The notes under the pieces are model-generated. The model made no database searches. It had not been told where the DNA came from and was given only the letters and a program-made list of their open reading frames with translations. DNA of 64,000 bases, taken from Amycolatopsis acidiphila (GTDB lineage Bacteria > Actinomycetota > Actinomycetes > Mycobacteriales > Pseudonocardiaceae). The translations under genes were made by a program, and so were the position numbers. Each line of letters starts with the position of its first letter. Within the stretch, counting starts at the first letter, position 1. Where the stretch lies: contig NZ_CP090063.1 of the NCBI RefSeq assembly GCF_021391495.1, positions 2,604,001 to 2,668,000 on the forward strand, read 5' to 3'. This document shows positions 1-64,000 of the stretch, one piece after another.

Positions 1-316
1 CGGGGTGTTCCTCGAAGATCTTGCCGACGTGGGTCGAGCCCGGCGGGACGACGATGACGTTCTGGCCCCAGAAGATCGGCTCGGTGAAGGCCACGCTCTT
101 CTTGCGCTCGTCACTCGCCACGAGGCCGACGGCCATCATGTCGTACTGCCCGCAGTCGAGCCCGGGAAGTCCGGCCGCGACGGTGGTCGTCTTGTGGACG
201 ATCTGTGGCGGGTCGCCGGACAAGGGCTCCCGCGGCGGGCCGTTGTGCTCGATGCCGATCCGAGGATCGTCGTGCCGGGAGTCGTCGCGCAGCGCCGTCC
301 ATCGAGGGGCACTCAC
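1..316 (-). pseudogene. 5'-truncated amino-acid-type ABC transporter substrate-binding protein (SBP_bac_3), also cut by window edge
   Basis: Reading the minus strand from a possible GTG at 316, the frame contains LPGLDCGQYDMMAVGLVA followed by DERKKSVAFTEPIFWG. This is the hallmark mid-domain segment of family-3 periplasmic solute-binding proteins (the DxxxxGxxxxxxRxxxxxF pattern). Normally 80-100 residues precede this segment: a lipoprotein signal and the first half of lobe 1. Here an in-frame TAG lies at 329-331, only about 30 residues of unrelated sequence precede the match, and no ribosome-binding site is visible. I infer a relic that lost its 5' end. The 3' end runs out of the window, so an intact C-terminal half cannot be excluded. 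Confidence 0.5.
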
Positions 317-381
317 CGCCCATGAGAGCTACCTGAACAAGCCCTGACTTCGCGGCGCCGGTCGGGCCCGACGGCCGCCGG

Positions 382-1362
382 TCATTTCGCCGGTCGGTGC
401 TGCTGCCCGTTCTCCCCGCCGTGCAAGCGGTTCAGCATGGCGTTGTACGCGCGCAGCGCTTCCTCGTCCTCGTCGAGATCCACGCCGGGATCGAGCGTGT
501 CGGTCCGGCCCGTCACCGCCGAGCGCCGCGCCGACTCCAGCCACGCCCCGAGATCCCCGGCGCCGGAGGACGAGCCGACCCATACGGTGATGACGATCAC
601 CGCCACGCCCGCCATCAGCAGGTCTCCGCCGACCCACATCATGGCGCCGCCCCAGTGCAGATCGTCGACCGGGCCCGGGCCCCACCCGCGGCCGGGCGAG
701 ACGTAGGCCGGGAACGGCGGCTGCGAGGTCATCAGCAGCGTGAGGCCCACGACGGTGTCGACCACCATCCCGACGAGCAGTACCACCAGGCGAAGCAGCT
801 GCGGCAGCCGCCGCCCGAACGGCTCCGTGCCGAGGATCGGCAGCAGGAAGAGGTAACCGCTGCTGAGGTAGAGCAACTCCTCGACGCCGTGCACCACCGG
901 ATGTGTCGCGGCGGTCTGCTGGAACGGCGTGAGGTGGGTGCCGACCACCACGGCCGCGTAGTAGACGAAGGCGAACACCGGATGCGTCAGCAGTCCGGCA
1001 GCGCGGCTACGGCGGGCCCGCGCGGCCGTGCGGCGGAACCGGTCCCCGCTCGCCCGGCGCAGCAGTTCCAGCGGGCGGCCCAGGAGCAGCAGGGCCGGTA
1101 CCACCATGATGAGGAGCAGGTGTTGTGCCATGTGGACGGTGAACAGCACGGTGCTGTAGGCGTTCACGCTGCCACCGGCCGCGACCGTGCCCAGCAACAG
1201 TCCCAAGTAGAACCACACGGCCTCCCGCAGCCGCCAGTCCCGCACCCGCAGGATGCCGGCCAGGTACCCGGCGGCCGCGACCGCGATCACGACGGCGGCG
1301 GCGACCGGCATGTCCCACACCGTCAGGGCGGTGTGCCAGGACAGGGCTGGTGGGACGGTCAA
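382..1362 (-). CDS. CtaG-family (caa3_CtaG) copper/cytochrome c oxidase assembly membrane protein
   Basis: The 326-residue polytopic membrane protein has the family core HMAQHLLLIMVVPALLLLG around residues 75-95, in which the His/Met residues are the likely copper-contacting positions. At least seven hydrophobic segments are visible. Actinobacterial CtaG-type proteins take part in copper delivery to cytochrome oxidase, so its place beside copper ATPases fits. The start appears to be TTG at 1360-1362, shortly after a GAGGA sequence. The gene is divergent from the first copA, and the 135-bp gap between them presumably carries both promoters. The hydrophilic C-terminal tail after about residue 265 is acidic and not typical of the core domain. 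Confidence 0.85.
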   Translation of the reverse strand: MTVPPALSWHTALTVWDMPVAAAVVIAVAAAGYLAGILRVRDWRLREAVWFYLGLLLGTVAAGGSVNAYSTVLFTVHMAQHLLLIMVVPALLLLGRPLELLRRASGDRFRRTAARARRSRAAGLLTHPVFAFVYYAAVVVGTHLTPFQQTAATHPVVHGVEELLYLSSGYLFLLPILGTEPFGRRLPQLLRLVVLLVGMVVDTVVGLTLLMTSQPPFPAYVSPGRGWGPGPVDDLHWGGAMMWVGGDLLMAGVAVIVITVWVGSSSGAGDLGAWLESARRSAVTGRTDTLDPGVDLDEDEEALRAYNAMLNRLHGGENGQQHRPAK

Positions 1363-1497
1363 CGGTCCTCGCTCGAATTCGCCGGGGTGCTCAGGATTCC
1401 CAGTGTGGCACTGCGGGATAATGGAGTCCGAGGCACCGTCCCCGGAAAATCCGCGACGCCGTCCCGAAATGGGTGCCGGAGAGAAGTTGGTTCATCA

Positions 1498-3792
1498 ATG
1501 CCCGATACGTTCCCGCCCGGTTCGACGGGTTCGCTCGAACTGGCGATCGGCGGAATGACGTGCGCGGCGTGCGCCGCACGGGTCGAGCGCAAGCTGAACA
1601 AGCTCGACGGCGTCGTCGCCACCGTGAACTACGCCACCGAGCGGGCCACCGTGTCCGGGCCGGTCGCGGTGGAGCGGCTGATCTCCCAGGTCGAGGGCGC
1701 GGGCTACACGGCGAAGCTGGTCGAGGACGGCGAGTACGACGACGGGCAGGGCCGCGTCCGCGTACTGTGGCGCCGCCTCGTGGTCGCGTTGCTGGCCGGC
1801 GTTCCGCTGGCGGACCTGTCGATCACGCTCGCCCTCGTCCCGTCGCTGCGCTTTCCCGGCTGGCAGTGGGTGCTGCTCGCGCTGATCGTGCCGGTTGTCA
1901 CCTGGTGCGCGTGGCCGTTCCACCGCAAGGCCGCCGAGGCCGCCCGGCACGGGGCCAGTTCGATGGACACGCTGGTGTCGCTGAGCATCATCGCCGCCAC
2001 CGGCTGGTCGGTGTACACGATGTTCGGGCAGAGCGGCAGCGGCCGCGCCGACGGGGTGTGGGGCCTGGTGCTGCAGCCGGGTGGGTCGATGTACCTCGAT
2101 GTGGCGGCGGGCGTGACGATCTTCGTGCTCGCCGGCCGGATGTTCGAGGCGCGAGCGAAGCACACGGCCGGTACCGCGCTGCGCGCACTGGCCGACATGG
2201 GCGCCCGTGAGGTCACCGTGCTCGGCGAGGACGGCGCCGAGCGCCGGGTCCCGGTGCGGGAGCTGCGGACCGGTGACCGTTTCGTGGTCCGGCCCGGCGA
2301 CACGGTCGCGACCGACGGCGTGGTGCTGTCGGGGGCCTGCGCGGTGGACACGAGCGCGATGACCGGGGAGTCGGCGCCGGTGGAGGTGACGGCCGGGGAC
2401 GCCGTGGTGGGCGGGACCGTCGCGCTCGGCGGCCGGGTGGTCGTGCGTGCCGAGAAGGTCGGCGCCGCCACCCAGCTGGCCCAGCTGGTGCGGCTGGTCG
2501 AACGGGCCCAGAGCGACAAGGCGGCGGTGCAGCGGCTGGCCGACCGGATCGCCACGGTGTTCGTGCCGATCGTGATCGCGCTGGCAGCGCTGACGCTCGC
2601 CGGCTGGTTGCTGGGCGGCGCGCCGGCGGAGAAGGCGGTCAGCTGCGGGCTGGCGGTGCTGATCATCGCCTGCCCCTGTGCACTGGGCCTGGCGACCCCC
2701 ACCGCGCTGCTGGTCGCCTCCGGCCGCGGTGCGCAGCTCGGCGTGTTCATCAAGGGGCACCAGGCGCTGGAGTCCGCGCGGGCGATCGACACGATCGTGC
2801 TGGACAAGACCGGCACGCTCACCACCGGGCGGATGTCGGTCGCGGGCGTGCAGGTGGCCGAGGGCGTCGCCAGGGCCACCGTGCTGGCCTGCGCCGGCGC
2901 GGTCGAGAACGCGTCCGAGCACAGCGTGGCCCGCGCTGTCGTCGACCTCGCGCGGCGCGAGCTGGGCGGCGTGGCCGGGGTCGAGGACTTCCGGACCCTG
3001 TCCGGACTGGGTGTGCGTGGCCGGGTCGGCGGCCGCGACGTCACGGTGGGCACCGTGCGGCTCATGCGGGCGGAGGGGCTGGCGGTGCCGGCGGCGCTCG
3101 AACAGGCCCGCTCCGGCTGGGAGGCGCGGGGGCACACGACGGTCGCCGTGGCGATCGGCACCGAGGTCGTGGCCGTCCTCGCGCTGTCCGACACCGTGCG
3201 CCCGAGCGCGCGTGACGCGGTCCGCGAACTGCACGCGCTCGGCCTGCGCACGGTGGTGCTGACCGGCGACAACGCGGTGACCGCCCGCGCGGTCGCCGCG
3301 GAGGTCGGCGCCGGGGAGGTGATCGCGGAGGTGCTGCCCGCGGGCAAGGCGGACGTGATCCGGCGGCTGCGAGCCGAGGGGCGCACGGTGGCCATGGTCG
3401 GCGACGGGATCAACGACGGCCCGGCGCTGGCCGGTGCCGACCTCGGCCTGGCGCTGGTCACCGGCACCGACGTCGCGGTCGGCGCCGCCGACCTGATCCT
3501 GATGCGCTCGGACCTCGCGGTGGTGCCGGCCGCGGTGCGGCTCGCGCGGGCCACGTTGACGACCATCCGCGGCAACCTCCGCTGGGCCTTCGGGTACAAC
3601 GTCGCCGCGCTCCCGCTCGCGGCGGCGGGCCTGCTGAACCCGCTGATCGCGAGTGCCGCGATGGCGTGCTCGTCCCTGTTCGTGGTGTCCAACAGCCTGC
3701 GCCTGCGACGGTTCGGGCGGTCGCGGGCCGCCACTGCGGAACCGGCAGCACGGCACCCGGAACTTTCCGCCGCCGACCGACGACCTCGATGA
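1498..3792 (+). CDS. copA: Copper-translocating P1B-type ATPase (CopA-like), first copy
   Basis: The protein has 764 residues. An N-terminal heavy-metal domain carries GMTCAAC at 19-25. Further motifs are the actuator TGES near 290, the transmembrane CPC at 392-394 in the context IIACPCALGLATPTALL, the phosphorylation motif DKTGT at 436-440, and GDGIND with the first Asp at 636. These define a Cu(I)-exporting P1B-1 ATPase of the cytoplasmic membrane. The signature His-Pro of the nucleotide-binding domain is altered: the sequence is ASEHSVA (H475-S476), not SEHP. The ATG at 1498 is chosen because it directly precedes the metal-binding domain and follows GGAGAG; the open frame extends further upstream without coding character. 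copZ and a second copA follow closely. Confidence 0.93.
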   Translation: MPDTFPPGSTGSLELAIGGMTCAACAARVERKLNKLDGVVATVNYATERATVSGPVAVERLISQVEGAGYTAKLVEDGEYDDGQGRVRVLWRRLVVALLAGVPLADLSITLALVPSLRFPGWQWVLLALIVPVVTWCAWPFHRKAAEAARHGASSMDTLVSLSIIAATGWSVYTMFGQSGSGRADGVWGLVLQPGGSMYLDVAAGVTIFVLAGRMFEARAKHTAGTALRALADMGAREVTVLGEDGAERRVPVRELRTGDRFVVRPGDTVATDGVVLSGACAVDTSAMTGESAPVEVTAGDAVVGGTVALGGRVVVRAEKVGAATQLAQLVRLVERAQSDKAAVQRLADRIATVFVPIVIALAALTLAGWLLGGAPAEKAVSCGLAVLIIACPCALGLATPTALLVASGRGAQLGVFIKGHQALESARAIDTIVLDKTGTLTTGRMSVAGVQVAEGVARATVLACAGAVENASEHSVARAVVDLARRELGGVAGVEDFRTLSGLGVRGRVGGRDVTVGTVRLMRAEGLAVPAALEQARSGWEARGHTTVAVAIGTEVVAVLALSDTVRPSARDAVRELHALGLRTVVLTGDNAVTARAVAAEVGAGEVIAEVLPAGKADVIRRLRAEGRTVAMVGDGINDGPALAGADLGLALVTGTDVAVGAADLILMRSDLAVVPAAVRLARATLTTIRGNLRWAFGYNVAALPLAAAGLLNPLIASAAMACSSLFVVSNSLRLRRFGRSRAATAEPAARHPELSAADRRPR

Positions 3793-3840
3793 CGACGAGG
3801 ACACCTCCTCGCCACGACACCGTCACGACGGAGGACGACG

Positions 3841-4043
3841 ATGACTCGGCAGACTTTCGCGGTTTCGGGCATGACCTGCGAGCACTGCGCCGCCTCGGTG
3901 CGGGAGGAGCTGGGTGAGCTGCCCGGGGTCCGCACGGTCGAGGTCGACCTCGGGCGGGGGAGTGTCCGGGTCGCCAGCGCGGGGACGCTCGACGCCGGGC
4001 AGGTCGAGGCCGCGGTGCGGACGGCGGGCTACGAGCTCGTGCG

Positions 4044-4047
<4 letters not shown>
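3841..4047 (+). CDS. copZ: CopZ-type heavy-metal-associated copper chaperone
   Basis: This 68-residue protein is a single HMA domain. VSGMTCEHCAASV near residues 8-20 supplies the two Cu(I)-binding cysteines (MTCxxC), and the beta-alpha-beta-beta-alpha-beta length is exact for the family. It should carry Cu(I) in the cytoplasm and hand it to the ATPases' N-terminal domains. GGAGG lies about 6 bases before the ATG. Its stop overlaps the start of the second ATPase gene by four bases (ATGA), so the two are almost certainly translated together. Confidence 0.93.
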
Positions 4048-6326
<2,279 letters not shown>

Positions 6327-6873
6327 GGAGGTCGTCCCGGGCACGCGCGATCCGGGACCGGACGGTCCCGATCGGACAGTCGCACACCTGGGCTGCCTCC
6401 TGATAGGACAGTCCCAGGATCTGGGTCAGCACCAGGATCTCGCGCCGCTCCGGCTCCAGGCCGTCGAGCAGCAGCTTGAGCTCGACGACGTCCTCGAACC
6501 CCGCGCCGCTGCGGCGGCCTTCGATCGGCTCCCACTCCGTGTGCGCGGCGATGCGCGGGCGCGCCCCGGCCGCGCGGATGTGGTCGACCAGCACCCGGCG
6601 CGCGATCGAGAGCAGCCAGGTCCGCGAGGACGAGCGGCCCGCGAAGCGGGGCAGGCTGGTGAAGGCGCGCAGATACGTTTCCTGGGTGAGGTCGTCGGCG
6701 CGGTCGGCGTCGGCCAGGTGCGCGAGCAGCCGCCACACGTCCGCCTGCGTCGCCCGCACCCAGTCGGCGAGCGCCCGGCGGTCCCCGCGGCCCGCGGCGA
6801 TCGCCAGTTCGGTCACCCGGTCGTCGTCCTCGCGCTTTCCCGGCACAGCGCAGGAGGCTAATACACCCCCGCC

Positions 6874-6901
6874 GGGAACTTCCGCGCCCCATGGACGACT
6901 A
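6874..6901 (+). promoter_or_regulatory. Putative ECF-type promoter of the anti-sigma gene
   Basis: GGGAAC at 6874-6879 and CGACTA at 6896-6901 are separated by 16 bases, matching the usual ECF pattern (GGAAC, 16-17 bases, CGNCTA). The -10-like element ends 7 bases before the GTG at 6909, so transcription would begin at or next to the start codon. This suggests a leaderless mRNA and explains the missing ribosome-binding site. Confidence 0.5.
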
Positions 6902-6908
6902 GCAGGGT

Positions 6909-7637
6909 GTGCGATGCGAGATTTTCCGGGACGCGTTGTCCGCGCGGATCGATGGTGAGCAGGAACCGCTGGACCCCGACGTGCTCGACCGGCACCTCGA
7001 GACCTGTGCGGACTGCCGGGCGTGGTACTCCGCCGCGCAGGACCTGCGCCGCTGGATGACCGTGCGCGCCGCCCCCGTGGTGCCCGATCTCACCGAGGTG
7101 GTCCTGGACCGGATCCCCGCGCCCACCGGCGAACGGTGGCCGGCCCGGATCGGGCTCGGCCTGGTGGCGCTGGCCCAGCTCACGTTGTCGGGCGCGCAGC
7201 TGTTCGGCGCGGCGACCGGGATGGGTGCCATGCCCGCCGCGTTCATGACGGGGCATCTGAGCCACGAAAGCACCGCGTGGAACCTCGCGGTCGGGATCGG
7301 GTTGCTGTGGGCGGCGCTGCGGCCGCGGGCGGCCGCCGGCCAGCTTCCCGTGCTGACCGGCTTCGTGCTGGCACTGGTCGCGTTCTCGGTCGGCGACCTG
7401 CTCGGGCACGCGGTCACCCCCGGCCGGCTGGCCTCCCACGTGTTCGTGCTGCTCGGGCTCGCGCTGCTGTTCGTGGTGCGCCGGCAGTACCGCGACGACG
7501 GGCGGCCGGGCACCGGGGACGCCCTCACCCCACAACACCGCACCGCACCGGGTACCGATCCCGGCGAGGCGGCGGACGAGCCCCTGCCGGGGCCCCGGCG
7601 CCGGCATCGCCCCGCCAGCCGCCACCGCGCCGCCTGA
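6909..7637 (+). CDS. Zinc-finger (zf-HC2) anti-sigma factor with transmembrane C-terminal domain
   Basis: The 242-residue protein begins with an anti-sigma zinc-finger domain containing DRHLETCADC near residues 27-36; its HxxxCxxC plus an upstream Cys/His set is the ZAS motif that binds ECF factors. About five hydrophobic segments follow between residues 78 and 195, then a basic, proline-rich tail. It should hold the divergently encoded SigC-like factor at the membrane and release it on a signal, plausibly copper. The GTG start at 6909 has no Shine-Dalgarno sequence but lies directly behind an ECF-like promoter. A YcnI gene follows 44 bases downstream. Confidence 0.85.
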   Translation: MRCEIFRDALSARIDGEQEPLDPDVLDRHLETCADCRAWYSAAQDLRRWMTVRAAPVVPDLTEVVLDRIPAPTGERWPARIGLGLVALAQLTLSGAQLFGAATGMGAMPAAFMTGHLSHESTAWNLAVGIGLLWAALRPRAAAGQLPVLTGFVLALVAFSVGDLLGHAVTPGRLASHVFVLLGLALLFVVRRQYRDDGRPGTGDALTPQHRTAPGTDPGEAADEPLPGPRRRHRPASRHRAA

Positions 7638-7681
7638 ACCACGAAGACCCTGTCCGACCGTCCCCATTGGAGTGTGCTGTC

Positions 7682-8395
7682 TTGTCCAGAACCCTGCGCA
7701 GCCTCGCCGTCCTCGGCGCGGCCGGTGCGGCCGCGCTGCTGAGCCTCACCGGCGTCGCCTCGGCCCACGTCACGGCCAACCCGAACACCGCGCAACAAGG
7801 CGGCTACGCGAAGGTTTCCTTCCGGGTGCCCACCGAGCGCGACAACGCCTCGACGACCCAGCTGGAGATCGACTTCCCGGCCGAGCACCCGCTCGCCTCG
7901 GTCTCCACCCGCGCGGTCCCGGGGTGGACGGCGAAGGTCGAGAAGACACCGCTCGCCAAGCCGATCACCACCGACGACGGGCAGCTCACCGAGGCGGTGT
8001 CGAAGATCGTGTGGACCGGCGGGAAGATCCCGCCGGGCTCGTTCGAGGAGTTCGACGTCTCGATGGGCCCGCTGCCTGCCGACACCGACCAGCTGGTGTT
8101 CAAGGCGCTGCAGACCTACGACAACGGCGAGGTCGTGCGCTGGATCGACACCACGACGCCGGGCGGGCCGGAAGCCGAGCACCCGGCGCCCGTGCTCAAG
8201 CTGACCCCGAAGGCGGACGCCACCACCAGCGCCGCGGTCAGCCCGGCCGCTTCGAGCACCGGCTCGGGCTCCGGGTCCTCGACCGGCACGGTGCTGGGCG
8301 TCATCGCGATCGTGCTGGCCGCGCTCGCACTCGCCCTCAGTGTCTTCACGCGACTGCGCTCCCGCCCCGGCACGAACGGCGCCGGCGCGGAATGA
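7682..8395 (+). CDS. YcnI/DUF1775 family copper-binding exported protein
   Basis: The protein has 237 residues. A signal peptide ends at VASA (residues 25-28), so the mature chain begins with His29 (HVTANPN). That free N-terminal His is the metal ligand described for YcnI-type Cu(II)-binding domains. The DUF1775 domain covers roughly 29-175, then comes a low-complexity Ser/Thr/Gly linker, a single C-terminal membrane helix (about 202-222) and a basic tail, so it is likely anchored on the outer face of the membrane. TTG at 7682 is chosen as start: it follows TTGGAG at good spacing and gives a complete signal peptide. It overlaps the next gene by four bases. Confidence 0.88.
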   Translation: MSRTLRSLAVLGAAGAAALLSLTGVASAHVTANPNTAQQGGYAKVSFRVPTERDNASTTQLEIDFPAEHPLASVSTRAVPGWTAKVEKTPLAKPITTDDGQLTEAVSKIVWTGGKIPPGSFEEFDVSMGPLPADTDQLVFKALQTYDNGEVVRWIDTTTPGGPEAEHPAPVLKLTPKADATTSAAVSPAASSTGSGSGSSTGTVLGVIAIVLAALALALSVFTRLRSRPGTNGAGAE

Positions 8396-10080
8396 CCGCG
8401 GCGCCCGGCCGGCGGGCACTGCGCGCGACGCTGCTCGTGCTGGCGAGCGGGTGGCTCGTGCTGTTCGCCGGGTCCGGCGCCGCCTCCGCGCACGCCGCTC
8501 TCGACTCGACCGACCCCGCGCAGGGCGTGGTGCTGCCCACCGCGCCTGCCCAGATCTCCCTGACGTTCAGCGAATCGGTCCAGGTCGCCGCCGACGGGGT
8601 GCGGGTGTTCGGCCCCGACGGCACCGAGGTGGACGCCGGGCAGGCCACGCACCTCGGTCCCGCCAGTACGGTCGGGGTCGGCCTGCGCGACGGGCGGCAG
8701 CAAGGCACCTACACCGTGTCCTGGCGGGTGATCTCCGCCGACTCGCATCCGGTGTCCGGGGCGTTCACGTTCTCGGTCGGGCACGCCTCGCCCAGCCACG
8801 GGCCGGCGTCGGCGGCGTCCGCACAAGCGAACACCACGGTGAGCGTGCTGTACGCGATCGCGCGCGGCCTGGCCTTCGCCGCGTTCGCCGTCCTCGTCGG
8901 CTCGGTCGGCTTCGTCCTGGCCTGCCTGCCCTCGGCCCAGCGCTCCCGCGCGATGCGGCTGGTCATGTTCACCGGCTGGGCCGGCTCGATCGCCGGGGCC
9001 CTCGGATGCCTGATCCTGCAGGGGCCCTACGGCTACGGGTTGGGCGCCGGGCACGCGTTCGACGCCGATCTCGTCCAGCAGGTGCTGGGCAGCAGGCTCG
9101 GTGTCGCGCTGCAGGCACGGTTGCTGGTGCTCTGCCTGGCAGGCGTCTACCTGACGTTGCTGTCTTCGGCATCGGCGACCGCCTGGCGCGGGTGGCGCTG
9201 GACGTTCGGCGGCGCGGGCGCGGTCCTGGCGATCGGGCTCGCGGTGACCTGGTCGGCCGCCGACCACGCGGCAGTCGGACTGCAGCCCGCGATCGCGCTT
9301 CCCGCCGATGTCGCCCACCTCGTCGCGATGGGCCTGTGGCTCGGCGGGCTCGCCGCGCTGCTGCTCACCCTGGTCCGCCCCATCGCGGACGGACCGGCGC
9401 TGGTCACGGCTGCCCGGCGATTCTCCCCCATCGCAGCCGGTTCGGTCCTCGTGCTGGTCGGCACCGGCAGCTACCAGGCCTGGCGCCAACTGGGCACCTG
9501 GAGCGCCTGGCTGAGCACCGGCTACGGGCGACTGCTCCTGATCAAGGTGCTGCTCGTCGGGTGCCTGCTGGCCGCGGCCGCGCTGTCGCGGCGCTGGGTA
9601 CGCCGCCGTAGCGGGACGAACCCGCGCGCGCTGCGCCGCAGTGTGCTCGCCGAGGCCGGACTCGCGGTCGTGGTGCTCTCGGTGACCGCACTGCTGGTCG
9701 AAGCGGAACCAGGCCGCACCGCGACCGCGGCGCCACCGGGCCCCGTGCACCGTGAGGTCGGCTACGACACCGGCGGCCCCGGTGGCGCGGGCCGGGTGGA
9801 GGTGGACGTCAACCCTGCTGCCGGCGGGCCGAACACGGTCGGCCTGTCCATTGAGGACAGTGCGGGCCGGCCCCGGGACGTCCCCGAGTTCCACGCGAAG
9901 CTCACGCTGCCCGCTCGCGGCATCGGTCCGCTGGAGATCCCCTTGCGGCGCACCGGAACCGGCGACTACACGGCGGCGGCGGTGCAGATCCCGGCAGCGG
10001 GCTCGTGGCAGCTCGCCCTCACCGTGCGCACCTCGGACCTCGACGAGACGACGGTCGCCACGACGATCGAGATCCGGTAG
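8392..10080 (+). CDS. CopC-CopD fusion copper resistance/uptake protein with C-terminal YtkA-like domain
   Basis: The protein has 562 residues. A signal peptide ends at ASA, leaving His34 at the mature N-terminus (HAALDSTDP), the copper-binding histidine of CopC. The CopC domain spans about 34-130 and includes SWRVISADSHPVSG. A CopD-type membrane domain with eight or so helices follows from about 150 to 440. The exported C-terminal domain (about 450-562) is a beta-rich YtkA/FixH-like module. In Bacillus, YcnJ is a comparable CopCD fusion next to YcnI, used for copper acquisition; that function is inferred here. The ATG at 8392 overlaps the ycnI stop (ATGA). Confidence 0.9.
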   Translation: MTAAPGRRALRATLLVLASGWLVLFAGSGAASAHAALDSTDPAQGVVLPTAPAQISLTFSESVQVAADGVRVFGPDGTEVDAGQATHLGPASTVGVGLRDGRQQGTYTVSWRVISADSHPVSGAFTFSVGHASPSHGPASAASAQANTTVSVLYAIARGLAFAAFAVLVGSVGFVLACLPSAQRSRAMRLVMFTGWAGSIAGALGCLILQGPYGYGLGAGHAFDADLVQQVLGSRLGVALQARLLVLCLAGVYLTLLSSASATAWRGWRWTFGGAGAVLAIGLAVTWSAADHAAVGLQPAIALPADVAHLVAMGLWLGGLAALLLTLVRPIADGPALVTAARRFSPIAAGSVLVLVGTGSYQAWRQLGTWSAWLSTGYGRLLLIKVLLVGCLLAAAALSRRWVRRRSGTNPRALRRSVLAEAGLAVVVLSVTALLVEAEPGRTATAAPPGPVHREVGYDTGGPGGAGRVEVDVNPAAGGPNTVGLSIEDSAGRPRDVPEFHAKLTLPARGIGPLEIPLRRTGTGDYTAAAVQIPAAGSWQLALTVRTSDLDETTVATTIEIR

Positions 10081-10081
10081 C

Positions 10082-10639
10082 TCAGATCAGCAGGGCCGTC
10101 ATCAGGGCCATGCCGAGACTCATCACGCCATCCACCGCCAGACCCGCGGTGCGCAGCCGGAGCCTGCCCTCCCCACGGCCGGCGTCGATCGCGCGGGCGA
10201 GCCGGCCGACGCCCGCCAGCACGAACACCGCCGTCAGCACCACGGCGACGATCACCACATGCGGCGGCGTGTCCGTGCTCATCGTCATGCCCGCCATCGC
10301 CATCGGCATCGCCAGCAGCGTCCACGCCATGCCGCCCATCATCAGCGCGTGGTGGCCCAGCGACAGCCGCCCGTGCGAGCCGTGGCCCTCGGTCCCGAGC
10401 ACCAGCATCCCGACGAACCACGCCGCCGCGGCGGCGAACAACAGCACCTGCGGCACCCGCGCGACGCCCATCGCCGCGGGCCACGCCATGGCGACCATCC
10501 CCGCGCACATCAGCACGTGCAGCACATCGCAGGTCCGGCGCATCGGGGGACCGTGGCGCACGCACCGGTACAGGCAGAAGACGCCGACCGCGGCGAAGAC
10601 GACCGTGACGATCCAGCGCAGTCCCGTCCCGGGGATCAC
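10082..10639 (-). CDS. DUF5134 domain integral membrane protein
   Basis: This 185-residue protein has about five membrane helices and unusually many His and Met residues inside or next to them, for example HVLMCAGMVAMAWPAAMG and GHHALMMGGMAWTLLAMPMA. That composition is typical of DUF5134 and suggestive of copper binding. It is convergent with the CopCD gene, with one base between the two stops. The start is GTG at 10637-10639 with no strong ribosome-binding site. No biochemical function is known to me; context suggests a copper-handling accessory protein. Confidence 0.8.
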   Translation of the reverse strand: MIPGTGLRWIVTVVFAAVGVFCLYRCVRHGPPMRRTCDVLHVLMCAGMVAMAWPAAMGVARVPQVLLFAAAAAWFVGMLVLGTEGHGSHGRLSLGHHALMMGGMAWTLLAMPMAMAGMTMSTDTPPHVVIVAVVLTAVFVLAGVGRLARAIDAGRGEGRLRLRTAGLAVDGVMSLGMALMTALLI

Positions 10640-10731
10640 GAGGTCATCCCGTGCCCGCGCGGCCTGTGGTGGACCCCGGTGAGGAGTGCTTCGCGTTCGC
10701 CGATGGACATCGCGCTCCCTTCAGATCCCGC

Positions 10732-11382
10732 TCACCCCATCCAGTCGTCCGCCGGGCCCGCGGAGTTCCCGGCAGCCGGGCGGTGGCCGCGGACGGCTCG
10801 CAGGACCGTGTCGTTGGTGTGCTGCGTGCCCTCGGGCGGGGGAGCTGTCCGGGGGCGGGTTTCGTTGACCAGCACGGTCCAGTCGTGATCCAGGAGCTCG
10901 GCGACGTCGCCGGGGTGGTAGTAGTCGCCGGGGTCGAAGCCGTGGTCGTCGTGTGGGGACAGGTCGGCGGGGTCGTGGCCGGCGACGAGCAGGGTGCCCC
11001 CGGGTGCGACGGCGGACAGCAGTCCGCGCAGCGCGACGTGGTCCGGCCGGCGCCGAAGCGGGAAGTACTGGACGGAGACGAGGTCGAACGCGCCGGCCGG
11101 AGGTGGTGCGACGCTCAGGTCGGCACACGTCCAGGCCACCCGGCCGGCGCAGTCCGTGGCCGCGGCGGCGGCGCGCTGCAGGGCGGTCCGGGAGATGTCG
11201 ACCGCGGTGACCTGCCAGCCGCGCCGGGCCAGCCAGAGCGCGTCGGCGCCTTCACCGCAGCCCACGTCGAGCGCCTGGCCCGGCGCCAGTTCGCCGGCCT
11301 CGGCGACGAGCACGCCGTTGGGGTTGCCACTGAACACCTGCTCGCGGCTGCCGTACATCCCGTCCCAGAACTGTGCGTCCAT
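10732..11382 (-). CDS. Class I SAM-dependent methyltransferase
   Basis: The 216-residue protein has the SAM-binding motif I ALDVGCGEGADALWLARRGW near residues 38-57 and the acidic loop motif VTAVDIS after it; FDLVSVQYFPL matches motif IV. Short soluble methyltransferases of this type (UbiE/tellurite-resistance or thiopurine-like) have varied substrates, and nothing here fixes the substrate. The gene points away from the ECF41 sigma gene and may share its regulatory region. The C-terminal 25 residues look poorly conserved. Confidence 0.82.
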   Translation of the reverse strand: MDAQFWDGMYGSREQVFSGNPNGVLVAEAGELAPGQALDVGCGEGADALWLARRGWQVTAVDISRTALQRAAAAATDCAGRVAWTCADLSVAPPPAGAFDLVSVQYFPLRRRPDHVALRGLLSAVAPGGTLLVAGHDPADLSPHDDHGFDPGDYYHPGDVAELLDHDWTVLVNETRPRTAPPPEGTQHTNDTVLRAVRGHRPAAGNSAGPADDWMG

Positions 11383-11429
11383 GTGCCCATCTTGCTGTCC
11401 CTGCCACCGGTCGACAAAGTTCTTTGCGA

Positions 11430-11581
11430 GAACCGCAAAAGCCGGCGGCGGTCATCGTCACGGTGCACCGCGTGCGCTCGCCGGTCCAGCGAAGCACGTC
11501 GCCCTCGATCTCCAGCCTGGAGCGGTGAACATTGCCGAAGCTGTCGTAGCACGTGGAGCCGTACGCCTCGCCCCGGCTCAC
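11430..11581 (-). pseudogene. Possible decayed DUF1579-like gene fragment
   Basis: On the minus strand a 50-residue frame reads like ordinary beta-rich coding sequence (GEAYGSTCYDSFGNVHRSRL, then LEIEGDVLRWTGERTRC). It resembles the C-terminal strands of DUF1579-type proteins, in which a tryptophan-containing GxLTWTG segment is followed by a TF..DG turn. It then loses meaning, and no matching N-terminal part exists upstream. I read it as a relic; coding chance is low. Confidence 0.3.
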
Positions 11582-11638
11582 AATCCGGGGTGCTGTCTCG
11601 TCGTACTCGTGAGGGCAGTCGCGAGGGAGGGGAACACC

Positions 11639-12550
11639 ATGAGCACGCCATCCGACCCGGGCCTGAGCGCGATCATGAGCGAGCGGCGGCAGCTGACCAA
11701 CCTCGCGTACCGGCTCCTCGGTTCGCTGGCCGACGCCGAGGATGTCGTGCAGGACACGTACGCCCGCTGGTACGCCATGTCGCCGGCACGACGGGAAGCC
11801 GTCGAAGTCCCCGGTGCGTGGCTGACGAAGGTGGCCAGCCGCGTCTGCCTGGACCTGCTCCGCTCGGCGCGGGTCCGCCGGGAACGCTATGTGGGCGAAT
11901 GGATTCCCGAGCCGCTGCCGGACAGTGCGGAGTGGAGCCACGGGCGGGCGGGCGGCGCCGCCGACCCGGCCGACCGGGTCACTCTCGACGAGTCGGTCAA
12001 CATGGCGTTCCTCGTCGTGCTCGAAGCGATGACCCCGGCCGAGCGCGTCGCGTTCGTCCTGCACGACGTCTTCCGCTACTCCTTCGCGGAAGTGGCCGAG
12101 ATCGTCGGCCGCACCCCGGCGGCCTGCCGTCAGCTCGCCTCCTCGGCCCGCCGCCGCATCCGCGCGTCGCAGGCTCCGGTGACTCCCACCGCCCGCCGGG
12201 CCGACATCGTCCGGGAGTTCAAGCGGGCCTGGGAAGCCAAGGATGTCAACGCCCTCATCGGCCTCCTGGACCCCGGCGCGACCGCGACCGGTGACGGCGG
12301 CGGCCTGGTGAGCGCCGCGCTCCACCCCATCGACGGCGGCGAGGCGATCGCGCGCTACCTGGTCGAGCTCGCCGGCAAGGTGACCGGCCTGGCCGTCCAG
12401 GAGCGCACCGTCAACGGCCAGCCCGGCCTGGTGGCTCAGCAGGACGGGGTCATCGTGATGGTGATGGCGTTCGACCTCGCGGGCGACCGGATCAAGCACA
12501 TCTGGGCGGTCCGCAACCCCGAGAAACTCCGGTTCTGGCCGAGGGGCTGA
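11639..12550 (+). CDS. ECF41-type sigma factor with C-terminal SnoaL-like domain (SigJ-like)
   Basis: The protein has 303 residues: sigma region 2 at about 15-80 (NLAYRLLGSLADAEDVVQ), region 4 at about 120-175 (YSFAEVAEIVGRTPAACRQ) and a fused SnoaL_2-like domain at about 185-303. The ECF41 landmarks are present: WIPEPL in the linker, DGGG in the C-terminal domain and a terminal NPEKL. In this class the C-terminal extension acts as a built-in regulator in place of an anti-sigma factor. A strong GGGAGGGG precedes the ATG. ECF41 genes usually neighbour a carboxymuconolactone decarboxylase, oxidoreductase or epimerase gene; none is present here. Confidence 0.88.
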   Translation: MSTPSDPGLSAIMSERRQLTNLAYRLLGSLADAEDVVQDTYARWYAMSPARREAVEVPGAWLTKVASRVCLDLLRSARVRRERYVGEWIPEPLPDSAEWSHGRAGGAADPADRVTLDESVNMAFLVVLEAMTPAERVAFVLHDVFRYSFAEVAEIVGRTPAACRQLASSARRRIRASQAPVTPTARRADIVREFKRAWEAKDVNALIGLLDPGATATGDGGGLVSAALHPIDGGEAIARYLVELAGKVTGLAVQERTVNGQPGLVAQQDGVIVMVMAFDLAGDRIKHIWAVRNPEKLRFWPRG

Positions 12551-12669
12551 CTCGGTCGTCGCGGAAGGGCAGCCCGCGCCGCCGCCCCGGAGCGTTACCT
12601 CGCAGGACCGCGGCCGGCCAGGGTGGGAGAGCCGTTATCATCGGCTGGTCGACTAGGAGGGGACAGGTC

Positions 12670-14370
12670 TTGACCAATCCGTTGGTGGCAGCGCCCGTCA
12701 GCACGACGACCGCGACCAGTGGAGTTCCGCTGCTCGAGGACGCCCAGAGCGTCCGGGCCGGCATCGAAAGCGGTGACTGGGCCTCGGCGGTGATGGGCGC
12801 GGCCGGAACCGCGATGGACGCGCTCTCGATGGTGGCGGACCCGTTCGGGTCGATCCTCGCGGCGGGTGTCGGCTGGCTGATGGAGCACGTCGGGCCGCTG
12901 AAGGAGGCGCTGGACAAGCTGGCCGGGGACCCGGACCAGATCACCGCGCACTCGCAGACCTGGCAGAACATCGCGCAGGAGCTCGGGACCATCGGCCAGG
13001 ACCTGACGAGCCAGGTCGACGCCGACGTCCAGAGCTGGGCGGGCCCCGCGGCCGACTCCTACCGCAGGCAGGCCGCCGACCTGACCGCGTTGCTCGGCGC
13101 GGCGAGCGAGGCGAGCGCGGGCACCGCCAGCGGCGCGCAGACCGCGGGCCAGGTGGTCGCCGCGGTGCGCCAGCTGGTGCGGGACACGATCGCCAAGGTC
13201 GTGGCGCACATGATCTCCTGGGCCCTGCAGGTGATCGCGACGCTGGGCATCGGGCTGACCTGGGTCGTGCCGCAGGTGGTGAGCCTGGTCGCGAAGACGG
13301 CCACCCAGATCGCCGGTCTCGTCAAGCGCCTCACCACCGCCATCAAGACGCTCTCGGAGCTGCTGGGCAAGGCGGGCAAGGTGTTCGGCGGCGCGTCGGA
13401 CGCCCTGAAGAAGATCAAGTCCGCGAAGCCCGCGACCCCGGGCAAGCCGACGTCGCTGCCGCAGGCGAACAACTTCGTCAATCTCGGCGGCAAGACCAGC
13501 CCGAGCAGCGCGGGCGGCGGCGGTTCCCGGTCCATCGACGACAACACCCCCTCGCCGGGGAAGCCGTACCAGCCGCCGTACGGCCCGACGAACGTCTCGC
13601 AGTCCGCGAACGACCACGTGATCTTCGGCAACCTCAAGCCGCCGAGGCCGAACCGGCCGGGCCGGCCGCCGAACCCGTGGGGGTTCAGCGGCGGCCACGT
13701 GCTGCACAACGACCTGCCGCCGGGCACGGTCCCGCACAACACCGCCCCGGCCGGGGCGAGGCCCAGCTGGCACGGCGCCGGGGTGACCGGCGGCAACCCG
13801 CCCGTCGTGCACGGGCCGGTGGGCCCGACCGGCGTCGGCCCGGCGCCCGGCCCGGGGCCGTTCGGCTCGTTCCCGCATCCCAACGGGGTCTACGACCTGC
13901 CCCGCCCGACGATGACCGACCCGCACGGCGGCAACGCCGGGAAGCCGATGAGCACGATGTTCCCGCAGGGGCTGAATCCGGGAGCCGTGCAGAACATCGG
14001 GGACCAGGCGTGGAACGGGGGCCGCCCCAACGGCCCCGTCGCGCCGGTGGCCGGGGCACGGCCGGACGCACATGGGAACCCGCAGAGCTACACCTGGCAC
14101 GGGCAGGGGCAGATCCCGTACACGCCGATCTACAACCCCGGTGGTGCGGACCACGGCAGCGGAGCCGGCAACCATCCGAACGCGGGCAGCACGGTCAACG
14201 TCGCGGGCTACGCCAACCCGTACTACCCGCCGGGCGCCCCGACAGCCAACCCGCCGCTGCAGCCGGCCACCTTCTATCCGGACGGCAACGACATGAGCCC
14301 GCCCCGGCCCACGCCGTACACCCCGGTGTGGAACCCGGGCGGCGCGGACCACGGCGGCGCGCCGTCCTGA
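12670..14370 (+). CDS. WXG100/PPE-like secreted protein with EndoU-like, Pro/Gly-rich C-terminus
   Basis: The protein has 566 residues. The N-terminal 220 residues are helical and WXG-like (SWAGPAADSYRRQAADL near 119-135 supplies W-x-G and a following YxxxA), which is typical of type VII secretion substrates. A hydrophobic helical stretch spans about 175-250. The rest is Pro/Gly-rich and contains pieces resembling a bacterial EndoU RNase domain: DHVIFG (H316), GGHV (H343), NGVY (N405-Y408) and KPMSTMFP (425-432). Two copies of an NPGGADHG repeat occur near the C-terminus. The start is TTG, 10 bases after AGGAGGGG. Nuclease activity is inference, since the domain is heavily interrupted by low-complexity sequence. 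Confidence 0.72.
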   Translation: MTNPLVAAPVSTTTATSGVPLLEDAQSVRAGIESGDWASAVMGAAGTAMDALSMVADPFGSILAAGVGWLMEHVGPLKEALDKLAGDPDQITAHSQTWQNIAQELGTIGQDLTSQVDADVQSWAGPAADSYRRQAADLTALLGAASEASAGTASGAQTAGQVVAAVRQLVRDTIAKVVAHMISWALQVIATLGIGLTWVVPQVVSLVAKTATQIAGLVKRLTTAIKTLSELLGKAGKVFGGASDALKKIKSAKPATPGKPTSLPQANNFVNLGGKTSPSSAGGGGSRSIDDNTPSPGKPYQPPYGPTNVSQSANDHVIFGNLKPPRPNRPGRPPNPWGFSGGHVLHNDLPPGTVPHNTAPAGARPSWHGAGVTGGNPPVVHGPVGPTGVGPAPGPGPFGSFPHPNGVYDLPRPTMTDPHGGNAGKPMSTMFPQGLNPGAVQNIGDQAWNGGRPNGPVAPVAGARPDAHGNPQSYTWHGQGQIPYTPIYNPGGADHGSGAGNHPNAGSTVNVAGYANPYYPPGAPTANPPLQPATFYPDGNDMSPPRPTPYTPVWNPGGADHGGAPS

Positions 14371-14378
14371 GCCACGAG

Positions 14379-15008
14379 ATGAGTTCCATGTTCGATATCG
14401 GCGAATCGGTGTCGCTCGCGTTCGACGAGCAGCGCAGGCTGCGGGTGATGGTGCCGCAGGAGTACCTCCCGCTCGCGGCCTGGCTCTACACCGACGCCCA
14501 GCCCAACATCTCCGTGCTCGACCAGCTGGGCGCCGCGCTGCAGCAGTGCCGCGGCGAGGAGCGGACGCTGGTCGGCAACGGCTGCCTGGTCGACTTCGTC
14601 AACGACGTCGTCGTCCTGGAGAGCCGGTACGGGGTGTGGCCGCGCAAGGTGCTGCCCCAGTCGGTGTTCTGGCCCGTGCTCAACGGGTTGCGCTCGTTCC
14701 TGGTCGGCACGGCCGGGCAGCCGGCGCTGGCCCGGCCCGCGGACTACCCGCTGGCGGTCGCGCGCGTCTTCGAGCAGCAGGCGGACGACGGGCGGAAGCC
14801 GTTCCTGGTCAACTACACCTATTTCCCGCCCGAGTGGTCGGACGAGGAGGTGCGCGAGGCCGGGACCGGCGCGTGGCAGTCGCCCACCGTGGTCCGCGAC
14901 GAGGCGACCGGGGTCTGGTCCGGGATGTGGCGGGGCCTCGAACTGGCCGGATACTTCCAGCCCCGCACCGGCGAGGTGCTGACCTACTTCCCGGTCGTCT
15001 CCCCCTGA
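14379..15008 (+). CDS. Hypothetical protein downstream of the WXG/EndoU-like gene; possible immunity partner
   Basis: The protein has 209 residues (207 if the second ATG at 14388 is used) and no signal peptide or membrane helix. Residues about 55-100 include GNGCLVDFVNDVVVLESRYG. The last 60 residues (YFPPEWSDEEV, then GVWSGMWRGLELAGYF and GEVLTYFPV) resemble the C-terminal half of bacterial EndoU domains, but no catalytic histidines precede them. The gene starts 9 bases after the secreted-protein gene and is surely co-transcribed. Effector-immunity pairing is inferred from position and size alone. Confidence 0.65.
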   Translation: MSSMFDIGESVSLAFDEQRRLRVMVPQEYLPLAAWLYTDAQPNISVLDQLGAALQQCRGEERTLVGNGCLVDFVNDVVVLESRYGVWPRKVLPQSVFWPVLNGLRSFLVGTAGQPALARPADYPLAVARVFEQQADDGRKPFLVNYTYFPPEWSDEEVREAGTGAWQSPTVVRDEATGVWSGMWRGLELAGYFQPRTGEVLTYFPVVSP

Positions 15009-15070
15009 CCGGGGAGTCTTCCCGCGCCGTCGCCTTCCGTCCCGGGTTCGCCGAACTCGTGCTTGCAACT

Positions 15071-15100
15071 TTGGTCCAACAATTCTAAAGTCGGACCCAA
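15071..15100. promoter_or_regulatory. FadR-like operator, site A
   Basis: TTGGTCCAAC at 15071-15080 is followed by an AT-rich centre and GTCGGACCCAA at 15090-15100, an imperfect inverted repeat. TGGTCCAACAA also fits the TNGTNNNACNA rule of FadR-type GntR regulators. It lies 26 bases before the CoA-ligase start. The same left arm recurs at 20382. Confidence 0.5.
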
Positions 15101-15126
15101 TCATCCACTTCAGTGGAGGCGAGCAC

Positions 15127-16749
15127 ATGTCAACGGTGACCGTGCGGGAGCGCTACGACGAGGCGGACTCCCGGGCCTACTACCAGGCCGGGTACTGGCA
15201 GGCCGACGGGCTCGCGGAGCTCGCCGAGGCAAGGGCCGCGTCCCACGGCGACAAGGTCTTCGTCTCGGACGGGACGTCCGCGCGGACCTACGCCGCCTTC
15301 CGGGAGCAGGGGACGCGGCTGGCGGCGGGGCTGCGCCGGCTGGGCGTGCGGCGCGGCGACCGGGTCGCGGTGCAGCTGCCGAACTGGACCGAGTTCGCCG
15401 TCATCGCCTTCGCGGTCAGCAGGCTCGGCGCCGTGCTCGTGCCGATCATGCCGATCTACCGCGCGGCCGAGGTCGGCTACGTCCTGCAGCACGCCGGTGC
15501 GAAGGTCGCGATCACCTGCGAGGACTTCAGGGGCTTCGGGCACCTCGGCATGTTCGACGGCCTGCGCGCGGACCTGCCGGACCTGGAGGCGCTGGTGGTC
15601 GTCCGCGGCGACGGCGCCGTCACCCTGGACGAGCTGATGGACGCACCGGGAACCGGCCTCGAAGCGCCGCCTTCGCCGGACGACGAGTTCCTCATCGTCT
15701 ACACCTCCGGCACCACGGCCCGCCCCAAGGGCTGCCTGCACACGTTCAACACCGTTTGCGCGAGCGCTGCCGCGATCGCCCGCAGCGTCCACTACACCGA
15801 GCACGACGTCCAGTTCGGACCATCGCCCATCACGCACAGCACCGGGCTCGTCACCAGCGTCATCCTGCCGCTGCTCACCGGCGCGTCCTCCCACCTCATG
15901 GAGGCCTGGGAACCCGGGGAAGGCCTGCAGCGCATCGCGGAGCACGGCTGCACAGCCGCGGTGACCGCCACACCGTTCCTGCAGATGCTCACCGCCGCCT
16001 ACGACCCCGACCGGCACGACGCGAGCAGCCTGCGGCTGTGGGTGTGCGCGGGCTCGCCGGTCCCGGGCTCGATCGTGCGCCGCGCGAGCGAGCAGTTCGC
16101 CGGCTGCCGGGTGCTGAGCCTGTACGGCCGCTCGGAGAACTTCCTGACCACCATGTGCACGGTCGACGACCCGCCGGGGCGCTCCGCGACCTCGGACGGC
16201 GCCGCGATCGCGGGCGCCTCCGTGAAGATCGTCGACGAGGCCGGCGAAGAGGTCCCGCGTGGCACCGAGGGCGACATCGCCTACCGCGGCCCGAGCCACA
16301 TGCTGCAGTACTACGGCGACCCCGAGCAGACCGCGGCGCTGTTCACCCCGGACGGCCACTCGCGCTCCGGCGACCTCGGCGTGATGGACGCCGACGGCTA
16401 CGTCCGCGTCACCGGGCGGCTCAAGGACATCGTCATCAGGGGCGGGTTGAACATCAGCGCCCGGGAGCTGGAGGACCTGCTCGTCGAGCATCCGATGGTC
16501 GAGCAGGTCGCCGTCGTCGGGATGCCGGACGACCGGCTGGGCGAGCGGGTCTGCGCCTACGTCGTGCCGGCGCCGGGCACGCGGCCGCGGCTGGCGGACC
16601 TGACCGGATACCTGCGCGGACGGGACGTCGCGACGCCGAAGCTGCCCGAGCGGCTGGAACTGCTCGACCGGCTGCCGCTCACCGCGACCGGCAAGGTGCG
16701 CAAGCACGTCCTGCGGGACGACGTCACGGCCAAGCTCGCGGAGCAGTGA
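15127..16749 (+). CDS. Acyl-CoA synthetase (class I adenylate-forming CoA ligase)
   Basis: The 540-residue AMP-binding enzyme has the P-loop YTSGTTARPKGCLHT near 194-208, YGRSENF (A5-like), the RSGDLG hinge near 415 and the A10 lysine region TATGKVRKH near 520. It should activate a carboxylic acid to its acyl-CoA via an acyl-AMP. The GCLHT ending of the P-loop is shared with the paralogue at 20458, and both keep the distinctive FGPSPxTHxTGLVTS block, so the two form one subfamily. GGAGG precedes the ATG. A FadR-like operator sits just upstream. The substrate is unknown; context suggests an alicyclic or aromatic-derived acid. Confidence 0.9.
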   Translation: MSTVTVRERYDEADSRAYYQAGYWQADGLAELAEARAASHGDKVFVSDGTSARTYAAFREQGTRLAAGLRRLGVRRGDRVAVQLPNWTEFAVIAFAVSRLGAVLVPIMPIYRAAEVGYVLQHAGAKVAITCEDFRGFGHLGMFDGLRADLPDLEALVVVRGDGAVTLDELMDAPGTGLEAPPSPDDEFLIVYTSGTTARPKGCLHTFNTVCASAAAIARSVHYTEHDVQFGPSPITHSTGLVTSVILPLLTGASSHLMEAWEPGEGLQRIAEHGCTAAVTATPFLQMLTAAYDPDRHDASSLRLWVCAGSPVPGSIVRRASEQFAGCRVLSLYGRSENFLTTMCTVDDPPGRSATSDGAAIAGASVKIVDEAGEEVPRGTEGDIAYRGPSHMLQYYGDPEQTAALFTPDGHSRSGDLGVMDADGYVRVTGRLKDIVIRGGLNISARELEDLLVEHPMVEQVAVVGMPDDRLGERVCAYVVPAPGTRPRLADLTGYLRGRDVATPKLPERLELLDRLPLTATGKVRKHVLRDDVTAKLAEQ

Positions 16750-16769
16750 GCCGCGAGATCCTGCGTGCG

Positions 16770-16817
16770 GCGCCGCTGACCGCCGTGAAGGGGTGCGGCC
16801 GAGGGCGTCAGCGGCGC
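16770..16817. terminator. Possible hairpin between convergent CoA-ligase and tetR genes
   Basis: GCGCCGCTGAC (16770-16780) and GTCAGCGGCGC (16807-16817) are perfect 11-bp inverted arms with a 26-base loop that can itself form a short GCCG/CGGC stem. There is no T-tract. The right arm overlaps the 3' end of tetR, so it could serve as terminator for the ligase transcript. Confidence 0.35.
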
Positions 16818-17359
16818 AGCGTCGCCAGGCCCTCGCTCGCGAAGCCGGCCACCAGGTCGGCCAGCGCGGGGGTCTGGGCGAGCTTCGCCGGCCAGTAGGC
16901 GATCGAGAAGATCACGCCGAGGCACGCCTGCGTCCCGGCGGCGATCTCGTCCTGGCGGGTGTCCGGGAAGCAACGGGTCACCGCCGCCTCCCAGCGGGCG
17001 ATGTACTGCCGGCGCCGCCGGTCGAACTGGCGCTTCCACGGGTCCACCAGGGACCGGTCCTCGCGCTGGTAGATGTTCACCAGGTGCCGGTGCCCGACCG
17101 CGAACCCGACGTGGTGGCGGATCAGCCGCTCGAGGTCCTTCGCCGCGTCCTCGTGCACCGGCGCCGTCGCGCTCAGCAGCTCGTCCAGCGCCTCGTTGAA
17201 CAAGGCGGCCAGGATCTCGTCCTTACCGGAGAAGTGCCGGTACAGCGCGGGCCCGCTCAGCCCCGCGCGCTTGCCCAGCTCGTCGACACCGACCCCGTGG
17301 AACCCCTTCTCATAGAACACCGCGGCGGCCGTGTCCAGGATCTTGCGGTCCCTGTCCAC
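16808..17359 (-). CDS. TetR/AcrR family transcriptional regulator
   Basis: The 183-residue protein has the TetR DNA-binding domain at residues 1-50 (ILDTAAAVFYEKGFHGVGVD, then GPALYRHFSGKDEILAAL) and an all-helical ligand domain. The GTG start at 17357-17359 begins the canonical MDRDRKILDTA helix. It is divergent from a LuxR-type gene, and the intervening 46 bases hold a near-palindromic GTGAACGATCGTTATT. That element recurs before the acyl-CoA dehydrogenase gene at 42670 and upstream of the BadI-like gene. I infer that this TetR protein binds these sites and responds to an acyl-CoA. Confidence 0.88.
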   Translation of the reverse strand: MDRDRKILDTAAAVFYEKGFHGVGVDELGKRAGLSGPALYRHFSGKDEILAALFNEALDELLSATAPVHEDAAKDLERLIRHHVGFAVGHRHLVNIYQREDRSLVDPWKRQFDRRRRQYIARWEAAVTRCFPDTRQDEIAAGTQACLGVIFSIAYWPAKLAQTPALADLVAGFASEGLATLRR

Positions 17360-17381
17360 CGGGCAAACCTAGCACATCGGC

Positions 17382-17397
17382 GTGAACGATCGTTATT
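17382..17397. promoter_or_regulatory. TetR-type operator, copy 1 (GTGAACGATCGTTATT)
   Basis: A perfect 10-bp palindrome AACGATCGTT (17385-17394) lies inside a 16-base element that is repeated at 42672 and 43562 with one variable central base and a final C for T. It sits between divergent tetR and luxR-type genes and is the likely autoregulatory site. Confidence 0.55.
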
Positions 17398-17405
17398 GTG
17401 GACGG

Positions 17406-18527
17406 ATGCACAGGGAAGCCGGGCTGGCCGTGCGCGGCCGGGCGCTGCTGCGCGAGGCGGTCGCGCTGACGGGCCCGCTCGCGGATGTCGTCGCGCCCGC
17501 GGCCGACGACCCGGCCGGGTTCGACGGGCCGCTCGCGGTCCTCGTCGGCGTGCTCCGCGACCACCTGCCGGAGGCCGACCGGCCCACCGAGACAGCCCTC
17601 CTGCTGGCCGAGACCTACGCGCTGCGGGCGGAAATCCGGGAGTGGCTCGGCGGCGAACGGCTGCGCAGGCGGGACGCGCTGGAAGCGGGGCTCGCCCGGC
17701 TGCGCAAGGTCTCCGACCCGGACGAGCTGCTCGCCCGTGCCTGCGAGGCCGTGGTCGAGTCGTGCGGGTTCGACCGGGTCATGCTCTCCCGCGTCGAGGG
17801 GTCGCTGTGGCGGCCGTGGAAGAGCTTCGCCGTGAGCAACCGGGACCCTGAACGAGCGTTCCGCGAATGGATCCGGACGCTACCCGAGATCCGGCTCGAC
17901 ACCCTCGTCCTGGAGACGGAGATGGTCCGCAGGCGCGAGCCCGCGCTGGTCGCCGACCCACGCCACGACCCCCGCGTCCACCAGCCGCTGCTGCAGGCGT
18001 CCCGGGCGAACTCCTACGTCGCCGCCCCGCTCATGCCCACCGGCCGGGTCATCGGGTTCCTGCACGCGGACCACGAGTCGCGTCCGGCCACGACCCTGGA
18101 CCGGGACATCCTCGGCGCCTTCGCCGACGCGTTCGGCCGGATCTTCGAGCGGGCGGTGCTGCTGCGCCGCCTCCGGGAGCAACGTGAGCAGGTCCGCGAG
18201 GCGATGCGGACGGTCGAGACCGTGCTGGCGGACCTGGCGGACGCCGAGATCGACCTCGCCGACCAGGCCCAGGCGGCACTGCGTCCCGCGCGGACCCCGG
18301 CGCGCTCCTCGGCGACGCTCGAATCGCTGCTCACCAGCCGTGAGCTCGAAGTGCTCGCCCTGATGGCCACCGGCGCGACGAACAACCGGATCGCCGACGA
18401 GCTGGTCATCGCCGAGGGCACGGTGAAGTCCCACGTCAAGCGGATCCTGCGCAAGCTGTGCGTGGACAACCGTGCCGAGGCCATCTCGCAGTACCTCCGG
18501 CTGACGATCGGCGACTCCACCTTCTGA
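17406..18527 (+). CDS. GAF-domain LuxR-family transcriptional regulator
   Basis: The protein has 373 residues. A helical N-terminal part (1-85) is followed by a GAF-like sensory domain (about 90-240), a coiled-coil-like segment around 250-290 (REQREQVREAMRTVETVLAD) and a C-terminal LuxR helix-turn-helix (LTSRELEVLALMATGATNN, then EGTVKSHVKRILRKL). ATG at 17406 is preferred over an in-frame GTG at 17382 because that GTG lies inside the operator. It is divergent from tetR, and its stop is 73 bases before the next gene. A role in activating the acyl-CoA genes is inferred from position. Confidence 0.82.
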   Translation: MHREAGLAVRGRALLREAVALTGPLADVVAPAADDPAGFDGPLAVLVGVLRDHLPEADRPTETALLLAETYALRAEIREWLGGERLRRRDALEAGLARLRKVSDPDELLARACEAVVESCGFDRVMLSRVEGSLWRPWKSFAVSNRDPERAFREWIRTLPEIRLDTLVLETEMVRRREPALVADPRHDPRVHQPLLQASRANSYVAAPLMPTGRVIGFLHADHESRPATTLDRDILGAFADAFGRIFERAVLLRRLREQREQVREAMRTVETVLADLADAEIDLADQAQAALRPARTPARSSATLESLLTSRELEVLALMATGATNNRIADELVIAEGTVKSHVKRILRKLCVDNRAEAISQYLRLTIGDSTF

Positions 18528-18566
18528 TCCCCGCGCTGCCCCTTGAATCGGGAGCGGACTCGAATT

Positions 18567-18587
18567 ATGGTCCAATAGTTGAACCAA
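18567..18587. promoter_or_regulatory. FadR-like operator, site B
   Basis: ATGGTCCAATAGTTGAACCAA contains a left GGTCCAA and, on the opposite strand, TGGTTCAACTA (18576-18586). The latter is a full match to the FadR-family rule TNGTNNNACNA. It ends 13 bases before the GTG start of the zinc-type dehydrogenase gene. Confidence 0.45.
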
Positions 18588-18600
18588 CGGAGGTGGGCGA

Positions 18601-19581
18601 GTGCGGGCAGTGGTGCTGCGGGAGTTCGGGGCGGCCGACGTGCTGCGGCCGGGGGAGGTGCCCGATCCGGTCGCCGAGCCGGGCTGGGTCACCGTGCGGC
18701 TCAAGGCCGCCGCGCTGAACTGGCACGACGTGCTGGTCCGCCGCGGACAGTACGGCTCGCCGCTGCCCCACGTGCCCGGCGCGGACGGTGCGGGCATCCG
18801 CGCCGACACCGGTGAGGAGGTCGTGATCGTGCCCTCCCTGTGGTGGGGTGCCGACGAGTCGGCCCCGGCGCGGAACTGGGAGATCCTCGGCGACCACCGG
18901 CCCGGCACCTACGCGGAGCTGGTGCGGGTGCCCGCCGAGTGCCTCGCGCCGCGCCCGGCGGGCTACAGCTGGGCGCAGGCGGCGGCGCTGCCGCTGGTCG
19001 GGCTGACCACCTACCGCGCGCTGTTCACCCGTGCGCGGCTGCGGGCGGGGGAGTCGCTGCTGGTGCTCGGCGCGGGTGGCGGCATCGCGACGACGGCGGT
19101 GACCTTCGCCTGCGGGATCGGCGCCTCCGCCGTGGTGACCTCGTCCTCGCGAGCGAAGATCGAGCAGGCACAGGCGCTCGGCGCGAAAGACGGCGTGCTC
19201 TACACCGAAACCGGCTGGGAGCAGGCCGCGAAGAAGCTGTCGCCCGGTGGACGGGGTTTCGACGTCGTGCTCGATTCGGCCGGCACGTGGGCGGAGGCGC
19301 TGACGGCGTTGCGACCCGGCGGGCGGCTGGTCGTGCTCGGCGCGAACGCGGCCGAGCACGCGCCGATCGACGTCCGGCGATTCTACTTCGGACAGTACAG
19401 CTTGCTCGGCACGACGATGGGCGGCCCGCAGGACTTCGCCGGCCTGCTGCGCCTGCTCGGCGAGCACCCGATCGCGCCGCCGGTGCTCGACCGGACGTTC
19501 CCGCTGGCCGAGGCGGCGGCCGCACATCGCCACCTGGAACAGGGCGGCGGCTTCGGAAAGGTGGTCCTGCTGCATGACTGA
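18601..19581 (+). CDS. Zinc-type/quinone-oxidoreductase family (MDR) alcohol dehydrogenase or enoyl reductase
   Basis: The 326-residue medium-chain dehydrogenase has the GroES-like fold at 1-125 (LNWHDVLVRRGQYG, then HVPGADGAG) and a Rossmann fold with LVLGAGGGIATTAVTFACG near 155-173. The catalytic-zinc Cys and the structural-zinc Cys cluster of true alcohol dehydrogenases are absent, which favours the quinone oxidoreductase or enoyl-CoA-reductase branch. The start is GTG, seven bases after GGAGG. It overlaps the next crotonase gene by eight bases, so the two act in one pathway. Confidence 0.82.
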   Translation: MRAVVLREFGAADVLRPGEVPDPVAEPGWVTVRLKAAALNWHDVLVRRGQYGSPLPHVPGADGAGIRADTGEEVVIVPSLWWGADESAPARNWEILGDHRPGTYAELVRVPAECLAPRPAGYSWAQAAALPLVGLTTYRALFTRARLRAGESLLVLGAGGGIATTAVTFACGIGASAVVTSSSRAKIEQAQALGAKDGVLYTETGWEQAAKKLSPGGRGFDVVLDSAGTWAEALTALRPGGRLVVLGANAAEHAPIDVRRFYFGQYSLLGTTMGGPQDFAGLLRLLGEHPIAPPVLDRTFPLAEAAAAHRHLEQGGGFGKVVLLHD

Positions 19582-20359
19582 GAAGTTCGTCCGCTACGAG
19601 GTCGACGAGCACGGCGCCGCGTTCGTCACGCTCGACGATCCCGCGACCCGCAACGCCCTGGGCGACGAGTTGCTCGACGAGCTGCTGGCCGCGCTGGAGC
19701 AGGCGCGGCTGGACGACGAGGTCCGGGTGGTCGTGCTCGGCTCGTCCCACGAGCGCGTGTTCTCCTCCGGCGGCAATCTCAGGGCGTTCGCCGACGACCG
19801 GCCGCCCATCGTCAAATACGCCGGGCTGGACCGGTTTCCGCGGCTGTTCAAGCTGATCGGCGCACTCGGGAAACCGGTGCTCTGCGCGGCGGGCGGCGAC
19901 GTGCTCGCCGGTGCGTTCGGGCTCGCGCTCGCGTGCGATCTGGTGCTGGCCAAGGAATCGGCGCACTTCGGCTGCCCGGAGATCAACGTCGGCGCGTTCC
20001 CGTTCATGATCTCGGCGCTGATCTACCGCAACGTCGACCGGATGAAGGCCAACGAGCTGATGATGCTGGGGGACAGGATCACCGCTGCGCAGGCGCGGGA
20101 GCTCGGCATCGTCAACCAGGTCGTGCCCGACGACGAGTTCGACGCGACCGTGCGGGCCTGGGCGCACCGGGTGGCGGCCAAGTCACCGCTGCTGATGAGA
20201 CTGGGCAAGGACGCCATCAACGCCACCCGCGACCTCGGCCTGCCGGAGGCGCTGGACCACCTGCAGGCGCAGCTCGCATTGGCGTTCACCACCGAGGATC
20301 TCGGCGAGGGAGTGCGGGCGTTCCGGGAGAAGCGCGAGCCGCGGTGGCAGCGGCGCTGA
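19574..20359 (+). CDS. Enoyl-CoA hydratase/isomerase (crotonase) family protein
   Basis: The 261-residue protein has the crotonase fold. Oxyanion-hole segments are VFSSGGNLRAF (near 56-66) and AAGGDVLAGAFGLALACDLV (near 98-117). The position usually holding the catalytic Glu lies in FGCPEINVGAFPFMI. The CoA-binding C-terminal helix with KREPRWQ closes the protein. It starts inside the preceding dehydrogenase gene. It could be a hydratase, isomerase or C-C hydrolase; the sequence alone does not decide. Confidence 0.87.
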   Translation: MTEKFVRYEVDEHGAAFVTLDDPATRNALGDELLDELLAALEQARLDDEVRVVVLGSSHERVFSSGGNLRAFADDRPPIVKYAGLDRFPRLFKLIGALGKPVLCAAGGDVLAGAFGLALACDLVLAKESAHFGCPEINVGAFPFMISALIYRNVDRMKANELMMLGDRITAAQARELGIVNQVVPDDEFDATVRAWAHRVAAKSPLLMRLGKDAINATRDLGLPEALDHLQAQLALAFTTEDLGEGVRAFREKREPRWQRR

Positions 20360-20381
20360 CGGCGATCGGGCGTTGACTTTT

Positions 20382-20410
20382 TTGGTCCAACAATATTAGC
20401 GTTGAACCAA
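20382..20410. promoter_or_regulatory. FadR-like operator, site C (best inverted repeat)
   Basis: TTGGTCCAAC (20382-20391), nine bases (aatattagc) and GTTGAACCAA (20401-20410) form an inverted repeat with one mismatch in ten. The AT-rich centre may include the -10 box, with TTGACT at 20373-20378 as a possible -35 element. It precedes the CoA-ligase start by 47 bases. Confidence 0.6.
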
Positions 20411-20457
20411 CAAGCAGGTTCGGGCTCTGCCCTTCTCCAGATCAAGGAAGATCGCTC

Positions 20458-22116
20458 ATGACGTTCGCGCGGCTCACGGATCGCTACTCGGCCGAGGAGA
20501 TCGAGCAGTTCTACGCCACCGGTCGCTGGTGCGCGGAGAGCCTGTTCGAGCTGCTGGAGCAGCAGGTGGAACTCCGCCCGGACAAGGTGTTCCTGACCGA
20601 CGACACCCGCTCGCTGACGTTCCGCGAGCTGCGCGACGGCGCGCTGCGCCTGGCGGCCGGCCTGCGCCGCGCCGGGGTTTCGCGCGGCGACCGCGTGTGC
20701 GTGCAGATCCCGAACTGGGTCGAGTTCGGCCAGATCGTGGTGGCGCTGTCGCGGCTCGGCGCGATCATGGTCCCGATCATGCCGATCTACCGCCTGGACG
20801 AGGTCGGCTACATCGTCCGCAACGCCGGCGCCCGGATGGCGATCACCTGCCACACCTTCAAGAAGTTCGACTACGTCGCGATGTACCAGCAGATCCGCCA
20901 GGACGTCCCGGATCTGGAGACCGTCGTCGTGGTGCGCGGCGAGGTCGAGGGCGCGACTCCGTTCACGGAGCTGGTGGCCGACGTCGACCCGGAGGTGGCC
21001 GCCGCGGAGATCGGGCCCGGGGCCGGCCCGGACGACCACTTCGTGATCGTCTACAGCTCGGGCACCACCTCGCGGCCGAAGGGCTGCCTGCACACGTTCA
21101 ACACCATGGCCTGCGGTTCCCGGTTGCTGGCCAAGGGTTTTGGCTACACCGACGCGGACGTCCAGTTCGGACCGTCGCCGGTCACGCACACCACCGGGCT
21201 GGTGACGAGCATCCTGCTGCCGCTGATGCACGGCGCCGCCTCGCACCTGATGGCGGCCTGGGAGCCGAAGGCCGGGCTGGAGCACATCCGCCGGTTCGGC
21301 TGCACCATCGCGGTGACGGCGACGACGTTCCTGCAGATGCTGACGGACGTCTACGACCCGGCTGTGCACGACGCGAGCAGCCTGCGGCTGTGGGTCGCGG
21401 CCGGGGCGCCGATTCCCGCCGCGTTCGTCGAGCAGACGCGGAAGCTGCTGCCCGGCTGCCGGGTGCTGAGCCTGTACGGGCGCACCGAGAACGTCACCAC
21501 GACCATGTGCACCCTCGACGACGACCCCGCGCGCTCGCTCACCTCGGACGGACGGGTGCTGCCCGGCAGCTCGGTGAAGATCGTCGACCCCGCGGGGAAG
21601 GAGGTGCCCCGCGGGCAGGAGGGCGACATCGCCTACCGCGGCCCGATGCACATGCTGGAGTACATCGGCAATCCCGCCGAGACCGCGGCGCTGTTCACGC
21701 CGGAGGGCTACTCGCGCTCGGGCGACCTCGGGGTGATGGACGCCGACGGGTACGTGCGGGTCACCGGGCGGCTCAAGGACATCGTGATCCGCGGCGGCAT
21801 GAACATCAGCGTGCGCCAGGTGGAGGACCTGCTGACCGGGCATCCCGCGGTCGCCGCGGCGGCCGTGGTCGGCATGCCCGACCGCAGGCTCGGCGAGCGG
21901 ATCTGCCTGTACCTGGTGCCGAAGCCGGGGCACGGGAACGTGACACTGGAGCAGGTCAAGGAGTTCCTGCTCAGCCGGGGGCTGGCGATCCAGAAGATGC
22001 CGGAGCGCCTGGAGGTCGTGTCGGAGCTGCCGATGACGGCCACCGGCAAGATCCAGAAGCACCGGCTGCGCGCGGACATCACGGCCAAGCTCGAGGCGGC
22101 CGAGACCAGGGTGTGA
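20458..22116 (+). CDS. Acyl-CoA synthetase (class I adenylate-forming CoA ligase), paralogue of the gene at 15127
   Basis: The protein has 552 residues. It carries P-loop YSSGTTSRPKGCLHT near 199-213, FGPSPVTHTTGLVTS near 240, YGRTENVTTTMCTLDD near 340, RSGDLG near 421 and the A10 lysine region TATGKIQKH near 530. The GCLHT variant and the flanking blocks match the ligase at 15127, so the two arose by duplication. An AAGGA sequence precedes the ATG, and the cleanest copy of the FadR-like operator is upstream. It should load an organic acid onto CoA; the residues lining the acid pocket would be needed to guess which. Confidence 0.9.
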   Translation: MTFARLTDRYSAEEIEQFYATGRWCAESLFELLEQQVELRPDKVFLTDDTRSLTFRELRDGALRLAAGLRRAGVSRGDRVCVQIPNWVEFGQIVVALSRLGAIMVPIMPIYRLDEVGYIVRNAGARMAITCHTFKKFDYVAMYQQIRQDVPDLETVVVVRGEVEGATPFTELVADVDPEVAAAEIGPGAGPDDHFVIVYSSGTTSRPKGCLHTFNTMACGSRLLAKGFGYTDADVQFGPSPVTHTTGLVTSILLPLMHGAASHLMAAWEPKAGLEHIRRFGCTIAVTATTFLQMLTDVYDPAVHDASSLRLWVAAGAPIPAAFVEQTRKLLPGCRVLSLYGRTENVTTTMCTLDDDPARSLTSDGRVLPGSSVKIVDPAGKEVPRGQEGDIAYRGPMHMLEYIGNPAETAALFTPEGYSRSGDLGVMDADGYVRVTGRLKDIVIRGGMNISVRQVEDLLTGHPAVAAAAVVGMPDRRLGERICLYLVPKPGHGNVTLEQVKEFLLSRGLAIQKMPERLEVVSELPMTATGKIQKHRLRADITAKLEAAETRV

Positions 22117-22117
22117 G

Positions 22118-22207
22118 GTGGACTTCGACGTCACCACCCTGCACGGGCGCCGCGCCGCGGTGTGGCCGCAGAAGCTCGTCGACGAGGCGGCCGCCCGGCC
22201 CGGTTAG
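22118..22207 (+). pseudogene. Short 29-codon ORF, probably an N-terminal gene remnant
   Basis: GTG at 22118 opens a frame reading MDFDVTTLHGRRAAVWPQKL and ending at TAG 22207. LHGRRA after a short leader resembles the N-termini of some long-chain acyl-CoA ligases, and the codons are GC3-rich like genuine genes here. It begins one base after the previous stop. I take it as the stump of a deleted third gene of the operon; a functional peptide is unlikely. Confidence 0.3.
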
Positions 22208-22237
22208 GTGGACGCGATCAGCGCGGCCTCGTCCGGC

Positions 22238-22648
22238 TCAAGCACCGCCTCCGGCAACGGCGATCCGGGCCGTCGCCCGCAGGACCTCGTCCTCGCCGCG
22301 GGTCGCCCGCAGGGTCAGGTCCGCGGCGCCGTCGCGCACCTCGGCGACCTCACCGGAGAACCGCAGGACGTCGCCGGGGAAGACCGGAGCCACGAAACGC
22401 ACCTCGTACTCGCGCAGATGCTCCACGCCGCACCAGTCGGTCAGCCAGGCGGCGAGCATCCCGGCGTGCATCTGGCCCATCGCGAGTACCCCGGGGAACC
22501 CGGCCGCCCTGGCGAACTCCGGATCGTGGTGCAACGGGTTGAAGTCCCCGCCGGCGCCGGCGAAGCGCACGATGTCGGTCTGGGTGACCGGGCCGATCTC
22601 CCGCCCGGGAAGCGACTGGCCGGGTCCGGCGGCGACGGGGTTTCTCAC
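22238..22648 (-). CDS. MaoC-like (R)-specific enoyl-CoA hydratase, catalytic subunit
   Basis: The 136-residue hotdog protein has the hydratase-2 motif: GAGGDFNPLHHDPEFARAAG near 29-48 supplies the catalytic Asp and His, and GVLAMGQMHAGMLAAW follows. It would hydrate trans-2-enoyl-CoA. The GTG start at 22646-22648 follows GAGGAG and overlaps the upstream gene's stop by four bases (GTGA). That gene encodes the matching non-catalytic hotdog, so the two should form a heterodimer like HadAB or ChsH-type hydratases. Confidence 0.87.
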   Translation of the reverse strand: MRNPVAAGPGQSLPGREIGPVTQTDIVRFAGAGGDFNPLHHDPEFARAAGFPGVLAMGQMHAGMLAAWLTDWCGVEHLREYEVRFVAPVFPGDVLRFSGEVAEVRDGAADLTLRATRGEDEVLRATARIAVAGGGA

Positions 22649-23061
22649 CGTTCTCCTCGTTCGATCAGGACCTCGCGCACCCGCACGGCGCATTCGCCGG
22701 ACGCGTCGAGGTAGTCGGTCTCCAGGGTCACGAAGCGCAGGCCGCGCTTGCGCACGTCGTCGGCCACCCGCCGGACGCCGCGCAGCGAGTCGCCGCCGCA
22801 CAGCGGACGCAGGTACGTCCACCTCACCGAGCCCACGACCACCCGCTCGAACGCCAGCCCCAGCCTGTCGACGAACCCGCGCTGGTCGCGGTGGTGCCCG
22901 GCGACGACGACGTGGGTCGCGGTGGCCGGCACGTCCGGGAACCCGGCCGCACGAGCGGCTTCGGCGTCGGTGTGCACGGGATCTTCGGCGCGGGTCGCCG
23001 CCGCGAACTCGCGGATCTTCCCGCGTTCGACGTCGAAGGCGACTTCGTCCAGGATGTCCAC
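22645..23061 (-). CDS. MaoC N-terminal-type (FAS1_DH_region) hotdog subunit
   Basis: The 138-residue protein is of the MaoC_dehydrat_N type: DVERGKIREFAAATRAEDPV near 9-28, then ATATHVVVAGHH and VVGSVRWTYLRPLCGGD. It lacks the catalytic Asp-His pair of its neighbour and would act as the substrate-binding half of a heterodimeric hydratase. The GTG start at 23059-23061 follows GGGGAGGG. It is divergent from an acyl-CoA dehydrogenase gene over a 63-bp region holding FadR-like operator D, so a dehydrogenation/hydration pair is likely co-regulated. Confidence 0.85.
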   Translation of the reverse strand: MDILDEVAFDVERGKIREFAAATRAEDPVHTDAEAARAAGFPDVPATATHVVVAGHHRDQRGFVDRLGLAFERVVVGSVRWTYLRPLCGGDSLRGVRRVADDVRKRGLRFVTLETDYLDASGECAVRVREVLIERGER

Positions 23062-23074
23062 CGGCCCTCCCCTT

Positions 23075-23106
23075 TTGGTCCGACCTATATTATCATTGGC
23101 CCGTAA
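23075..23106. promoter_or_regulatory. FadR-like operator, site D
   Basis: TTGGTCCGAC (23075-23084) carries GGTCCGACC, the exact core of the E. coli FadR site. It is followed by the AT-rich tatattatca and a weaker right arm TTGGCCCGTAA (23096-23106). It lies between divergent maoC-type and acyl-CoA dehydrogenase genes. Confidence 0.5.
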
Positions 23107-23124
23107 CTAGGTGAAGGGTTGGCA

Positions 23125-24300
23125 ATGGATCTCGCGGACTCACCCGAGGAGGCCCTGTTCCGGGCGGAGATCAGGGACTGGCTCGCCGGCGCACTGCCGA
23201 AGCTGCCCTGGCCCGAGCCGCCCGGTCTGGAGGGGAAGCTGCCGTTCTGGCGGCAGTGGCAGCAGATGCTGTTCGAGGCCGGGTACGCCGGGCTGTCCTG
23301 GCCGAAGGAGTACGGCGGCCGCGGCGTGGACGAGAAGCTGCGTGCCGTGTTCACCGAGGAGACCGACCGCGCCGGCGCGCCGGAGCGGCTCAACATCATC
23401 GGTGAGGACTTCGCGGGCCCCACGATCGCGGACTTCGGCACCGAGGCGCAGAAGGAGCGTTTCCTGCGCCCGATCCTGACCGGCGACGAGATCTGGTGCC
23501 AGCTGTTCTCCGAGCCCGACGCCGGGTCCGACCTCGCCTCGCTGCGCACCAGGGCGACCAAGGTGGACGGTGGCTGGCGGATCGACGGGCAGAAGATCTG
23601 GACCAGCCGGGCGCAGCTGGCCGCGCACGCGATCCTGCTCGCCCGCACCGGCGGCGGCCCGCGGCACAAGGGCATCACGTACTTCCTGCTGCCGATGGAC
23701 AGCCCGGGCGTCACCGTCCGGCCGCTGGCGCACATGCTCGGCGAGGCCGAGTTCAACGAGGTCTTCCTCGACGGGGTCTTCGTCCCCGACGAGCTGGTGG
23801 TCGGCGAGGTCGACGGCGGCTGGCGGGTCGCCATGGGCACGCTCGGCTACGAGCGCGTCGCGATCGCGACCGGCCGGGTCAACACCCAGCGCGCGGTCGC
23901 GGACATCATCGCCGACATCGCCGGGCGCACCGGCGAGGACGGGGGTCCGCTCGGCGCGGACCCGGCGGTCCGGCAGCGGGTGGCCGACCTCTACGGCCGC
24001 GCGCTGACCCACCGGCTGATCGGCCAGCGGGTCGTCACCCTCGCCGCCGAGGGCGGCCCGCCCGGACCGGTCACCTCGATCGGCAAGCTGTACTTCTGCC
24101 CCCTGGTCGAGGAGCTGGCCGACTTCCGGCTGTCGCTGGAGCCGCTCGGCGGCCAGTTCGGGCTCGACGACGAGCTCGCCGAGGCCTCCCGCTGGCTGCG
24201 GCTGACCTACCAGGCGCGCGGCACCGCCATCGCCGGCGGCTCCACCTTCATCCAGCGCAACATCGTGGCCGAGCGGATGCTCGGCATGCCGAGGAGCTGA
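23125..24300 (+). CDS. Acyl-CoA dehydrogenase (FadE-type)
   Basis: The 391-residue flavoenzyme begins MDLADSPEEALFRAEIRDWL. It has the FAD/substrate motif WCQLFSEPDAGSDLASL near 131-147, a central beta domain (QKIWTSRAQLAAHAILLART) and the C-terminal FadE hallmark IQRNIVAERMLGMPR. Its fold is that of mycobacterial FadE proteins working on branched or steroid-type acyl-CoAs. ATG at 23125 is preferred to the in-frame TTG six bases upstream because GAAGG then has seven-base spacing. It is co-transcribed with the large ligase gene four bases downstream. Confidence 0.9.
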   Translation: MDLADSPEEALFRAEIRDWLAGALPKLPWPEPPGLEGKLPFWRQWQQMLFEAGYAGLSWPKEYGGRGVDEKLRAVFTEETDRAGAPERLNIIGEDFAGPTIADFGTEAQKERFLRPILTGDEIWCQLFSEPDAGSDLASLRTRATKVDGGWRIDGQKIWTSRAQLAAHAILLARTGGGPRHKGITYFLLPMDSPGVTVRPLAHMLGEAEFNEVFLDGVFVPDELVVGEVDGGWRVAMGTLGYERVAIATGRVNTQRAVADIIADIAGRTGEDGGPLGADPAVRQRVADLYGRALTHRLIGQRVVTLAAEGGPPGPVTSIGKLYFCPLVEELADFRLSLEPLGGQFGLDDELAEASRWLRLTYQARGTAIAGGSTFIQRNIVAERMLGMPRS

Positions 24301-24304
24301 CATC

Positions 24305-26227
24305 GTGGTCTACACCTGGGTACCCACCGAGGACTACATCGAGAACGCCAACGTCACGCGGCTCGCCCGCGCGCACGGCCTCGACTCGCTGGCCGGGCTG
24401 CGGGCCCGGTCGGTCGCGGACATCGAGTGGTACTGGGACGCCGTGGTACGCGACCTGGGCCTGCCGTTCCGCACGCCGTACACCCGCGTCGCCGACCTCT
24501 CGCGCGGGATCGAGTGGCCCGACTGGTTCCCCGGCGGCGAGCTCAACATCGTCGACGCCTGCCTGACCCGGTGGGCCGGGACGGCGCCCGAGCGTCCCGC
24601 GGTGGTGCACGAGGCCGAGGACGGCACCGTCCGCACGCTCACCTTCGGCGAGCTGGCCGCCGAGGCCGAGCGGGTGGCGGCCGGGCTGCGCGCGCTGGGC
24701 ATCGGCCGTGGTGACGCGGTCGGGCTGTTCCTGCCGATGATCCCGGAGGCCGTCGTCGCGTGTTACGCCGTGGCCCGGCTCGGCGCGGTGCTCGTGCCGC
24801 TGTTCTCCGGCTTCGCGCCGACGGCGATCGCCTCCCGGCTGCGGGACGCCGACGCGAAGGCCGTGATCGTCGCCGACGGCACCGTGCGGCGCCGTCGCGA
24901 GGTGGCGATGAAGCCCCTGCTCGACGAGGCGCTGGCAGCCTGTCCCTCGGTGCGGCACGTGGTGCTGGTCGGCAACCTCGACCCCGAACCGAAGACCTCG
25001 TCGCCGAAGGACGTGCCGTGGTCCGGGCTGCCCGGCGGCGACCCCGGTCCGGCCGAGGCGATGCGCGCCACGGACACCCTGCTGCTCGCCTACACCTCGG
25101 GCACCACCGGCAAGCCCAAGGGCGCGGTGCACACCCACGCCGGGTTCCTGGTGAAGACCGCCGCCGAGGTCGCCTACTCCTTCGACCTCGGCCCCGGCGG
25201 CGTCTTCTGCTGGGTCACCGACATGGGCTGGATCATGGGCCCGCTGTCGATCTTCGGCACGCACGCCAACGGCGGGAGCCTGTTGCTGTACGAGGGTTCC
25301 CCGGACGTGCCGGGCCTGGACCGGCTGTGGCGGCTCGCGGAACGCCACCGGGTCCGCATGCTCGGCGTGTCGCCGACGCTCATCCGCACCCTGCGCACGA
25401 GCGAGGGCACCGACCTGAGCGGGTTCGACCTGTCGTCGGTGCACGTGCTCGGCTCGACCGGCGAGCCGTGGGACCCGGACTCCTACGAATGGCTGGCCCG
25501 CGACGTGTTCGGCGGCCGGGTGCCGATCATCAACTTCTCCGGCGGCACCGAGGTCGGCGGCTCGTTCCTCGCGCCCTACCCGGTGGAGCCGATCCGCAGC
25601 TGCTCGCTCGGCGGTCCGTCGCTGGGGATGGACGTGGACGTGGTCGACGACGACGGGCAGCCGGTCCGGGGCGAGGTGGGCGAGCTGGTCTGCCGCCAGC
25701 CCTGGCCGGCGATGACCCGCGGCGTGTGGAAGGACGACGAGCGCTACCTCGAGGCCTACTGGTCGACCTTCCCCGGCATGTGGCGGCACGGCGACTACGC
25801 GCTCGTCGACCCCGACGGCCAGTGGTTCATCCGCGGCCGCTCCGACGACGTCATGAACATCGCGGGCAAGCGGCTCGCCCCGGCCGAGGTGGAGGCGGTG
25901 CTGGCCACGCACCCCGCGGTCGCGGAGGCGGCGGCGGTCGGCGTGCCGGACCCGAAGAAGGGCGAAGCCGTGTGGGCGTTCTGGGTGCCCCGGCCCGGCG
26001 CGGGGGAGGACGTGTCGGCGAAGCTGCGCGAGATGGTGGCCGAGGAGCTGGGCAAGCCGTTCGCGCCCGCCGTCGTGCACCGGGTCGGGCAGCTGCCCAA
26101 GACCCGCTCGGCGAAGATCCTGCGCCGAGCGGTGCGGGCCGCGGTGCTCGGCGCCGACCCCGGCGACCTGTCCGGCGCCGAGAACCCCGAGGCCGTCGCG
26201 GAGATCAGGGCCGTTGTCCACCCCTGA
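24305..26227 (+). CDS. Acetyl/propionyl-CoA-synthetase-like AMP-dependent ligase (ACAS_N containing)
   Basis: The 640-residue ligase has an N-terminal acetyl-CoA-synthetase-type cap (ADIEWYWDAVVRDLGLPF, then WPDWFPGGELNIVDACL), P-loop YTSGTTGKPKGAVHTH near 264-279, the MGWIMGPLSI region near 307-316, HGDYALVD near 495 and an A10 lysine in TRSAKILRR near 603. The length and cap place it with Acs/acetoacetyl-CoA-synthetase-like enzymes rather than the shorter FadD types nearby. The start is GTG at 24305 after GAGGAG. It could activate a short or medium acid produced by the pathway. Confidence 0.9.
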   Translation: MVYTWVPTEDYIENANVTRLARAHGLDSLAGLRARSVADIEWYWDAVVRDLGLPFRTPYTRVADLSRGIEWPDWFPGGELNIVDACLTRWAGTAPERPAVVHEAEDGTVRTLTFGELAAEAERVAAGLRALGIGRGDAVGLFLPMIPEAVVACYAVARLGAVLVPLFSGFAPTAIASRLRDADAKAVIVADGTVRRRREVAMKPLLDEALAACPSVRHVVLVGNLDPEPKTSSPKDVPWSGLPGGDPGPAEAMRATDTLLLAYTSGTTGKPKGAVHTHAGFLVKTAAEVAYSFDLGPGGVFCWVTDMGWIMGPLSIFGTHANGGSLLLYEGSPDVPGLDRLWRLAERHRVRMLGVSPTLIRTLRTSEGTDLSGFDLSSVHVLGSTGEPWDPDSYEWLARDVFGGRVPIINFSGGTEVGGSFLAPYPVEPIRSCSLGGPSLGMDVDVVDDDGQPVRGEVGELVCRQPWPAMTRGVWKDDERYLEAYWSTFPGMWRHGDYALVDPDGQWFIRGRSDDVMNIAGKRLAPAEVEAVLATHPAVAEAAAVGVPDPKKGEAVWAFWVPRPGAGEDVSAKLREMVAEELGKPFAPAVVHRVGQLPKTRSAKILRRAVRAAVLGADPGDLSGAENPEAVAEIRAVVHP

Positions 26228-26237
26228 CCCGCCCCGC

Positions 26238-27017
26238 TCAGCCGTTGCCGGGAACCGGGATCTCGGTGCGTTCCTCGACCTCGAGCACGGCCTCGGCGTA
26301 GGAGTGCACGTGCCGGGTCATCCGGCGGACCGCGCCGTCGGGGTCCTGGCCCTTGATCGCCGCGGTGATGGAGCGGTGCGCCCGCACGGTGGTGCGGCGG
26401 ACCTCGTCGTCGACGAACGCCTCGTTCTCGGTGGCCGCGTAGATCGCGGTCGACAGCGCGGTCATCAGCCCGGTGAGCAGCTCGTTGTGGCTCGCGGTGG
26501 CGACGGCGACGTGCCAGTCGACGTTGGCCTGCAGGAAGTCGGCGAGGCTGCCCTCCCCGTCGGCGATGGCCTCGTTGGCGGCGTCGAGGCGAGCCAGGTC
26601 GGCGTCGGTGCGGTTGCGGGCGGCCAGCTTCGCGCAGTAGGGCTCGATCGCCTCGCGGGTCTCCAGCAGCGCGGCGAGCCGGACCTGCTGCCCGCGGATG
26701 AGCAGGTTGACCGAGCTGGCCACCGAGTCCTTCCCCGGGCGCTGCACGAACGCGCCGCCGCCGCGGCCGGCCTTGATCCGCACCAGGCCCTGGACCTCGA
26801 GGATGCGCAGGGCCTCCCGCACGGTGGTCCGGCTCATCTGCGTCTGCGCGACCAGCTCGCGCTCGGTCGGCAGCGCGGTGCCCTCCTCGAAGTCGCCCTC
26901 GAGGATGCGCTCCCGCAGGTCGTCGGCGAGCACGTCGGAGGCCTTGGGCACCTCCATCGGGGTCAGGTGCATCGTGGAACGGCTGGTCTTGGTGGCAGGG
27001 GGGCGGGTGCCCGCCAT
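26238..27017 (-). CDS. FadR-type GntR transcriptional regulator (FCD domain)
   Basis: The 259-residue protein has an N-terminal winged helix at about 25-95 (PTERELVAQTQMSRTTVREA) and a C-terminal FCD domain whose conserved DWHVAVATASHN, R.HRSI and HVHSYAEAV supply the usual metal or ligand Asp/His set. FadR/FCD proteins bind TNGTNNNACNA and are released by acyl-CoAs or small acids. ATG at 27015-27017 has GGGGAG at good spacing; the frame runs on upstream without coding character. Its promoter carries CGGTCTGACCG. Related GGTCC(A/G)AC sites at five more promoters make it the prime candidate local regulator. Confidence 0.88.
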   Translation of the reverse strand: MAGTRPPATKTSRSTMHLTPMEVPKASDVLADDLRERILEGDFEEGTALPTERELVAQTQMSRTTVREALRILEVQGLVRIKAGRGGGAFVQRPGKDSVASSVNLLIRGQQVRLAALLETREAIEPYCAKLAARNRTDADLARLDAANEAIADGEGSLADFLQANVDWHVAVATASHNELLTGLMTALSTAIYAATENEAFVDDEVRRTTVRAHRSITAAIKGQDPDGAVRRMTRHVHSYAEAVLEVEERTEIPVPGNG

Positions 27018-27032
27018 GTCAGTCTCCCCACA

Positions 27033-27054
27033 TTTTGGGCTAACGGTCTGACCG
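27033..27054. promoter_or_regulatory. GntR/FadR operator at its own promoter
   Basis: CGGTCTGACCG (27044-27054) is a perfect 11-bp palindrome around a central T. It is preceded by TTTTGGGCTAAC, a degenerate copy of the arm found at the other sites. It lies between the divergent gntR and acyl-CoA dehydrogenase genes. Confidence 0.55.
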
Positions 27055-27124
27055 AATATACCATTCTTTCCTTGCCGCGAGGTAGTGCACCAGCCCGCGC
27101 GGCGTGATCGGTGAAAGGCAAAAG

Positions 27125-28177
27125 ATGCGCTGGACGTTGACCGAAGACCAGGAGCTGTTCCGGGACTCCTTCCGGGGGTGGCTCGACCGGTTCGCCGCCG
27201 AGGCGGTGCGCGGCCGGTTCGCCGCCGGTGCCGCCGCCGCGTTCGAGCGGCGGTTCGTCGAGGAGGGCTGGTTCTCGGTCGGCTCCCCGGAACCGCTCGG
27301 CGGGCAGGGCGGCGGCCTGCTCGAGCTCGCACTGGCGGCCGAGCAGCTCGGCCGCTCGGCCGCGCCGTCCTCGGCGTGGCTGGCGTCCGTGCTTGCCGTT
27401 CCCGTGTTGCCGCCCGAGGTCGCGCGGGCCTGCCTGAGCGGGGGCGAGTTCGCCGTGCTCGCGGTGAACGCGGACAAGCCGGTCGGTTCCCCCGGCTCGG
27501 TGGTCGCCGACGGCGCCGTGCTGACCGGGACGGTGTCGCTGGTCCTCGCCGCCGACCGGGCGGCGAAGTTCGTGGTGCCCGCGAGCGGCCGGCTGTACCT
27601 CGTCGACGCCGCGGACGCGCGGCTGACCCGGCGCGCTCTGCTCGACCGCAGTCGCTCGGTGGCCGACGTCGTGTTCGAGGGGGTACGGGGCACGGCGCTG
27701 CCGGTGGACGCGGTGGCCGAACTGGACCGGCTCGCCTTGCGGGCGGCCGTCCTCGTCGCGGCGGACAGCCTCGGCGCGAGCGAGCGGATGCTCGAACTGG
27801 CCGTGGAGTACAGCAAGCAGCGCCACCAGTTCGGCGTGCCCATCGGCTCGTTCCAGGCGGTCAAGCACGCCGCCGCCACGATGCTGGTCGCGGTCGAGTC
27901 CGCACGGTCGCTCGTCTACTACGCGGCCGCGTCCGTCGAGCAGGAGCACGAGGACTTCCCGCTGCACGCGGCGGCGGCGAAGGCCCAGGTGTGCGGGTCG
28001 GCCGCCGGGACCGCGGACAGCGCGCTGACCCTGCACGGCGCGATCGGCTACACGTGGGAGCACGACCTGCAGCTGTTCTACAAGCGCGCCAAGCTCGACA
28101 GCCGCCTGTTCGGGTCGGCGGCGGAGTGGAACGAGCGTCTCGCGGCGGCACTGCCGCTGGTGCCCGCGGTTCTATAG
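27125..28177 (+). CDS. Short acyl-CoA dehydrogenase (probable subunit of a heteromeric enzyme)
   Basis: At 350 residues this is shorter than typical 380-400-residue dehydrogenases, and the middle domain lacks the usual (S/T)EPxxGSD flavin motif. The C-terminal helical domain is well kept: SKQRHQFGVPIGSFQAVKHA, then LHGAIGYTWEHDLQLFYKRA with the catalytic-type Glu. In actinobacterial steroid catabolism such short proteins pair with a second FadE to form an alpha2beta2 enzyme. ATG at 27125 follows AAAGG. The next gene, 58 bases downstream, encodes a complete acyl-CoA dehydrogenase and is a possible partner. Confidence 0.82.
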   Translation: MRWTLTEDQELFRDSFRGWLDRFAAEAVRGRFAAGAAAAFERRFVEEGWFSVGSPEPLGGQGGGLLELALAAEQLGRSAAPSSAWLASVLAVPVLPPEVARACLSGGEFAVLAVNADKPVGSPGSVVADGAVLTGTVSLVLAADRAAKFVVPASGRLYLVDAADARLTRRALLDRSRSVADVVFEGVRGTALPVDAVAELDRLALRAAVLVAADSLGASERMLELAVEYSKQRHQFGVPIGSFQAVKHAAATMLVAVESARSLVYYAAASVEQEHEDFPLHAAAAKAQVCGSAAGTADSALTLHGAIGYTWEHDLQLFYKRAKLDSRLFGSAAEWNERLAAALPLVPAVL

Positions 28178-28179
28178 TT

Positions 28180-28209
28180 TTGGTCCGTCCTTTGTTATAG
28201 TTGGGCCAA
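28180..28209. promoter_or_regulatory. FadR-like operator, site E
   Basis: TTGGTCCGTC (28180-28189), ten AT-rich bases (including ttgttata) and GTTGGGCCAA (28200-28209) form an inverted repeat with 7-8 matched positions. It immediately follows one gene and precedes the first gene of the long catabolic operon by 27 bases. Confidence 0.5.
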
Positions 28210-28235
28210 ATCCAATGTCGGGTGGGAGAGCAGCG

Positions 28236-29402
28236 GTGGACTTTGCACTGACCGAGGACCAGGCGACCATTCGCCAGGCGGTGGCCGAGCTGGCCCGTAA
28301 GTTCGACGACCAGTACTGGCTCGAGAAGGACGCGGCGCACGAGTTCCCCACCGAGTTCTACAACGCCTTCGCCCAGGGTGGTTGGCTCGGCATCACCACG
28401 CCGGAGGAGTACGGCGGGCACGGCTTCGGCATCACCGAGGCGGCGCTGCTGCTGGAGGAGGTGTCGGCCTCCGGTGGCGGGATGAACGCCGCCAGCTCGA
28501 TGCACCTGTCGATCTTCGGCATGCACCCGGTGATCGTGCACGGCTCCGAGGAGCTCAAGCAGCGCACGCTGCCGCGCATCGTCAGCGGGGACCTGCACGT
28601 CTGCTTCGGCGTCACCGAGCCCGGGGCGGGCCTGGACACCACGCGCATCACGACCTTCGCGCGCCGGGAGGGCGACGAGTACGTCGTGAACGGGCGCAAG
28701 GTGTGGATCTCCAAGGCCGTGGAGTCGGAGAAGATCCTGCTGCTGACCCGGACCACCAAGTTCGAGGACGCCAAGAAGAAGACCGACGGCCTCACGCTGT
28801 TCCTCACCGACCTCGACCGGTCGAAAGTGGACATCCGGCCGATCCGCAAGATGGGCCGCAACGCCGTCACCTCGAACGAGCTGTTCATCGACGACCTGCG
28901 GATCCCGGTCGAGGACCGGGTCGGCGAGGAGGGGCAGGGTTTCAAGTACATCCTCGACGGCCTCAACCCCGAGCGGATGCTGGTCGCCGCCGAGGCGCTC
29001 GGCCTCGGCAGGGCGGCGCTGCGGGCGGCGGTCCGCTACGGCAACGAGCGAGAGGTGTTCGGCCGTCCCATCGGGATGAACCAGGGCCTGCAGTTCCCGC
29101 TCGCGGACTCCCTCGCCCGCCTCGACGCCGCGGAACTGGCCCTGCGCAAGGCGACCTGGCTCTACGACAACGGCAAGCCGTGCGGCCGCGAGGCCAACAC
29201 GGCGAAGTACCTGTGCGCCGACGCCGGCTTCCAGGCCGCGGACCGCGCACTGCAGACCCACGGCGGCATGGGGTATTCGGAGGAGTACCACGTCTCGCGC
29301 TACTTCCGCGAGGCCCGCCTGCTCAAGATCGCACCGCTGAGCCAGGAGATGGTCCTGAACTACCTCGGCTCACACGTGCTCGGACTGCCGAGGAGCTACT
29401 GA
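28236..29402 (+). CDS. Acyl-CoA dehydrogenase
   Basis: The 388-residue enzyme has CFGVTEPGAGLDTTRITTFA near 128-147, with Leu where most family members have Ser of GSD. It also has YVVNGRKVWISKAVESEK and the catalytic Glu segment THGGMGYSEEYHVSRYFREA near 341-360. GTG at 28236 is preferred over ATG 28215 because GGGAG stands at usable spacing and VDFALTEDQ is the typical family N-terminus. It opens an eight-gene operon with stop-start overlaps. Candidate substrates are a cyclohexane-type or branched acyl-CoA, inferred from BadH/BadI-like genes downstream. Confidence 0.9.
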   Translation: MDFALTEDQATIRQAVAELARKFDDQYWLEKDAAHEFPTEFYNAFAQGGWLGITTPEEYGGHGFGITEAALLLEEVSASGGGMNAASSMHLSIFGMHPVIVHGSEELKQRTLPRIVSGDLHVCFGVTEPGAGLDTTRITTFARREGDEYVVNGRKVWISKAVESEKILLLTRTTKFEDAKKKTDGLTLFLTDLDRSKVDIRPIRKMGRNAVTSNELFIDDLRIPVEDRVGEEGQGFKYILDGLNPERMLVAAEALGLGRAALRAAVRYGNEREVFGRPIGMNQGLQFPLADSLARLDAAELALRKATWLYDNGKPCGREANTAKYLCADAGFQAADRALQTHGGMGYSEEYHVSRYFREARLLKIAPLSQEMVLNYLGSHVLGLPRSY

Positions 29403-30142
29403 TGTTCCGTCTGGACAACCGATCCGCGCTCGTGACCGGCGCCGGCGGCGGCATCGGCGCCGCCGTCGCCCGCGCGTTCGCCGACGCCGGGGCGCGCGTG
29501 CTCGTCACCGACATCGACGAGCAGGCCGCGAAGGCGACCGCGGAGAGCATCGGCGACGCGGCCGAGTACCGGGCGCTCGACGTCCGCGACGCGGCCACCG
29601 CGGCGGAGGCGGCCGCGCAGGCGGCGGCGCTCGGGGACGGGAAGCTGCACATCCTGGTCAACAACGCCGGGGCGATCGCGCCCGCGATGTTCCCGAAGCT
29701 GACCGAGGAGGCGTTCCGGCGCATCGTCGACATCCACCTGGTCGGCAGCTTCGTGTGCAGCAAGGCGGTGCTGCCCTACCTGCCGGATGACGGCAGCGGG
29801 CGGATCATCAACGTCACCTCCGCCGCCGGGCTGGAGGGCACGATCGGCCAGGCGAACTACGGCGCCGCGAAGGCCGGGATCATCGGCCTGACCAAGTCGC
29901 TGGCCAAGGAGCTGGCCCGGCGGCAGGTCACGGTCAACGCGCTCGCGCCGCTCGCGGCCACGGCGATGACGGAGAACATCCGCGGCAACGAGAAGCTGGC
30001 CGCGAAGACGCTCGCGCGCATCCCGCTCGGCCGCTGGGCGGCTCCGGACGAGATCGCGGGCAGCTTCGTGTTCCTGGCCTCGCCCGCGGCGGGCTACATC
30101 ACCGGCCAGGTGCTGCCGGTCGACGGCGGGACGGTGATGTGA
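29402..30142 (+). CDS. SDR family 3-hydroxyacyl-CoA/3-oxoacyl dehydrogenase (FabG-like)
   Basis: The 246-residue classical SDR has cofactor motif TGAGGGIG at 14-21, NNAG near 88-91, the active-site Ser in NVTSAAG and YGAAK near 158-162. VTDIDEQ after the second strand suggests NAD(H). The start overlaps the preceding stop (TGATG), and the thiolase gene follows with another TGATG overlap. The position between dehydrogenase and thiolase genes indicates oxidation of a beta-hydroxyacyl-CoA to the beta-keto form before thiolysis. Confidence 0.88.
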   Translation: MFRLDNRSALVTGAGGGIGAAVARAFADAGARVLVTDIDEQAAKATAESIGDAAEYRALDVRDAATAAEAAAQAAALGDGKLHILVNNAGAIAPAMFPKLTEEAFRRIVDIHLVGSFVCSKAVLPYLPDDGSGRIINVTSAAGLEGTIGQANYGAAKAGIIGLTKSLAKELARRQVTVNALAPLAATAMTENIRGNEKLAAKTLARIPLGRWAAPDEIAGSFVFLASPAAGYITGQVLPVDGGTVM

Positions 30143-31332
30143 TGAGCAAGCACACGAAGAGCCCCATGCTCGCGGCCGGGCGCGAGGTCCTGCTCGCCGA
30201 GGCCGTGCGCACGCCGATCGGCAAGTCCCACCCCGAGCGCGGCTGGTACCGCGACACGCATCCGAACGCGATGCTGGCCGCCTGCTACACCGAGCTCGTC
30301 TCGCGGGCCGGCATCGAGCCCGGCGCGGTCGAGGACCTGGTGATCGGCTGCACCGCGCCGTTCGGTGAGCAGTCCCGCAACATCGGCCGCAACGCGTGGC
30401 TGCAGGCCGGGTACCCGCCCGAGGTGCCCGCGGTGACGCTGGACCGGCGCTGCGGCTCGGCGCAGACGGCGATCGCGATGGGCGCCGGGCTGATCGGGTC
30501 CGGCACGCACGACCTCGTCATCGCGGGCGGTGTCGAGCACATGGGACACGTCCCGATCGACTCGCCGGTGAAGATCTCCGAGCTGTACGGCGATCCGTGG
30601 CCCGAAGAGCTGCGCGAGCTGTATTCCTTTGTGCACCAGGGCGAAAGTGCCGAGCTGATCGCCGACCGCTGGGACATCGGGCGCACCGAGATGGACGAGT
30701 TCGCGGTCCGCTCGCACCGGCTGGCGTCCGAAGCGCTGGAGGCGGGCCGGTTCGACGCCGAAACCGTGCCCTTCGGTGAGCTGCGCGGCGACCAGAGCAT
30801 CCGGCCCGGTACCGACCTGGAGAAGCTGGCGAGCCTCAAACCCGCCTTCCGCAAGGAAAACGGGCGGATCACGGCGGGCAGCTCGTCGCCGATCTCGGAC
30901 GGCGCGGCCGCCGTGGTGCTGGCCTCCCGTGCCGCGGCCGCCGAACACGGACTGCGCCCGCGGGCGCGCATCCTCGACCAGACCACGGTCGGCGTGGATC
31001 CGGTCATCATGCTCACCGGCCCGATCCCGGCGACCCGGAAACTGCTGCAGCGCAACGGGCTGACCATCGACGACATCGATCTGGTCGAGATCAACGAGGC
31101 GTTCAGCTCCGTGGTCCTGGCCTGGGAGCGCGAGCTGAAGCCGGACATGGAACGGGTCAACGTCAACGGCGGCGCGATCGCACTCGGGCATCCGGTCGGC
31201 GCGACCGGTGCCCGGCTGATGGCCACGATCCTGGCCGAGCTGGAGCGCCGTGACGCGGAGCTGGGCCTGGTCACGATGTGCTGCGGCGGCGGCCTCGGCA
31301 CGGCGACCCTGATCCAGCGGCTCGACGGATGA
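30142..31332 (+). CDS. Thiolase (acetyl-CoA C-acyltransferase)
   Basis: The 396-residue thiolase has nucleophile Cys in LDRRCGSAQTAI near 94-105, the second active-site motif NVNGGAIALGHPVGATGARL near 344-363 (His) and the C-terminal TMCCGGGLGTA with the general-base Cys. It would cleave beta-ketoacyl-CoA with CoA to give acetyl-CoA, the last step of a beta-oxidation round. ATG at 30142 overlaps the previous stop; an in-frame GTG lies three bases earlier. The N-terminal 15 residues are unusually long but carry no targeting signal. Confidence 0.92.
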   Translation: MSKHTKSPMLAAGREVLLAEAVRTPIGKSHPERGWYRDTHPNAMLAACYTELVSRAGIEPGAVEDLVIGCTAPFGEQSRNIGRNAWLQAGYPPEVPAVTLDRRCGSAQTAIAMGAGLIGSGTHDLVIAGGVEHMGHVPIDSPVKISELYGDPWPEELRELYSFVHQGESAELIADRWDIGRTEMDEFAVRSHRLASEALEAGRFDAETVPFGELRGDQSIRPGTDLEKLASLKPAFRKENGRITAGSSSPISDGAAAVVLASRAAAAEHGLRPRARILDQTTVGVDPVIMLTGPIPATRKLLQRNGLTIDDIDLVEINEAFSSVVLAWERELKPDMERVNVNGGAIALGHPVGATGARLMATILAELERRDAELGLVTMCCGGGLGTATLIQRLDG

Positions 31333-32552
31333 TCGACCTCAAGCGCCACATCCCGGAGGGCGCCGGAATCTGGTGGGGCCAGGCCAGTGCCGAGCCCACC
31401 CCGCTCGTGCACGCCCTGCTCGACCAGCTCGGCGAACTCGGCCGCCACCGCGCGTTCTGCGGGCTGACCTGGGACCAGCGGCTCACCCGGGAGCTGCCCG
31501 AGCAGCTGTCGCTGGTGTCCTACGGCGCGCTCGGCGAGCTGCGCCGCGTCAGCCGCGCCGGACGGCTCACCGTGCTGCCGTGCCACTACTCGGCGCTGCC
31601 CGCGATGTTCGCCGAGGGCGCGCTGCCGTCCGACGTCGGGTTCGTCCAGGTCTCCCCGCCGGACGCGGACGGGCTGTGCTCCCTCGGCGTCGGCGCCGAC
31701 TACGCCGCCGACGCCGTCGAGCACACGCCGGTGCTGCTGGCCGAGATCAACCAGCGGATGCCCGCCACCACGGGCACGCCGCGCATCCCGGTCGGCCGCT
31801 TCGCCGCCGTGGTCGAGACCGACCGGCCGCTGGCCGAGGCACCGGCCAAGGAGCCGGACGACGCGGAACTGGCGATCGCCCGGCACGTCGCCGGGCTGAT
31901 CTCGGACGGCGACACGCTGCAGATGGGCGTCGGGTCGCTGCCCTCCGCGGTGCTGGACTGCCTGGCCGGGCACTCCGACCTGGGCTTCCACTCCGGCATG
32001 ATCTCCGACGGCGTGCTGCGGCTGGTGGAGAAGGGCGTGCTGACCGGCGCCCGCAAGGAGATCGACCGCGGCGTCATCGTCACCGGCGCCGCGCTGGGCA
32101 CCGCCGAGCTGTACGACCGGCTGCCGGACCTGCCGGTGCACTTCCGGCCGGCGAGCTACACGCACGCGCCGGCCACCCTGTCCCGGCTGCGGTCGCTGGT
32201 GTCGGTCAACTCCGCCATCGAGGTCGACCTCACCGGCCAGGTCGGCGCCGAGGTCCGCCGCGGCGCCTACATCGGGGCCGTCGGCGGCCAGGCCGACTTC
32301 ACCCGCGCCGCGTCGCTCACCGGCACCCGGTCGGTCATCACCGTGCGGGCCCGCTCGGGCACGCACTCCACCATCGTGACGGCGCTGCACGGCGGCGCCG
32401 TCACCACGTCCCGGTCCGATGTGGACTGTGTGGTGACCGAGTACGGCGTGGCGCACCTGCGTGGGTGCGACCTGGCCGAGCGGGCGCGACGGCTGGTCGC
32501 GATCGCCGCACCCGAGCACCGCGAAGCCCTGTCGAGAGGAGCCCACCCATGA
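31329..32552 (+). CDS. Acetyl-CoA hydrolase/CoA-transferase family protein (4-hydroxybutyrate CoA-transferase-like)
   Basis: The 407-residue protein belongs to the Cat1/4-hydroxybutyrate CoA-transferase family. The substrate-gate motif LQMGVGSLPSAVLD (near 196-209) matches the conserved Q.GIG..P, SVNSAIEVDLTGQV (near 294-307) carries the catalytic Glu that forms the glutamyl-CoA thioester, and VTEYGVAHLRG lies near the end. It moves CoA between carboxylates, saving ATP. It overlaps the neighbouring genes on both sides (ATGA), so it is fully embedded in the operon. Confidence 0.88.
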   Translation: MIDLKRHIPEGAGIWWGQASAEPTPLVHALLDQLGELGRHRAFCGLTWDQRLTRELPEQLSLVSYGALGELRRVSRAGRLTVLPCHYSALPAMFAEGALPSDVGFVQVSPPDADGLCSLGVGADYAADAVEHTPVLLAEINQRMPATTGTPRIPVGRFAAVVETDRPLAEAPAKEPDDAELAIARHVAGLISDGDTLQMGVGSLPSAVLDCLAGHSDLGFHSGMISDGVLRLVEKGVLTGARKEIDRGVIVTGAALGTAELYDRLPDLPVHFRPASYTHAPATLSRLRSLVSVNSAIEVDLTGQVGAEVRRGAYIGAVGGQADFTRAASLTGTRSVITVRARSGTHSTIVTALHGGAVTTSRSDVDCVVTEYGVAHLRGCDLAERARRLVAIAAPEHREALSRGAHP

Positions 32553-33466
32553 CCACCCGGCGACCGAGCAGCGTGCACATCCGCGAGGTCGGCCCGCGCG
32601 ACGGTTTCCAGAACGAGCCCGAGCACATCCCCACCGAGCAGAAGGTGCGGCTGATCAACGCGCTGGCGAGCACCGGGCTCAAGCGGATCGAGGTCGCGAG
32701 CTTCGTGCGTCCCGACGTCATCCCGCAGCTGTCCGACGGGGTCGAGGTGCTCAACCGGATCGACGTGCCCGGCGACGTGCGGCTGATGGTGCTGATCCCG
32801 AACAGCAGGGGCCTGGACAACGCGCTGAAGGTGCGGGAGAAGTTCCACGAGGCCGCGATCTTCGTGTCCGCCTCGGAGACCCACAACAAGAAGAACGTCA
32901 ACCGCACGGTCGGCGAGACCATGGCGGACAACGAGAAGATGGCCGCGCGCATCAAGGGCGAGGGCCTGGACTGCGCGGCGGTGATCGCGACCTCGTTCGG
33001 CTGCCCGTACGAGGGCAGGGTCGCCCTGGAGCGGGTGCTCGGCCTCGCCGAGCGGTTCGCCGAGGCGGGTGCGACGGAGATCGGTTTCGGCGACACCACA
33101 GGCATGGCGAACCCCGCGTACGTGACGGAGTTCTTCACCGCCGCGCTGGACCGGCTGCCCGGCGTCGAGGTCACCGCGCACTTCCACAACACCCGCGGGC
33201 AGGGCCTCGCCAACGCCTTCGCCGCCCTGGAGGTGGGCTGCGCGAGCTTCGAGTCCAGCTTCGGCGAGCTGGGCGGCTGCCCGGTCCCGCCCGGATCGAC
33301 CGGCAACATCGCGACCGAGGACCTGGTCAGCATGTTCCACGAGATGGGCGTGGAAACCGGTCTGTCGCTGCCCGGGCTCATCGACGCGGCACGCGCCGCG
33401 CAGGACGTCCTGGGCCGCAAGCTCACCAGCCATTCGATAGTGGCCGGACCCGTCAACTGGAACTGA
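32549..33466 (+). CDS. HMG-CoA lyase-like enzyme (HMGL family)
   Basis: The 305-residue TIM-barrel lyase has REVGPRDGFQNE near 11-22 (Arg and metal-ligand Asp), HFHNTRGQGLANAFAALE (metal-binding His pair) and the flexible-loop motif GGCPVPPGSTGNIATEDL near 261-278 with the active-site Cys. These are the hallmarks of 3-hydroxy-3-methylglutaryl-CoA lyase, which yields acetoacetate and acetyl-CoA; related enzymes cleave other 3-hydroxy-3-methyl acyl-CoAs. GAGAGGAG precedes the ATG. Its presence beside CoA-transferase and thiolase genes suggests that methyl-branched intermediates occur in the pathway. Confidence 0.88.
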   Translation: MTTRRPSSVHIREVGPRDGFQNEPEHIPTEQKVRLINALASTGLKRIEVASFVRPDVIPQLSDGVEVLNRIDVPGDVRLMVLIPNSRGLDNALKVREKFHEAAIFVSASETHNKKNVNRTVGETMADNEKMAARIKGEGLDCAAVIATSFGCPYEGRVALERVLGLAERFAEAGATEIGFGDTTGMANPAYVTEFFTAALDRLPGVEVTAHFHNTRGQGLANAFAALEVGCASFESSFGELGGCPVPPGSTGNIATEDLVSMFHEMGVETGLSLPGLIDAARAAQDVLGRKLTSHSIVAGPVNWN

Positions 33467-33476
33467 GAGGAAGCAC

Positions 33477-34235
33477 ATGAGCAACCGCGTCGCGCTCGTC
33501 ACCGGCGGTGCGCAGGGCATCGGGCAGGGCATCGCGCAGACCCTGGGCGAGCAGCAGTACCGGGTCGCGATCGCCGACCTGAACCTCGAGGCCGCCCAGG
33601 CCACCGCGAAGTCGATCACCGAGGCGGGCGGCACCGCGCTGGCGGTGCAGGCCGACATCACCGACACCGCGTCGGTGCAGGCCGCGGTCAAGACCGTGAC
33701 CGAGGAGCTCGGACCGGTGGAGATCGTGGTGAACAACGCGGGCTGGGACGACTTCATGAAGTTCGTCGACACCGACGAGGACTTCTGGAACCGCATCCTG
33801 GACATCAACTTCAAGGGCGCGCTGCGGGTCGTCCAGGCCGTCGTGCCGGGCATGATCGAGCGCGGGTTCGGCCGGGTGATCAACATCGGCTCGGACGCCG
33901 GCCGCGTCGGGTCCTCGCTGGAGGCGGTGTACTCGGGCGCGAAGGGCGGCATCATCGCGTTCACCAAGACGCTGGCCCGCGAGGTCGCCACGAAGGGCGT
34001 CACGGCCAACACGGTGTGCCCTGGCCCGACCGATACCCCGGCGCTGCGCAAGTTCGCCGACAACTCCGGGCAGGACGCCGACAAGGTGCTGGCCGGGATG
34101 GTGCGCGGGGTGCCGATGAAGCGGCTGGCCAAGCCGAGCGACGTCGCGGCCGCGGTCGCGTTCTTCGCCTCCGACGCCGCCGAGTACGTCACCGGGCAGA
34201 CCCTGTCGGTCAGCGGCGGATTGACGATGGCGTGA
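33477..34235 (+). CDS. SDR, BadH-like 2-hydroxycyclohexanecarboxyl-CoA dehydrogenase
   Basis: The 252-residue classical SDR has TGGAQGIG at 9-16, [10 protein letters not shown] near 85-94, [12 protein letters not shown] and YSGAK near 154-158. The NNAGWD segment and the overall pattern resemble BadH of Rhodopseudomonas palustris, which oxidises 2-hydroxycyclohexane-1-carboxyl-CoA to the 2-keto compound. The following gene is a MenB/BadI-type crotonase, as expected for the next step. GAGAGGAA precedes the ATG; the stop overlaps the crotonase start (GTGA). The substrate is inferred, not proven. Confidence 0.82.
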
Positions 34236-35056
34236 GCGTCGGCTGGAAGCAGGTCGGCGACTACGCCGACATCCGCCTCGAGCACAGCGGGGACGGGATC
34301 GCCAAGATCACCATCTGCCGCCCCGAGGTGCGCAACGCCTTCCGGCCGCAGACGCTGGTGGAGATCTCCGACGCGCTCGACGTGGCCCGCGAGGACACCT
34401 CGATCGGGGTGATCATCCTTACCGGGCAAGGAGATCTCGCCTTCTGCTCCGGCGGTGACCAGCGGGTGCGCGGCGACACCGGGTACCTGTCCGAGCCCGG
34501 CAGGCCCGGCCGGTTCCACGTCACCGATCTCCACGTGCAGATCCGGCGGCTGCCCAAGCCCGTGGTCGCGATGGTCGCGGGCTACGCGGTCGGCGGGGGA
34601 CAGGTGCTGCAGCTGGTGTGCGACCTGGCGATCGCCGCCGACAACGCCAGGTTCGGGCAGACCGGGCCGCGGGTCGGCTCCTTCGACGGCGGGTTCGGCG
34701 CCGGCCTGCTCGCGAACCTGGTCGGCACCCGCAAGGCCAAGGAGATCTGGTTCCTGTGCCGCCAGTACGACGCGCGGCAGGCGCTGGAGCTGGGGCTGGT
34801 CAACACCGTCGTGCCGCTGGCCGGGCTGGAGGCCGAGACCGTGCGGTGGTGCCGGGAGATGCTGGCGCTGTCGCCGTTCGCACTGCGCATGCTCAAGGCG
34901 AGCTTCCACGCGGCCGAGGACGGGCTGGCCGGCATCCAGCAGCTCGCGCACGACGCCAACCTGCTGTTCTACGCCTCCGAAGAGGCCAAGGAAGGCCGCG
35001 AGGCCTACAAGGACAAGCGCACGCCGGACTTCGGCCGGTTCCCGCGCCGGCCCTGA
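34232..35056 (+). CDS. MenB/BadI-type crotonase (ring-forming or ring-cleaving)
   Basis: The 274-residue crotonase has [15 protein letters not shown] near 72-86 and [19 protein letters not shown] near 143-161, both signatures of the MenB/BadI branch. It also has [20 protein letters not shown] and a C-terminal [13 protein letters not shown]. MenB closes the naphthoate ring by a reverse Claisen-type reaction; BadI opens 2-ketocyclohexanecarboxyl-CoA to pimelyl-CoA by the opposite type. With a BadH-like gene directly upstream (GTGA overlap) and no menaquinone genes nearby, ring opening is the more likely role. A second BadI-like gene lies at 42686. Confidence 0.82.
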
Positions 35057-35072
35057 GTACGAAAGGTTCATC

Positions 35073-35840
35073 ATGAGCGACACCGTGGTCGTCCGCCGCT
35101 CCGCCGGGGCCGGTATCGAGGTCTGCACACTGAAGCGCCCGCCCGCCAACGCATTGGGGCTGCCCATCATCGAGGGGCTGCACGCCGCGCTCGACGAGGC
35201 AGCCGGCGCGAAGGTCGTGGTCGTGTCGTCGGAGGTCCCGGGCTTCTTCGCGGCGGGCGCCGACATCAAGCACATGTCCTCGATCGACGCGAAGTCGTTC
35301 ACCGAGTACGGCGACCGGCTGCGCGGTGTGCTCGACCGGCTGGCCGCGCCGGACCGGATCACCATCGCCGCGGTGGACGGCCTCGCCCTGGGCGGCGGGC
35401 TGGAGCTGGCCATGGCGTGCACGCTCCGGGTCGGCTCGGCGTCGGCGAGGTTCGGGCTGCCCGAGGTCAAGCTCGGCCTGATCCCGGGCGCGGGCGGGAC
35501 GCAACGGCTGCCCCGGCTCGTCGGGCGCGGCCGGGCGCTGGACATCATGCTCACCGCGCGCCAGGTCCCGGCCGAGGAGGCGCACGCCATCGGGCTGATC
35601 GACCGCCTGGTGCCGGCCGGGACGGCGGAGAAGGCGGCGCTGGAACTGGCGCAGGAGCTGGCCGGGCTGTCGCTGCCGGCGCAGCAGGCGGTGATCCGCA
35701 CCGTCGACGCGGCCTTCGACCTTCCGCTGGAGCAGGGTTTCCGGTACGAGGTCGAGCAGGAGCAGGAGCTGTTCGAGTCCGGCGAGGCCCGTGAAGGGAT
35801 CACCGCGTTCCTCGAGAAGCGGCCGGCGAACTTCGCGTGA
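35073..35840 (+). CDS. Enoyl-CoA hydratase (crotonase family, BadK/EchA-like)
   Basis: The 255-residue enzyme has the canonical hydratase pattern: FFAAGADIKHMSS near 61-73, VDGLALGGGLELAMACTLRV near 97-116, and PEVKLGLIPGAGGTQRLPRL near 126-145. Both catalytic glutamates are present (the E of GGGLELA and the E of LPEVKLG). It should hydrate an enoyl-CoA, in this context the 1-ene-carboxyl-CoA preceding the BadH-like step. GAAAGG precedes the ATG. It is the last gene of the operon starting at 28236. Confidence 0.9.
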   Translation: MSDTVVVRRSAGAGIEVCTLKRPPANALGLPIIEGLHAALDEAAGAKVVVVSSEVPGFFAAGADIKHMSSIDAKSFTEYGDRLRGVLDRLAAPDRITIAAVDGLALGGGLELAMACTLRVGSASARFGLPEVKLGLIPGAGGTQRLPRLVGRGRALDIMLTARQVPAEEAHAIGLIDRLVPAGTAEKAALELAQELAGLSLPAQQAVIRTVDAAFDLPLEQGFRYEVEQEQELFESGEAREGITAFLEKRPANFA

Positions 35841-35963
35841 GCCGTGAGTACCGAGGTGGTTCCGCCGGCCGCCCCGGCGCCGAAGTTCAGCCGGACCCCG
35901 GCGACGCTCGGCACGCGTACAAGGTCGGCAGCGATCGGGTGTGATCGCCGTGGAGGGAGAGGG

Positions 35964-36980
35964 ATGTACGGACTGACCGTCTTCAGCTCGGGTTCGGGAC
36001 CCGAACGGTTCCGCCGGATGGCAGAGCTCGCGGCGAGAGCCGAGGAAGCGGGGTTCGACGCGGTGTGGACCGGCGAGCTGTACAACCGGTCGGCGACCGT
36101 GCCGCTGGCGGTGCTGTCGCAGGCCACCAGCCGCGTCCGGCTCGGCACGAACATCGCCTACGGCGTCGGGCGCACCCCGCTGGTGTGGGCGGCCGAGGCC
36201 CGCGACCTCGACGAGCTCTCCGGCGGGCGGCTGACCCTCGGCCTGGGCAACGGCACGCCGCGGATGATGGCGGACTGGCACGGCGTCAGCGGCGAGGCCC
36301 CGGCCGCCCGGATGGAGGAGCTGGTCACCGTGCTGCGCAAGCTGTGGCGCCTGCACGAAGGCCCGGTCGAGCACGAGGGCCGCTTCTACCGCGTCCGGCT
36401 GCGGCCGACCTCCGACACCCCGCCGCCCGTCCAGGAGTACCTGCCGATCTGGACCGCGGGCGTCAACCCGCGGATGATCCGCGCCGCGGGCCGGGTCGCG
36501 GACGGGCTCGTCGGGCACCCGATGTTCACCCCGGCCTACCTCGACGAGGTCGTGCGGCCCGGCCTGGCGGCCGGGCTGGCGGACTCGGGCCGGGAACCGG
36601 GCGACGTCAAGCTGATGGGCATCCTGATGTGCGCGGTCGACGCCGATGCGGACGCCGCACGACGGCGGCTGGCCTTCGCCGTCGCCCAGTACGCGGCCTC
36701 CCGGGTGTACGACCGGCTGTTCGCGCTGCACGGCTGGTCCGCTGCCCAGGCGAAGATCCGCGAGGCCGCGCGCACCGGGGACGGCGACGCGATGACCGCC
36801 GCCGTGCCCGACGAGGCGCTCGACGCGGTCGGCGTGGCGTGCCGTCCCGGCGAGCTGAAGGAGCGGGTCGCGGTGCACGCGCGCGACTACGACCACCTCA
36901 ACCTGGTGAGCGTGCCGTGGGGGCTCAAACCCGACGAGGCGGAGGAAGCGACAGTGGCGATCGTGGCGGGGATGAGCTGA
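35964..36980 (+). CDS. LLM-class (F420- or flavin-dependent) oxidoreductase
   Basis: The 338-residue luciferase-like TIM-barrel protein has FDAVWTGELYNRSATVPLAV near 32-51, RVRLGTNIAYGVGRTPLVWA near 57-76, and SGGRLTLGLGNGTPRMMADW near 85-104. These match the coenzyme F420-dependent group common in actinobacteria. ATG at 35964 lies behind GGAGGGAGAGGG, better than an in-frame ATG 120 bases upstream. The gene begins a new transcription unit 123 bases after the long operon and overlaps the next crotonase gene (TGATG). It could be a reductase or dehydrogenase for a CoA-bound intermediate. Confidence 0.88.
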   Translation: MYGLTVFSSGSGPERFRRMAELAARAEEAGFDAVWTGELYNRSATVPLAVLSQATSRVRLGTNIAYGVGRTPLVWAAEARDLDELSGGRLTLGLGNGTPRMMADWHGVSGEAPAARMEELVTVLRKLWRLHEGPVEHEGRFYRVRLRPTSDTPPPVQEYLPIWTAGVNPRMIRAAGRVADGLVGHPMFTPAYLDEVVRPGLAAGLADSGREPGDVKLMGILMCAVDADADAARRRLAFAVAQYAASRVYDRLFALHGWSAAQAKIREAARTGDGDAMTAAVPDEALDAVGVACRPGELKERVAVHARDYDHLNLVSVPWGLKPDEAEEATVAIVAGMS

Positions 36981-37786
36981 TGGTGGAGCTGAAGCTGGAG
37001 ACGATCGAGCTGGCGGAGCCGGTGCGGGGCGTCGTCGTGGCGACCCTGAACCGGCCGGAGAGCCTCAACTCGATGACGGTGACGATGTTCGCCGAGCTCG
37101 AGCGGCTGGCGTTCGCCCTCGGCGATGACGACGACGTGCGGGTGCTGGTCCTCACCGGCGCCGGCAAGGCGTTCTGCGCGGGCTACGACCTCGACGACGC
37201 CGACGAGCTGGCCGGGCTGACCGCGCTCGGGATGCTGGAGCGCCAGGAGCACGCCGCGCGCAGCCTGTCCGCGCTGCGGTCGCTGCGGATCCCGGTGATC
37301 GCGGCGGTCAACGGCGCCGCGGCCGGCGGCGGGCTGTCGCTCGCGCTCGCCGCCGACATCAGGCTGGCTTCGCAGACCGCGAAGTTCAATGCCGCGTTCG
37401 TCCGCATCGGACTGTCGGCGGGCGACCTCGGCGCGTCCTGGCTGCTGCCGCGCATCATCGGTCCCGCCCTGGCTTCGGAGATCGCCTACACCGGCCGGTT
37501 CGTGTTCGCGGAGGAGGCGGAGCGCACCGGGCTGGTGAACAAGGTCGTGCCGGGGGAGCGGTTGCTGGAGGAGGCGCTCGCGATGGCCTCGCTCATCTGT
37601 GCCAACTCACCGGGCGGCGTGCAGCTGTCGAAGCGGGCGCTGCAGGCGAACATGGAGATCACCTCCTACGCCGCGGCACTGGAGCTGGAGAACCGCGGCC
37701 AGGCACTGCTCACCCGCGGCGCGGACATGCCCGAGGCGCTGGCCGCCTTCAAGGAAAAGCGCGCGCCCGACTTCACCGGCCGCTGA
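36980..37786 (+). CDS. Enoyl-CoA hydratase/isomerase family protein
   Basis: The 268-residue crotonase has FCAGYDLDDADELAGL near 63-78 and VNGAAAGGGLSLALAADIRL near 107-126. IGLSAGDLGASWLLPRIIG near 141-159 carries the Asp/Gly pattern of isomerase-like members. The C-terminus ends KRAPDFTGR. It is closely similar to the next gene, especially over the last 60 residues (ELENRGQALLTRGADM), so the pair looks like a tandem duplication. It is translationally coupled to the LLM gene. Confidence 0.87.
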   Translation: MVELKLETIELAEPVRGVVVATLNRPESLNSMTVTMFAELERLAFALGDDDDVRVLVLTGAGKAFCAGYDLDDADELAGLTALGMLERQEHAARSLSALRSLRIPVIAAVNGAAAGGGLSLALAADIRLASQTAKFNAAFVRIGLSAGDLGASWLLPRIIGPALASEIAYTGRFVFAEEAERTGLVNKVVPGERLLEEALAMASLICANSPGGVQLSKRALQANMEITSYAAALELENRGQALLTRGADMPEALAAFKEKRAPDFTGR

Positions 37787-37795
37787 GAGGAAACC

Positions 37796-38611
37796 ATGAT
37801 CGACTTCGACGTGCCGGAGCTGAGCACGTTGCGCATCGAGGAACCCGAGGACGGGATCCTGCTGCTGCGGATCAACCGGCCGGAGCGGATGAACTCGCAG
37901 ACCGTCGTGATGTTCGGCGAGTTCCTCGTCGCCGCCCGTGCGATGCGCGACAGCAAGGCGCGGGCGCTCATCCTGACCGGCGCGGGGGAGCGGGCCTTCT
38001 GCGCCGGCTTCGACCTCGACGAGATCGACGTGATCACCCGCATGGGCGTGCGGGAGTTCCTGCACTTCCAGGAGCTGGCCACCGGGGGCCTGGCCGCGAT
38101 CCGCGCGCTGCCGTTCCCGGTGATCGCCGCGGTGCACGGCGCCGCGGTCGGCGGCGGGATGGCGCTCGCGCTGGCCGCCGACCTCCGGCTGGCGGCGCAG
38201 AGCGCGAAGTTCAGCGCGGCGTTCGTCAAGGTGGGCCTCTCGGCAGGAGAGCTGGGCACGTCCTGGCAGCTGACCCGGCTGGTCGGGCCGGGACGCGCGG
38301 CCGAGATCGCCTACACCGCACGGGTCGTCGCCGCCGAGGAGGCGGAACGGATCGGACTGGTGAACCGGGTGGTGCCCGCGCCGGACCTGCTGGGCGAGGC
38401 GCTGGCGACGGCACGGCAGATCGCCGGGAACTCGCCCGGCGGCGTGCGGATGTCCAAGCGGGCGCTGCAGCGCAACCAGGAGGTCGCCTCCTACGCGGGC
38501 GCACTGGAGCTGGAGAACCGCGGGCAGGCACTGCTGACCCGCTGCGCGGACATGACCGAGGCGCTGGCGGCGTTCAAGGACAAGCGCGCGCCGGAATTCA
38601 CGGGAAGGTGA
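37796..38611 (+). CDS. Enoyl-CoA hydratase/isomerase family protein, tandem paralogue
   Basis: The 271-residue crotonase has FCAGFDLDEIDVITRMGV near 67-84, VHGAAVGGGMALALAADLRL and VGLSAGELGTSWQLTRLVG, and ends KRAPEFTGR. Compared with its neighbour it has Glu instead of Asp in the SAG(D/E)LG segment, so the two may catalyse consecutive or different reactions. GAGAGGAAACC precedes the ATG. The end overlaps a possible GTG start of the DUF7064 gene. Confidence 0.88.
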   Translation: MIDFDVPELSTLRIEEPEDGILLLRINRPERMNSQTVVMFGEFLVAARAMRDSKARALILTGAGERAFCAGFDLDEIDVITRMGVREFLHFQELATGGLAAIRALPFPVIAAVHGAAVGGGMALALAADLRLAAQSAKFSAAFVKVGLSAGELGTSWQLTRLVGPGRAAEIAYTARVVAAEEAERIGLVNRVVPAPDLLGEALATARQIAGNSPGGVRMSKRALQRNQEVASYAGALELENRGQALLTRCADMTEALAAFKDKRAPEFTGR

Positions 38612-38616
38612 GGGAC

Positions 38617-39549
38617 ATGGTGACGCTGGGAGACATCGACCCCGGGTTCGGGCCGAACGACGACCTCCGGCACCGGCCCGAGCCGGGCGGCCGGATGCGC
38701 GACAGCCTGTTCTGGGAGCTGATCATGCCGGACGAGCAGCTCGGCATGCAGGTCTACCTGTACCTGACCGACCGCGGCAGGACCGGCTACAACGTGTCGG
38801 TGTGGGGCCCGGGTGCCGAGCCGGTGGCGTTGAAGCTGGCGCAGGGCACGGTCGGCGACGACGTCGACCTGGACAACTTCGAGTTCGAGGGCCTGACGGT
38901 CAAGCAGCCGGAGCTGCGCCGCACCGCGCAGGTCGGCTACACCAGCGACGAGGTGAGCCTGCAGTTCGACTTCACCGCGCTGCACGACGCGTTCAGCTAC
39001 AAGTGCAACCCCGACGGCCTGCCGTCGTGGTTCGCGGCCAACCGGCTCGAGCAGACCGGCCACGTGACGGGCTTCCTGGAGGTCGGCGGACGGCGCATCA
39101 CGTTGGACCGCAAGGGGCACCGGGACCACTCGTGGGGGGTGCGCGACTGGGGCGTGCCGCACCACTGGAAGTGGTTCATCGCCTACACCGAGTCCGGCCG
39201 GGTGGTGAACGGCTGGATCTGGATCGCCCGCGGCGAATGGGGTTTCGCCGGGTACGTCGTCAAGGACGGCGTGACCATCCCGGTGTCGCACATCGAGCAC
39301 AAGGCCGAGTACGACGACGGCATGGTGCAGCGGCGGCTTGAGGCCGACGTCGTGGACATCACCGGCGGGACGACGCGGCTGGTGATGGAGTCCTTCGGCG
39401 CGGTCAAGCTGCCCACGAAGGACCCGATGGGCACGGTGATCACCGAGGCCGCCTGCCGGGCCACGATCGACGGTGCCGAGGGTGCCGGGCAGTTCGAGAC
39501 GCACTGGCCGGGGCAGTACCTGCAGCACCTGATCGAGAGCGGATCATGA
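38617..39549 (+). CDS. DUF7064/hydroxyneurosporene-synthase-like (AttH/CrtC) lipocalin-fold protein
   Basis: The protein has 310 residues. It has a double beta-barrel style rich in Trp/Tyr/Gly, including LDRKGHRDHSWGVRDWG near 165-181 and HHWKWFIAYTESGRVVNGWI. The RDHSWGxRDW core is the family signature. Related proteins in mycobacteria and proteobacteria sit beside acyl-CoA dehydrogenase and APH-type kinase genes; their reaction is not known to me. ATG 38617 has GGGAAGG eight bases upstream; GTG 38608, overlapping the previous stop, is an alternative. The next gene overlaps its stop (ATGA). Confidence 0.78.
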   Translation: MVTLGDIDPGFGPNDDLRHRPEPGGRMRDSLFWELIMPDEQLGMQVYLYLTDRGRTGYNVSVWGPGAEPVALKLAQGTVGDDVDLDNFEFEGLTVKQPELRRTAQVGYTSDEVSLQFDFTALHDAFSYKCNPDGLPSWFAANRLEQTGHVTGFLEVGGRRITLDRKGHRDHSWGVRDWGVPHHWKWFIAYTESGRVVNGWIWIARGEWGFAGYVVKDGVTIPVSHIEHKAEYDDGMVQRRLEADVVDITGGTTRLVMESFGAVKLPTKDPMGTVITEAACRATIDGAEGAGQFETHWPGQYLQHLIESGS

Positions 39550-40562
39550 CCTGGGACTGGAACGACGAACAGCGCGACGGGCTGGCGCGGTTCCTCGCCG
39601 CGCACGGGATCTGCGCCGGGCCCGTGACCACCCGGCGCATCGGGGACGGGCATTCGAACCTGACGTTCCTGGTGGGCGACGGGCAGCGCCAGGTGGTCGT
39701 GCGCCGGCCGCCGCCCCCGCCCGTCCCACCGGGCGCGCACGACGTGCTGCGCGAGGCGAAGCTGATCGGCGCGCTGGCGGGGACCTCGGTTCCGGTGGCC
39801 GAGGTGCTCGCGGTCGCGCAGGCCGGCGAGGTGATCGACGTGCCGTTCTACGTGATGAGCTACGTCGAGGGCCCGGTGATCACGTCGCGGACGCCGGACA
39901 CGCTGAGCACGCCGGGGGACCGGCGCCGGATCGGCGAGTCCCTTGTGGACATACTCGCCGAGCTGCACGCGGTGGACTGGCGGGCGCGCGGGCTCGCCGG
40001 GATGGGCCGCCCGGAAGGCTTCAACGCGCGGCACTTCCGCCGCATGGGCCGGCTGATCGCCGACGAGGAGGGCCGCCCCCCGGCCGAGTTCGCGGAGATC
40101 GACGCGTGGCTGGCCGCGCACGTGCCCGCCGAGGCGGGTGCGACGGTCGTGCACAACGACTACCGGCTGGGGAACGTCATCGTCGGCCCGGACTCGCCCG
40201 GGCGGATCATCGCCGTGCTGGACTGGGAGCTCGCGACGCTGGGTGACCCGCTCTTCGACGTCGGCTACTTCCTGTCGTCCTGGCCGGTGGCCGGGGAGTC
40301 CCGGACGCCGACGGAGGACCTGGCCGTGGCGGCGCTGGAGGAGGGCTACCCCACCCGGGCCGAGCTGGCCGCGCGATACGCGTCGGCGACGGGCCGCGAT
40401 CTGTCCGGTTTGGACTGGTACACCGCGCTGGCCCTGTGGAAGCTGGCGGTGCTCTACGAATACGGCCGCCGCCGCGCGGTGCGGGGTGTGGGCGACGAGT
40501 ACTACGCCGACGCCGCTCTGGTGAAGGCCTTCCTGACAGCGGCGGAGCAAGCCGCGTCGTGA
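39546..40562 (+). CDS. APH-type phosphotransferase (ACAD10/11- or LvaA-like hydroxyacyl-CoA kinase)
   Basis: The 338-residue kinase-fold protein has GDGHSNLTFLV near 33-43, the catalytic loop VVHNDYRLGNVIV near 199-211 (H-x-D-x4-N) and metal motif VLDWELATLGDPLFDVGYF near 222-240. Proteins of this subgroup accompany acyl-CoA dehydrogenases. LvaA and the kinase domains of ACAD10/11 phosphorylate the 4-hydroxyl of hydroxyacyl-CoAs so that an ACAD-like partner can eliminate phosphate. Here it closes an operon of crotonases and lies opposite two acyl-CoA dehydrogenase-type operons, so such a role is plausible; antibiotic resistance is not. Confidence 0.85.
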   Translation: MTWDWNDEQRDGLARFLAAHGICAGPVTTRRIGDGHSNLTFLVGDGQRQVVVRRPPPPPVPPGAHDVLREAKLIGALAGTSVPVAEVLAVAQAGEVIDVPFYVMSYVEGPVITSRTPDTLSTPGDRRRIGESLVDILAELHAVDWRARGLAGMGRPEGFNARHFRRMGRLIADEEGRPPAEFAEIDAWLAAHVPAEAGATVVHNDYRLGNVIVGPDSPGRIIAVLDWELATLGDPLFDVGYFLSSWPVAGESRTPTEDLAVAALEEGYPTRAELAARYASATGRDLSGLDWYTALALWKLAVLYEYGRRRAVRGVGDEYYADAALVKAFLTAAEQAAS

Positions 40563-40572
40563 CGCGGACGCT

Positions 40573-40619
40573 CACAGCGAAAGGGGCCGCCTCGACCTGA
40601 GGCGGCCCCTTTCGCTGTG
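40573..40619. terminator. Strong bidirectional hairpin terminator
   Basis: A perfect stem of 20 bp (40574-40593 with 40599-40618, extendable by one C-G pair) encloses the five-base loop GACCT. It stands exactly between the convergent kinase and SDR genes. There is no T-tract, as usual for high-GC actinobacteria, and the near symmetry lets it act on both strands. Confidence 0.88.
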
Positions 40620-40620
40620 C

Positions 40621-41520
40621 TCAGACGTTGCGCTGCGCCTTCGCCGCCGCGCTCGCGGCCTTGCTGCGTTCCCTGATCTCCGCCCAGTCCTCATCGGACA
40701 GTGACGTTAGCCCGGCGAACGTGCCCGGGCCCGCCAGGCGCTGGCCGCCGTCCATGGCGATCGTCTCGCCGGTCAGGTAGTCGCACGCGTCGGACAGCAG
40801 GAAGATCGTCAGGTTCGCCAGCTCCTCGATCGTGCCCATCCGGCCCATCGGCACCTGGTCCGCCTGCGTCGCGCCCACCGCGCTCTTGTCCGTCGGGTTG
40901 AGCATCTCCCACGCGTAGTCCGTGGGGATCGGCCCCGGCGCCAGCGCGTTGAGCCGGATGCCGTACTTCGCCCACTCCACCGCCAGCGACATCGTCATCG
41001 CGTGCACCGCGGCCTTCGCCATCGCCGAGGGCACCACGAACGCCGAACCGCTCCACACCCAGGTGGTCAGCGTCGACAGCACCACGCCCGGCAGGCCCTG
41101 CTCGATCCAGCGGCGCCCGGCCGCGTGGGTGGTGTTGAACGACCCGTTCATCACCGTCGAGCTCACCGCCTCGAACCCGCGTGCGCTCAGCGTCTTCGTC
41201 GGCGCGATGAAGTTGGCCGCGGCGTTGTTGATCACGCCGGTGAGCGGGCCGTGCCCGGCCCAGATCTCCGCCATCGCCGCGTCGACCAGGTCTGCATCAC
41301 GCACGTCCACGGTCTGGAAGTGCACGGTGCCGGGCTTGCCCGCCTCGGCCGCGGCCTCCGCGAGCACCGTCTCCCGACGGCCCCACAGATGCACCTGCGC
41401 CCCGTGGTCGGCCAGGTGCCGCGCGACCCCGCGGCCCAGCCCCGTGCCGCCGCCGGTGATCAGGATGCGCTTGCCCGCCAGCAGGTCCGCGGCGAACACG
41501 GACTTCCTCGTCGATGCCAT
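40621..41520 (-). CDS. SDR, 2,4-dienoyl-CoA reductase-like
   Basis: The 299-residue protein has TGGGTGLGRG near 23-32, NNAAANFIAPT near 97-107 and a C-terminal PDCR-type tail. In place of YxxxK it has SAMAK (in VVPSAMAKAAVHAMT), which matches the dienoyl-CoA reductase branch of SDRs, where the classical Tyr is missing and Lys is kept. It would reduce a conjugated dienoyl-CoA with NADPH. It is the distal gene of a minus-strand cluster with an acyl-CoA dehydrogenase and a BadI-like hydrolase. Confidence 0.85.
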   Translation of the reverse strand: MASTRKSVFAADLLAGKRILITGGGTGLGRGVARHLADHGAQVHLWGRRETVLAEAAAEAGKPGTVHFQTVDVRDADLVDAAMAEIWAGHGPLTGVINNAAANFIAPTKTLSARGFEAVSSTVMNGSFNTTHAAGRRWIEQGLPGVVLSTLTTWVWSGSAFVVPSAMAKAAVHAMTMSLAVEWAKYGIRLNALAPGPIPTDYAWEMLNPTDKSAVGATQADQVPMGRMGTIEELANLTIFLLSDACDYLTGETIAMDGGQRLAGPGTFAGLTSLSDEDWAEIRERSKAASAAAKAQRNV

Positions 41521-41533
41521 CCGGTGTCCCTCT

Positions 41534-42670
41534 CTACAGCCCGAAGCTCTTGCTGATGATCTCGCGCTGGATCTCGTTGGTGCCGCCGTAGATCGGCGGC
41601 GCCAGGGCCTTGCGCACCTGGCCTTCCATGCCGTACTCGCGTGCGTAGCCGTAGCCGCCCATCATCTGCATCGCCTCCAGCGCGGTGTGCTTGGCGATCT
41701 CGGTGCACTTGAGCTTCGCCATCGACCCCTCCCGGGCCAGTTGGTCCTCCTCACCGGCGTCGATCCGCGCCGCGACGTCGTAGACGAACGCCTTCGCGTA
41801 GGCGATCTCCGTTGCCAGGTCGGCGATCCGGTGCCGGATCGCCTGGAAGCTGCCGATCGTCCGGCCGAACTGCTCCCGCTCCTGCACGTACGCGAGCACG
41901 TCGTCCAGCGACCGCTCCGCGGCACCCAGCGACATCGTCGCGATGATGAGCCGCTCGACGGACAGCCCGCGCATCAGGTGCTTCCACGCCTGCCCGGCCT
42001 CGCCGACGACGTTCGCGACCGGGATCCGCACGCTGGTGAAGAACAGGTCGTTGACCGTGCGCGGTTCCATCGTCTCGATGCCGCGGATCTCCAGCCCGGG
42101 CACGTCGGTCGGCACGATCAGCAGCGTCAGGCCCTGATGCTTGTCGCCGGTGGAGTCGGTGCGGGCCAGCAGCAGGAGGTGCTTGGCGATGTGCGCGGCC
42201 GAGGTCCAGGTCTTCTGGCCGTCGACGACGTAGTGGTCGCCGTCGAGCACCGCCCTGATCCGCACCGAGCCCAGGTCCGATCCCGCGCCGGGCTCGGACA
42301 GCGCGATGGCCTCCACCTCGCCGGCGCAGAGGCCGCCGAGGATGTCCTTCTTCTGTTCCTCCGTGCCGTAGCGCAGGTACGTCTGCGCGGCGGTCAGGCC
42401 GGTGGAGTACGCCGTGATCGGGGCCAGGCCGCGGGAGGTCTCCTCGAGGAACAGGCACTCGTCGACCATGCCCGCCCCGGCTCCGCCGTACTCCTCCGGG
42501 ATCGACACGCCGAGCCAGCCGAGCGCGGCGAGCTTGCGCAGGATCTCCGGGCTGTTGGCGAGGCTGCCGCCGTCGGTGAGCGCGTCCCGCTGGGCGAGCG
42601 TCCGGCACTCGCTGTCGCAGAACTCGCGCACCGCGGCGGCGAACCGTCGCTGTTCCTCGCTGAATCGCAT
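41534..42670 (-). CDS. Acyl-CoA dehydrogenase
   Basis: The 378-residue enzyme has AIALSEPGAGSDLGSVRIRA near 119-138, YVVDGQKTWTSAAHIAKHLL, and MQMMGGYGYAREYGMEG near 340-356 with the catalytic-type Glu. The start ATG at 42668-42670 directly abuts the GTGAACGACCGTTATC element, leaving one base between operator and start and no Shine-Dalgarno sequence. Either the transcript is leaderless or translation depends on the BadI-like gene upstream. It could introduce a double bond in an alicyclic acyl-CoA; AliB-like function is an inference from neighbours. Confidence 0.9.
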   Translation of the reverse strand: MRFSEEQRRFAAAVREFCDSECRTLAQRDALTDGGSLANSPEILRKLAALGWLGVSIPEEYGGAGAGMVDECLFLEETSRGLAPITAYSTGLTAAQTYLRYGTEEQKKDILGGLCAGEVEAIALSEPGAGSDLGSVRIRAVLDGDHYVVDGQKTWTSAAHIAKHLLLLARTDSTGDKHQGLTLLIVPTDVPGLEIRGIETMEPRTVNDLFFTSVRIPVANVVGEAGQAWKHLMRGLSVERLIIATMSLGAAERSLDDVLAYVQEREQFGRTIGSFQAIRHRIADLATEIAYAKAFVYDVAARIDAGEEDQLAREGSMAKLKCTEIAKHTALEAMQMMGGYGYAREYGMEGQVRKALAPPIYGGTNEIQREIISKSFGL

Positions 42671-42671
42671 C

Positions 42672-42687
42672 GTGAACGACCGTTATC
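42672..42687. promoter_or_regulatory. TetR-type operator, copy 2 (GTGAACGACCGTTATC)
   Basis: This is the same 16-base element as at 17382 and 43562. It fills the 15-base gap between the BadI-like gene and the acyl-CoA dehydrogenase gene and overlaps the stop codon of the former by two bases. Confidence 0.5.
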
Positions 42688-43480
42688 AGTTGCCGCGGAA
42701 GGCGGAGAAGTCGGGGGTGCGCTTCTCGTTGAAGGCCGTGATGCCCTCGTTGGCCTCCGCGGACTCGCCGAAGGTCTTGAGGTAGGAGTACGCCATCTGG
42801 CCGACGGCCGCGAACTGCTCGGTGTCGGTGTTGAACGACTGCTTGAGCACCTTGAGCGCGGTGGGGGACAGGGCCAGGATCTCGTCGGCCCAGGCGCGCA
42901 CCTCGGCGTGCAGGTCGGCGGCCGGGACGACCTTGTTGACCAGGCCCCAGTTCTCCATCTGGGCCGCGGTGTAGCGGCGGCAGAGGAACCACACCTCGCG
43001 AGCGCGCTTCTCGCCGAGGACGCGGGCGAGGTAGCCGGTGCCGAAGCCGGCGTCGAACGAACCGACGCGCGGCCCGTTCTGGCCGAACTTCGCGGTGTCC
43101 GCGGCGATGGTGAGGTCGCACAGCACGTGCAGCACGTGGCCGCCGCCGATGGCGAAGCCGTTGACCGCGGCGATCACCGGCTTGGGCACGTCGCGGATGA
43201 CGTGGTGCAGCGCGTCGATCTCGAAGAGGCCGGAGTCCGACGGGCCGTAGTCGCCGGTCTCCGCGCGCTGCTTCTGGTCGCCGCCCGTGCAGAAGGCCTT
43301 CTCTCCGGCGCCGGTCAGGCAGATGACGCCGACCTCGTCGCTGTTCCACGCCTTCTTGAACGCCTTCACCAGTTCGTCGACGGTGCGCGCGCGGAAGGAG
43401 TTGTACCGCTCCGGCCGGTTGATCGTGATCCACGCGAGGCCGTTGTCGGCCTTGTACGTGATGTCGGTGAAGTCGTCCAT
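42686..43480 (-). CDS. BadI-like 2-ketocyclohexanecarboxyl-CoA hydrolase (crotonase family)
   Basis: The 264-residue protein has YKADNGLAWITINRPERYNS at 8-27, FCTGGDQKQRAETGDYG near 67-83, [20 protein letters not shown] near 137-156 and REVWFLCRRYTAAQMENWGL. These match BadI of R. palustris in order and spacing. BadI hydrolyses the ring of 2-ketocyclohexane-1-carboxyl-CoA to pimelyl-CoA. ATG at 43478-43480 is preferred to a TTG 99 bases upstream since GGAAAGGA lies before it and the upstream residues lack family character. A TetR-type operator lies about 80 bases upstream. Confidence 0.86.
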   Translation of the reverse strand: MDDFTDITYKADNGLAWITINRPERYNSFRARTVDELVKAFKKAWNSDEVGVICLTGAGEKAFCTGGDQKQRAETGDYGPSDSGLFEIDALHHVIRDVPKPVIAAVNGFAIGGGHVLHVLCDLTIAADTAKFGQNGPRVGSFDAGFGTGYLARVLGEKRAREVWFLCRRYTAAQMENWGLVNKVVPAADLHAEVRAWADEILALSPTALKVLKQSFNTDTEQFAAVGQMAYSYLKTFGESAEANEGITAFNEKRTPDFSAFRGN

Positions 43481-43561
43481 GATGACCCGGGGTCCTTTCC
43501 ACGTCGAGAAGAACAAGGGCAGCGGCACCCTTGGTGCGCCCGCCTCCCCGAATCTAGGGGC

Positions 43562-43577
43562 GTGAACGAGCGTTATC
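43562..43577. promoter_or_regulatory. TetR-type operator, copy 3 (GTGAACGAGCGTTATC)
   Basis: This third copy of the 16-base near-palindrome sits in the promoter region of the BadI-like gene, 82 bases before its start codon, between divergent regions. Confidence 0.55.
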
Positions 43578-43660
43578 AAGGGTGCCGCCGCCGGTGACGG
43601 TGCGGGGAAGGTGGATTTACCCCTTAGGAGGGAGGCCGCCTACCCCTTCGTGGAGTCCGG

Positions 43661-44599
43661 TCAGCCGCGGCGAACGGCGATCGACGCCCCGAGGTGAACG
43701 GCACCGCCCGCGGTTCCGTCGCAGCCGGCGCACGAATGGCCGGCGCCGGAGTGGGCGTGCGGGAACAGCTGGACGTCGGTGTCCGCGTCGTGGCCGGGCG
43801 GAGCCGGCGGCGTCGTACGCCCGGACGACTCCAGGGCCAGCAGAGCGGCCCCGTACGCGCCGGTGATCTGCGGATGTGCGGGCACCTGGACCTCGAGGCC
43901 GAGGGCCCGCGCCAGGAACCGCACCGCGGCGGGGTTCTGCGCCACCCCGCCGGTCATGACGACCGGTGCCCGCCGGCCGACCTGCGCCACCAGCGCCAGC
44001 GTCCGGCCCGCGATCGCGCGGTGCACCGAGGCCGCGATGTCCGGCGTGGGAAGCCCCTGCGCCAGCATGGAGACGATCTCGGTCTCGGCGAAGGTCGCGC
44101 ACATCCCGCTGACCTCGAGGTCCGGGCTGCCGCGCAGCGCGAGCCCGCCCAGGGTCTCGATGTCGCACTCCAGAGCCCTGGCCAGCACCTCGTAGAACCG
44201 GCCGGTGCCACTGGCACACCGGTCGTTCATCGCGAAGTCGTCCACCAGGCCGCTCTCGTCGACAACGATCGCCTTGCTGTCCTGTCCGCCGATGTCGACG
44301 ACCAGCCGCACCCCGGGGCACATCGCCGCCGTGCCGCGGGCGTGACAGGTGATCTCGGTGAACATCCGGTGCGTGCCGGGCACCAGCTTGCGGCCGTACC
44401 CGGTCGACACCGTCCCCGACACGTCGCCCTCGGCGATCCCGGCCTCCGCGAGCGCGAGGTCGATGGCCTTCTGCATGCCCTGACGGCTCACCGCCCCCAT
44501 CTGCACGACACTGGTCGCGACCAGGTCGCCCCGCCCGTCCACGACGGCGGCCTTGGCGGTGGTCGACCCCAGGTCGACGCCCAGGTAGTGGCCGGTCAT
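43661..44599 (-). CDS. BadF/BadG/BcrA/BcrD ATPase family activator (HgdC-like) of a radical dehydratase/reductase
   Basis: The 312-residue ASKHA-fold ATPase has GVDLGSTTAKAAVVDG near 7-22 (phosphate 1), VDIGGQDSKAIVVDESG near 105-121 (phosphate 2 and helix), and two cluster cysteines in NDRCASGTGRFYE and SGMCATFAETEI that bridge a [4Fe-4S] in the dimer. VMTGGVAQNP is the adenosine motif. It would hydrolyse ATP to fire one low-potential electron into the partner subunits. A 45-residue Gly/His-rich tail with CAGC is unusual. The start overlaps the partner stop (ATGA). One activator gene suggests a homodimer as in HgdC. Confidence 0.9.
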   Translation of the reverse strand: MTGHYLGVDLGSTTAKAAVVDGRGDLVATSVVQMGAVSRQGMQKAIDLALAEAGIAEGDVSGTVSTGYGRKLVPGTHRMFTEITCHARGTAAMCPGVRLVVDIGGQDSKAIVVDESGLVDDFAMNDRCASGTGRFYEVLARALECDIETLGGLALRGSPDLEVSGMCATFAETEIVSMLAQGLPTPDIAASVHRAIAGRTLALVAQVGRRAPVVMTGGVAQNPAAVRFLARALGLEVQVPAHPQITGAYGAALLALESSGRTTPPAPPGHDADTDVQLFPHAHSGAGHSCAGCDGTAGGAVHLGASIAVRRG

Positions 44600-45966
44600 G
44601 CGATCGCGCTGAACCCGTCGGGCAGGGCTCCGCGCTCCCGGCGGACGTCGATCGCCTCGAGCATGGCCACCAGCCGGCTCTCCAGGATGCCGTCCTTGTA
44701 GAACGACGCGTCCGCGACGTCGCCTTCGAAGAAGATGGACGGGATGCCCAGCTTGTCCTGTGCCGCCTTGGCGAGCAGGCGCTGCGGCCCGGTGAAGGCG
44801 CGGCAGGTGCGCGTGGAGTGGAACACGAGGCCGTCGAGGCCGTACTCCTCGCAGTCGCGCAAGGTCAGGTACTCCAGCGTCTTGGCGCCGTGGTTCGTGG
44901 GGCACAGCAGGTAGTGCTGCGCCATGCCCAGAATCGGGTCGGAGGTGTCGATCAGGTGCGGTTCCTGCCAGAACGCGTTCTGGATGTAGCGCCCGGCCAG
45001 CACCGCCACGCCGTGCTCGGCGAACTTGCGGGACAGGAAGCCGAGCTTGTTCCAGTTCATGATGCCGTCGAAGTACAGCCGGTACTTCTCGTCCTTGACC
45101 GCGGAGACCCCGTTGTCGATCCGGTCGGAGATCTCGTCGCGCACGGCCGCGAAGTAGTCCACCAGCTCCTGGTTCCCGGGCAGGAAGTTGATGGGCGCGA
45201 CGCTCGCGATCCAGTCCCAGAACGTGGCGGGCGCGGGTTTTGCCTTGCACAGGGCCAGACCTTCACGGCGCAGCTCCGCCGCGCGTTTGATGTGGGTCAT
45301 GCTCTCGCAGAGCGCGTCGTGGTCGAACGGGCGTCCGGTCTGCTGCTCGAGGAACTCGATGAGGTTGCGCAGCTGCTCGGCGACGAACTTCGACGCGTCC
45401 TCCCACTCCTCGCCCCGGAGATACCCGGCGTCGGGCCGGTTTCCCCAGAGGAAGGGGTGCGAGATGTTGAAGATGGGCAGCTTCTTGCCGAAGACCCGGT
45501 AGGAGATGCCGTCCCACTGCTGTCCGGTGCTGCAGCCGGCGTAGTTGTTGACGAAGAAGTCCGGCGCGGGCAGCTTCGCGGCCAGCACTTCCTGGTCGTG
45601 CGCGCCGACGACACCCGTCTGGTCGCCCTCGGTGCCCTGCAGGGTGAGCACGGAACACCCCAGGTGGGTCCGCGAGTAGGAGCAGAGCTCGGCGTTGTAG
45701 CCGTACTCGGCCCCGGCCAGCTGCGCCGGGCCCTCCACGCGCTGGGCGGCCAGCCGCGCCGCGAAAGCCTCGCCGTGGCACCACGCGAGCCCGGCCGCCT
45801 GGAACATCGGGTTGAGCGCGCCGCCGTTGTACCAGACGATCTTCTTTCCCCGCTCGCGGGCGGTGAAGAGGTCCTCCCAGTACTCGGAGATCAGCCGGCC
45901 GCCGACGCGGGTGATCCCGAGCCTGTTGCTCTTGTCCTCGGCAGGCTTTTCGATCGTTTCCAGCAT
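44596..45966 (-). CDS. 2-hydroxyacyl-CoA dehydratase / benzoyl-CoA reductase family subunit (HgdA/BcrB-like)
   Basis: The 456-residue protein belongs to the HGD-D/BcrB-BadE family. Cysteines expected to bind the subunit [4Fe-4S] cluster lie in AELCSYSRTHLG, NNYAGCSTGQQW and HSTRTCRAFTGPQ. The C-terminal FEGDVADASFYKDGILESR matches the family's closing motif. It would form a heterodimer with the product of the gene upstream and receive electrons from the activator. Such enzymes dehydrate 2-hydroxyacyl-CoAs or reduce benzoyl-CoA and are oxygen-sensitive. All cluster ligands appear intact. The gene overlaps the activator by four bases. Confidence 0.88.
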   Translation of the reverse strand: MLETIEKPAEDKSNRLGITRVGGRLISEYWEDLFTARERGKKIVWYNGGALNPMFQAAGLAWCHGEAFAARLAAQRVEGPAQLAGAEYGYNAELCSYSRTHLGCSVLTLQGTEGDQTGVVGAHDQEVLAAKLPAPDFFVNNYAGCSTGQQWDGISYRVFGKKLPIFNISHPFLWGNRPDAGYLRGEEWEDASKFVAEQLRNLIEFLEQQTGRPFDHDALCESMTHIKRAAELRREGLALCKAKPAPATFWDWIASVAPINFLPGNQELVDYFAAVRDEISDRIDNGVSAVKDEKYRLYFDGIMNWNKLGFLSRKFAEHGVAVLAGRYIQNAFWQEPHLIDTSDPILGMAQHYLLCPTNHGAKTLEYLTLRDCEEYGLDGLVFHSTRTCRAFTGPQRLLAKAAQDKLGIPSIFFEGDVADASFYKDGILESRLVAMLEAIDVRRERGALPDGFSAIA

Positions 45967-45993
45967 TTCGACTCGTCTCCTGTCGGTCGGGGT

Positions 45994-47160
45994 TCAGACG
46001 TGCACGGGCCGGCGGCGGCGAGCGCGCTCCACCAGCGTCTCGATCCGCGTGCGGAAGGATTCGAGGGGGATGCCTTCGTGCTCGGTCTCGATCTGAAGCT
46101 GCGGGATTCCCGCCGCGTCAAGGCGTTTGCGCAGTTCGGGGTAGTAGAGCATGTGCGGTTCGCAGAACTTCGGTACCAGGTGGATGACCGCTTCGGCAGC
46201 ACTGACGCGGACGGCGTCCACGAGGTAGCCGTCCCAGTCGACGTCCTGCTGAACCCGTGTGGGGCAGGGGATGGTGACGTTGCGCCGCGCGTACCACTCG
46301 CCAAGGGCCTCGACGGGGTCACCGGTCTCCGCGACGTCCGTGGAGACGTAGCGGCGGCCGTGGTAGAGGTCGTCGTCGACGACTGCCGCGCCACTGTCCT
46401 CGATGACCTCGAGCAGTTCCCGGCGCGGCGCGTGGCACAGGTGCCCCGACAGGTGCACCCGCACCCTGTCGTCCCGCTCGGACCTGCGTGGCTCCAGCAG
46501 GACGTCGGTGAGCAGCGCGTGGTGTTCGACCGGGTCCATCACCATGCTCGAGGTGATGATGTCCTGGAGTTCGACGGGGCCGAACGCGGCATTCCCGGTG
46601 GCGCGCTCGTCGAGCAGCCGCCGGATCAGCGCGCGGTCCCGGTTGTACGCGCCGATGCTGTCGCGGAGGGTGCCGAGCTCGACCGGGTTCCCGGTGAACG
46701 CCTCGATCTCCGCCCGGATCCGCCGCATCATCGCCGAGACCTGCCGGGGCGCCCAGGGGTCGTTCATGGACGTGTTGAGCATGCCGAGGAACACCGTCGT
46801 GTCCGGTTTCAGCGAGCGCACGATGTCGGCCGAGCCGATCAGCTGGATGCAGTGGTCGGCCTGGAAGACCCCGTCGTACACGTCGAAGCGCCCGGTGGCC
46901 ACCTGGTCGGCCAGGTTGCGGGTGTAACCGCAGTAGAACTCCGCCAGCAGCGCGCGGCCCTCCGTGATCGGCTGCTGGTCGTCCTGGACGATCACCGGCA
47001 GCGCGCCCGCGGCGTGCGCCAGCTCGCGCGGGAAGTTCATCGGAAGGATCGCCAGTACCGGACGGCCGGCGTGCCCGGACCGCCACTGCTCGATGTAGAC
47101 GCGGGGATCGCGCGCCACCTCGACCAGTTTCGCCATGGCTGCGGAAGACGCGTCGGTCAT
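45994..47160 (-). CDS. 2-hydroxyacyl-CoA dehydratase / benzoyl-CoA reductase family subunit (HgdB/BcrC-like)
   Basis: The 388-residue second subunit has LAEFYCGYTRNLADQVATG near 73-91, FQADHCIQLIGSADIVRSL near 100-118 and HLVPKFCEPHMLYYPELR near 321-338. These place three cysteines as cluster ligands. The last part, IETEHEGIPLESFRTRIETL, is the family C-terminal motif (E-x-E, then RTRxE). ATG at 47158-47160 is supported by an upstream AGGAACC. It leads the three-gene set (B subunit, A subunit, activator), all minus strand and tightly spaced. No ferredoxin gene is seen nearby. Confidence 0.88.
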   Translation of the reverse strand: MTDASSAAMAKLVEVARDPRVYIEQWRSGHAGRPVLAILPMNFPRELAHAAGALPVIVQDDQQPITEGRALLAEFYCGYTRNLADQVATGRFDVYDGVFQADHCIQLIGSADIVRSLKPDTTVFLGMLNTSMNDPWAPRQVSAMMRRIRAEIEAFTGNPVELGTLRDSIGAYNRDRALIRRLLDERATGNAAFGPVELQDIITSSMVMDPVEHHALLTDVLLEPRRSERDDRVRVHLSGHLCHAPRRELLEVIEDSGAAVVDDDLYHGRRYVSTDVAETGDPVEALGEWYARRNVTIPCPTRVQQDVDWDGYLVDAVRVSAAEAVIHLVPKFCEPHMLYYPELRKRLDAAGIPQLQIETEHEGIPLESFRTRIETLVERARRRRPVHV

Positions 47161-47338
47161 CGCGGATGGTTCCTCTCGTCGATTCTGTCGATACTCTACG
47201 CCGTGCGTAATCCAATCACAAGAAACGTAAAACATCGGGAGTGGAGAGGACGGCAACAGGACGTGCTTGGGTTCACTGACGTCTGTATCCGGACGCGCCG
47301 ACGGCGTGCCTGCCATCCACTGTGGACGCTCGGGAGCG

Positions 47339-48151
47339 TCAGCGCTCGCCGTGGTGGTGCGCCGAAGCGACGACGCAGAGCTTTCCCGCCTGGTTGAGCC
47401 CCGTCACCTGCGTCACGGCCAGCCGGCGGCCGTGGCTGGCGACGTCGGCGTGGAACGTGCCGACATCGCCGCCCACGAGCGGCCGCAGGTAGCTGACGGT
47501 CAGCGAAGCCGGGGTCAGGCCGCCGGCCACCGAGTCGACCGCCAGGCCGGCCAGTAGTCCGGTCAGCCAGAGCGTGATCCCGCCGTGCAGCGTCCGCAAC
47601 GGGTTGACCAGATCGTCCTCGATGGGGATCGAGAGCCGGGCGCGGCCGTCCACGGCCGACGTCCTCTCGCGGACGGTCTCGCCGAGTTCGCCGACCGACC
47701 GGCAAGGACCCGCGAAAGCGCTTTCATCGGACTGTCCGGCAGGGGCCCGCTCGATGAACCGCCCCCACTGACGGCATCGAGCGACCAGTTCGCCGTCCGA
47801 CGCGAGGACCGAGCCCTCCGCCAGCCCGGTCCGCCCGGATGCGTGCACGACACGGGCCTGGGCGGACAGCCGCGTGCCGTCGGCCGGCAGCGGGCTGAGG
47901 AAATCGAGCGAGATCTCGGTGCTCACCGACCACCAGCCGGCGGGCGCCGACCCGATCAGCGCGTAGCCGAGCACGTTGTCCGCCAGCACGCCCACCGCCG
48001 AGGCCTCGCCCGGCCCGCTCGACCAGGGGCCATTGGTCATGAACCCCCGGCATTCGTCCCCGTCGGCGCTCAGGCCGCCGACGCCGAACAAGGCCTCGGG
48101 ACCGCCGGGGTGGAAGTCCTGCCGGTTGTCACGCGAAGTAGCCGCGTCCAT
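47339..48151 (-). CDS. Double-hotdog acyl-CoA thioesterase (PaaI/4HBT-like)
   Basis: The 270-residue protein has two hotdog repeats. The first (about 30-135) has ADNVLGYALIGSAPAGWWSV and STEISLDFLSPLPADGTRL. The second (about 160-268) has NPLRTLHGGITLWLTG with the HGG helix-cap motif and SLTVSYLRPLVGGDVG. This layout is that of PaaI-like or TesB-like thioesterases releasing CoA from dead-end acyl-CoAs. ATG at 48149-48151 has only weak purine-rich sequence before it. It lies 26 bases after the paaX gene and is likely in one transcript with it. Confidence 0.83.
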   Translation of the reverse strand: MDAATSRDNRQDFHPGGPEALFGVGGLSADGDECRGFMTNGPWSSGPGEASAVGVLADNVLGYALIGSAPAGWWSVSTEISLDFLSPLPADGTRLSAQARVVHASGRTGLAEGSVLASDGELVARCRQWGRFIERAPAGQSDESAFAGPCRSVGELGETVRERTSAVDGRARLSIPIEDDLVNPLRTLHGGITLWLTGLLAGLAVDSVAGGLTPASLTVSYLRPLVGGDVGTFHADVASHGRRLAVTQVTGLNQAGKLCVVASAHHHGER

Positions 48152-48177
48152 TCAAGCACCTCGTATTCCGGGGCGGG

Positions 48178-49032
48178 TCACGGTGTGTTGATCTCGGCGA
48201 AGCGCCGCCGCACGACCGGCGTCCACTGCGCCCGCAGTGCCTCGATCCGCCGGGCCACCCGGCGGCCGACCCAGTCCGGCAGGATGGCCTCGGGCAGCTG
48301 CGGGTCCGCCCGCGGGAACTCCTGCCACTCACTGATCACCCGGATGTGCGCGAAGAGGGTCTCGTTGGCATCCGCCGGGTGCAGGGCGTCCATCGCCTCC
48401 CACACCTGCTCGTAACGGGACCGCAGGGTGGCCAGGTCCCAGCCCCGCTCGACGATCTCCTCCTGCGGGATGCCGATGGCACCGACGTTGCCGGTGAAGG
48501 CGAAGGTGTACTGCTTGAGCCCGAGCGTCTCCAGGAGCCGGCCGACCTCGTCGGAACGCTCGACGTGGGGCGTCAGCCACAGCCCCGGCACCGGGTTGCC
48601 GAAGCCGGCCCAGGTGAGGCCGGCGTACAGCGGCCTGCGGGAGCGGCGGAGCGACTGGGGGATGATCGTCCACAGCGCCAGCCAGGTGCCGTCCCAGCCG
48701 GTGAACGGGTCGCTCAGCGAGTAGACGCGGCGGGAGCCGGTCTCGAAGATGTGCACCAGCTTGTCCGTGAGCGTCCACCGCACCTCGCGTCCCTGGCGTT
48801 CCGGGGTGATCCAGCCGGACGCGGACGCTCGCGCGATCGCCTGCCGGGCCGTCTGCTCCTCGATGCCCAGCCCCTTCAGCACGTACACCAGGGTCGAGGT
48901 CCACACGGGCTGCCCGGTGGGCCACACCAGTTCACCGAGGATGGTGATCAGCAACGACCGGGCGCTGCCATGTGTCAGGGTGCTGTCGACGGACTCGCGC
49001 GGCGACGTTTCGAGCGCGCCGGGGGTCGGCAT
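48178..49032 (-). CDS. PaaX-family transcriptional regulator
   Basis: The 284-residue protein has an N-terminal PaaX winged helix at about 20-90 (SLLITILGELVWPTGQPVWT, then EEQTARQAIARASASGWI), the central PaaX dimer domain (DGTWLALWTIIPQSLRRSRR) and a C-terminal helical domain. PaaX represses phenylacetate genes and is relieved by phenylacetyl-CoA, so an aromatic acyl-CoA effector is plausible. ATG at 49030-49032 is chosen since AGGAGG stands six bases before it; GTG at 49074 would add 14 residues. It may control the thioesterase, SDR and ligase genes around it. Confidence 0.87.
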   Translation of the reverse strand: MPTPGALETSPRESVDSTLTHGSARSLLITILGELVWPTGQPVWTSTLVYVLKGLGIEEQTARQAIARASASGWITPERQGREVRWTLTDKLVHIFETGSRRVYSLSDPFTGWDGTWLALWTIIPQSLRRSRRPLYAGLTWAGFGNPVPGLWLTPHVERSDEVGRLLETLGLKQYTFAFTGNVGAIGIPQEEIVERGWDLATLRSRYEQVWEAMDALHPADANETLFAHIRVISEWQEFPRADPQLPEAILPDWVGRRVARRIEALRAQWTPVVRRRFAEINTP

Positions 49033-49113
49033 CTGCGCCTCCTGGTGGTCGGTCGGCGGGTCGGTACTCGGCACGTCGAGCAGGCTATCGGGGGCACCTC
49101 GTGATGGCTGGGC

Positions 49114-49908
49114 TCAGCCCGCGGAGATGCCGCCGTTGACGCTGATGACCTGCCCGGTCAGCTTGGCGGACCCGGGACCGCCGAGGAACACGATCACCGA
49201 GGCGAGGTCCTCCGGCTCGGCGACTCCCAGGTGCGCCTGGCGCGCCGCCTTTTCGAACAGCGCCTTGCTGAAGCCGTCGCGCAGGACGTTCTCGGCGGTC
49301 GGGGTGCCGGCGATCAGCGACGGCGTCACGGCGTTGACCCGCACTCCGTCGCGCTTGGCCTCGATGGCGGTGACGCGCGAGAACATGACGATGGCCGCCA
49401 TGGCGGCGCCCAGTACGGCTTCGCCTGGCGTCGGCACCTTGGCCGCGTCGGAGGCGAGGTTGATGATGCTGCCGCCGCCCTGTTCCTGCAGCAGCGGCAG
49501 CACGGCGCGGGTCAGGTTCATCGGGGGCAGCGCCTGGCGGGTCAGGATCGCGCAGACCTCGTCCTGCGGGGTCCGGTGCAGCAGCTCGGGCCGGTAGCTG
49601 CTGGTCATCGAGTTGACCAGCACGTCGATCGTGCCGAGGCTGCGCCGCGCCTCGGCGACGGAGGCGTTCACGTGGTCGATGTCGTCCGCATCGGTCGGGA
49701 TGAACACCACCTCGGCCTCCGGGCACTGCTGCAGGACCCGCTCGCGAGCGGCCTTGCCGCGTTCGGTGTTCCTCGCGAGAAGGGCGATACGGCGGACCCC
49801 GGCGGCCGCGAACCCGAGGGCGCTCGCCAGTCCCACGCCCGACGTACCCCCGGCGATGACGACGCCGGAGCCGGGATAGTCGCGAACGAGGGGCGGGTGC
49901 GCGGGCAT
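49114..49908 (-). CDS. SDR-family protein lacking the catalytic Tyr and Lys
   Basis: The 264-residue SDR fold has GGTSGVGLA near 20-28, LARNTERG, VLVNSMTSSYRPELLHRT (NNAG replaced by VNSM) and a C-terminal GQVISVNGG. The usual active site YxASK reads LGAAM (VLGAAMAAIVMFS), so both catalytic residues are missing, and the NNAG motif is altered. It may be a non-oxidoreductase member or bind a CoA ligand. It is divergent from the CoA ligase at 50066, with a strong palindromic region between them. Confidence 0.8.
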   Translation of the reverse strand: MPAHPPLVRDYPGSGVVIAGGTSGVGLASALGFAAAGVRRIALLARNTERGKAARERVLQQCPEAEVVFIPTDADDIDHVNASVAEARRSLGTIDVLVNSMTSSYRPELLHRTPQDEVCAILTRQALPPMNLTRAVLPLLQEQGGGSIINLASDAAKVPTPGEAVLGAAMAAIVMFSRVTAIEAKRDGVRVNAVTPSLIAGTPTAENVLRDGFSKALFEKAARQAHLGVAEPEDLASVIVFLGGPGSAKLTGQVISVNGGISAG

Positions 49909-50002
49909 GGGACCTCCGGATCGACGTGGGTGAGCGAGACTTTACATCCAGTGCAACTCGAACCATACTCACGTCAAATTATTTTCGGCCAGACCTTTTG
50001 CA

Positions 50003-50043
50003 AGGTTGGACCGAAGATTGTACTCTTCGGTGACTCGAGTCAC
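50003..50043. promoter_or_regulatory. Compound operator: FadR-like core plus two palindromes (site F)
   Basis: AGGTTGGACC contains the core GGTCCAAC on the minus strand. It runs into ACCGAAGA (50010-50017), six bases and TCTTCGGT (50024-50031), a perfect 8-bp inverted repeat. This in turn overlaps GTGACTCGAGTCAC (50030-50043), a perfect 14-bp palindrome. It lies in the divergent promoter region, 22 bases before the CoA-ligase start. Confidence 0.55.
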
Positions 50044-50065
50044 ATCGATACAAGGGAGTAGCGAG

Positions 50066-51736
50066 ATGGCCGACGTCCGGGTCCTGGACACGTCCTACTG
50101 GCCTGCCGAGCCGGGGGACGTGCACGACGTCACGGTCTGCGAGACGCTTCGGCACGCTGCCGCGACGGTGCCGGACCGGCCGGCGCTGGTCGACTGCGTG
50201 CAGGACGCCGGGGCCCGGAAAGCCTGGACCTATGCCGAGCTCGCGGCGGACGCGGAGCGTGTCGCGCGGGCGTTGCTGACCACGTTCTCGCGTGGCGACC
50301 GCATCGCCGTCTGGGCTCCGAACAGCGCGAACTGGATCGTGCTGCAGCACGGGATCGCCATGGCCGGGATGGTGCTGGTGGCGCTCAACCCCGCCTACCG
50401 CGCCCGGGAGATGGGCTTCGTGCTCAGGCAGTCCGGAGCCGTCGGGCTGTTCTGTCCGGAGCGCTACCGGGGGTTCGACATGCGAGGCATGATCGAGGAC
50501 ATTCGCCCGGAGACGCCCGCGCTGCGCGAGGTCGTGACCTTCGAGGAGTGGGACGCTTTCCTCGACCGCGGGGATCCGGGTCTGGTGCTCCCGGAGGTGG
50601 GGCCCGACGACGTGATCCAGATCCAGTACACATCCGGGACGACCGGCTTTCCCAAGGGTGCCATGCTGCACCACAAAGGACTGGTGAACGAAGCCCGGCA
50701 CGTCGCCGAGCGGGCGGGCATGAGCGACGGTGGGGTGTACGTCAACGCGATGCCGATGTACCACATCGGTGGCGGTGCGGTGACCTCGTTCGGGGCCTGG
50801 GCCAAGCGCGGCACGTTCGTGATCCTGCCCGGCTTCGAGGCCGGGTTGCTGTTGGAGGCGCTCGAGACCTACCGCGGCACCCACACCCTGGTCGTCCCGA
50901 CGATGCTGATCGCGATGCTCGACCACCCGGATCGCGCCCGGCGCGACCTGACGAGTGTGCAGACGATCCTCAGCGGGGCGGCCTCGGTGCCGGCGTCGCT
51001 CGTGCGGAAGACGCAGAAGCTGCTGAACTGCCAGTTCAGCATCCTTTTCGGACAGACCGAGACGCACGGGGTCGTCAGTCAGACCAGGGTGACCGACTCG
51101 CCGGAGGACCAGGCGGAGACGGTCGGCCGGCCGTTGCCGCAGCTGGAGGTCAAGATCGCCGACGAGGTCACCGGAGAGCCGGTCGCGCTGCACGAGACCG
51201 GGGAGATCTGCTGCCGTGGCTACCAGAACATGCTGGGCTACTACCGGATGGAGACCGAGACCACGTCGACGATCGACGCGGACGGCTGGCTGCACATGGG
51301 CGATCTCGGCTCGATGGACGAGCGGGGGTTCATCAGTATCCGCGGCCGGATGAAGGACATGATCATCCGCGGTGGCCTGAACATCTACCCCGCCGAGATC
51401 GAGGGCGCGCTCGGCGACCACCCCGCGATCGAGTACGCGGCGGTGATCGGGGTGCCCGACGCCAGGTGGGGGGAGCAGATCGGCGCGGTCGTGACGTTGC
51501 GCGAGGGTGTCGAACGTCCTTCGGTGGAGGAGCTGACCGACTACCTGCGGGCGGAGATCGCGCCCCACAAGACGCCGGTCTACTGGGCGTTCGTCGACCA
51601 GATGCCGGCCACGCCCAGCGGCAAGATCCAGAAGTTCGTACTGCGCGAGCGCGTCGAAAGCGGAGCCCTCGCCTTCGACGCCGTCCGCTCGGCGAGCGCC
51701 GGCCCAGCGGACGCTGCCGAGCGGGTGTCTCGCTGA
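50066..51736 (+). CDS. Acyl-CoA synthetase (class I adenylate-forming CoA ligase)
   Basis: The 556-residue ligase has YTSGTTGFPKGAMLHHKG near 189-206, MPMYHIGGGA near 229, LFGQTETHGV near 331, MGDLGSMDERGF near 411 and the A10 lysine region TPSGKIQKF near 517. By pattern it belongs to the FadD/feruloyl-CoA-synthetase-like group, different from the GCLHT ligases at 15127 and 20458. AAGGGAG precedes the ATG. Close to the dehydratase/reductase genes and PaaX, it is a candidate for activating an aromatic or hydroxylated acid. Confidence 0.9.
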   Translation: MADVRVLDTSYWPAEPGDVHDVTVCETLRHAAATVPDRPALVDCVQDAGARKAWTYAELAADAERVARALLTTFSRGDRIAVWAPNSANWIVLQHGIAMAGMVLVALNPAYRAREMGFVLRQSGAVGLFCPERYRGFDMRGMIEDIRPETPALREVVTFEEWDAFLDRGDPGLVLPEVGPDDVIQIQYTSGTTGFPKGAMLHHKGLVNEARHVAERAGMSDGGVYVNAMPMYHIGGGAVTSFGAWAKRGTFVILPGFEAGLLLEALETYRGTHTLVVPTMLIAMLDHPDRARRDLTSVQTILSGAASVPASLVRKTQKLLNCQFSILFGQTETHGVVSQTRVTDSPEDQAETVGRPLPQLEVKIADEVTGEPVALHETGEICCRGYQNMLGYYRMETETTSTIDADGWLHMGDLGSMDERGFISIRGRMKDMIIRGGLNIYPAEIEGALGDHPAIEYAAVIGVPDARWGEQIGAVVTLREGVERPSVEELTDYLRAEIAPHKTPVYWAFVDQMPATPSGKIQKFVLRERVESGALAFDAVRSASAGPADAAERVSR

Positions 51737-51859
51737 ACGACGGGCGATCGTGGCCTCGGGCCGAAAACCAACGGCTGCGAAGAGATTCGTCCGCTAACCT
51801 CGTTCCACCACGAATTCCAGCGCGTCGCATCGCCCGGGCGATACGAGGAGGCGGTTCCG

Positions 51860-52534
51860 GTGACGGTGGTCCTGGTGCACGGTGCCTGGCACAGCCCGTG
51901 GCACTGGCATGCGGTCGTCCCGCACCTGGCGATGCCGGCGGTGACCGTGGACCTGCCCAGCTGCGGCCCCGAGCACGCCGACATGCACGCGGACGCCGCC
52001 GCGATCCGGCGGGTGCTCGACGAGCACGCCGACGTCACGCTGGTCGCCCATTCCTACGGGGGCATCCCGGCCACGGAAGCGGCCGCCGGCCACCCGGCCG
52101 TGCGCAACCTGCTGTACTTGGCCGCCTACAACGCCGATCTCGGCGAGACACTGGCCGCGTTCGCCCCGGAGGATCCCGCCGAAGCCAACATCAGGCCCGA
52201 ACAGGACTGCGAGCTGACCGAGGACGGGATGCTGGCGTTCCGGCCCGACCGCGCGATGCTCGTGCTCTTCCACGACTGCCCCGACCCGTCCGAGGCGGCG
52301 CGACACCTGCGGCCGATGCGGCCGATGTTCACCCAGCAGGCGCCGGATGCCGTGGCGTGGAAGGAAATCCCTTCCACCTATGTGGTCTGCACCCGCGACC
52401 GCGCGACCGCCGTCGGGGTGCAGCGCCGGCTCAGCGCGCGCGCCCAGCAGGTCCTCGAAATCGACACCGGGCATTCGGCGTACCTGGCGCGTCCCGAGCG
52501 GGTGGCAGAGATCATCACCGAGGTCGCGTCGTAG
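51860..52534 (+). CDS. Alpha/beta hydrolase (esterase-like)
   Basis: The 224-residue small hydrolase has the oxyanion segment VHGAWHSPWHWHAV near 6-19, nucleophile elbow AHSYGG near 63-68, and catalytic-His region DTGHSAYLARPERV near 202-215. This matches the pyrethroid-hydrolase/salicylate-esterase-like (MenH-type) subgroup. The start is GTG, nine bases after GGAGG. A 123-bp gap separates it from the ligase gene. At its 3' end it overlaps a minus-strand LysR relic by 20 bases. The substrate is unknown. Confidence 0.85.
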   Translation: MTVVLVHGAWHSPWHWHAVVPHLAMPAVTVDLPSCGPEHADMHADAAAIRRVLDEHADVTLVAHSYGGIPATEAAAGHPAVRNLLYLAAYNADLGETLAAFAPEDPAEANIRPEQDCELTEDGMLAFRPDRAMLVLFHDCPDPSEAARHLRPMRPMFTQQAPDAVAWKEIPSTYVVCTRDRATAVGVQRRLSARAQQVLEIDTGHSAYLARPERVAEIITEVAS

Positions 52535-52690
52535 CTTCCGTGGCACGGCAACGAAGTTCATCTGCGCCGACGGTCGGCGCCACGTCGCGCAGCGCGTCCG
52601 GCCCGGCCATGGGCAGCGGCACGACCCTCGGCATCAGGCAGACGCCGAGCCCCTCGGCGACCAGCAGGTCCTCGTGGTCGGTCCACGCAT
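52515..52690 (-). pseudogene. LysR-type regulator relic, C-terminal fragment
   Basis: The minus-strand frame TDHEDLLVAEGLGVCLMPRV continuing to a TGA at 52515-52517 is the end of a LysR effector domain (the AAGLGVALLPR pattern). No start or DNA-binding domain precedes it. The adjoining segment of the same domain is found inverted at 52717. Confidence 0.5.
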
Positions 52691-52716
52691 GCCGGAGCCG
52701 CCCACTGCACGATGCT

Positions 52717-52872
52717 CAGGTGTTCGTCCAGGACCAGGGCTACCGGCTGCTGCTCGCTGACGAGGCCGACGTGGCCCTGGTGCTGCCCGGCCCGGACGCG
52801 CCGCCCGTCACCGACGTCCGCTTCGAGCAGACACCGTTGCTGACGGCGAGCGCCGGGGCGGTGGTCAGGGAC
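52717..52872 (+). pseudogene. LysR-type regulator relic, inverted middle fragment
   Basis: The plus-strand frame YRLLLADEADVALVLPGP, then DVRFEQTPLLTASAGAVV, matches the middle of a LysR effector domain (GEADVALVGP...PLLTEPLVAVV). In a normal gene it would lie just before the fragment at 52515-52690, but it is on the other strand. That suggests a small internal inversion of a former lysR gene. Confidence 0.5.
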
Positions 52873-52882
52873 CGGCTCACCG

Positions 52883-53212
52883 TCAGGGCATCGCGGCTTT
52901 GCCGAGGCCGCTCGCGGGCAGGCGGGCGGCGGGCCGGCTGTCGGCCTGCTCCCGCAGGGCGTGCAGGAAGGCCCGGGCGGCGTGGGAGGGAGACTCCCTG
53001 CTGAGCGCCCGCACCTCGCGGGTAGCCCAAGCCGCCGGATCACGTACCGGCAGCCACACCACGTCCGCCGGCACCGTGTCGGCCGCGAGCCCGGGTACGA
53101 CGGCGATGCCCAGGCCCGCGGCCACCAGGCCGAACCGGGTCGGCCACTGCCGGGCCGAGTACCCGATCCGTGGGTTCGCTGGCAGGACGTCGCACTGGCC
53201 GCGTACGGCTGA
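52883..53212 (-). pseudogene. LysR-type regulator relic, second C-terminal fragment
   Basis: The minus-strand frame NPRIGYSARQWPTRFGLVAA, GLGIAVVPGLAADTVPADVV, then REVRALSRESPSHAARAFLH ends at a TGA (52883-52885). It is a complete LysR C-terminal half, without the DNA-binding domain or the first effector subdomain. Upstream sequence (53213-53391) shows no coding character. Gene loss is inferred. Confidence 0.6.
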
Positions 53213-53392
53213 CACTGCCTCGAATCGGATAAATGTTCCGATCCGGGGCGGAAGTCGGCCAGTACGGTCCAATGTGGACTTCGTTCGAAAGTTTTCGCTC
53301 CGGCCCCTGTTCTTGACCGGCGGTGAGGTGTCGGTTAATTTCTGTTGCGGCATCGGAGGAACACCCCGACCCGGTGCCGTCGCACGTTCCGT

Positions 53393-53442
53393 GGAAGCGC
53401 TTTCTCCGCGTTCGCTCGACGCGTGCGTTGACAACGTTGTCA
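53393..53442. promoter_or_regulatory. Two LacI-type operators before the glycosidase gene
   Basis: TGACAACGTTGTCA at 53429-53442 is a perfect 14-bp palindrome centred on CG, typical of LacI-family sites. GGAAGCGCTTTC at 53393-53404 is an imperfect CRE-like palindrome. They lie 49 and about 88 bases before the GTG start and suggest sugar-responsive repression. No lacI gene is in the window. Confidence 0.55.
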
Positions 53443-53491
53443 TGCCGCAATGCGCCGGACTGCCCTTCGGGCTGCCGGCCGAAGGAGAGCC

Positions 53492-56083
53492 GTGAACAGC
53501 GAGCGACAGATCTTCCCCGGACCCGGGGCTGGGCCCGCGGTGAGCCGCCGGTCCTTCGTCCTGCTGACGGGCGCGACGGGCGCGGCGGCGCTCGTCGGCG
53601 GGGCCCCCGTGGCCTCCGCGGCGCCGGCGCGCCCCGCACCCCCCGGACCGCTCACCACCGCGCAGTCGCTGGGCGTGAACGCGACCGGGTACGACCGCCG
53701 GATGACCGACGCCGAGATCCCCGGACTGCTGCGGCAGGCGGGCATCGGGCTGATCCGCTATCCGGGTGGCGGGAACGCCGACGGGTTCGACTGGCGGACC
53801 GATGGTCCGTTCACCTGGCCCCTGTTCGTGCAGCTGGACCAGCAGGTCGGCGCCGCGCCGCTGATCACGGTGAACTACGGGCAGACGGCGCTGGGACCGG
53901 CTGTGGCGGCCGACTGGGCTGCCGACGCGGTGCGGCGTCCCGGCTGGGACAGCCGGACGGCCCTGTGGGTCCTCGGCAACGAGGGATACGGGCCGTGGGA
54001 GATCGACGAGCATCCCGACTCGCACACCCCGCAGTCCTACGCGCAGCACGCGCGGGAGTACTTCGAGGCGATCCATCGCGCCGATCGCTCCGCCCGCGTC
54101 GGGTTCCCGATGACGATCGACCGGGATGTCGCGGCGGGGACCGGCACCTGGGTGCCCGACCCCGACCGGTGGAACCGCACGGTGTTGTCGGCCAACCGGG
54201 ACCAGGTGGATTGGATCGATTTCCACTGGTACCCGGTCTTCGGCGTGCCGGTCCTGTCCAACGCGCAGATCTTCGAGACGGTCCGGCGGATCCCGGGCGC
54301 GATGCGCTACCTCGCCGGGGTCATCGCCGAATCGGGCTCCCGCGCGCCGGTCTTCGTGAGCGAGTCCAACATCTCGCAGTCGGAGATCGTGTACAACGCT
54401 CAGCCCGTGGCGGCGCTGTACGCGGCGGCCACCGCGCTGACGTTCCTGTCCCACGGCGCGCATTCGTTCCTCTGGTGGCAGGTGCACAACACGGACGACA
54501 TGAACGGGGACTTCGGCTTCCTGTCCGACGGCACCGGAAGCCCCGGCCCGAGCGCGACGACCCTGAGCGCTCCCGCCCGCGCGGGCGATCGGCAGCTACG
54601 GGTGACGTCCACCGACGGTTTCCACTACGGCCACCGGTTCACGATCGGCAGCGGAGCAGGTCAGGAGTCGCGGAAGATCACCGCGATCGGCGGCGGCACC
54701 GTGTTGTCCGCGCCCGCGGCCGCCGGCAGTAGAACGATTCACGTCGGTGCTGTGGTCCCGTTCGCCCCGGGCACCGAGATCACCATCGGCAGTGAGGCCA
54801 CCGCCGAACGCGGCACGGTCAAGACGGTCGGCACCGGCGCCGGGGCCGCGGCGCTGGCCGCGCCGGCCGCACCGGGCGACCGCACCCTCTACATCGTCGG
54901 CGAGGGGATGGGCGGGCAGAGCATCCCGGTGTTCATGCCGATCTCGCTCGCCCCTGGCGCGCAGGTCGTGGTGGGCAGCGGCGCGGACGCCGAAACCGTC
55001 ACCGTGGCCTCGGTCGGCACGTCCTCGAGCCTCGCAACGACCACGGTCGCGCCCGTCTCGCCCGGCGAGAAGACCGTGTATGTCGCCGAGACCGCCAACA
55101 CCAACACCGGCGTCGCCCACTATGTCGGAGATCTCATGACCGTCGGGGACGGCGTGCGGGGGGAGAGCGGCGTCATCGTGGCCGTCGGTACCGCCGCCGC
55201 GGCCCCGACCACCGTCGCGACCGGCACCCGGGCAGGGGACGGCTCGGTCCGCCTCGCCCAGTCCGCGAATATCACCCTCGGCCACGCCATTCAGCTCGGC
55301 ACAGGTGCCGCGACGGAGCGGGTGACGGTGCGGGCCGTCGGCACCGACGGCACCCTCTACCTCACGACTCCGCAGCGGTTCGCCCACGCCGCGGGCACCG
55401 CGGCCCGCGACCTCGGCACCGGGATCACCCTGGACCGGGCACTCCGGCAGCCACATCCTGCCGGCAGCGCGGCGCGGGATGCCGGGTCCGGCCTCCGGCT
55501 GACCGCACCCGTACGGCGGCGCCACGCCGGCGGCGACCAAGTGATGACCGAAGGCACCGGCGTCACGTTGTCCGGACCACTGACCCGCTCGCACGCGACG
55601 GGGGAGCCCGCTTCGAGCAGCGGCATCACCTTCACCCCGCCGCTGTCCGCGGCGCACCCGGAAGGGACGCCCGTGAACGAGACCGGACTGCGGGAGCCGC
55701 CGCCGAACACACCGATGCCGGCCTTCTGGGGCTACGTGCTGACCTCGGAGCTCACCCGGCCCGGAGCGCGGATCACCGCGCTGGACTCGCCGTTGTCCTC
55801 GGTACTGGCGTTCGGTTCGACGCGGCCGGGCACGACCGCCGTCATGCTGATCAACACCGACGACGCGGCCGCCGTCACGGCGTCGGTGGCAGGATTGGCT
55901 TCCAGCGGGCCCGTGCGCACCCTGCGCTACGGACTGACCGGCCCGGTGATCACCGAGAGCGCGACCAGTCTCGCCGAGGTGCGCCGGGGACTCGCTCTGG
56001 CGTCCGAGTCGATCACCGTGCTGGTGGCGGCGTCCACTCAGGACGGACAGGCGCTCACGCTGCGAGCGACGGAAGCGAGCTGA
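53492..56083 (+). CDS. TAT-exported clan-A glycoside hydrolase with long inserted beta-repeat region
   Basis: The protein has 863 residues. A twin-arginine signal (SRRSFVLL, R19-R20, then Ala-rich) precedes a TIM-barrel part (55-340) with LWVLGNEGYGPWE (acid/base E164) and VFVSESNIS (nucleophile E291), as in arabinofuranosidase/glucuronidase-type retaining glycosidases. Residues about 355-730 are repeats of two kinds. Four to five units of 60-80 residues have the theme G..I.IGSG...E...V..VG. They are followed by four units of about 22-25 residues with the theme G(T/S)G(I/V)TL..PL...H..G. The C-terminal beta domain (735-863) with FWGYVLTSELTRPGARI is usual for these enzymes. GTG follows AAGGAGAG. 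Confidence 0.8.
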   Translation: MNSERQIFPGPGAGPAVSRRSFVLLTGATGAAALVGGAPVASAAPARPAPPGPLTTAQSLGVNATGYDRRMTDAEIPGLLRQAGIGLIRYPGGGNADGFDWRTDGPFTWPLFVQLDQQVGAAPLITVNYGQTALGPAVAADWAADAVRRPGWDSRTALWVLGNEGYGPWEIDEHPDSHTPQSYAQHAREYFEAIHRADRSARVGFPMTIDRDVAAGTGTWVPDPDRWNRTVLSANRDQVDWIDFHWYPVFGVPVLSNAQIFETVRRIPGAMRYLAGVIAESGSRAPVFVSESNISQSEIVYNAQPVAALYAAATALTFLSHGAHSFLWWQVHNTDDMNGDFGFLSDGTGSPGPSATTLSAPARAGDRQLRVTSTDGFHYGHRFTIGSGAGQESRKITAIGGGTVLSAPAAAGSRTIHVGAVVPFAPGTEITIGSEATAERGTVKTVGTGAGAAALAAPAAPGDRTLYIVGEGMGGQSIPVFMPISLAPGAQVVVGSGADAETVTVASVGTSSSLATTTVAPVSPGEKTVYVAETANTNTGVAHYVGDLMTVGDGVRGESGVIVAVGTAAAAPTTVATGTRAGDGSVRLAQSANITLGHAIQLGTGAATERVTVRAVGTDGTLYLTTPQRFAHAAGTAARDLGTGITLDRALRQPHPAGSAARDAGSGLRLTAPVRRRHAGGDQVMTEGTGVTLSGPLTRSHATGEPASSSGITFTPPLSAAHPEGTPVNETGLREPPPNTPMPAFWGYVLTSELTRPGARITALDSPLSSVLAFGSTRPGTTAVMLINTDDAAAVTASVAGLASSGPVRTLRYGLTGPVITESATSLAEVRRGLALASESITVLVAASTQDGQALTLRATEAS

Positions 56084-56208
56084 CGACCGGGTCGGGGTCC
56101 CAGGCGTGCCCGCAGCAGTGGGTGGCGTCGGCGAGGAGGAGGCCCGAGACCAGATCCGGGCGCGCGGCGGCCAGGGTCAGTGCGATGGATCCGCCGGTCG
56201 GGTACCCG
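56055..56208 (-). pseudogene. Alpha/beta hydrolase relic
   Basis: The minus-strand frame PGYPTGGSIALTLAAARPDL, then VSGLLLADATHCCGHAWDPD, matches the nucleophile-elbow region of alpha/beta hydrolases (GHSTGG.IAL.LAA..P..V..L.L.D), but the elbow Ser position reads Pro-Thr. A TGA stands just upstream, and the frame ends at 56055, inside the convergent glycosidase gene. Only about 50 codons survive. Confidence 0.45.
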
Positions 56209-56341
56209 GGTCACGGTGACCGGCTTGGACGGCTACCGTGCCTGCTTGCGCATCGACGACCTCCTCGCGGACGGGTCGCTTCGCGCAGGGGCCGCTGGGT
56301 GCAACGGAAAGTGGGCGCCGGGCGGTGGAACGATGTCGCGG

Positions 56342-56710
56342 TCAGCTCACGCTGGAGTCACGCGGGCGGCGGGAGTTCTTGCCGAGTGCCCCGGCCCACC
56401 GCACGCTCCACGCCTCCAGGGGAGCGATCGCGTCGACCAGCTGGCGCCCGGGCTCGGTGAGCTGGTAGCCCTCGTCGTCGATCGAGACGAGTTGCGTGCC
56501 GGTCAGTTCGTTGAGCCGGACGCTGAGCACGCTGGAGGACATGTTCTCGCATCGGCGCTGCAGGTCGCGGAAGCCTGCGGGCGCCTGGCTCAGCTCCCAC
56601 AGGATGCGCATGCTCCAGCGCCGGCCGAGAAGGTCGAGTGCGGCCATGATCGGTCGGCCTGTTTCGGAACCCCGGACCGGCTTGCCCGGTCTCGGTGCGC
56701 TCGCTGCCAT
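56342..56710 (-). CDS. HxlR-family winged-helix transcriptional regulator
   Basis: The 122-residue protein has the HxlR/MarR-like fold: ALDLLGRRWSMRILWELSQA near 24-43, AGFRDLQRRCENMSSSVLSV near 45-64, and a wing with VSIDDEGYQLTEPGRQLVDA. The family often senses redox or electrophiles through a Cys, and one Cys is present in RRCENMSS. ATG at 56708-56710 is preferred since GAGGAG lies six bases upstream; a GTG two codons earlier is possible. Its divergent neighbour is a broken TetR-like sequence. Confidence 0.87.
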   Translation of the reverse strand: MAASAPRPGKPVRGSETGRPIMAALDLLGRRWSMRILWELSQAPAGFRDLQRRCENMSSSVLSVRLNELTGTQLVSIDDEGYQLTEPGRQLVDAIAPLEAWSVRWAGALGKNSRRPRDSSVS

Positions 56711-56754
56711 GCCCACTCCTCGAAGTTTGGTTAGCGAAGCACTATACCGGCCTT

Positions 56755-56876
56755 TCGGCGCGCTGTTCCAAACTTACGGATACGCGGGCACGAGCGCGGG
56801 CTTCCCGGGTGTCGCTCTACCATTTCTTCCAGCTGGGCAAGGAAGATCTGGCGATCGTCGCTCGCCGACGGTGCTG
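56755..56876 (+). pseudogene. Frameshifted TetR-family relic
   Basis: One frame gives ALFQTYGYAGTSAGF and the next gives VSLYHFFQLGKEDLAIVARR. Together they reproduce the helix-turn-helix region of a TetR regulator (LFxxxGYxGTS, then GVSxGSLYHHFPSKEDL) with about ten codons missing and a frameshift. The rest of the 56711-57053 interval holds no recognisable gene. Confidence 0.5.
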
Positions 56877-57053
56877 ACGGTCCCGAAATCATGCCGAGAA
56901 TGGCGGGGCAGGTCAAGGCTGGCAGAGGCGTTCCATCCTGGCGGCTCGGTGCACCCTGTTGATTCCGCCATCGGGCGCTCGCGGTGCTCGAGGGTGCCAC
57001 GACGTTGCGGTGCCACCGTGTAACACCACGACAGCCGCTGCGACCTTCCTGGC

Positions 57054-57752
57054 GTGCCCGAGATTCCCGACTTCGACCAGGTGGTTCAAGGTTTGCTTCA
57101 CTTGGCCCTGACCCCATTCGGCCCCGCAGGCGTCGTGGTGATGGGCCTTTACCTGCTCTTCAAGGCGGTCACGTCATGGGCTGAAGCCTTGCGCAAGGCC
57201 GTGCGTGCCGGTGGGGCGACTGCGGGTTGGCTGGGGCGTCAGTTGCAGCGGCCACAGGGACAACTGTGGTACTCGATCGTGACCACTGTGGTCATGGTGT
57301 TGGTGCAGGGATTCTGGTTGGCCTTCGCTTTCGTTGTCGGCAACGTGGTGTCGCGCTTTGTGGCGAACTGGAACACTGCTCCCGACCAGCAGCCGACGAC
57401 TTTGGGGCAGGCGCTTCTCCCGATGACGTGGGACACGGTGACGCAAGGCTATGTCCTGATATGCGTCCTCTGCGCACTGGCGTCCTACCGTCTCGCGGCC
57501 AAGGGGCGCCAGTCGGGATTCGTGTTCTTCGTCGCCGGCCTGCCGGGCTGGTTCTGGGGAGCGTTCGGAGCCATTGGGGCGACGGTCCTTACTGTCTCCC
57601 ATCTGCTTGGGCTGAACGTCGGGCTCCAGAGCCCGGGCGAGCTTCAATCGGTCGGGGTGCTTGTCGTCTGCGGGTTGCTGTTCCTGTTCGTCACCCGTGC
57701 CGCCCTCATGGCGCCGAGTGTCATCAGGCGGGCGTGGCGTCTTCGCGCCTGA
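57054..57752 (+). CDS. Hypothetical integral membrane protein
   Basis: The 232-residue protein has about five hydrophobic segments (near 22-40, 75-102, 132-150, 158-182 and 197-217), joined by a basic loop (RKAVRAGGATAGWLGRQLQR) and no recognisable domain. GTG at 57054 lacks a good ribosome-binding site. The third-position G/C bias is clearly weaker than in the genes of regions 1-5, so it may be a recent acquisition. I do not recognise the family. Confidence 0.6.
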   Translation: MPEIPDFDQVVQGLLHLALTPFGPAGVVVMGLYLLFKAVTSWAEALRKAVRAGGATAGWLGRQLQRPQGQLWYSIVTTVVMVLVQGFWLAFAFVVGNVVSRFVANWNTAPDQQPTTLGQALLPMTWDTVTQGYVLICVLCALASYRLAAKGRQSGFVFFVAGLPGWFWGAFGAIGATVLTVSHLLGLNVGLQSPGELQSVGVLVVCGLLFLFVTRAALMAPSVIRRAWRLRA

Positions 57753-58067
57753 GTGCTAGCGCCGCCGCAGGTAGCTACCGCGCGGGAGAAGGGGATACGC
57801 GCCTGTTGCGGCACACTGTGCCGATGGCGGAAGACAGCGATCGGTACTTTTCTCCCTATCGAGCACGCTGACGTGTCCCTGATCGAGGCTGTGGTTGCCC
57901 TGGCGGCAAGCTCGGCGGCCACGAACGGCGATCAGGACAAAGCCCTCGACCTGGCTCACATCCTTGAGGGCGTCGAACTGTTCATCGTGAGCTGCGCCGC
58001 GGCCACATGCTGTTGGCGCCGGCGTCCCGGCACGAGCGCGGGCAGTCCACCGGCTCGAAGCCGATCG
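57753..58067. other. Gene-poor interval
   Basis: A weak plus-strand frame from GTG 57872 (VSLIEAVVALAASSAATNGD, then KALDLAHILEGVELFIVSC) looks protein-like for about 45 codons. It then runs into the 3' part of the opposite-strand CGNR gene and turns into low-complexity sequence. I treat it as a relic or non-coding; nothing else is seen. Confidence 0.35.
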
Positions 58068-58640
58068 TCAATGGGGACTCTGGTGGCGGTGGTAGTGGCG
58101 CCTGGCGCGGACCCGGTCGCCACAGATGTTGGAGCACCACCGACGGCGAGCGTGCGTGCGGAGGAAGACTCGCACACACCCGTGGGCCGCACAGCGGCGA
58201 ACCAGGGCGGCTCGTGTCCCGGTGGCGAGCCGGATCGTGTCAGCGGCGATGGCCGCGGCAGCGGCATCGAACCTGCCCTGGGCGGCTGACCGCCAAGATC
58301 GGCAGGGTCGTTCGCCTTCGTGCCAGGTCAGCTGGACGGCCCCTGGTGCGGACGCCGCCCGGAGGTTGACGGACGTGACCGCGTCCGGAACGGGCGTGCG
58401 GGCGTCGGGCAGTGCCGTGAGGATCTCACGCGCGGAAGCTCGCAGGGAATCCAGCGTTGCGACGTCTGAGCGTGTCACGGTGCCCTCGACCACTGGCAGC
58501 CCACGTGCGGCCAGCCAACCTTTCACCTGGTCCGGCGAGGCCAGATCATCGACGTCGCCGCTTGGACTCGAGCGCCGCGAGTTCACCAGCGCCAGCGCCG
58601 GCGACGCCTCTTCCCCGGGAGCGGACGGCAATTCACCCAT
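58068..58640 (-). CDS. CGNR zinc-finger (ABATE domain) putative transcriptional regulator
   Basis: The 190-residue protein has an N-terminal ABATE-type domain (LALVNSRRSSPSGDVDDLAS near 17-36) and a C-terminal CGNR zinc finger: CAAHGCVRVFLRTHARRRWC, then SNICGDRVRARRHYHRH. The fourth motif reads CGDR rather than CGNR. These proteins are presumed DNA-binding regulators. ATG at 58638-58640 or GTG at 58644-58646 could be the start. It is divergent from a MOSC gene, which it may regulate. Confidence 0.78.
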   Translation of the reverse strand: MGELPSAPGEEASPALALVNSRRSSPSGDVDDLASPDQVKGWLAARGLPVVEGTVTRSDVATLDSLRASAREILTALPDARTPVPDAVTSVNLRAASAPGAVQLTWHEGERPCRSWRSAAQGRFDAAAAAIAADTIRLATGTRAALVRRCAAHGCVRVFLRTHARRRWCSNICGDRVRARRHYHRHQSPH

Positions 58641-58802
58641 GTTCACACCCGCCCATCACGGTAAAGTGACGTAAATGCCATTGGACATCCGTGCGAGAAC
58701 GACGGCAAGTGCCGCTCCCCGTCGTCGGCGGAGTCGGGCGCGACCACGTTCACGGCGCGGGGCAGGCGCACGACTGGCCAACGACATCACGAGGAGGAGC
58801 AC

Positions 58803-59612
58803 ATGCGCGTTGTCGCCCTGTGGCGGTATCCGGTGAAGTCGACGCTCGGCGAGGAAATGGCGGAGCTCCGAGTCGACTCCGGTGGCGTTGATGGCGACCG
58901 AGCGCTCGCCGTGATCGACACCTTCACCGGGTTCGTCGCCACCGCGAAGCATCCTCGGCTGTGGCGCATGCTTCTGGAGTTCGCGGCGATGACCGAGGAC
59001 CGGGTGTTCATCACGTTCCCGGACGGAACGAAACTGCCGGCTGACGCACCGGCTGTCGCCCCCCGCCTGTCTGCGGTGCTGGGTCGCTCGATCACGGTGT
59101 CCGGAATCCGGCCCGACGGCGCCTCGGTGGAACGGCCCGCGCCGGAAGACGTACTCGACCATGGCGTGACCGCGGTGGTGTCGGCGCAGACCTTGGAGAT
59201 CGGTCAGGGCAGCCCGGGTTGCAGTTTCGTGGACCACTCGCCCGTCCATTTGATCACCACCGCGACCCTGCGCCACCTGGGAACGGAATCTGTCCGCTAC
59301 CGGCCGAACCTGATCGTCGACACCCCTCCGGGCACTGCCGCGTTCGTCGAGAACTCTTGGCTGGGAAGGGAAATACAGATCGGCGACGACGCCGGGGCGC
59401 GCCTGCGGGTGACCATCCCCACTCCGCGATGTGCCGTCCCTTCGCTTGCCCATGGTGCGCTGCCGCGCGACCCGGACGCGGTGCGGACGGTGATGAAGGG
59501 TAACCGGATCGAAGTTCCCGGCTTCGAGGGCGCGAAGCCTTGCGCCGGCGCGTACGCGGAGGTCATCCGGTCCGGCACGGTGCGCGTGGATGACCCCATC
59601 ACGATGCCCTGA
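58803..59612 (+). CDS. MOSC-domain protein (molybdenum-cofactor sulfurase C-terminal-like)
   Basis: The 269-residue protein has the MOSC_N beta-barrel at 1-85 (ALWRYPVKSTLGEE, then VDGDRALAVID) and the MOSC domain at about 115-265, including FVDHSPVHLITTATLRHL and PTPRCAVPS with the conserved Cys. MOSC proteins bind the molybdenum cofactor and in some enzymes transfer sulfur or reduce N-hydroxylated substrates (YcbX/mARC group, which this length fits). GAGGAG precedes the ATG. Confidence 0.88.
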   Translation: MRVVALWRYPVKSTLGEEMAELRVDSGGVDGDRALAVIDTFTGFVATAKHPRLWRMLLEFAAMTEDRVFITFPDGTKLPADAPAVAPRLSAVLGRSITVSGIRPDGASVERPAPEDVLDHGVTAVVSAQTLEIGQGSPGCSFVDHSPVHLITTATLRHLGTESVRYRPNLIVDTPPGTAAFVENSWLGREIQIGDDAGARLRVTIPTPRCAVPSLAHGALPRDPDAVRTVMKGNRIEVPGFEGAKPCAGAYAEVIRSGTVRVDDPITMP

Positions 59613-59821
59613 CGGCCATAGACCTCGGCACGCCGATCACCAGCTGGGCGACGACCGTCGGCATAGGCCCGGGTAGGTGCGCGGAAGCGGCTCAGCCCGG
59701 CCCAGGTCGGCGCCCTCCCGCCGGTGGGCCCGGCGTCGGAGGCGAACACGGCGGCCAGGTGACCTCCTGCGCGCCGTGCCCCGGACTGCACTCGTCCGAT
59801 CGCCCGTTCGCCCAGGTGAGG

Positions 59822-59871
59822 CACCAGGTTCCTCCCGGCGCGGCAGGCGCCGCACCGGGAGGAACTCGGTG
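59822..59871. terminator. Hairpin between convergent MOSC and Gfo/Idh genes
   Basis: GTTCCTCCCGG (59828-59838) pairs with CCGGGAGGAAC (59855-59865), and an inner GCGGC/GCCGC stem closes on a four-base loop. An outer CACC/GGTG (59822-59825 and 59868-59871) can extend it. It lies just before the Gfo/Idh stop and probably terminates both transcripts. The interval 59613-59821 contains no gene I can see. Confidence 0.7.
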
Positions 59872-59873
59872 CT

Positions 59874-61052
59874 TCAGGCCGCCGCCCACGGCGGTTCGAC
59901 GTCCTGCGCCAGCTCCACGACATGTGGCTTCGCGTCGGACAGGGTCCAGTCCGGCAGGTATACCCGCTCGCCGCCGCGGAGGGCGGACTCGTGGGACAGG
60001 ATGCCGGCACAGGTGATGTTCGCTGCCTGCACCGCGTTCGGGTAGGGCTCGGCCTCCCCGAGCACGGACATCAGCAGCCGGTGCGCCAGATGCGGGTGGG
60101 AACCACCGTGCCCGCCGCCCTGGACGAACGAACGGTGTTCGGTCTCGCCGTCCCCGGTGTACACCCCGGCGGTGGTGAACGAGCGGATCTCCTCGGGCAG
60201 CCGGTGCGCGAAGTCGGGTACCTCGATCCGCTCGGGCGTCTCGCCGAGGTAGAGCACGTGCGCGGCGTCCTCGGTCTGGGCCCACTCGAAGGAGCGGATC
60301 GAGCCGTAGACGTCGAAGCTCTCCCGGTACTCGCGGGCGACGGCCCACAGGTGCCGGGTGACCTCGGCGGCGACGTCGCTGTCGAGGAACTTGATGTGCG
60401 TCGACTCGATCGCATAAGGCGAGCCGTAGGCGTCTTTCATGCGGTCGAACACCGAGCCCGAGCCCAGGCACTGCACGTACTCGGCCTGGTGCCCGGCGAG
60501 CGCGAGCGTCGGGCTGATCGCGTGGGTCGCGTTGTACATCGGCGGCATCCCGTCCCAGTAGGACGGCCAGCCGGTCATGTCCTGGTGGTGCGAGGACCGG
60601 AAGAACTGCAGCTTGCCCAGGTTGCCGTCGAGGTAGTTCTGCTCGAGGAAGAAGAACTCGCGGCTGTACACCGTGGTCTCCATCATCATGTACGTCAGCC
60701 CGGTCCGCCGCTGTGCCTCGACGATCCGGCGGCAGTCGTCCACCGACGTGGCCATCGGAATGGTGCAGCCGACGTGCTTGCCCGCTTCCAGCGCGGCGAC
60801 GACCTGGTCGGCGTGCAGCTGCAGCGGGGTGTTGATGTGGATGACGTCGATGTTCGGATCGGCGAGCATCCGCGCGTAGTCGGTGTAGCGCACGTCGACG
60901 CCGTAGCGGTCGCCGACCTCGTTGAGCTTCGACTCGGTGCGCTGACAGATCGCGTACATCTCGGCGTTGCGGTGACGCTGGTAGATCGGGATGAACTCCG
61001 CCCCGAACTCCAGCCCGACGATGCCGACGCGCAGCACCTTCTCCGAAGACAT
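59874..61052 (-). CDS. Gfo/Idh/MocA family oxidoreductase
   Basis: The 392-residue NAD(P)-binding protein has GIVGLEFGAEFIPIY near 10-24, DVIHINTPLQLHADQVVAAL near 68-87, and GKHVGCTIPMATSVDDCRRI near 91-110. In most family members the last segment reads GKHV..EKP with a catalytic Lys; here CTIP replaces CEKP, so the Lys is missing. A His-rich C-terminal region (FVQGGGHGGSHPHLAHRL) may bind metal or substrate. ATG at 61050-61052 follows AAAGGGCAAGG. It is the last gene of an operon with SDR and GMC oxidoreductase genes. Confidence 0.86.
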   Translation of the reverse strand: MSSEKVLRVGIVGLEFGAEFIPIYQRHRNAEMYAICQRTESKLNEVGDRYGVDVRYTDYARMLADPNIDVIHINTPLQLHADQVVAALEAGKHVGCTIPMATSVDDCRRIVEAQRRTGLTYMMMETTVYSREFFFLEQNYLDGNLGKLQFFRSSHHQDMTGWPSYWDGMPPMYNATHAISPTLALAGHQAEYVQCLGSGSVFDRMKDAYGSPYAIESTHIKFLDSDVAAEVTRHLWAVAREYRESFDVYGSIRSFEWAQTEDAAHVLYLGETPERIEVPDFAHRLPEEIRSFTTAGVYTGDGETEHRSFVQGGGHGGSHPHLAHRLLMSVLGEAEPYPNAVQAANITCAGILSHESALRGGERVYLPDWTLSDAKPHVVELAQDVEPPWAAA

Positions 61053-61069
61053 GCCTTGCCCTTTCTGTG

Positions 61070-61888
61070 TCATTTCTTGCTTTCGCCCGCGTCGACGGTC
61101 AGCTCCAGGCCGGTGATCATGCGCGCCTCGGCCGAGAGCAGCCAGAGCACGGCGGCCGTCGAGTCGCCGATGCCGAGGTCGCCCGGCAGCAGCTGCCCGG
61201 CCCGGAAACCTGCCAGCAGGTCCTCGCGCGGCACCTGGTTCAGTTCGACCATCGCGGTGGTCATCTCGGTGTCGATGCCGCCGGGGTGCACGGTGTTGCA
61301 CCGGATTCCATACGGGCCGAGTTCCGCGGCAAGTGACGCGCTCAGCCCGCGCAACGCCATTTTCGCCGCGACGTAGTGCGCCAGCCGCGGCACCGGTTTG
61401 ATGCCGACGCCCGAGCTGATCAGCACCAGTGCCGAACCGGCTCCGCGCTCGATGAGCCGGGGCACGGTCGCGTGGCAGGTGTGGAAGACCCCGGTGAGGT
61501 TGATGTCGATCATCGTCTGCCAGTGCGCCGGCGGCAGTTCCCAGGTCAGGTGGAACCCGTCGGTGATGCCCGCGTTCGCGATCACGTAGTCGATCCCGCC
61601 GAGCCTGCCGGCGGTCTCGTTGGCTGCCCACACCAGTGAATCGTGGTCGCGAACGTCCACTTCGAACACTTCGGCCCGGCGGCCGAGCGCCCGGATCTCC
61701 GCCTGGGTGGCTTCGAGATCGTCGATCGTCGCGGTGCGGTACGGCGGGTTCTCCACCTTGCCGGCACGGCCCAGGTCGACCAGTGCGACGTCCGCGCCCT
61801 CGGCGGCGAGCCGCATGGCGTGACTGCGGCCCTGCCCGCGCCCGGCCCCGGTGACGAACGCGACCTTGCCTTCGAACCGCCCGCTCAT
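61070..61888 (-). CDS. Mycofactocin-coupled SDR family oxidoreductase
   Basis: The 272-residue SDR has TGAGRGQGRSHAMRLAAEGA near 13-32; the RGQGRSHA stretch is diagnostic of SDRs that keep NAD tightly bound and use mycofactocin as external electron acceptor. The active site is normal: Ser in LISSGVG and YVAAK. It overlaps the upstream GMC gene stop (ATGA). It would oxidise a secondary alcohol, perhaps a keto-sugar or cyclitol, together with its neighbours. No mft biosynthesis genes are in the window. Confidence 0.87.
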   Translation of the reverse strand: MSGRFEGKVAFVTGAGRGQGRSHAMRLAAEGADVALVDLGRAGKVENPPYRTATIDDLEATQAEIRALGRRAEVFEVDVRDHDSLVWAANETAGRLGGIDYVIANAGITDGFHLTWELPPAHWQTMIDINLTGVFHTCHATVPRLIERGAGSALVLISSGVGIKPVPRLAHYVAAKMALRGLSASLAAELGPYGIRCNTVHPGGIDTEMTTAMVELNQVPREDLLAGFRAGQLLPGDLGIGDSTAAVLWLLSAEARMITGLELTVDAGESKK

Positions 61889-63552
61889 GCCTGCTCCAGC
61901 AGGTGCTCGGCGCTCAGGTAGGCCAGCGCCTGGATCGTCTGGTTCGGGTTGTACCCGCCGTAGCTGACGAACTGCCCGCCACCGACCGCGTACAGGCCGC
62001 GGCATTCGTGCACCTCGCCGTACACGTTCGTGACCGAGGTCGCCGGGTCCTCGCCCATGCGGTGCACGCCGACGTCGTGCGTGGACAGGTGGTACGGCGG
62101 CCGTGGCTCGTCCATCCAGTAGTCCTTCGCGCCCATCTCCCGGGCGATCTTCTCCTTGTAGCGGCCCATGAGCGTGACCGAGTTGGCGTCGTGCGGCTCC
62201 CAGTCGTGGGTGATCCGCAGCGCGGGCTGGCCCCAGCGGTCCTTGACGTTCGGGTCGAGGTCGCAGTAGTGCCGGGGGTGCGGGAAGTTCGTGGTCTGCG
62301 AGTACATCCGGTGCAGGTGCCGGTAGTTGTCCCGCAGCCAGTGCTTGAGCGACAGGCCCCACTTCGGCACCCTCGGGTCCATCAGGTGGTAGGCCTCGAT
62401 CGGCTGCAGGTCCCCGGTGACGCTGATGATCGGCGAACCCCAGAGCACGCCGAGGTCGTTGTCCGGCACCAGTTCCGAGGTGTAGTCGTCGACCGCGCTG
62501 GAGGCGTTGAACGTGCCGAGGAACGGGTTCGTCGGCTCCGGCAGGATGGAGGTGAACCAGCCGAAGTTGTGCGTCATGAAGTTCCGGCCGACCTGGCCGT
62601 CGCGGTTGATCCCCGAGACCAGCAGCAGGCGCACGTTCTCCAGCGCGTACGCGGTCAGCACCACCAGGTCGGACCGGACCTCGTGCGTGGTGCCCGCACC
62701 GTCCACATAGGTCACTCCGGTGACCCGGGAACCGTCGTTGCTCCGGTGGATCCGCAGGACCCGGCTCAGCGGGCGTAGGTCGAGGTTCCCGGTCGCCTTG
62801 GCGGCCGGCACCGAGGTGACCTGTGTGGTCGACTTCGCCTTGACGTGGCAGGGATAGCCGTGGCAGAACCCGCAGTTCACGCAGGCGGGCCGGCCGCGGT
62901 ACTCGACCGAGTTGATCGCCAGCGGCTGCCGGAACGGGTGCAGCCCGAGGCGCCGGGCCGCCTCGACGAACGGCACGTCGCCCGGCCCCTGGGTGACCGG
63001 CGGCATCGGGTAGTCGTGCTCGCGTGGTGGTCCGAACGGGTTGTCCGCAGCCCGGCCCGAGATGCCCTGTTCCCGCTCGACCTTCTCGTAGTACGGCTCG
63101 AGATCGGCGTAGCTGATCGGCCAGTCCGCCAGGGAGCCCTCCGGCAGCGCCTCCTTGCCGAACCGCTCGGCGATCGCCGAGCGCATCCGGAAGTCGGATT
63201 CCCGGAACCGGTATGCGGCAGCGCCCCAGTGGAGCGTGCCGCCGCCGGTGCCGATGGAGGGCAGGCCGTACAGCGGCTCGTCCGAGCCGAGCTCGCCCGC
63301 GGACCACGGCAGTACGCGTGGGGTCTCGTTCTCGCCGGCCCGCCAGGTCACCGGGTCGACGTCCACCCCGGCGACGATGGCGCCGCGCTGGTAGTACCGC
63401 AGCTCGTCCTGCTTGACCAGGAAGTCCTCCTGGGTGTAGTCCGGGCCCTTGTCCAGGCCCAGCACCCGCAGTCCCGCCTTGGTCAGCTGCTCGGCGATGA
63501 TGCCGCCGGACGAGCCCATCCCGACGACGATCGCGTCGAACCGCTCGGTCAC
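61885..63552 (-). CDS. GMC-family oxidoreductase (gluconate 2-dehydrogenase large-subunit-like)
   Basis: The 555-residue FAD enzyme has the dinucleotide motif VVGMGSSGGIIAEQLTKAG near 9-27, SIGTGGGTLHWGAAAYRF near 95-112 and a Cys-rich segment CVNCGFCHGYPCHVKAKS near 224-241. STHDVGVHRMGEDP and GGYNPNQTIQALAYL come at the C-terminus, with Asn-Pro-Asn where many GMC enzymes have His-Pro-Asn. GTG at 63550-63552 overlaps the upstream subunit-3 stop. The partner gene shows that it belongs to the membrane-associated sugar or sugar-acid dehydrogenase group. Confidence 0.9.
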   Translation of the reverse strand: MTERFDAIVVGMGSSGGIIAEQLTKAGLRVLGLDKGPDYTQEDFLVKQDELRYYQRGAIVAGVDVDPVTWRAGENETPRVLPWSAGELGSDEPLYGLPSIGTGGGTLHWGAAAYRFRESDFRMRSAIAERFGKEALPEGSLADWPISYADLEPYYEKVEREQGISGRAADNPFGPPREHDYPMPPVTQGPGDVPFVEAARRLGLHPFRQPLAINSVEYRGRPACVNCGFCHGYPCHVKAKSTTQVTSVPAAKATGNLDLRPLSRVLRIHRSNDGSRVTGVTYVDGAGTTHEVRSDLVVLTAYALENVRLLLVSGINRDGQVGRNFMTHNFGWFTSILPEPTNPFLGTFNASSAVDDYTSELVPDNDLGVLWGSPIISVTGDLQPIEAYHLMDPRVPKWGLSLKHWLRDNYRHLHRMYSQTTNFPHPRHYCDLDPNVKDRWGQPALRITHDWEPHDANSVTLMGRYKEKIAREMGAKDYWMDEPRPPYHLSTHDVGVHRMGEDPATSVTNVYGEVHECRGLYAVGGGQFVSYGGYNPNQTIQALAYLSAEHLLEQA

Positions 63553-64000
63553 CGCCCGCCTCCGATCCGCGCGTACAGGTCCTTGATGGTGAGCAGCGGG
63601 ATCTCCCGGGAGTCGACGCCCGGCCGCATCTGCTCGGCCGAATAGCCCCACTGCGCCCCCGGGAAGCCGACGAGCTTCCAGCCGGCGAGGTCGCGGTTGC
63701 CGCCGTACGCCGGGTCGCCGAAGTACCCCTGGACGGTGTGCTCGCGCACGATCCGGAAGAACCTCCCGGCGAAGTCCGGGCTTTCCGCCAGCGTGGCCAC
63801 GAACTCGCGCCGTGCTCCGGCGTCGAGATCCGAGAAGGTGACGTCGCCGCTCAGCTCGCGCAGGGCGGTCAACCCCGCGCGGTAGACCGGTTGCAGGTCA
63901 CGCAGGAACCCGGCCAGCGAGCGGTCGATGTACTCGACGACACCGGCTTCGCTCGCCCCCGGCGAACCCTCTTCGCCGGGCAGGATCTCCTCGACCAGCG
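63549..64000 (-). CDS. Gluconate 2-dehydrogenase subunit 3 family protein (partial, cut by window end)
   Basis: About 150 C-terminal residues are visible: VVEYIDRSLAGFLRDLQPVY, FVATLAESPDFAGRFFRIVR, then GYFGDPAYGGNRDLAGWKLV and FPGAQWGYS. This is the small subunit family that accompanies GMC dehydrogenases and usually carries the TAT signal exporting the complex; the N-terminus lies beyond position 64000. TTG at 63870-63872 is internal, since the frame is coherent upstream of it. It overlaps the GMC gene start by four bases. Confidence 0.87.
   Translation of the reverse strand, partial: LVEEILPGEEGSPGASEAGVVEYIDRSLAGFLRDLQPVYRAGLTALRELSGDVTFSDLDAGARREFVATLAESPDFAGRFFRIVREHTVQGYFGDPAYGGNRDLAGWKLVGFPGAQWGYSAEQMRPGVDSREIPLLTIKDLYARIGGGR

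Follow-up and report, generated by a model that had tools for sequence, protein, structure and literature searches.

A BCR/HAD-type gene set as an optional module of a conserved ring-cleavage cluster in Amycolatopsis acidiphila

The three genes and their cluster ligands

The window analysed here is a stretch of 64,000 nucleotides of Amycolatopsis acidiphila (contig NZ_CP090063.1, positions 2,604,001 to 2,668,000). As indicated in Table 1, it carries adjacent minus-strand genes for an activase and two PF06050 subunits, called B and C below. They are transcribed in the order C-B-activase, which is that of known class I benzoyl-CoA reductase (BCR) operons, and the 3' end of the subunit B gene overlaps the start of the activase gene. 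With two PF06050 proteins and a BadF/BadG/BcrA/BcrD-type activase, all above cut-off, the set belongs to the wider family of BCR/HAD radical enzymes. The genome has a single activase and no PF06050 protein besides these two, which rules out a leftover of a complete anaerobic benzoate pathway.

Table 1. Features of the catabolic cluster, in window coordinates (scores in bits).
Feature	Position	Strand	Evidence
Backbone upstream run: two cyclohexanecarboxylate-CoA-ligase-like ligases, crotonase, PimC-like dehydrogenase, Acs-like ligase	15127..26227	+	Syntenic
Beta-oxidation run: two acyl-CoA dehydrogenases, SDR, thiolase, CoA-transferase	27104..32552	+	
Hydroxymethylglutaryl-CoA lyase-type enzyme	32549..33466	+	NF004283 325, cut-off 246
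BadH-like 2-hydroxycyclohexanecarboxyl-CoA dehydrogenase	33477..34235	+	TIGR03206 306 (best match), cut-off 431; Ser-Tyr-Lys intact
BadI2, MenB/BadI-like hydrolase	34232..35056	+	PRK07396 448, above cut-off 380; TIGR03210 257, below cut-off
Three crotonases, F420/LLM oxidoreductase, unassigned protein, phosphotransferase-family protein	35073..40562	+	
2,4-dienoyl-CoA reductase-like SDR	40621..41520	-	PRK07677 228, cut-off 318
Acyl-CoA dehydrogenase/reductase	41534..42670	-	Syntenic in G717, G718, G735, G399, G750
BadI1, 2-ketocyclohexanecarboxyl-CoA hydrolase-like, ring-cleaving	42686..43480	-	TIGR03210 329 (cut-off 468) and PRK07396 MenB-type 344, both below cut-off
Activase	43661-44599	-	312 aa; TIGR00241 225, cut-off 125.4; PF01869 204, above cut-off
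BcrB/HadB-like subunit B	44596-45966	-	456 aa; PF06050 169, cut-off 28.4
BcrC/HadC-like subunit C	45994-47160	-	388 aa; PF06050 193, cut-off 28.4; own clade
Hotdog thioesterase of the module	47339..48151	-	TIGR00369 above cut-off; 4/73 scanned stretches
PaaX-family regulator	48178..49074	-	PF07848/PF20803/PF08223 above cut-off; 42/73 stretches
SDR2, BadH-like SDR	49114..49908	-	TIGR03206 110; 63/73 stretches
AMP-forming acyl/aryl-CoA ligase of the module	50006..51736	+	PF00501; 50/73 stretches

The original prediction had placed an activator and two [4Fe-4S] subunits with all their cluster cysteines together, and six conserved cysteines were indeed found. An alignment recovered the ligands in all aligned rows: C95, C145 and C388 of subunit B align with C95, C128 and C380 of BzdO (19/19 B family rows), and the proximal ligands C77, C104 and C333 of subunit C with C73, C100 and C327 of BzdN (17/17 C family rows). 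By these alignments, each catalytic subunit keeps the ligands for one [4Fe-4S] cluster. Glu66 of subunit B corresponds to the catalytic Glu65 of BzdO, and the same subunit contains a CSTGQQWD motif. Subunit C retains C242 and C299 in 17/17 family rows, the former being common to MbdN and five BcrC rows. HadB Val120 was aligned opposite BzdO His131, a position for which PMC11971306 gives an alanine in HadB, and this column may be one residue off.

We then considered the activator. One activase scored above cut-off in 16 of 18 genomes, this one included, and the remaining two had two activases, one adjoining each of two loci. This gene count supports the earlier claim of one activator, as in 2-hydroxyglutaryl-type dehydratases; two different activator subunits, the class I BCR trait, were not found in the set. 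Going by the count, the activator would work as a homodimer and serve the catalytic dimer by itself. An extra C-terminal C-x-x-C tail was present in 41 of the 47 activases recovered by clustering from 62 stretches with an activase, and the nearest PDB chains were 4eht, 9gai_D and 1hux. The lack of a ferredoxin gene in the window, noted earlier, held in a scan of the high-GC3 frames with two cysteine patterns; a POR_N protein encoded elsewhere in the genome is a possible source of reduced ferredoxin.

A module nested in a ring-cleavage backbone

The three genes belong to an optional module within a much larger conserved catabolic cluster that spans 15-52 kb of the window, and the module is nested within a ring-cleavage backbone, to which the features of Table 1 up to position 43480 belong. 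The two upstream ligases reach 428 and 426 bits with the cyclohexanecarboxylate-CoA ligase profile (cut-off 792) and the PimC-like dehydrogenase 198 of 624 bits. The order of the beta-oxidation run is kept in G717, G718, G735 and G399. Its first gene (27104-28177) had no NCBIfam match at the cut used and was assigned from sequence, and the last two proteins of the 35073..40562 run, also without such a match, were named by eye and from the R. ruber annotation. Among the flanking genes, the BadI-like assignment was fair for BadI1. The acyl-CoA dehydrogenase/reductase next to it bears only a distant likeness to cyclohexanecarboxyl-CoA dehydrogenase (176 bits against a cut-off of 575), and the flanking gene taken for badH, that of SDR2, did not keep this assignment, the better candidate being the one at 33477. 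In SDR2 the catalytic Tyr is changed into Leu or Ile and the Lys into Met in 52/52 copies; it is therefore only BadH-like and can be ruled out as an ordinary BadH. Its nearest PDB chains are ordinary SDRs.

A search of related genomes for the same synteny, as had been proposed, showed that SDR2, the ligase and the PaaX-family regulator recur as module partners in the scanned stretches (Table 1). The regulator stays below the PaaX equivalog TIGR02277 (123 of 265 bits), and the ligase has salicylate-AMP ligase, fatty-acyl-CoA synthase and feruloyl-CoA synthetase as nearest PDB chains. Relatives occur at 69 loci, of which 55 are actinobacterial and 14 proteobacterial. This rules out a private oddity of one genome, and the module is spread patchily over many genera. 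One could suppose that the anaerobic set has decayed, or was simply acquired, and does nothing in these aerobes, since both BCR and HAD enzyme types are sensitive to O2 and the set occurred in 1/396 genomes of a phylum sample, that of A. acidiphila itself. However, the mean column identity is 77% and 79% (family alignments A1 and A2), subunit B matches near full length in 65/69 loci (partially in L064, L069, L070 and L071), and both module and slot are conserved, so that we regard this explanation as very improbable.

The slot beside BadI1 is shared with a P450 operon. In G750, a genome of the same genus whose backbone is shared at 85-90% DNA identity, a P450-ADH-ALDH (alcohol/aldehyde dehydrogenase) operon stands there in place of the module. 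Its P450 shares 71% identity with the R. opacus enzyme, of which p450tol and P450-terp are the closest solved relatives. In the genus of Rhodococcus opacus such a P450 was present in 9/9 genomes with the module versus 1/19 without it. A BadI1 orthologue was found in 11/12 genomes with subunit B versus 2/35 without it in two genera (Fisher p 5e-8, with identity limits set after the matches were seen, kinship uncorrected and the A. acidiphila genome counted). The first reading of the locus as a BCR/HAD-type radical system stood as to its complete motifs, single activator, sole PF06050 pair and ring-degradation neighbours, but had missed the wider optional-module setting and the P450 link.

This tight link in Rhodococcus could mean that the substrate is a non-aromatic monoterpenoid acyl-CoA, on which the enzymes would carry out a radical reduction or elimination, for example adjusting the oxidation state or opening a strained ring of a P450-made terpenoid acid. 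The likeness of the backbone ligases to cyclohexanecarboxylate-CoA ligase fits, as does the acceptance of limonene and terpineols by CYP108N enzymes, reported in PMC11279926. Nevertheless, G717 and G750, whose scanned 100 kb also showed no SDR2, both have the P450 operon and the backbone but not the module, so terpenoid acids are seemingly handled without it, and we consider a monoterpenoid substrate improbable.

Relation to the known families

None of the BCR profiles reached its cut-off: BcrC, the best-scoring one for subunit C, gave 155 of 421 bits, BcrB 92 of 487, BzdN 114 of 454 and BzdO 69 of 449. The HAD equivalogs (124 bits against 750, and 114 against 700) and DCCP (98 and 42 bits, cut-off 350) also stayed below theirs. 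By the original prediction, clustering inside a known dehydratase clade would have spoken against it. Instead, both subunits formed a separate clade (support 100/99) in trees with few references: a single HadBC pair, an Mbd and a Bzd sequence, and five or six from Bcr. The family lies outside the Bcr and Mbd grouping (support 99/98 in the B tree and 97/90 in the C tree; long reference branches) and its clade excludes HadB and HadC (long branches, single HadBC pair). Taken together, scores, column map and trees rule out membership of the known BCR, Bzd, Mbd, HAD or DCCP families, and the set would be an undescribed branch of the ATP-driven BCR/HAD-type enzymes.

The predicted models resemble HadB, BzdO and MbdO, with pLDDT below 50 near the cluster loops (B 92-123 and 417-422; C 63-76 and 334-337) and at the ends. 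That of subunit C has a TM of 0.83 to 3o3m_B and 8s02_B, and HadB is the highest-Z solved fold for subunit B, to which alone VIA-align was applied. Residues common only to Bcr, Had or Bzd numbered 3, 14 and 7 in B and 6, 7 and 12 in C; since comparing one HadB with seven Bcr/Mbd rows biases these counts, we left them out as evidence.

Like the class I BCRs (Bcr, Mbd, Bzd), the set has two related catalytic subunits, [4Fe-4S] ligands, the catalytic Glu and ring-cleavage genes nearby. In contrast to them, it has one activator where they have two different ones, reaches no equivalog score, forms a separate clade and lies in an O2-dependent context. Bzd has six Cys for an [8Fe-9S] cluster in subunit N, whereas here Pro stands in place of C36 and Tyr or Phe in place of C263, with the remaining four kept. 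DCCP and DCCP-R share the fold and the one activator type, but DCCP is a single-gene homodimer with a double cubane, while the set has two different subunits and, compared with BzdN, incomplete double-cubane ligands. The (R)-2-hydroxyisocaproyl-CoA dehydratase (HadBC/HadI) and other HADs resemble the set in having one activator gene and three cluster Cys per subunit. They differ from it in their amino-acid fermentation context, as opposed to ligase, PaaX and BadI here, and in the activase tail, which has two Cys in the set.

The set could be a HAD-type dehydratase, in which a ketyl radical would remove an alpha (or vinylogous gamma) hydroxyl from a hydroxylated ring-acid thioester with catalytic ATP, the enoyl-CoA entering the backbone. 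The single activator gene, the incomplete double-cubane ligands, and the scores and model of subunit B, slightly nearer to HadB, point this way. So does the CaiB-type CoA-transferase present in 22/73 stretches, sometimes away from the pair; such transferases serve known HADs. Yet the family is a separate clade in both trees, 50/73 stretches have a ligase of their own, no gene for making a 2-hydroxy acid was noticed, and a PaaX regulator is present; PaaX regulators with known function respond to aryl-CoA. We therefore find a dehydratase unlikely.

Proposed function

We tentatively favour, at a little short of even confidence, an optional feeder module whose enzyme would be a third kind of aryl-CoA reductase, acting on para-alkylbenzoyl-CoA inside cells with a need for O2 as well. 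The ligase, PaaX-family regulator and SDR2 that travel with the pair, the retention of Glu66 and of the ligands, the models, the best score of subunit C with BcrC, and the C242 shared with MbdN and BcrC all count for this reading, as do the backbone without the module in G717 and G750, the co-occurrence with BadI1 and the P450 operon in the slot of G750. The ligase would activate a ring carboxylic acid to its CoA thioester, and a para-alkylbenzoate, for example p-cumate, is the most likely substrate. An unlinked ferredoxin would pass electrons to the homodimeric activator, and this would deliver ATP-energised single electrons to the two-subunit [4Fe-4S] enzyme, which would convert the aryl-CoA into a cyclohexadienoyl-CoA. 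SDR2, devoid of Tyr and Lys, would take this product, perhaps with hydride transfer to a C=C bond, and thereby open its entry into the backbone, where hydration, BadH, ring opening by BadI and beta-oxidation would be followed by HMG-CoA-lyase-type cleavage.

The HMG-CoA lyase, CoA-transferase and thiolase fit a para-branched ring, which we count for a para-alkylbenzoate. Anaerobic para-alkylbenzoate routes of denitrifiers (4-methylbenzoate, p-cymene) combine aryl-CoA reduction, BadH/BadI-like ring opening and an HMG-CoA-lyase-type end; here, in contrast, the genera are aerobic and activation would involve a P450. More speculatively, the enzymes might make up a third BCR-type class, with a homodimeric activator, a two-Cys tail and ATP-driven dearomatisation in aerobes, feeding a backbone otherwise given P450-made acids.

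BCR and HAD are textbook anaerobic catalysts, and the present clade persists across dozens of species from aerobic genera. Together with its exchange for a P450 operon in one genomic slot, this would mean that ATP-driven [4Fe-4S] radical chemistry operates in O2-requiring cells. Rhodococcus opacus, R. jostii and Amycolatopsis offer cultivable hosts in which to study the substrate and the tolerance of O2, and the generic annotation '2-hydroxyacyl-CoA dehydratase' could be corrected. Among the matches listed in a literature search on such a set in aerobes, titles and abstract beginnings held no apparent description of the clade; the topics included the actinobacterial order Anaerosomatales and a bzd cassette, and general background is found in PMC11889516 and PMC4097962.

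Identity of the module and its cluster ligands

Looking at the minus strand, we found the arrangement originally predicted, an ATP-dependent activator together with two [4Fe-4S] subunits: two PF06050 proteins, subunits C and B, accompany an activase in one module (see table). The activase scores 225 bits on TIGR00241, above the cut-off of 125.4. Neither catalytic subunit met the cut-off of any curated equivalog that it matched (benzoyl-CoA reductase (BCR), Bzd, Had or double-cubane cluster protein), and membership in these families was rejected; the top scores were 155 of 421 bits (BcrC) for the 388-aa protein and 124 of 750 bits (HadB) for the 456-aa one.

Features of the window
Feature	Position	Strand	Basis
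Tandem pair of heavy-metal P-type ATPase-like proteins, then sigma-factor-like and zinc-finger anti-sigma-like genes	397-7637		read by eye
Two cyclohexanecarboxylate-CoA-ligase-like ligases	15-43.6 kb		below cut-off
PimC-like and other acyl-CoA dehydrogenases, SDRs, thiolase, CoA-transferase, several crotonases	15-43.6 kb		
HMG-CoA lyase	15-43.6 kb		over own cut-off
BadH-like SDR	15-43.6 kb		best hit TIGR03206, below cut-off
Two BadI/MenB-like hydrolases	15-43.6 kb		
One of these two hydrolases, over MenB cut-offs	34232-35056	+	equivalog scores
BadI1, BadI-like, the other of the two hydrolases	42686-43480	-	
Subunit C (388 aa), subunit B (456 aa), activase (312 aa)	47160-43661	-	profile matches
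SDR2, BadH-like SDR	49114-49908	-	
Large, probably secreted protein; N-terminal part hydrolase-like, Ala/Gly/Thr-rich repeat segments	53450-56083	+	read by eye

We aligned the module's own clade, here called the family (16 B and 14 C members plus the more distant L073, L090 and L091, giving 19 B and 17 C rows), with outside relatives (L077, L084, L086), Bcr proteins from fetched stretches (five for C, six for B) and HadBC, MbdON and BzdNO sequences from solved-structure matches, the BzdNO ligands being numbered as in PMC11971306. The predicted cluster ligands withstood this alignment: every family row has three [4Fe-4S] cysteines per catalytic subunit, as well as the equivalent of BzdO Glu65. 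Compared with the Bzd double cubane, four of six cysteines are kept (C77, C104, C299, C333), whereas the module's subunit C has Pro40 in place of Bzd C36 and Tyr266 in place of C263 (an aromatic Tyr or Phe across the family); BzdO His131 lines up with Gly148 in the window's subunit B. C242 of subunit C occurs in 17/17 family rows and is also present in L084, in MbdN and in each of the five BcrC sequences. The three-gene set is a real, motif-complete branch of the BCR/2-hydroxyacyl-CoA dehydratase (HAD) family, unnamed by the curated families used and in a new genomic setting; its clade, activator make-up and context are new, and its chemistry is of a known kind.

Activators and electron supply

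A single activator, as in HADs, had also been predicted, and by gene count this agrees with the TIGR00241 search: 16 of 18 genomes have exactly one match over cut-off, and G398 and G412 have two. PF06050 matches numbered exactly two in 12 of 17 genomes and four or six in the rest. Since genome G396 (locus L061) combines six PF06050 matches with one activase, one activator may serve several BC pairs. Two or three BC pairs lie in close proximity at L109-L110 (G735), L046, L058 and L061. Extra PF06050 pairs with weaker scores, apparently outside the family, were seen on G398:C23 (R. jostii), G406:C24 (Amycolatopsis acididurans) and G412:C12 (Citricoccus).

The activase ends in a tail of median 60 residues; in the PDB activases that it matched (five, of 243-276 residues), at most about 20 residues follow the aligned part. 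The tail carries C-x-x-C in 41 of 47 recovered copies; the other six have C-x-x-x-C (three), a single Cys in its place, no Cys, or a short frame that lacks the tail (one each).

A scan of the window's high-GC3 frames with two patterns found no ferredoxin-like cysteine motif, in line with the ferredoxin gene reported as absent from it. Elsewhere the same genome encodes a POR_N protein, in a 635-aa frame that scores 166 bits and is KorA-like at a guess, so a ferredoxin-reducing oxidoreductase may exist.

Partners and distribution of the module

Related genomes had been proposed as a check on synteny, and there the pair recurs with the same partners. Among 73 stretches (69 loci and four plasmid stretches) scored at no less than 38% identity over half of each label, a loose cut-off that may include a few other SDRs or ligases, we counted BcrB in 70, BcrC in 69, SDR2 in 63, activase in 62, ligase in 50, PaaX in 42 and CaiB in 22. 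Clustering at 70 loci, the window included, gave SDR2 at 52, ligase at 50, PaaX at 37 and CaiB at 16. In the 52 SDR2 copies the catalytic Ser column is always Ser, the Tyr column Leu (28) or Ile (24) and the Lys column always Met. Control SDRs, including the window's BadH-like one, have Lys in 5/5 and Ser with Tyr in 4/5, the exception being a dienoyl-CoA-reductase-like enzyme with Thr and Ser in their stead. A few kb from the module at L030 (R. koreensis), the sequence reads as ABC transporter genes of branched-chain type, possibly for acid uptake.

About 8,000 candidates were scored in each homologue search, and 536 for B and 1237 for C came in under E 1e-3; the organism-named matches among the best 120 of each were nearly all actinobacterial. 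A pattern scan restricted to a single genome for each species located 69 distinct loci (two in some species). Judged by record title, 55 are actinobacterial and 14 are proteobacterial, the latter including Zhongshania, Paracoccus, Sphingopyxis and Novosphingobium; subunit B matched nearly full-length at 65 and partially at four. Plasmids carry the module in Rhodococcus ruber, Rhodobacteraceae QY30 and two Sphingopyxis macrogoltabida records, with a more distant plasmid relative (49%) in Azoarcus KH32C. Novosphingobium and Rhizobium plasmids carry remote PF06050 proteins (L076, L077) in gene surroundings unlike those of the module (TRAP transporter; rhodanese-like genes). The module is rare among the genomes sampled: at E 1e-60 the phylum sample gave 1/396 positives, the window's own genome, with 3/19 in its own genus and 9/28 in the R. 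opacus genus. The genera carrying it are generally known as aerobes.

The ring-cleavage backbone and its shared slot

The ring-cleavage cluster beside the module, its backbone, has the gene order of the R. ruber plasmid, annotated there as acyl-CoA dehydrogenase, SDR, thiolase, acetyl-CoA hydrolase/transferase, hydroxymethylglutaryl-CoA lyase, 3-oxoacyl-ACP reductase, two others and menB. The window's counterpart of the last exceeds MenB equivalog cut-offs (448 bits against 380, 387 against 343) and neighbours BadH-like and HMG-CoA-lyase genes in a ring-cleavage operon; the plasmid's MenB annotation is probably wrong. Known chemistry would take a 4-branched 2-oxocyclohexanecarboxyl-CoA through BadI-type opening and beta-oxidation to a 3-alkylglutaryl-CoA, which HMG-CoA-lyase-type cleavage, CoA-transfer and thiolysis could finish. 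The backbone enzymes appear consistent with a para-branched (p-menthane-like) ring.

In G718, G735 and G399 the backbone is followed by a ferredoxin-P450-ferredoxin reductase-ADH-ALDH operon and then by the module. The G750 backbone, from the window's genus, is collinear with the window (about 85-90% DNA identity) up to window position 43632, 29 bases before the activase stop codon, the place where G750 has a LuxR-P450-FdR-Fd-ADH-ALDH operon. In this genus, then, two genomes have the same slot next to one pathway filled by the module in one and by the P450 operon in the other. A search of the G750 genome found no subunit B; in G717, where backbone and P450 operon are both present, none of B, C, activase and SDR2 was found within 100 kb, nor B genome-wide. 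In G736 the module is on C29 and the P450 operon adjoins BadI1 on C173, with an SDR2 copy (60%) close to the LuxR gene.

Across the R. opacus genus (28 genomes), a P450 orthologue (at least 93% identity) occurred in 9/9 with subunit B vs 1/19 without (Fisher p 1.4e-6, which overstates the association because kinship is uncorrected), on the same contig in 8/9 and about 7-27 kb apart; in the ninth, G727, both matches are truncated, on separate contigs. BadI1 orthologues occurred in 8/9 vs 1/19 there (at least 79%) and, in the window's genus, in 3/3, own genome included, vs 1/16 (at least 91%), weaker matches (62-67%) in more genomes being excluded; these limits were chosen after the hits were seen. 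The window's own genome has a similar P450 operon at 5.18 Mb (P450 71% to that of R. opacus), adjoining a Rieske dioxygenase of benzoate type (269 bits, cut-off 781), and two more relatives (57% and 51%) at other places.

Among solved structures, the R. opacus P450 best matches p450tol (682 bits) and P450-terp (473 bits), and the review PMC11279926 reports methyl-group hydroxylation of p-cymene and limonene by CYP108N12 and CYP108N14 of R. globerulus, and of terpineols for N14. By this analogy, the probable product of the operon is a carboxylic acid with an aromatic or alicyclic ring. The P450 link implies only contact of the pathway's cells with O2. Because G717 and G750 lack the module, the acids entering their backbones are likely non-aromatic. 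Most simply, the module adds a substrate class to those of the backbone, for which an aromatic acid in need of dearomatisation is the best candidate and HAD-type dehydration of a hydroxylated ring acid the main rival. The own-genome P450tol/P450-terp-like operon (C1:5176001-5196000, L097) is also near a dihydrodiol-dehydrogenase-like SDR and a LuxR-type regulator.
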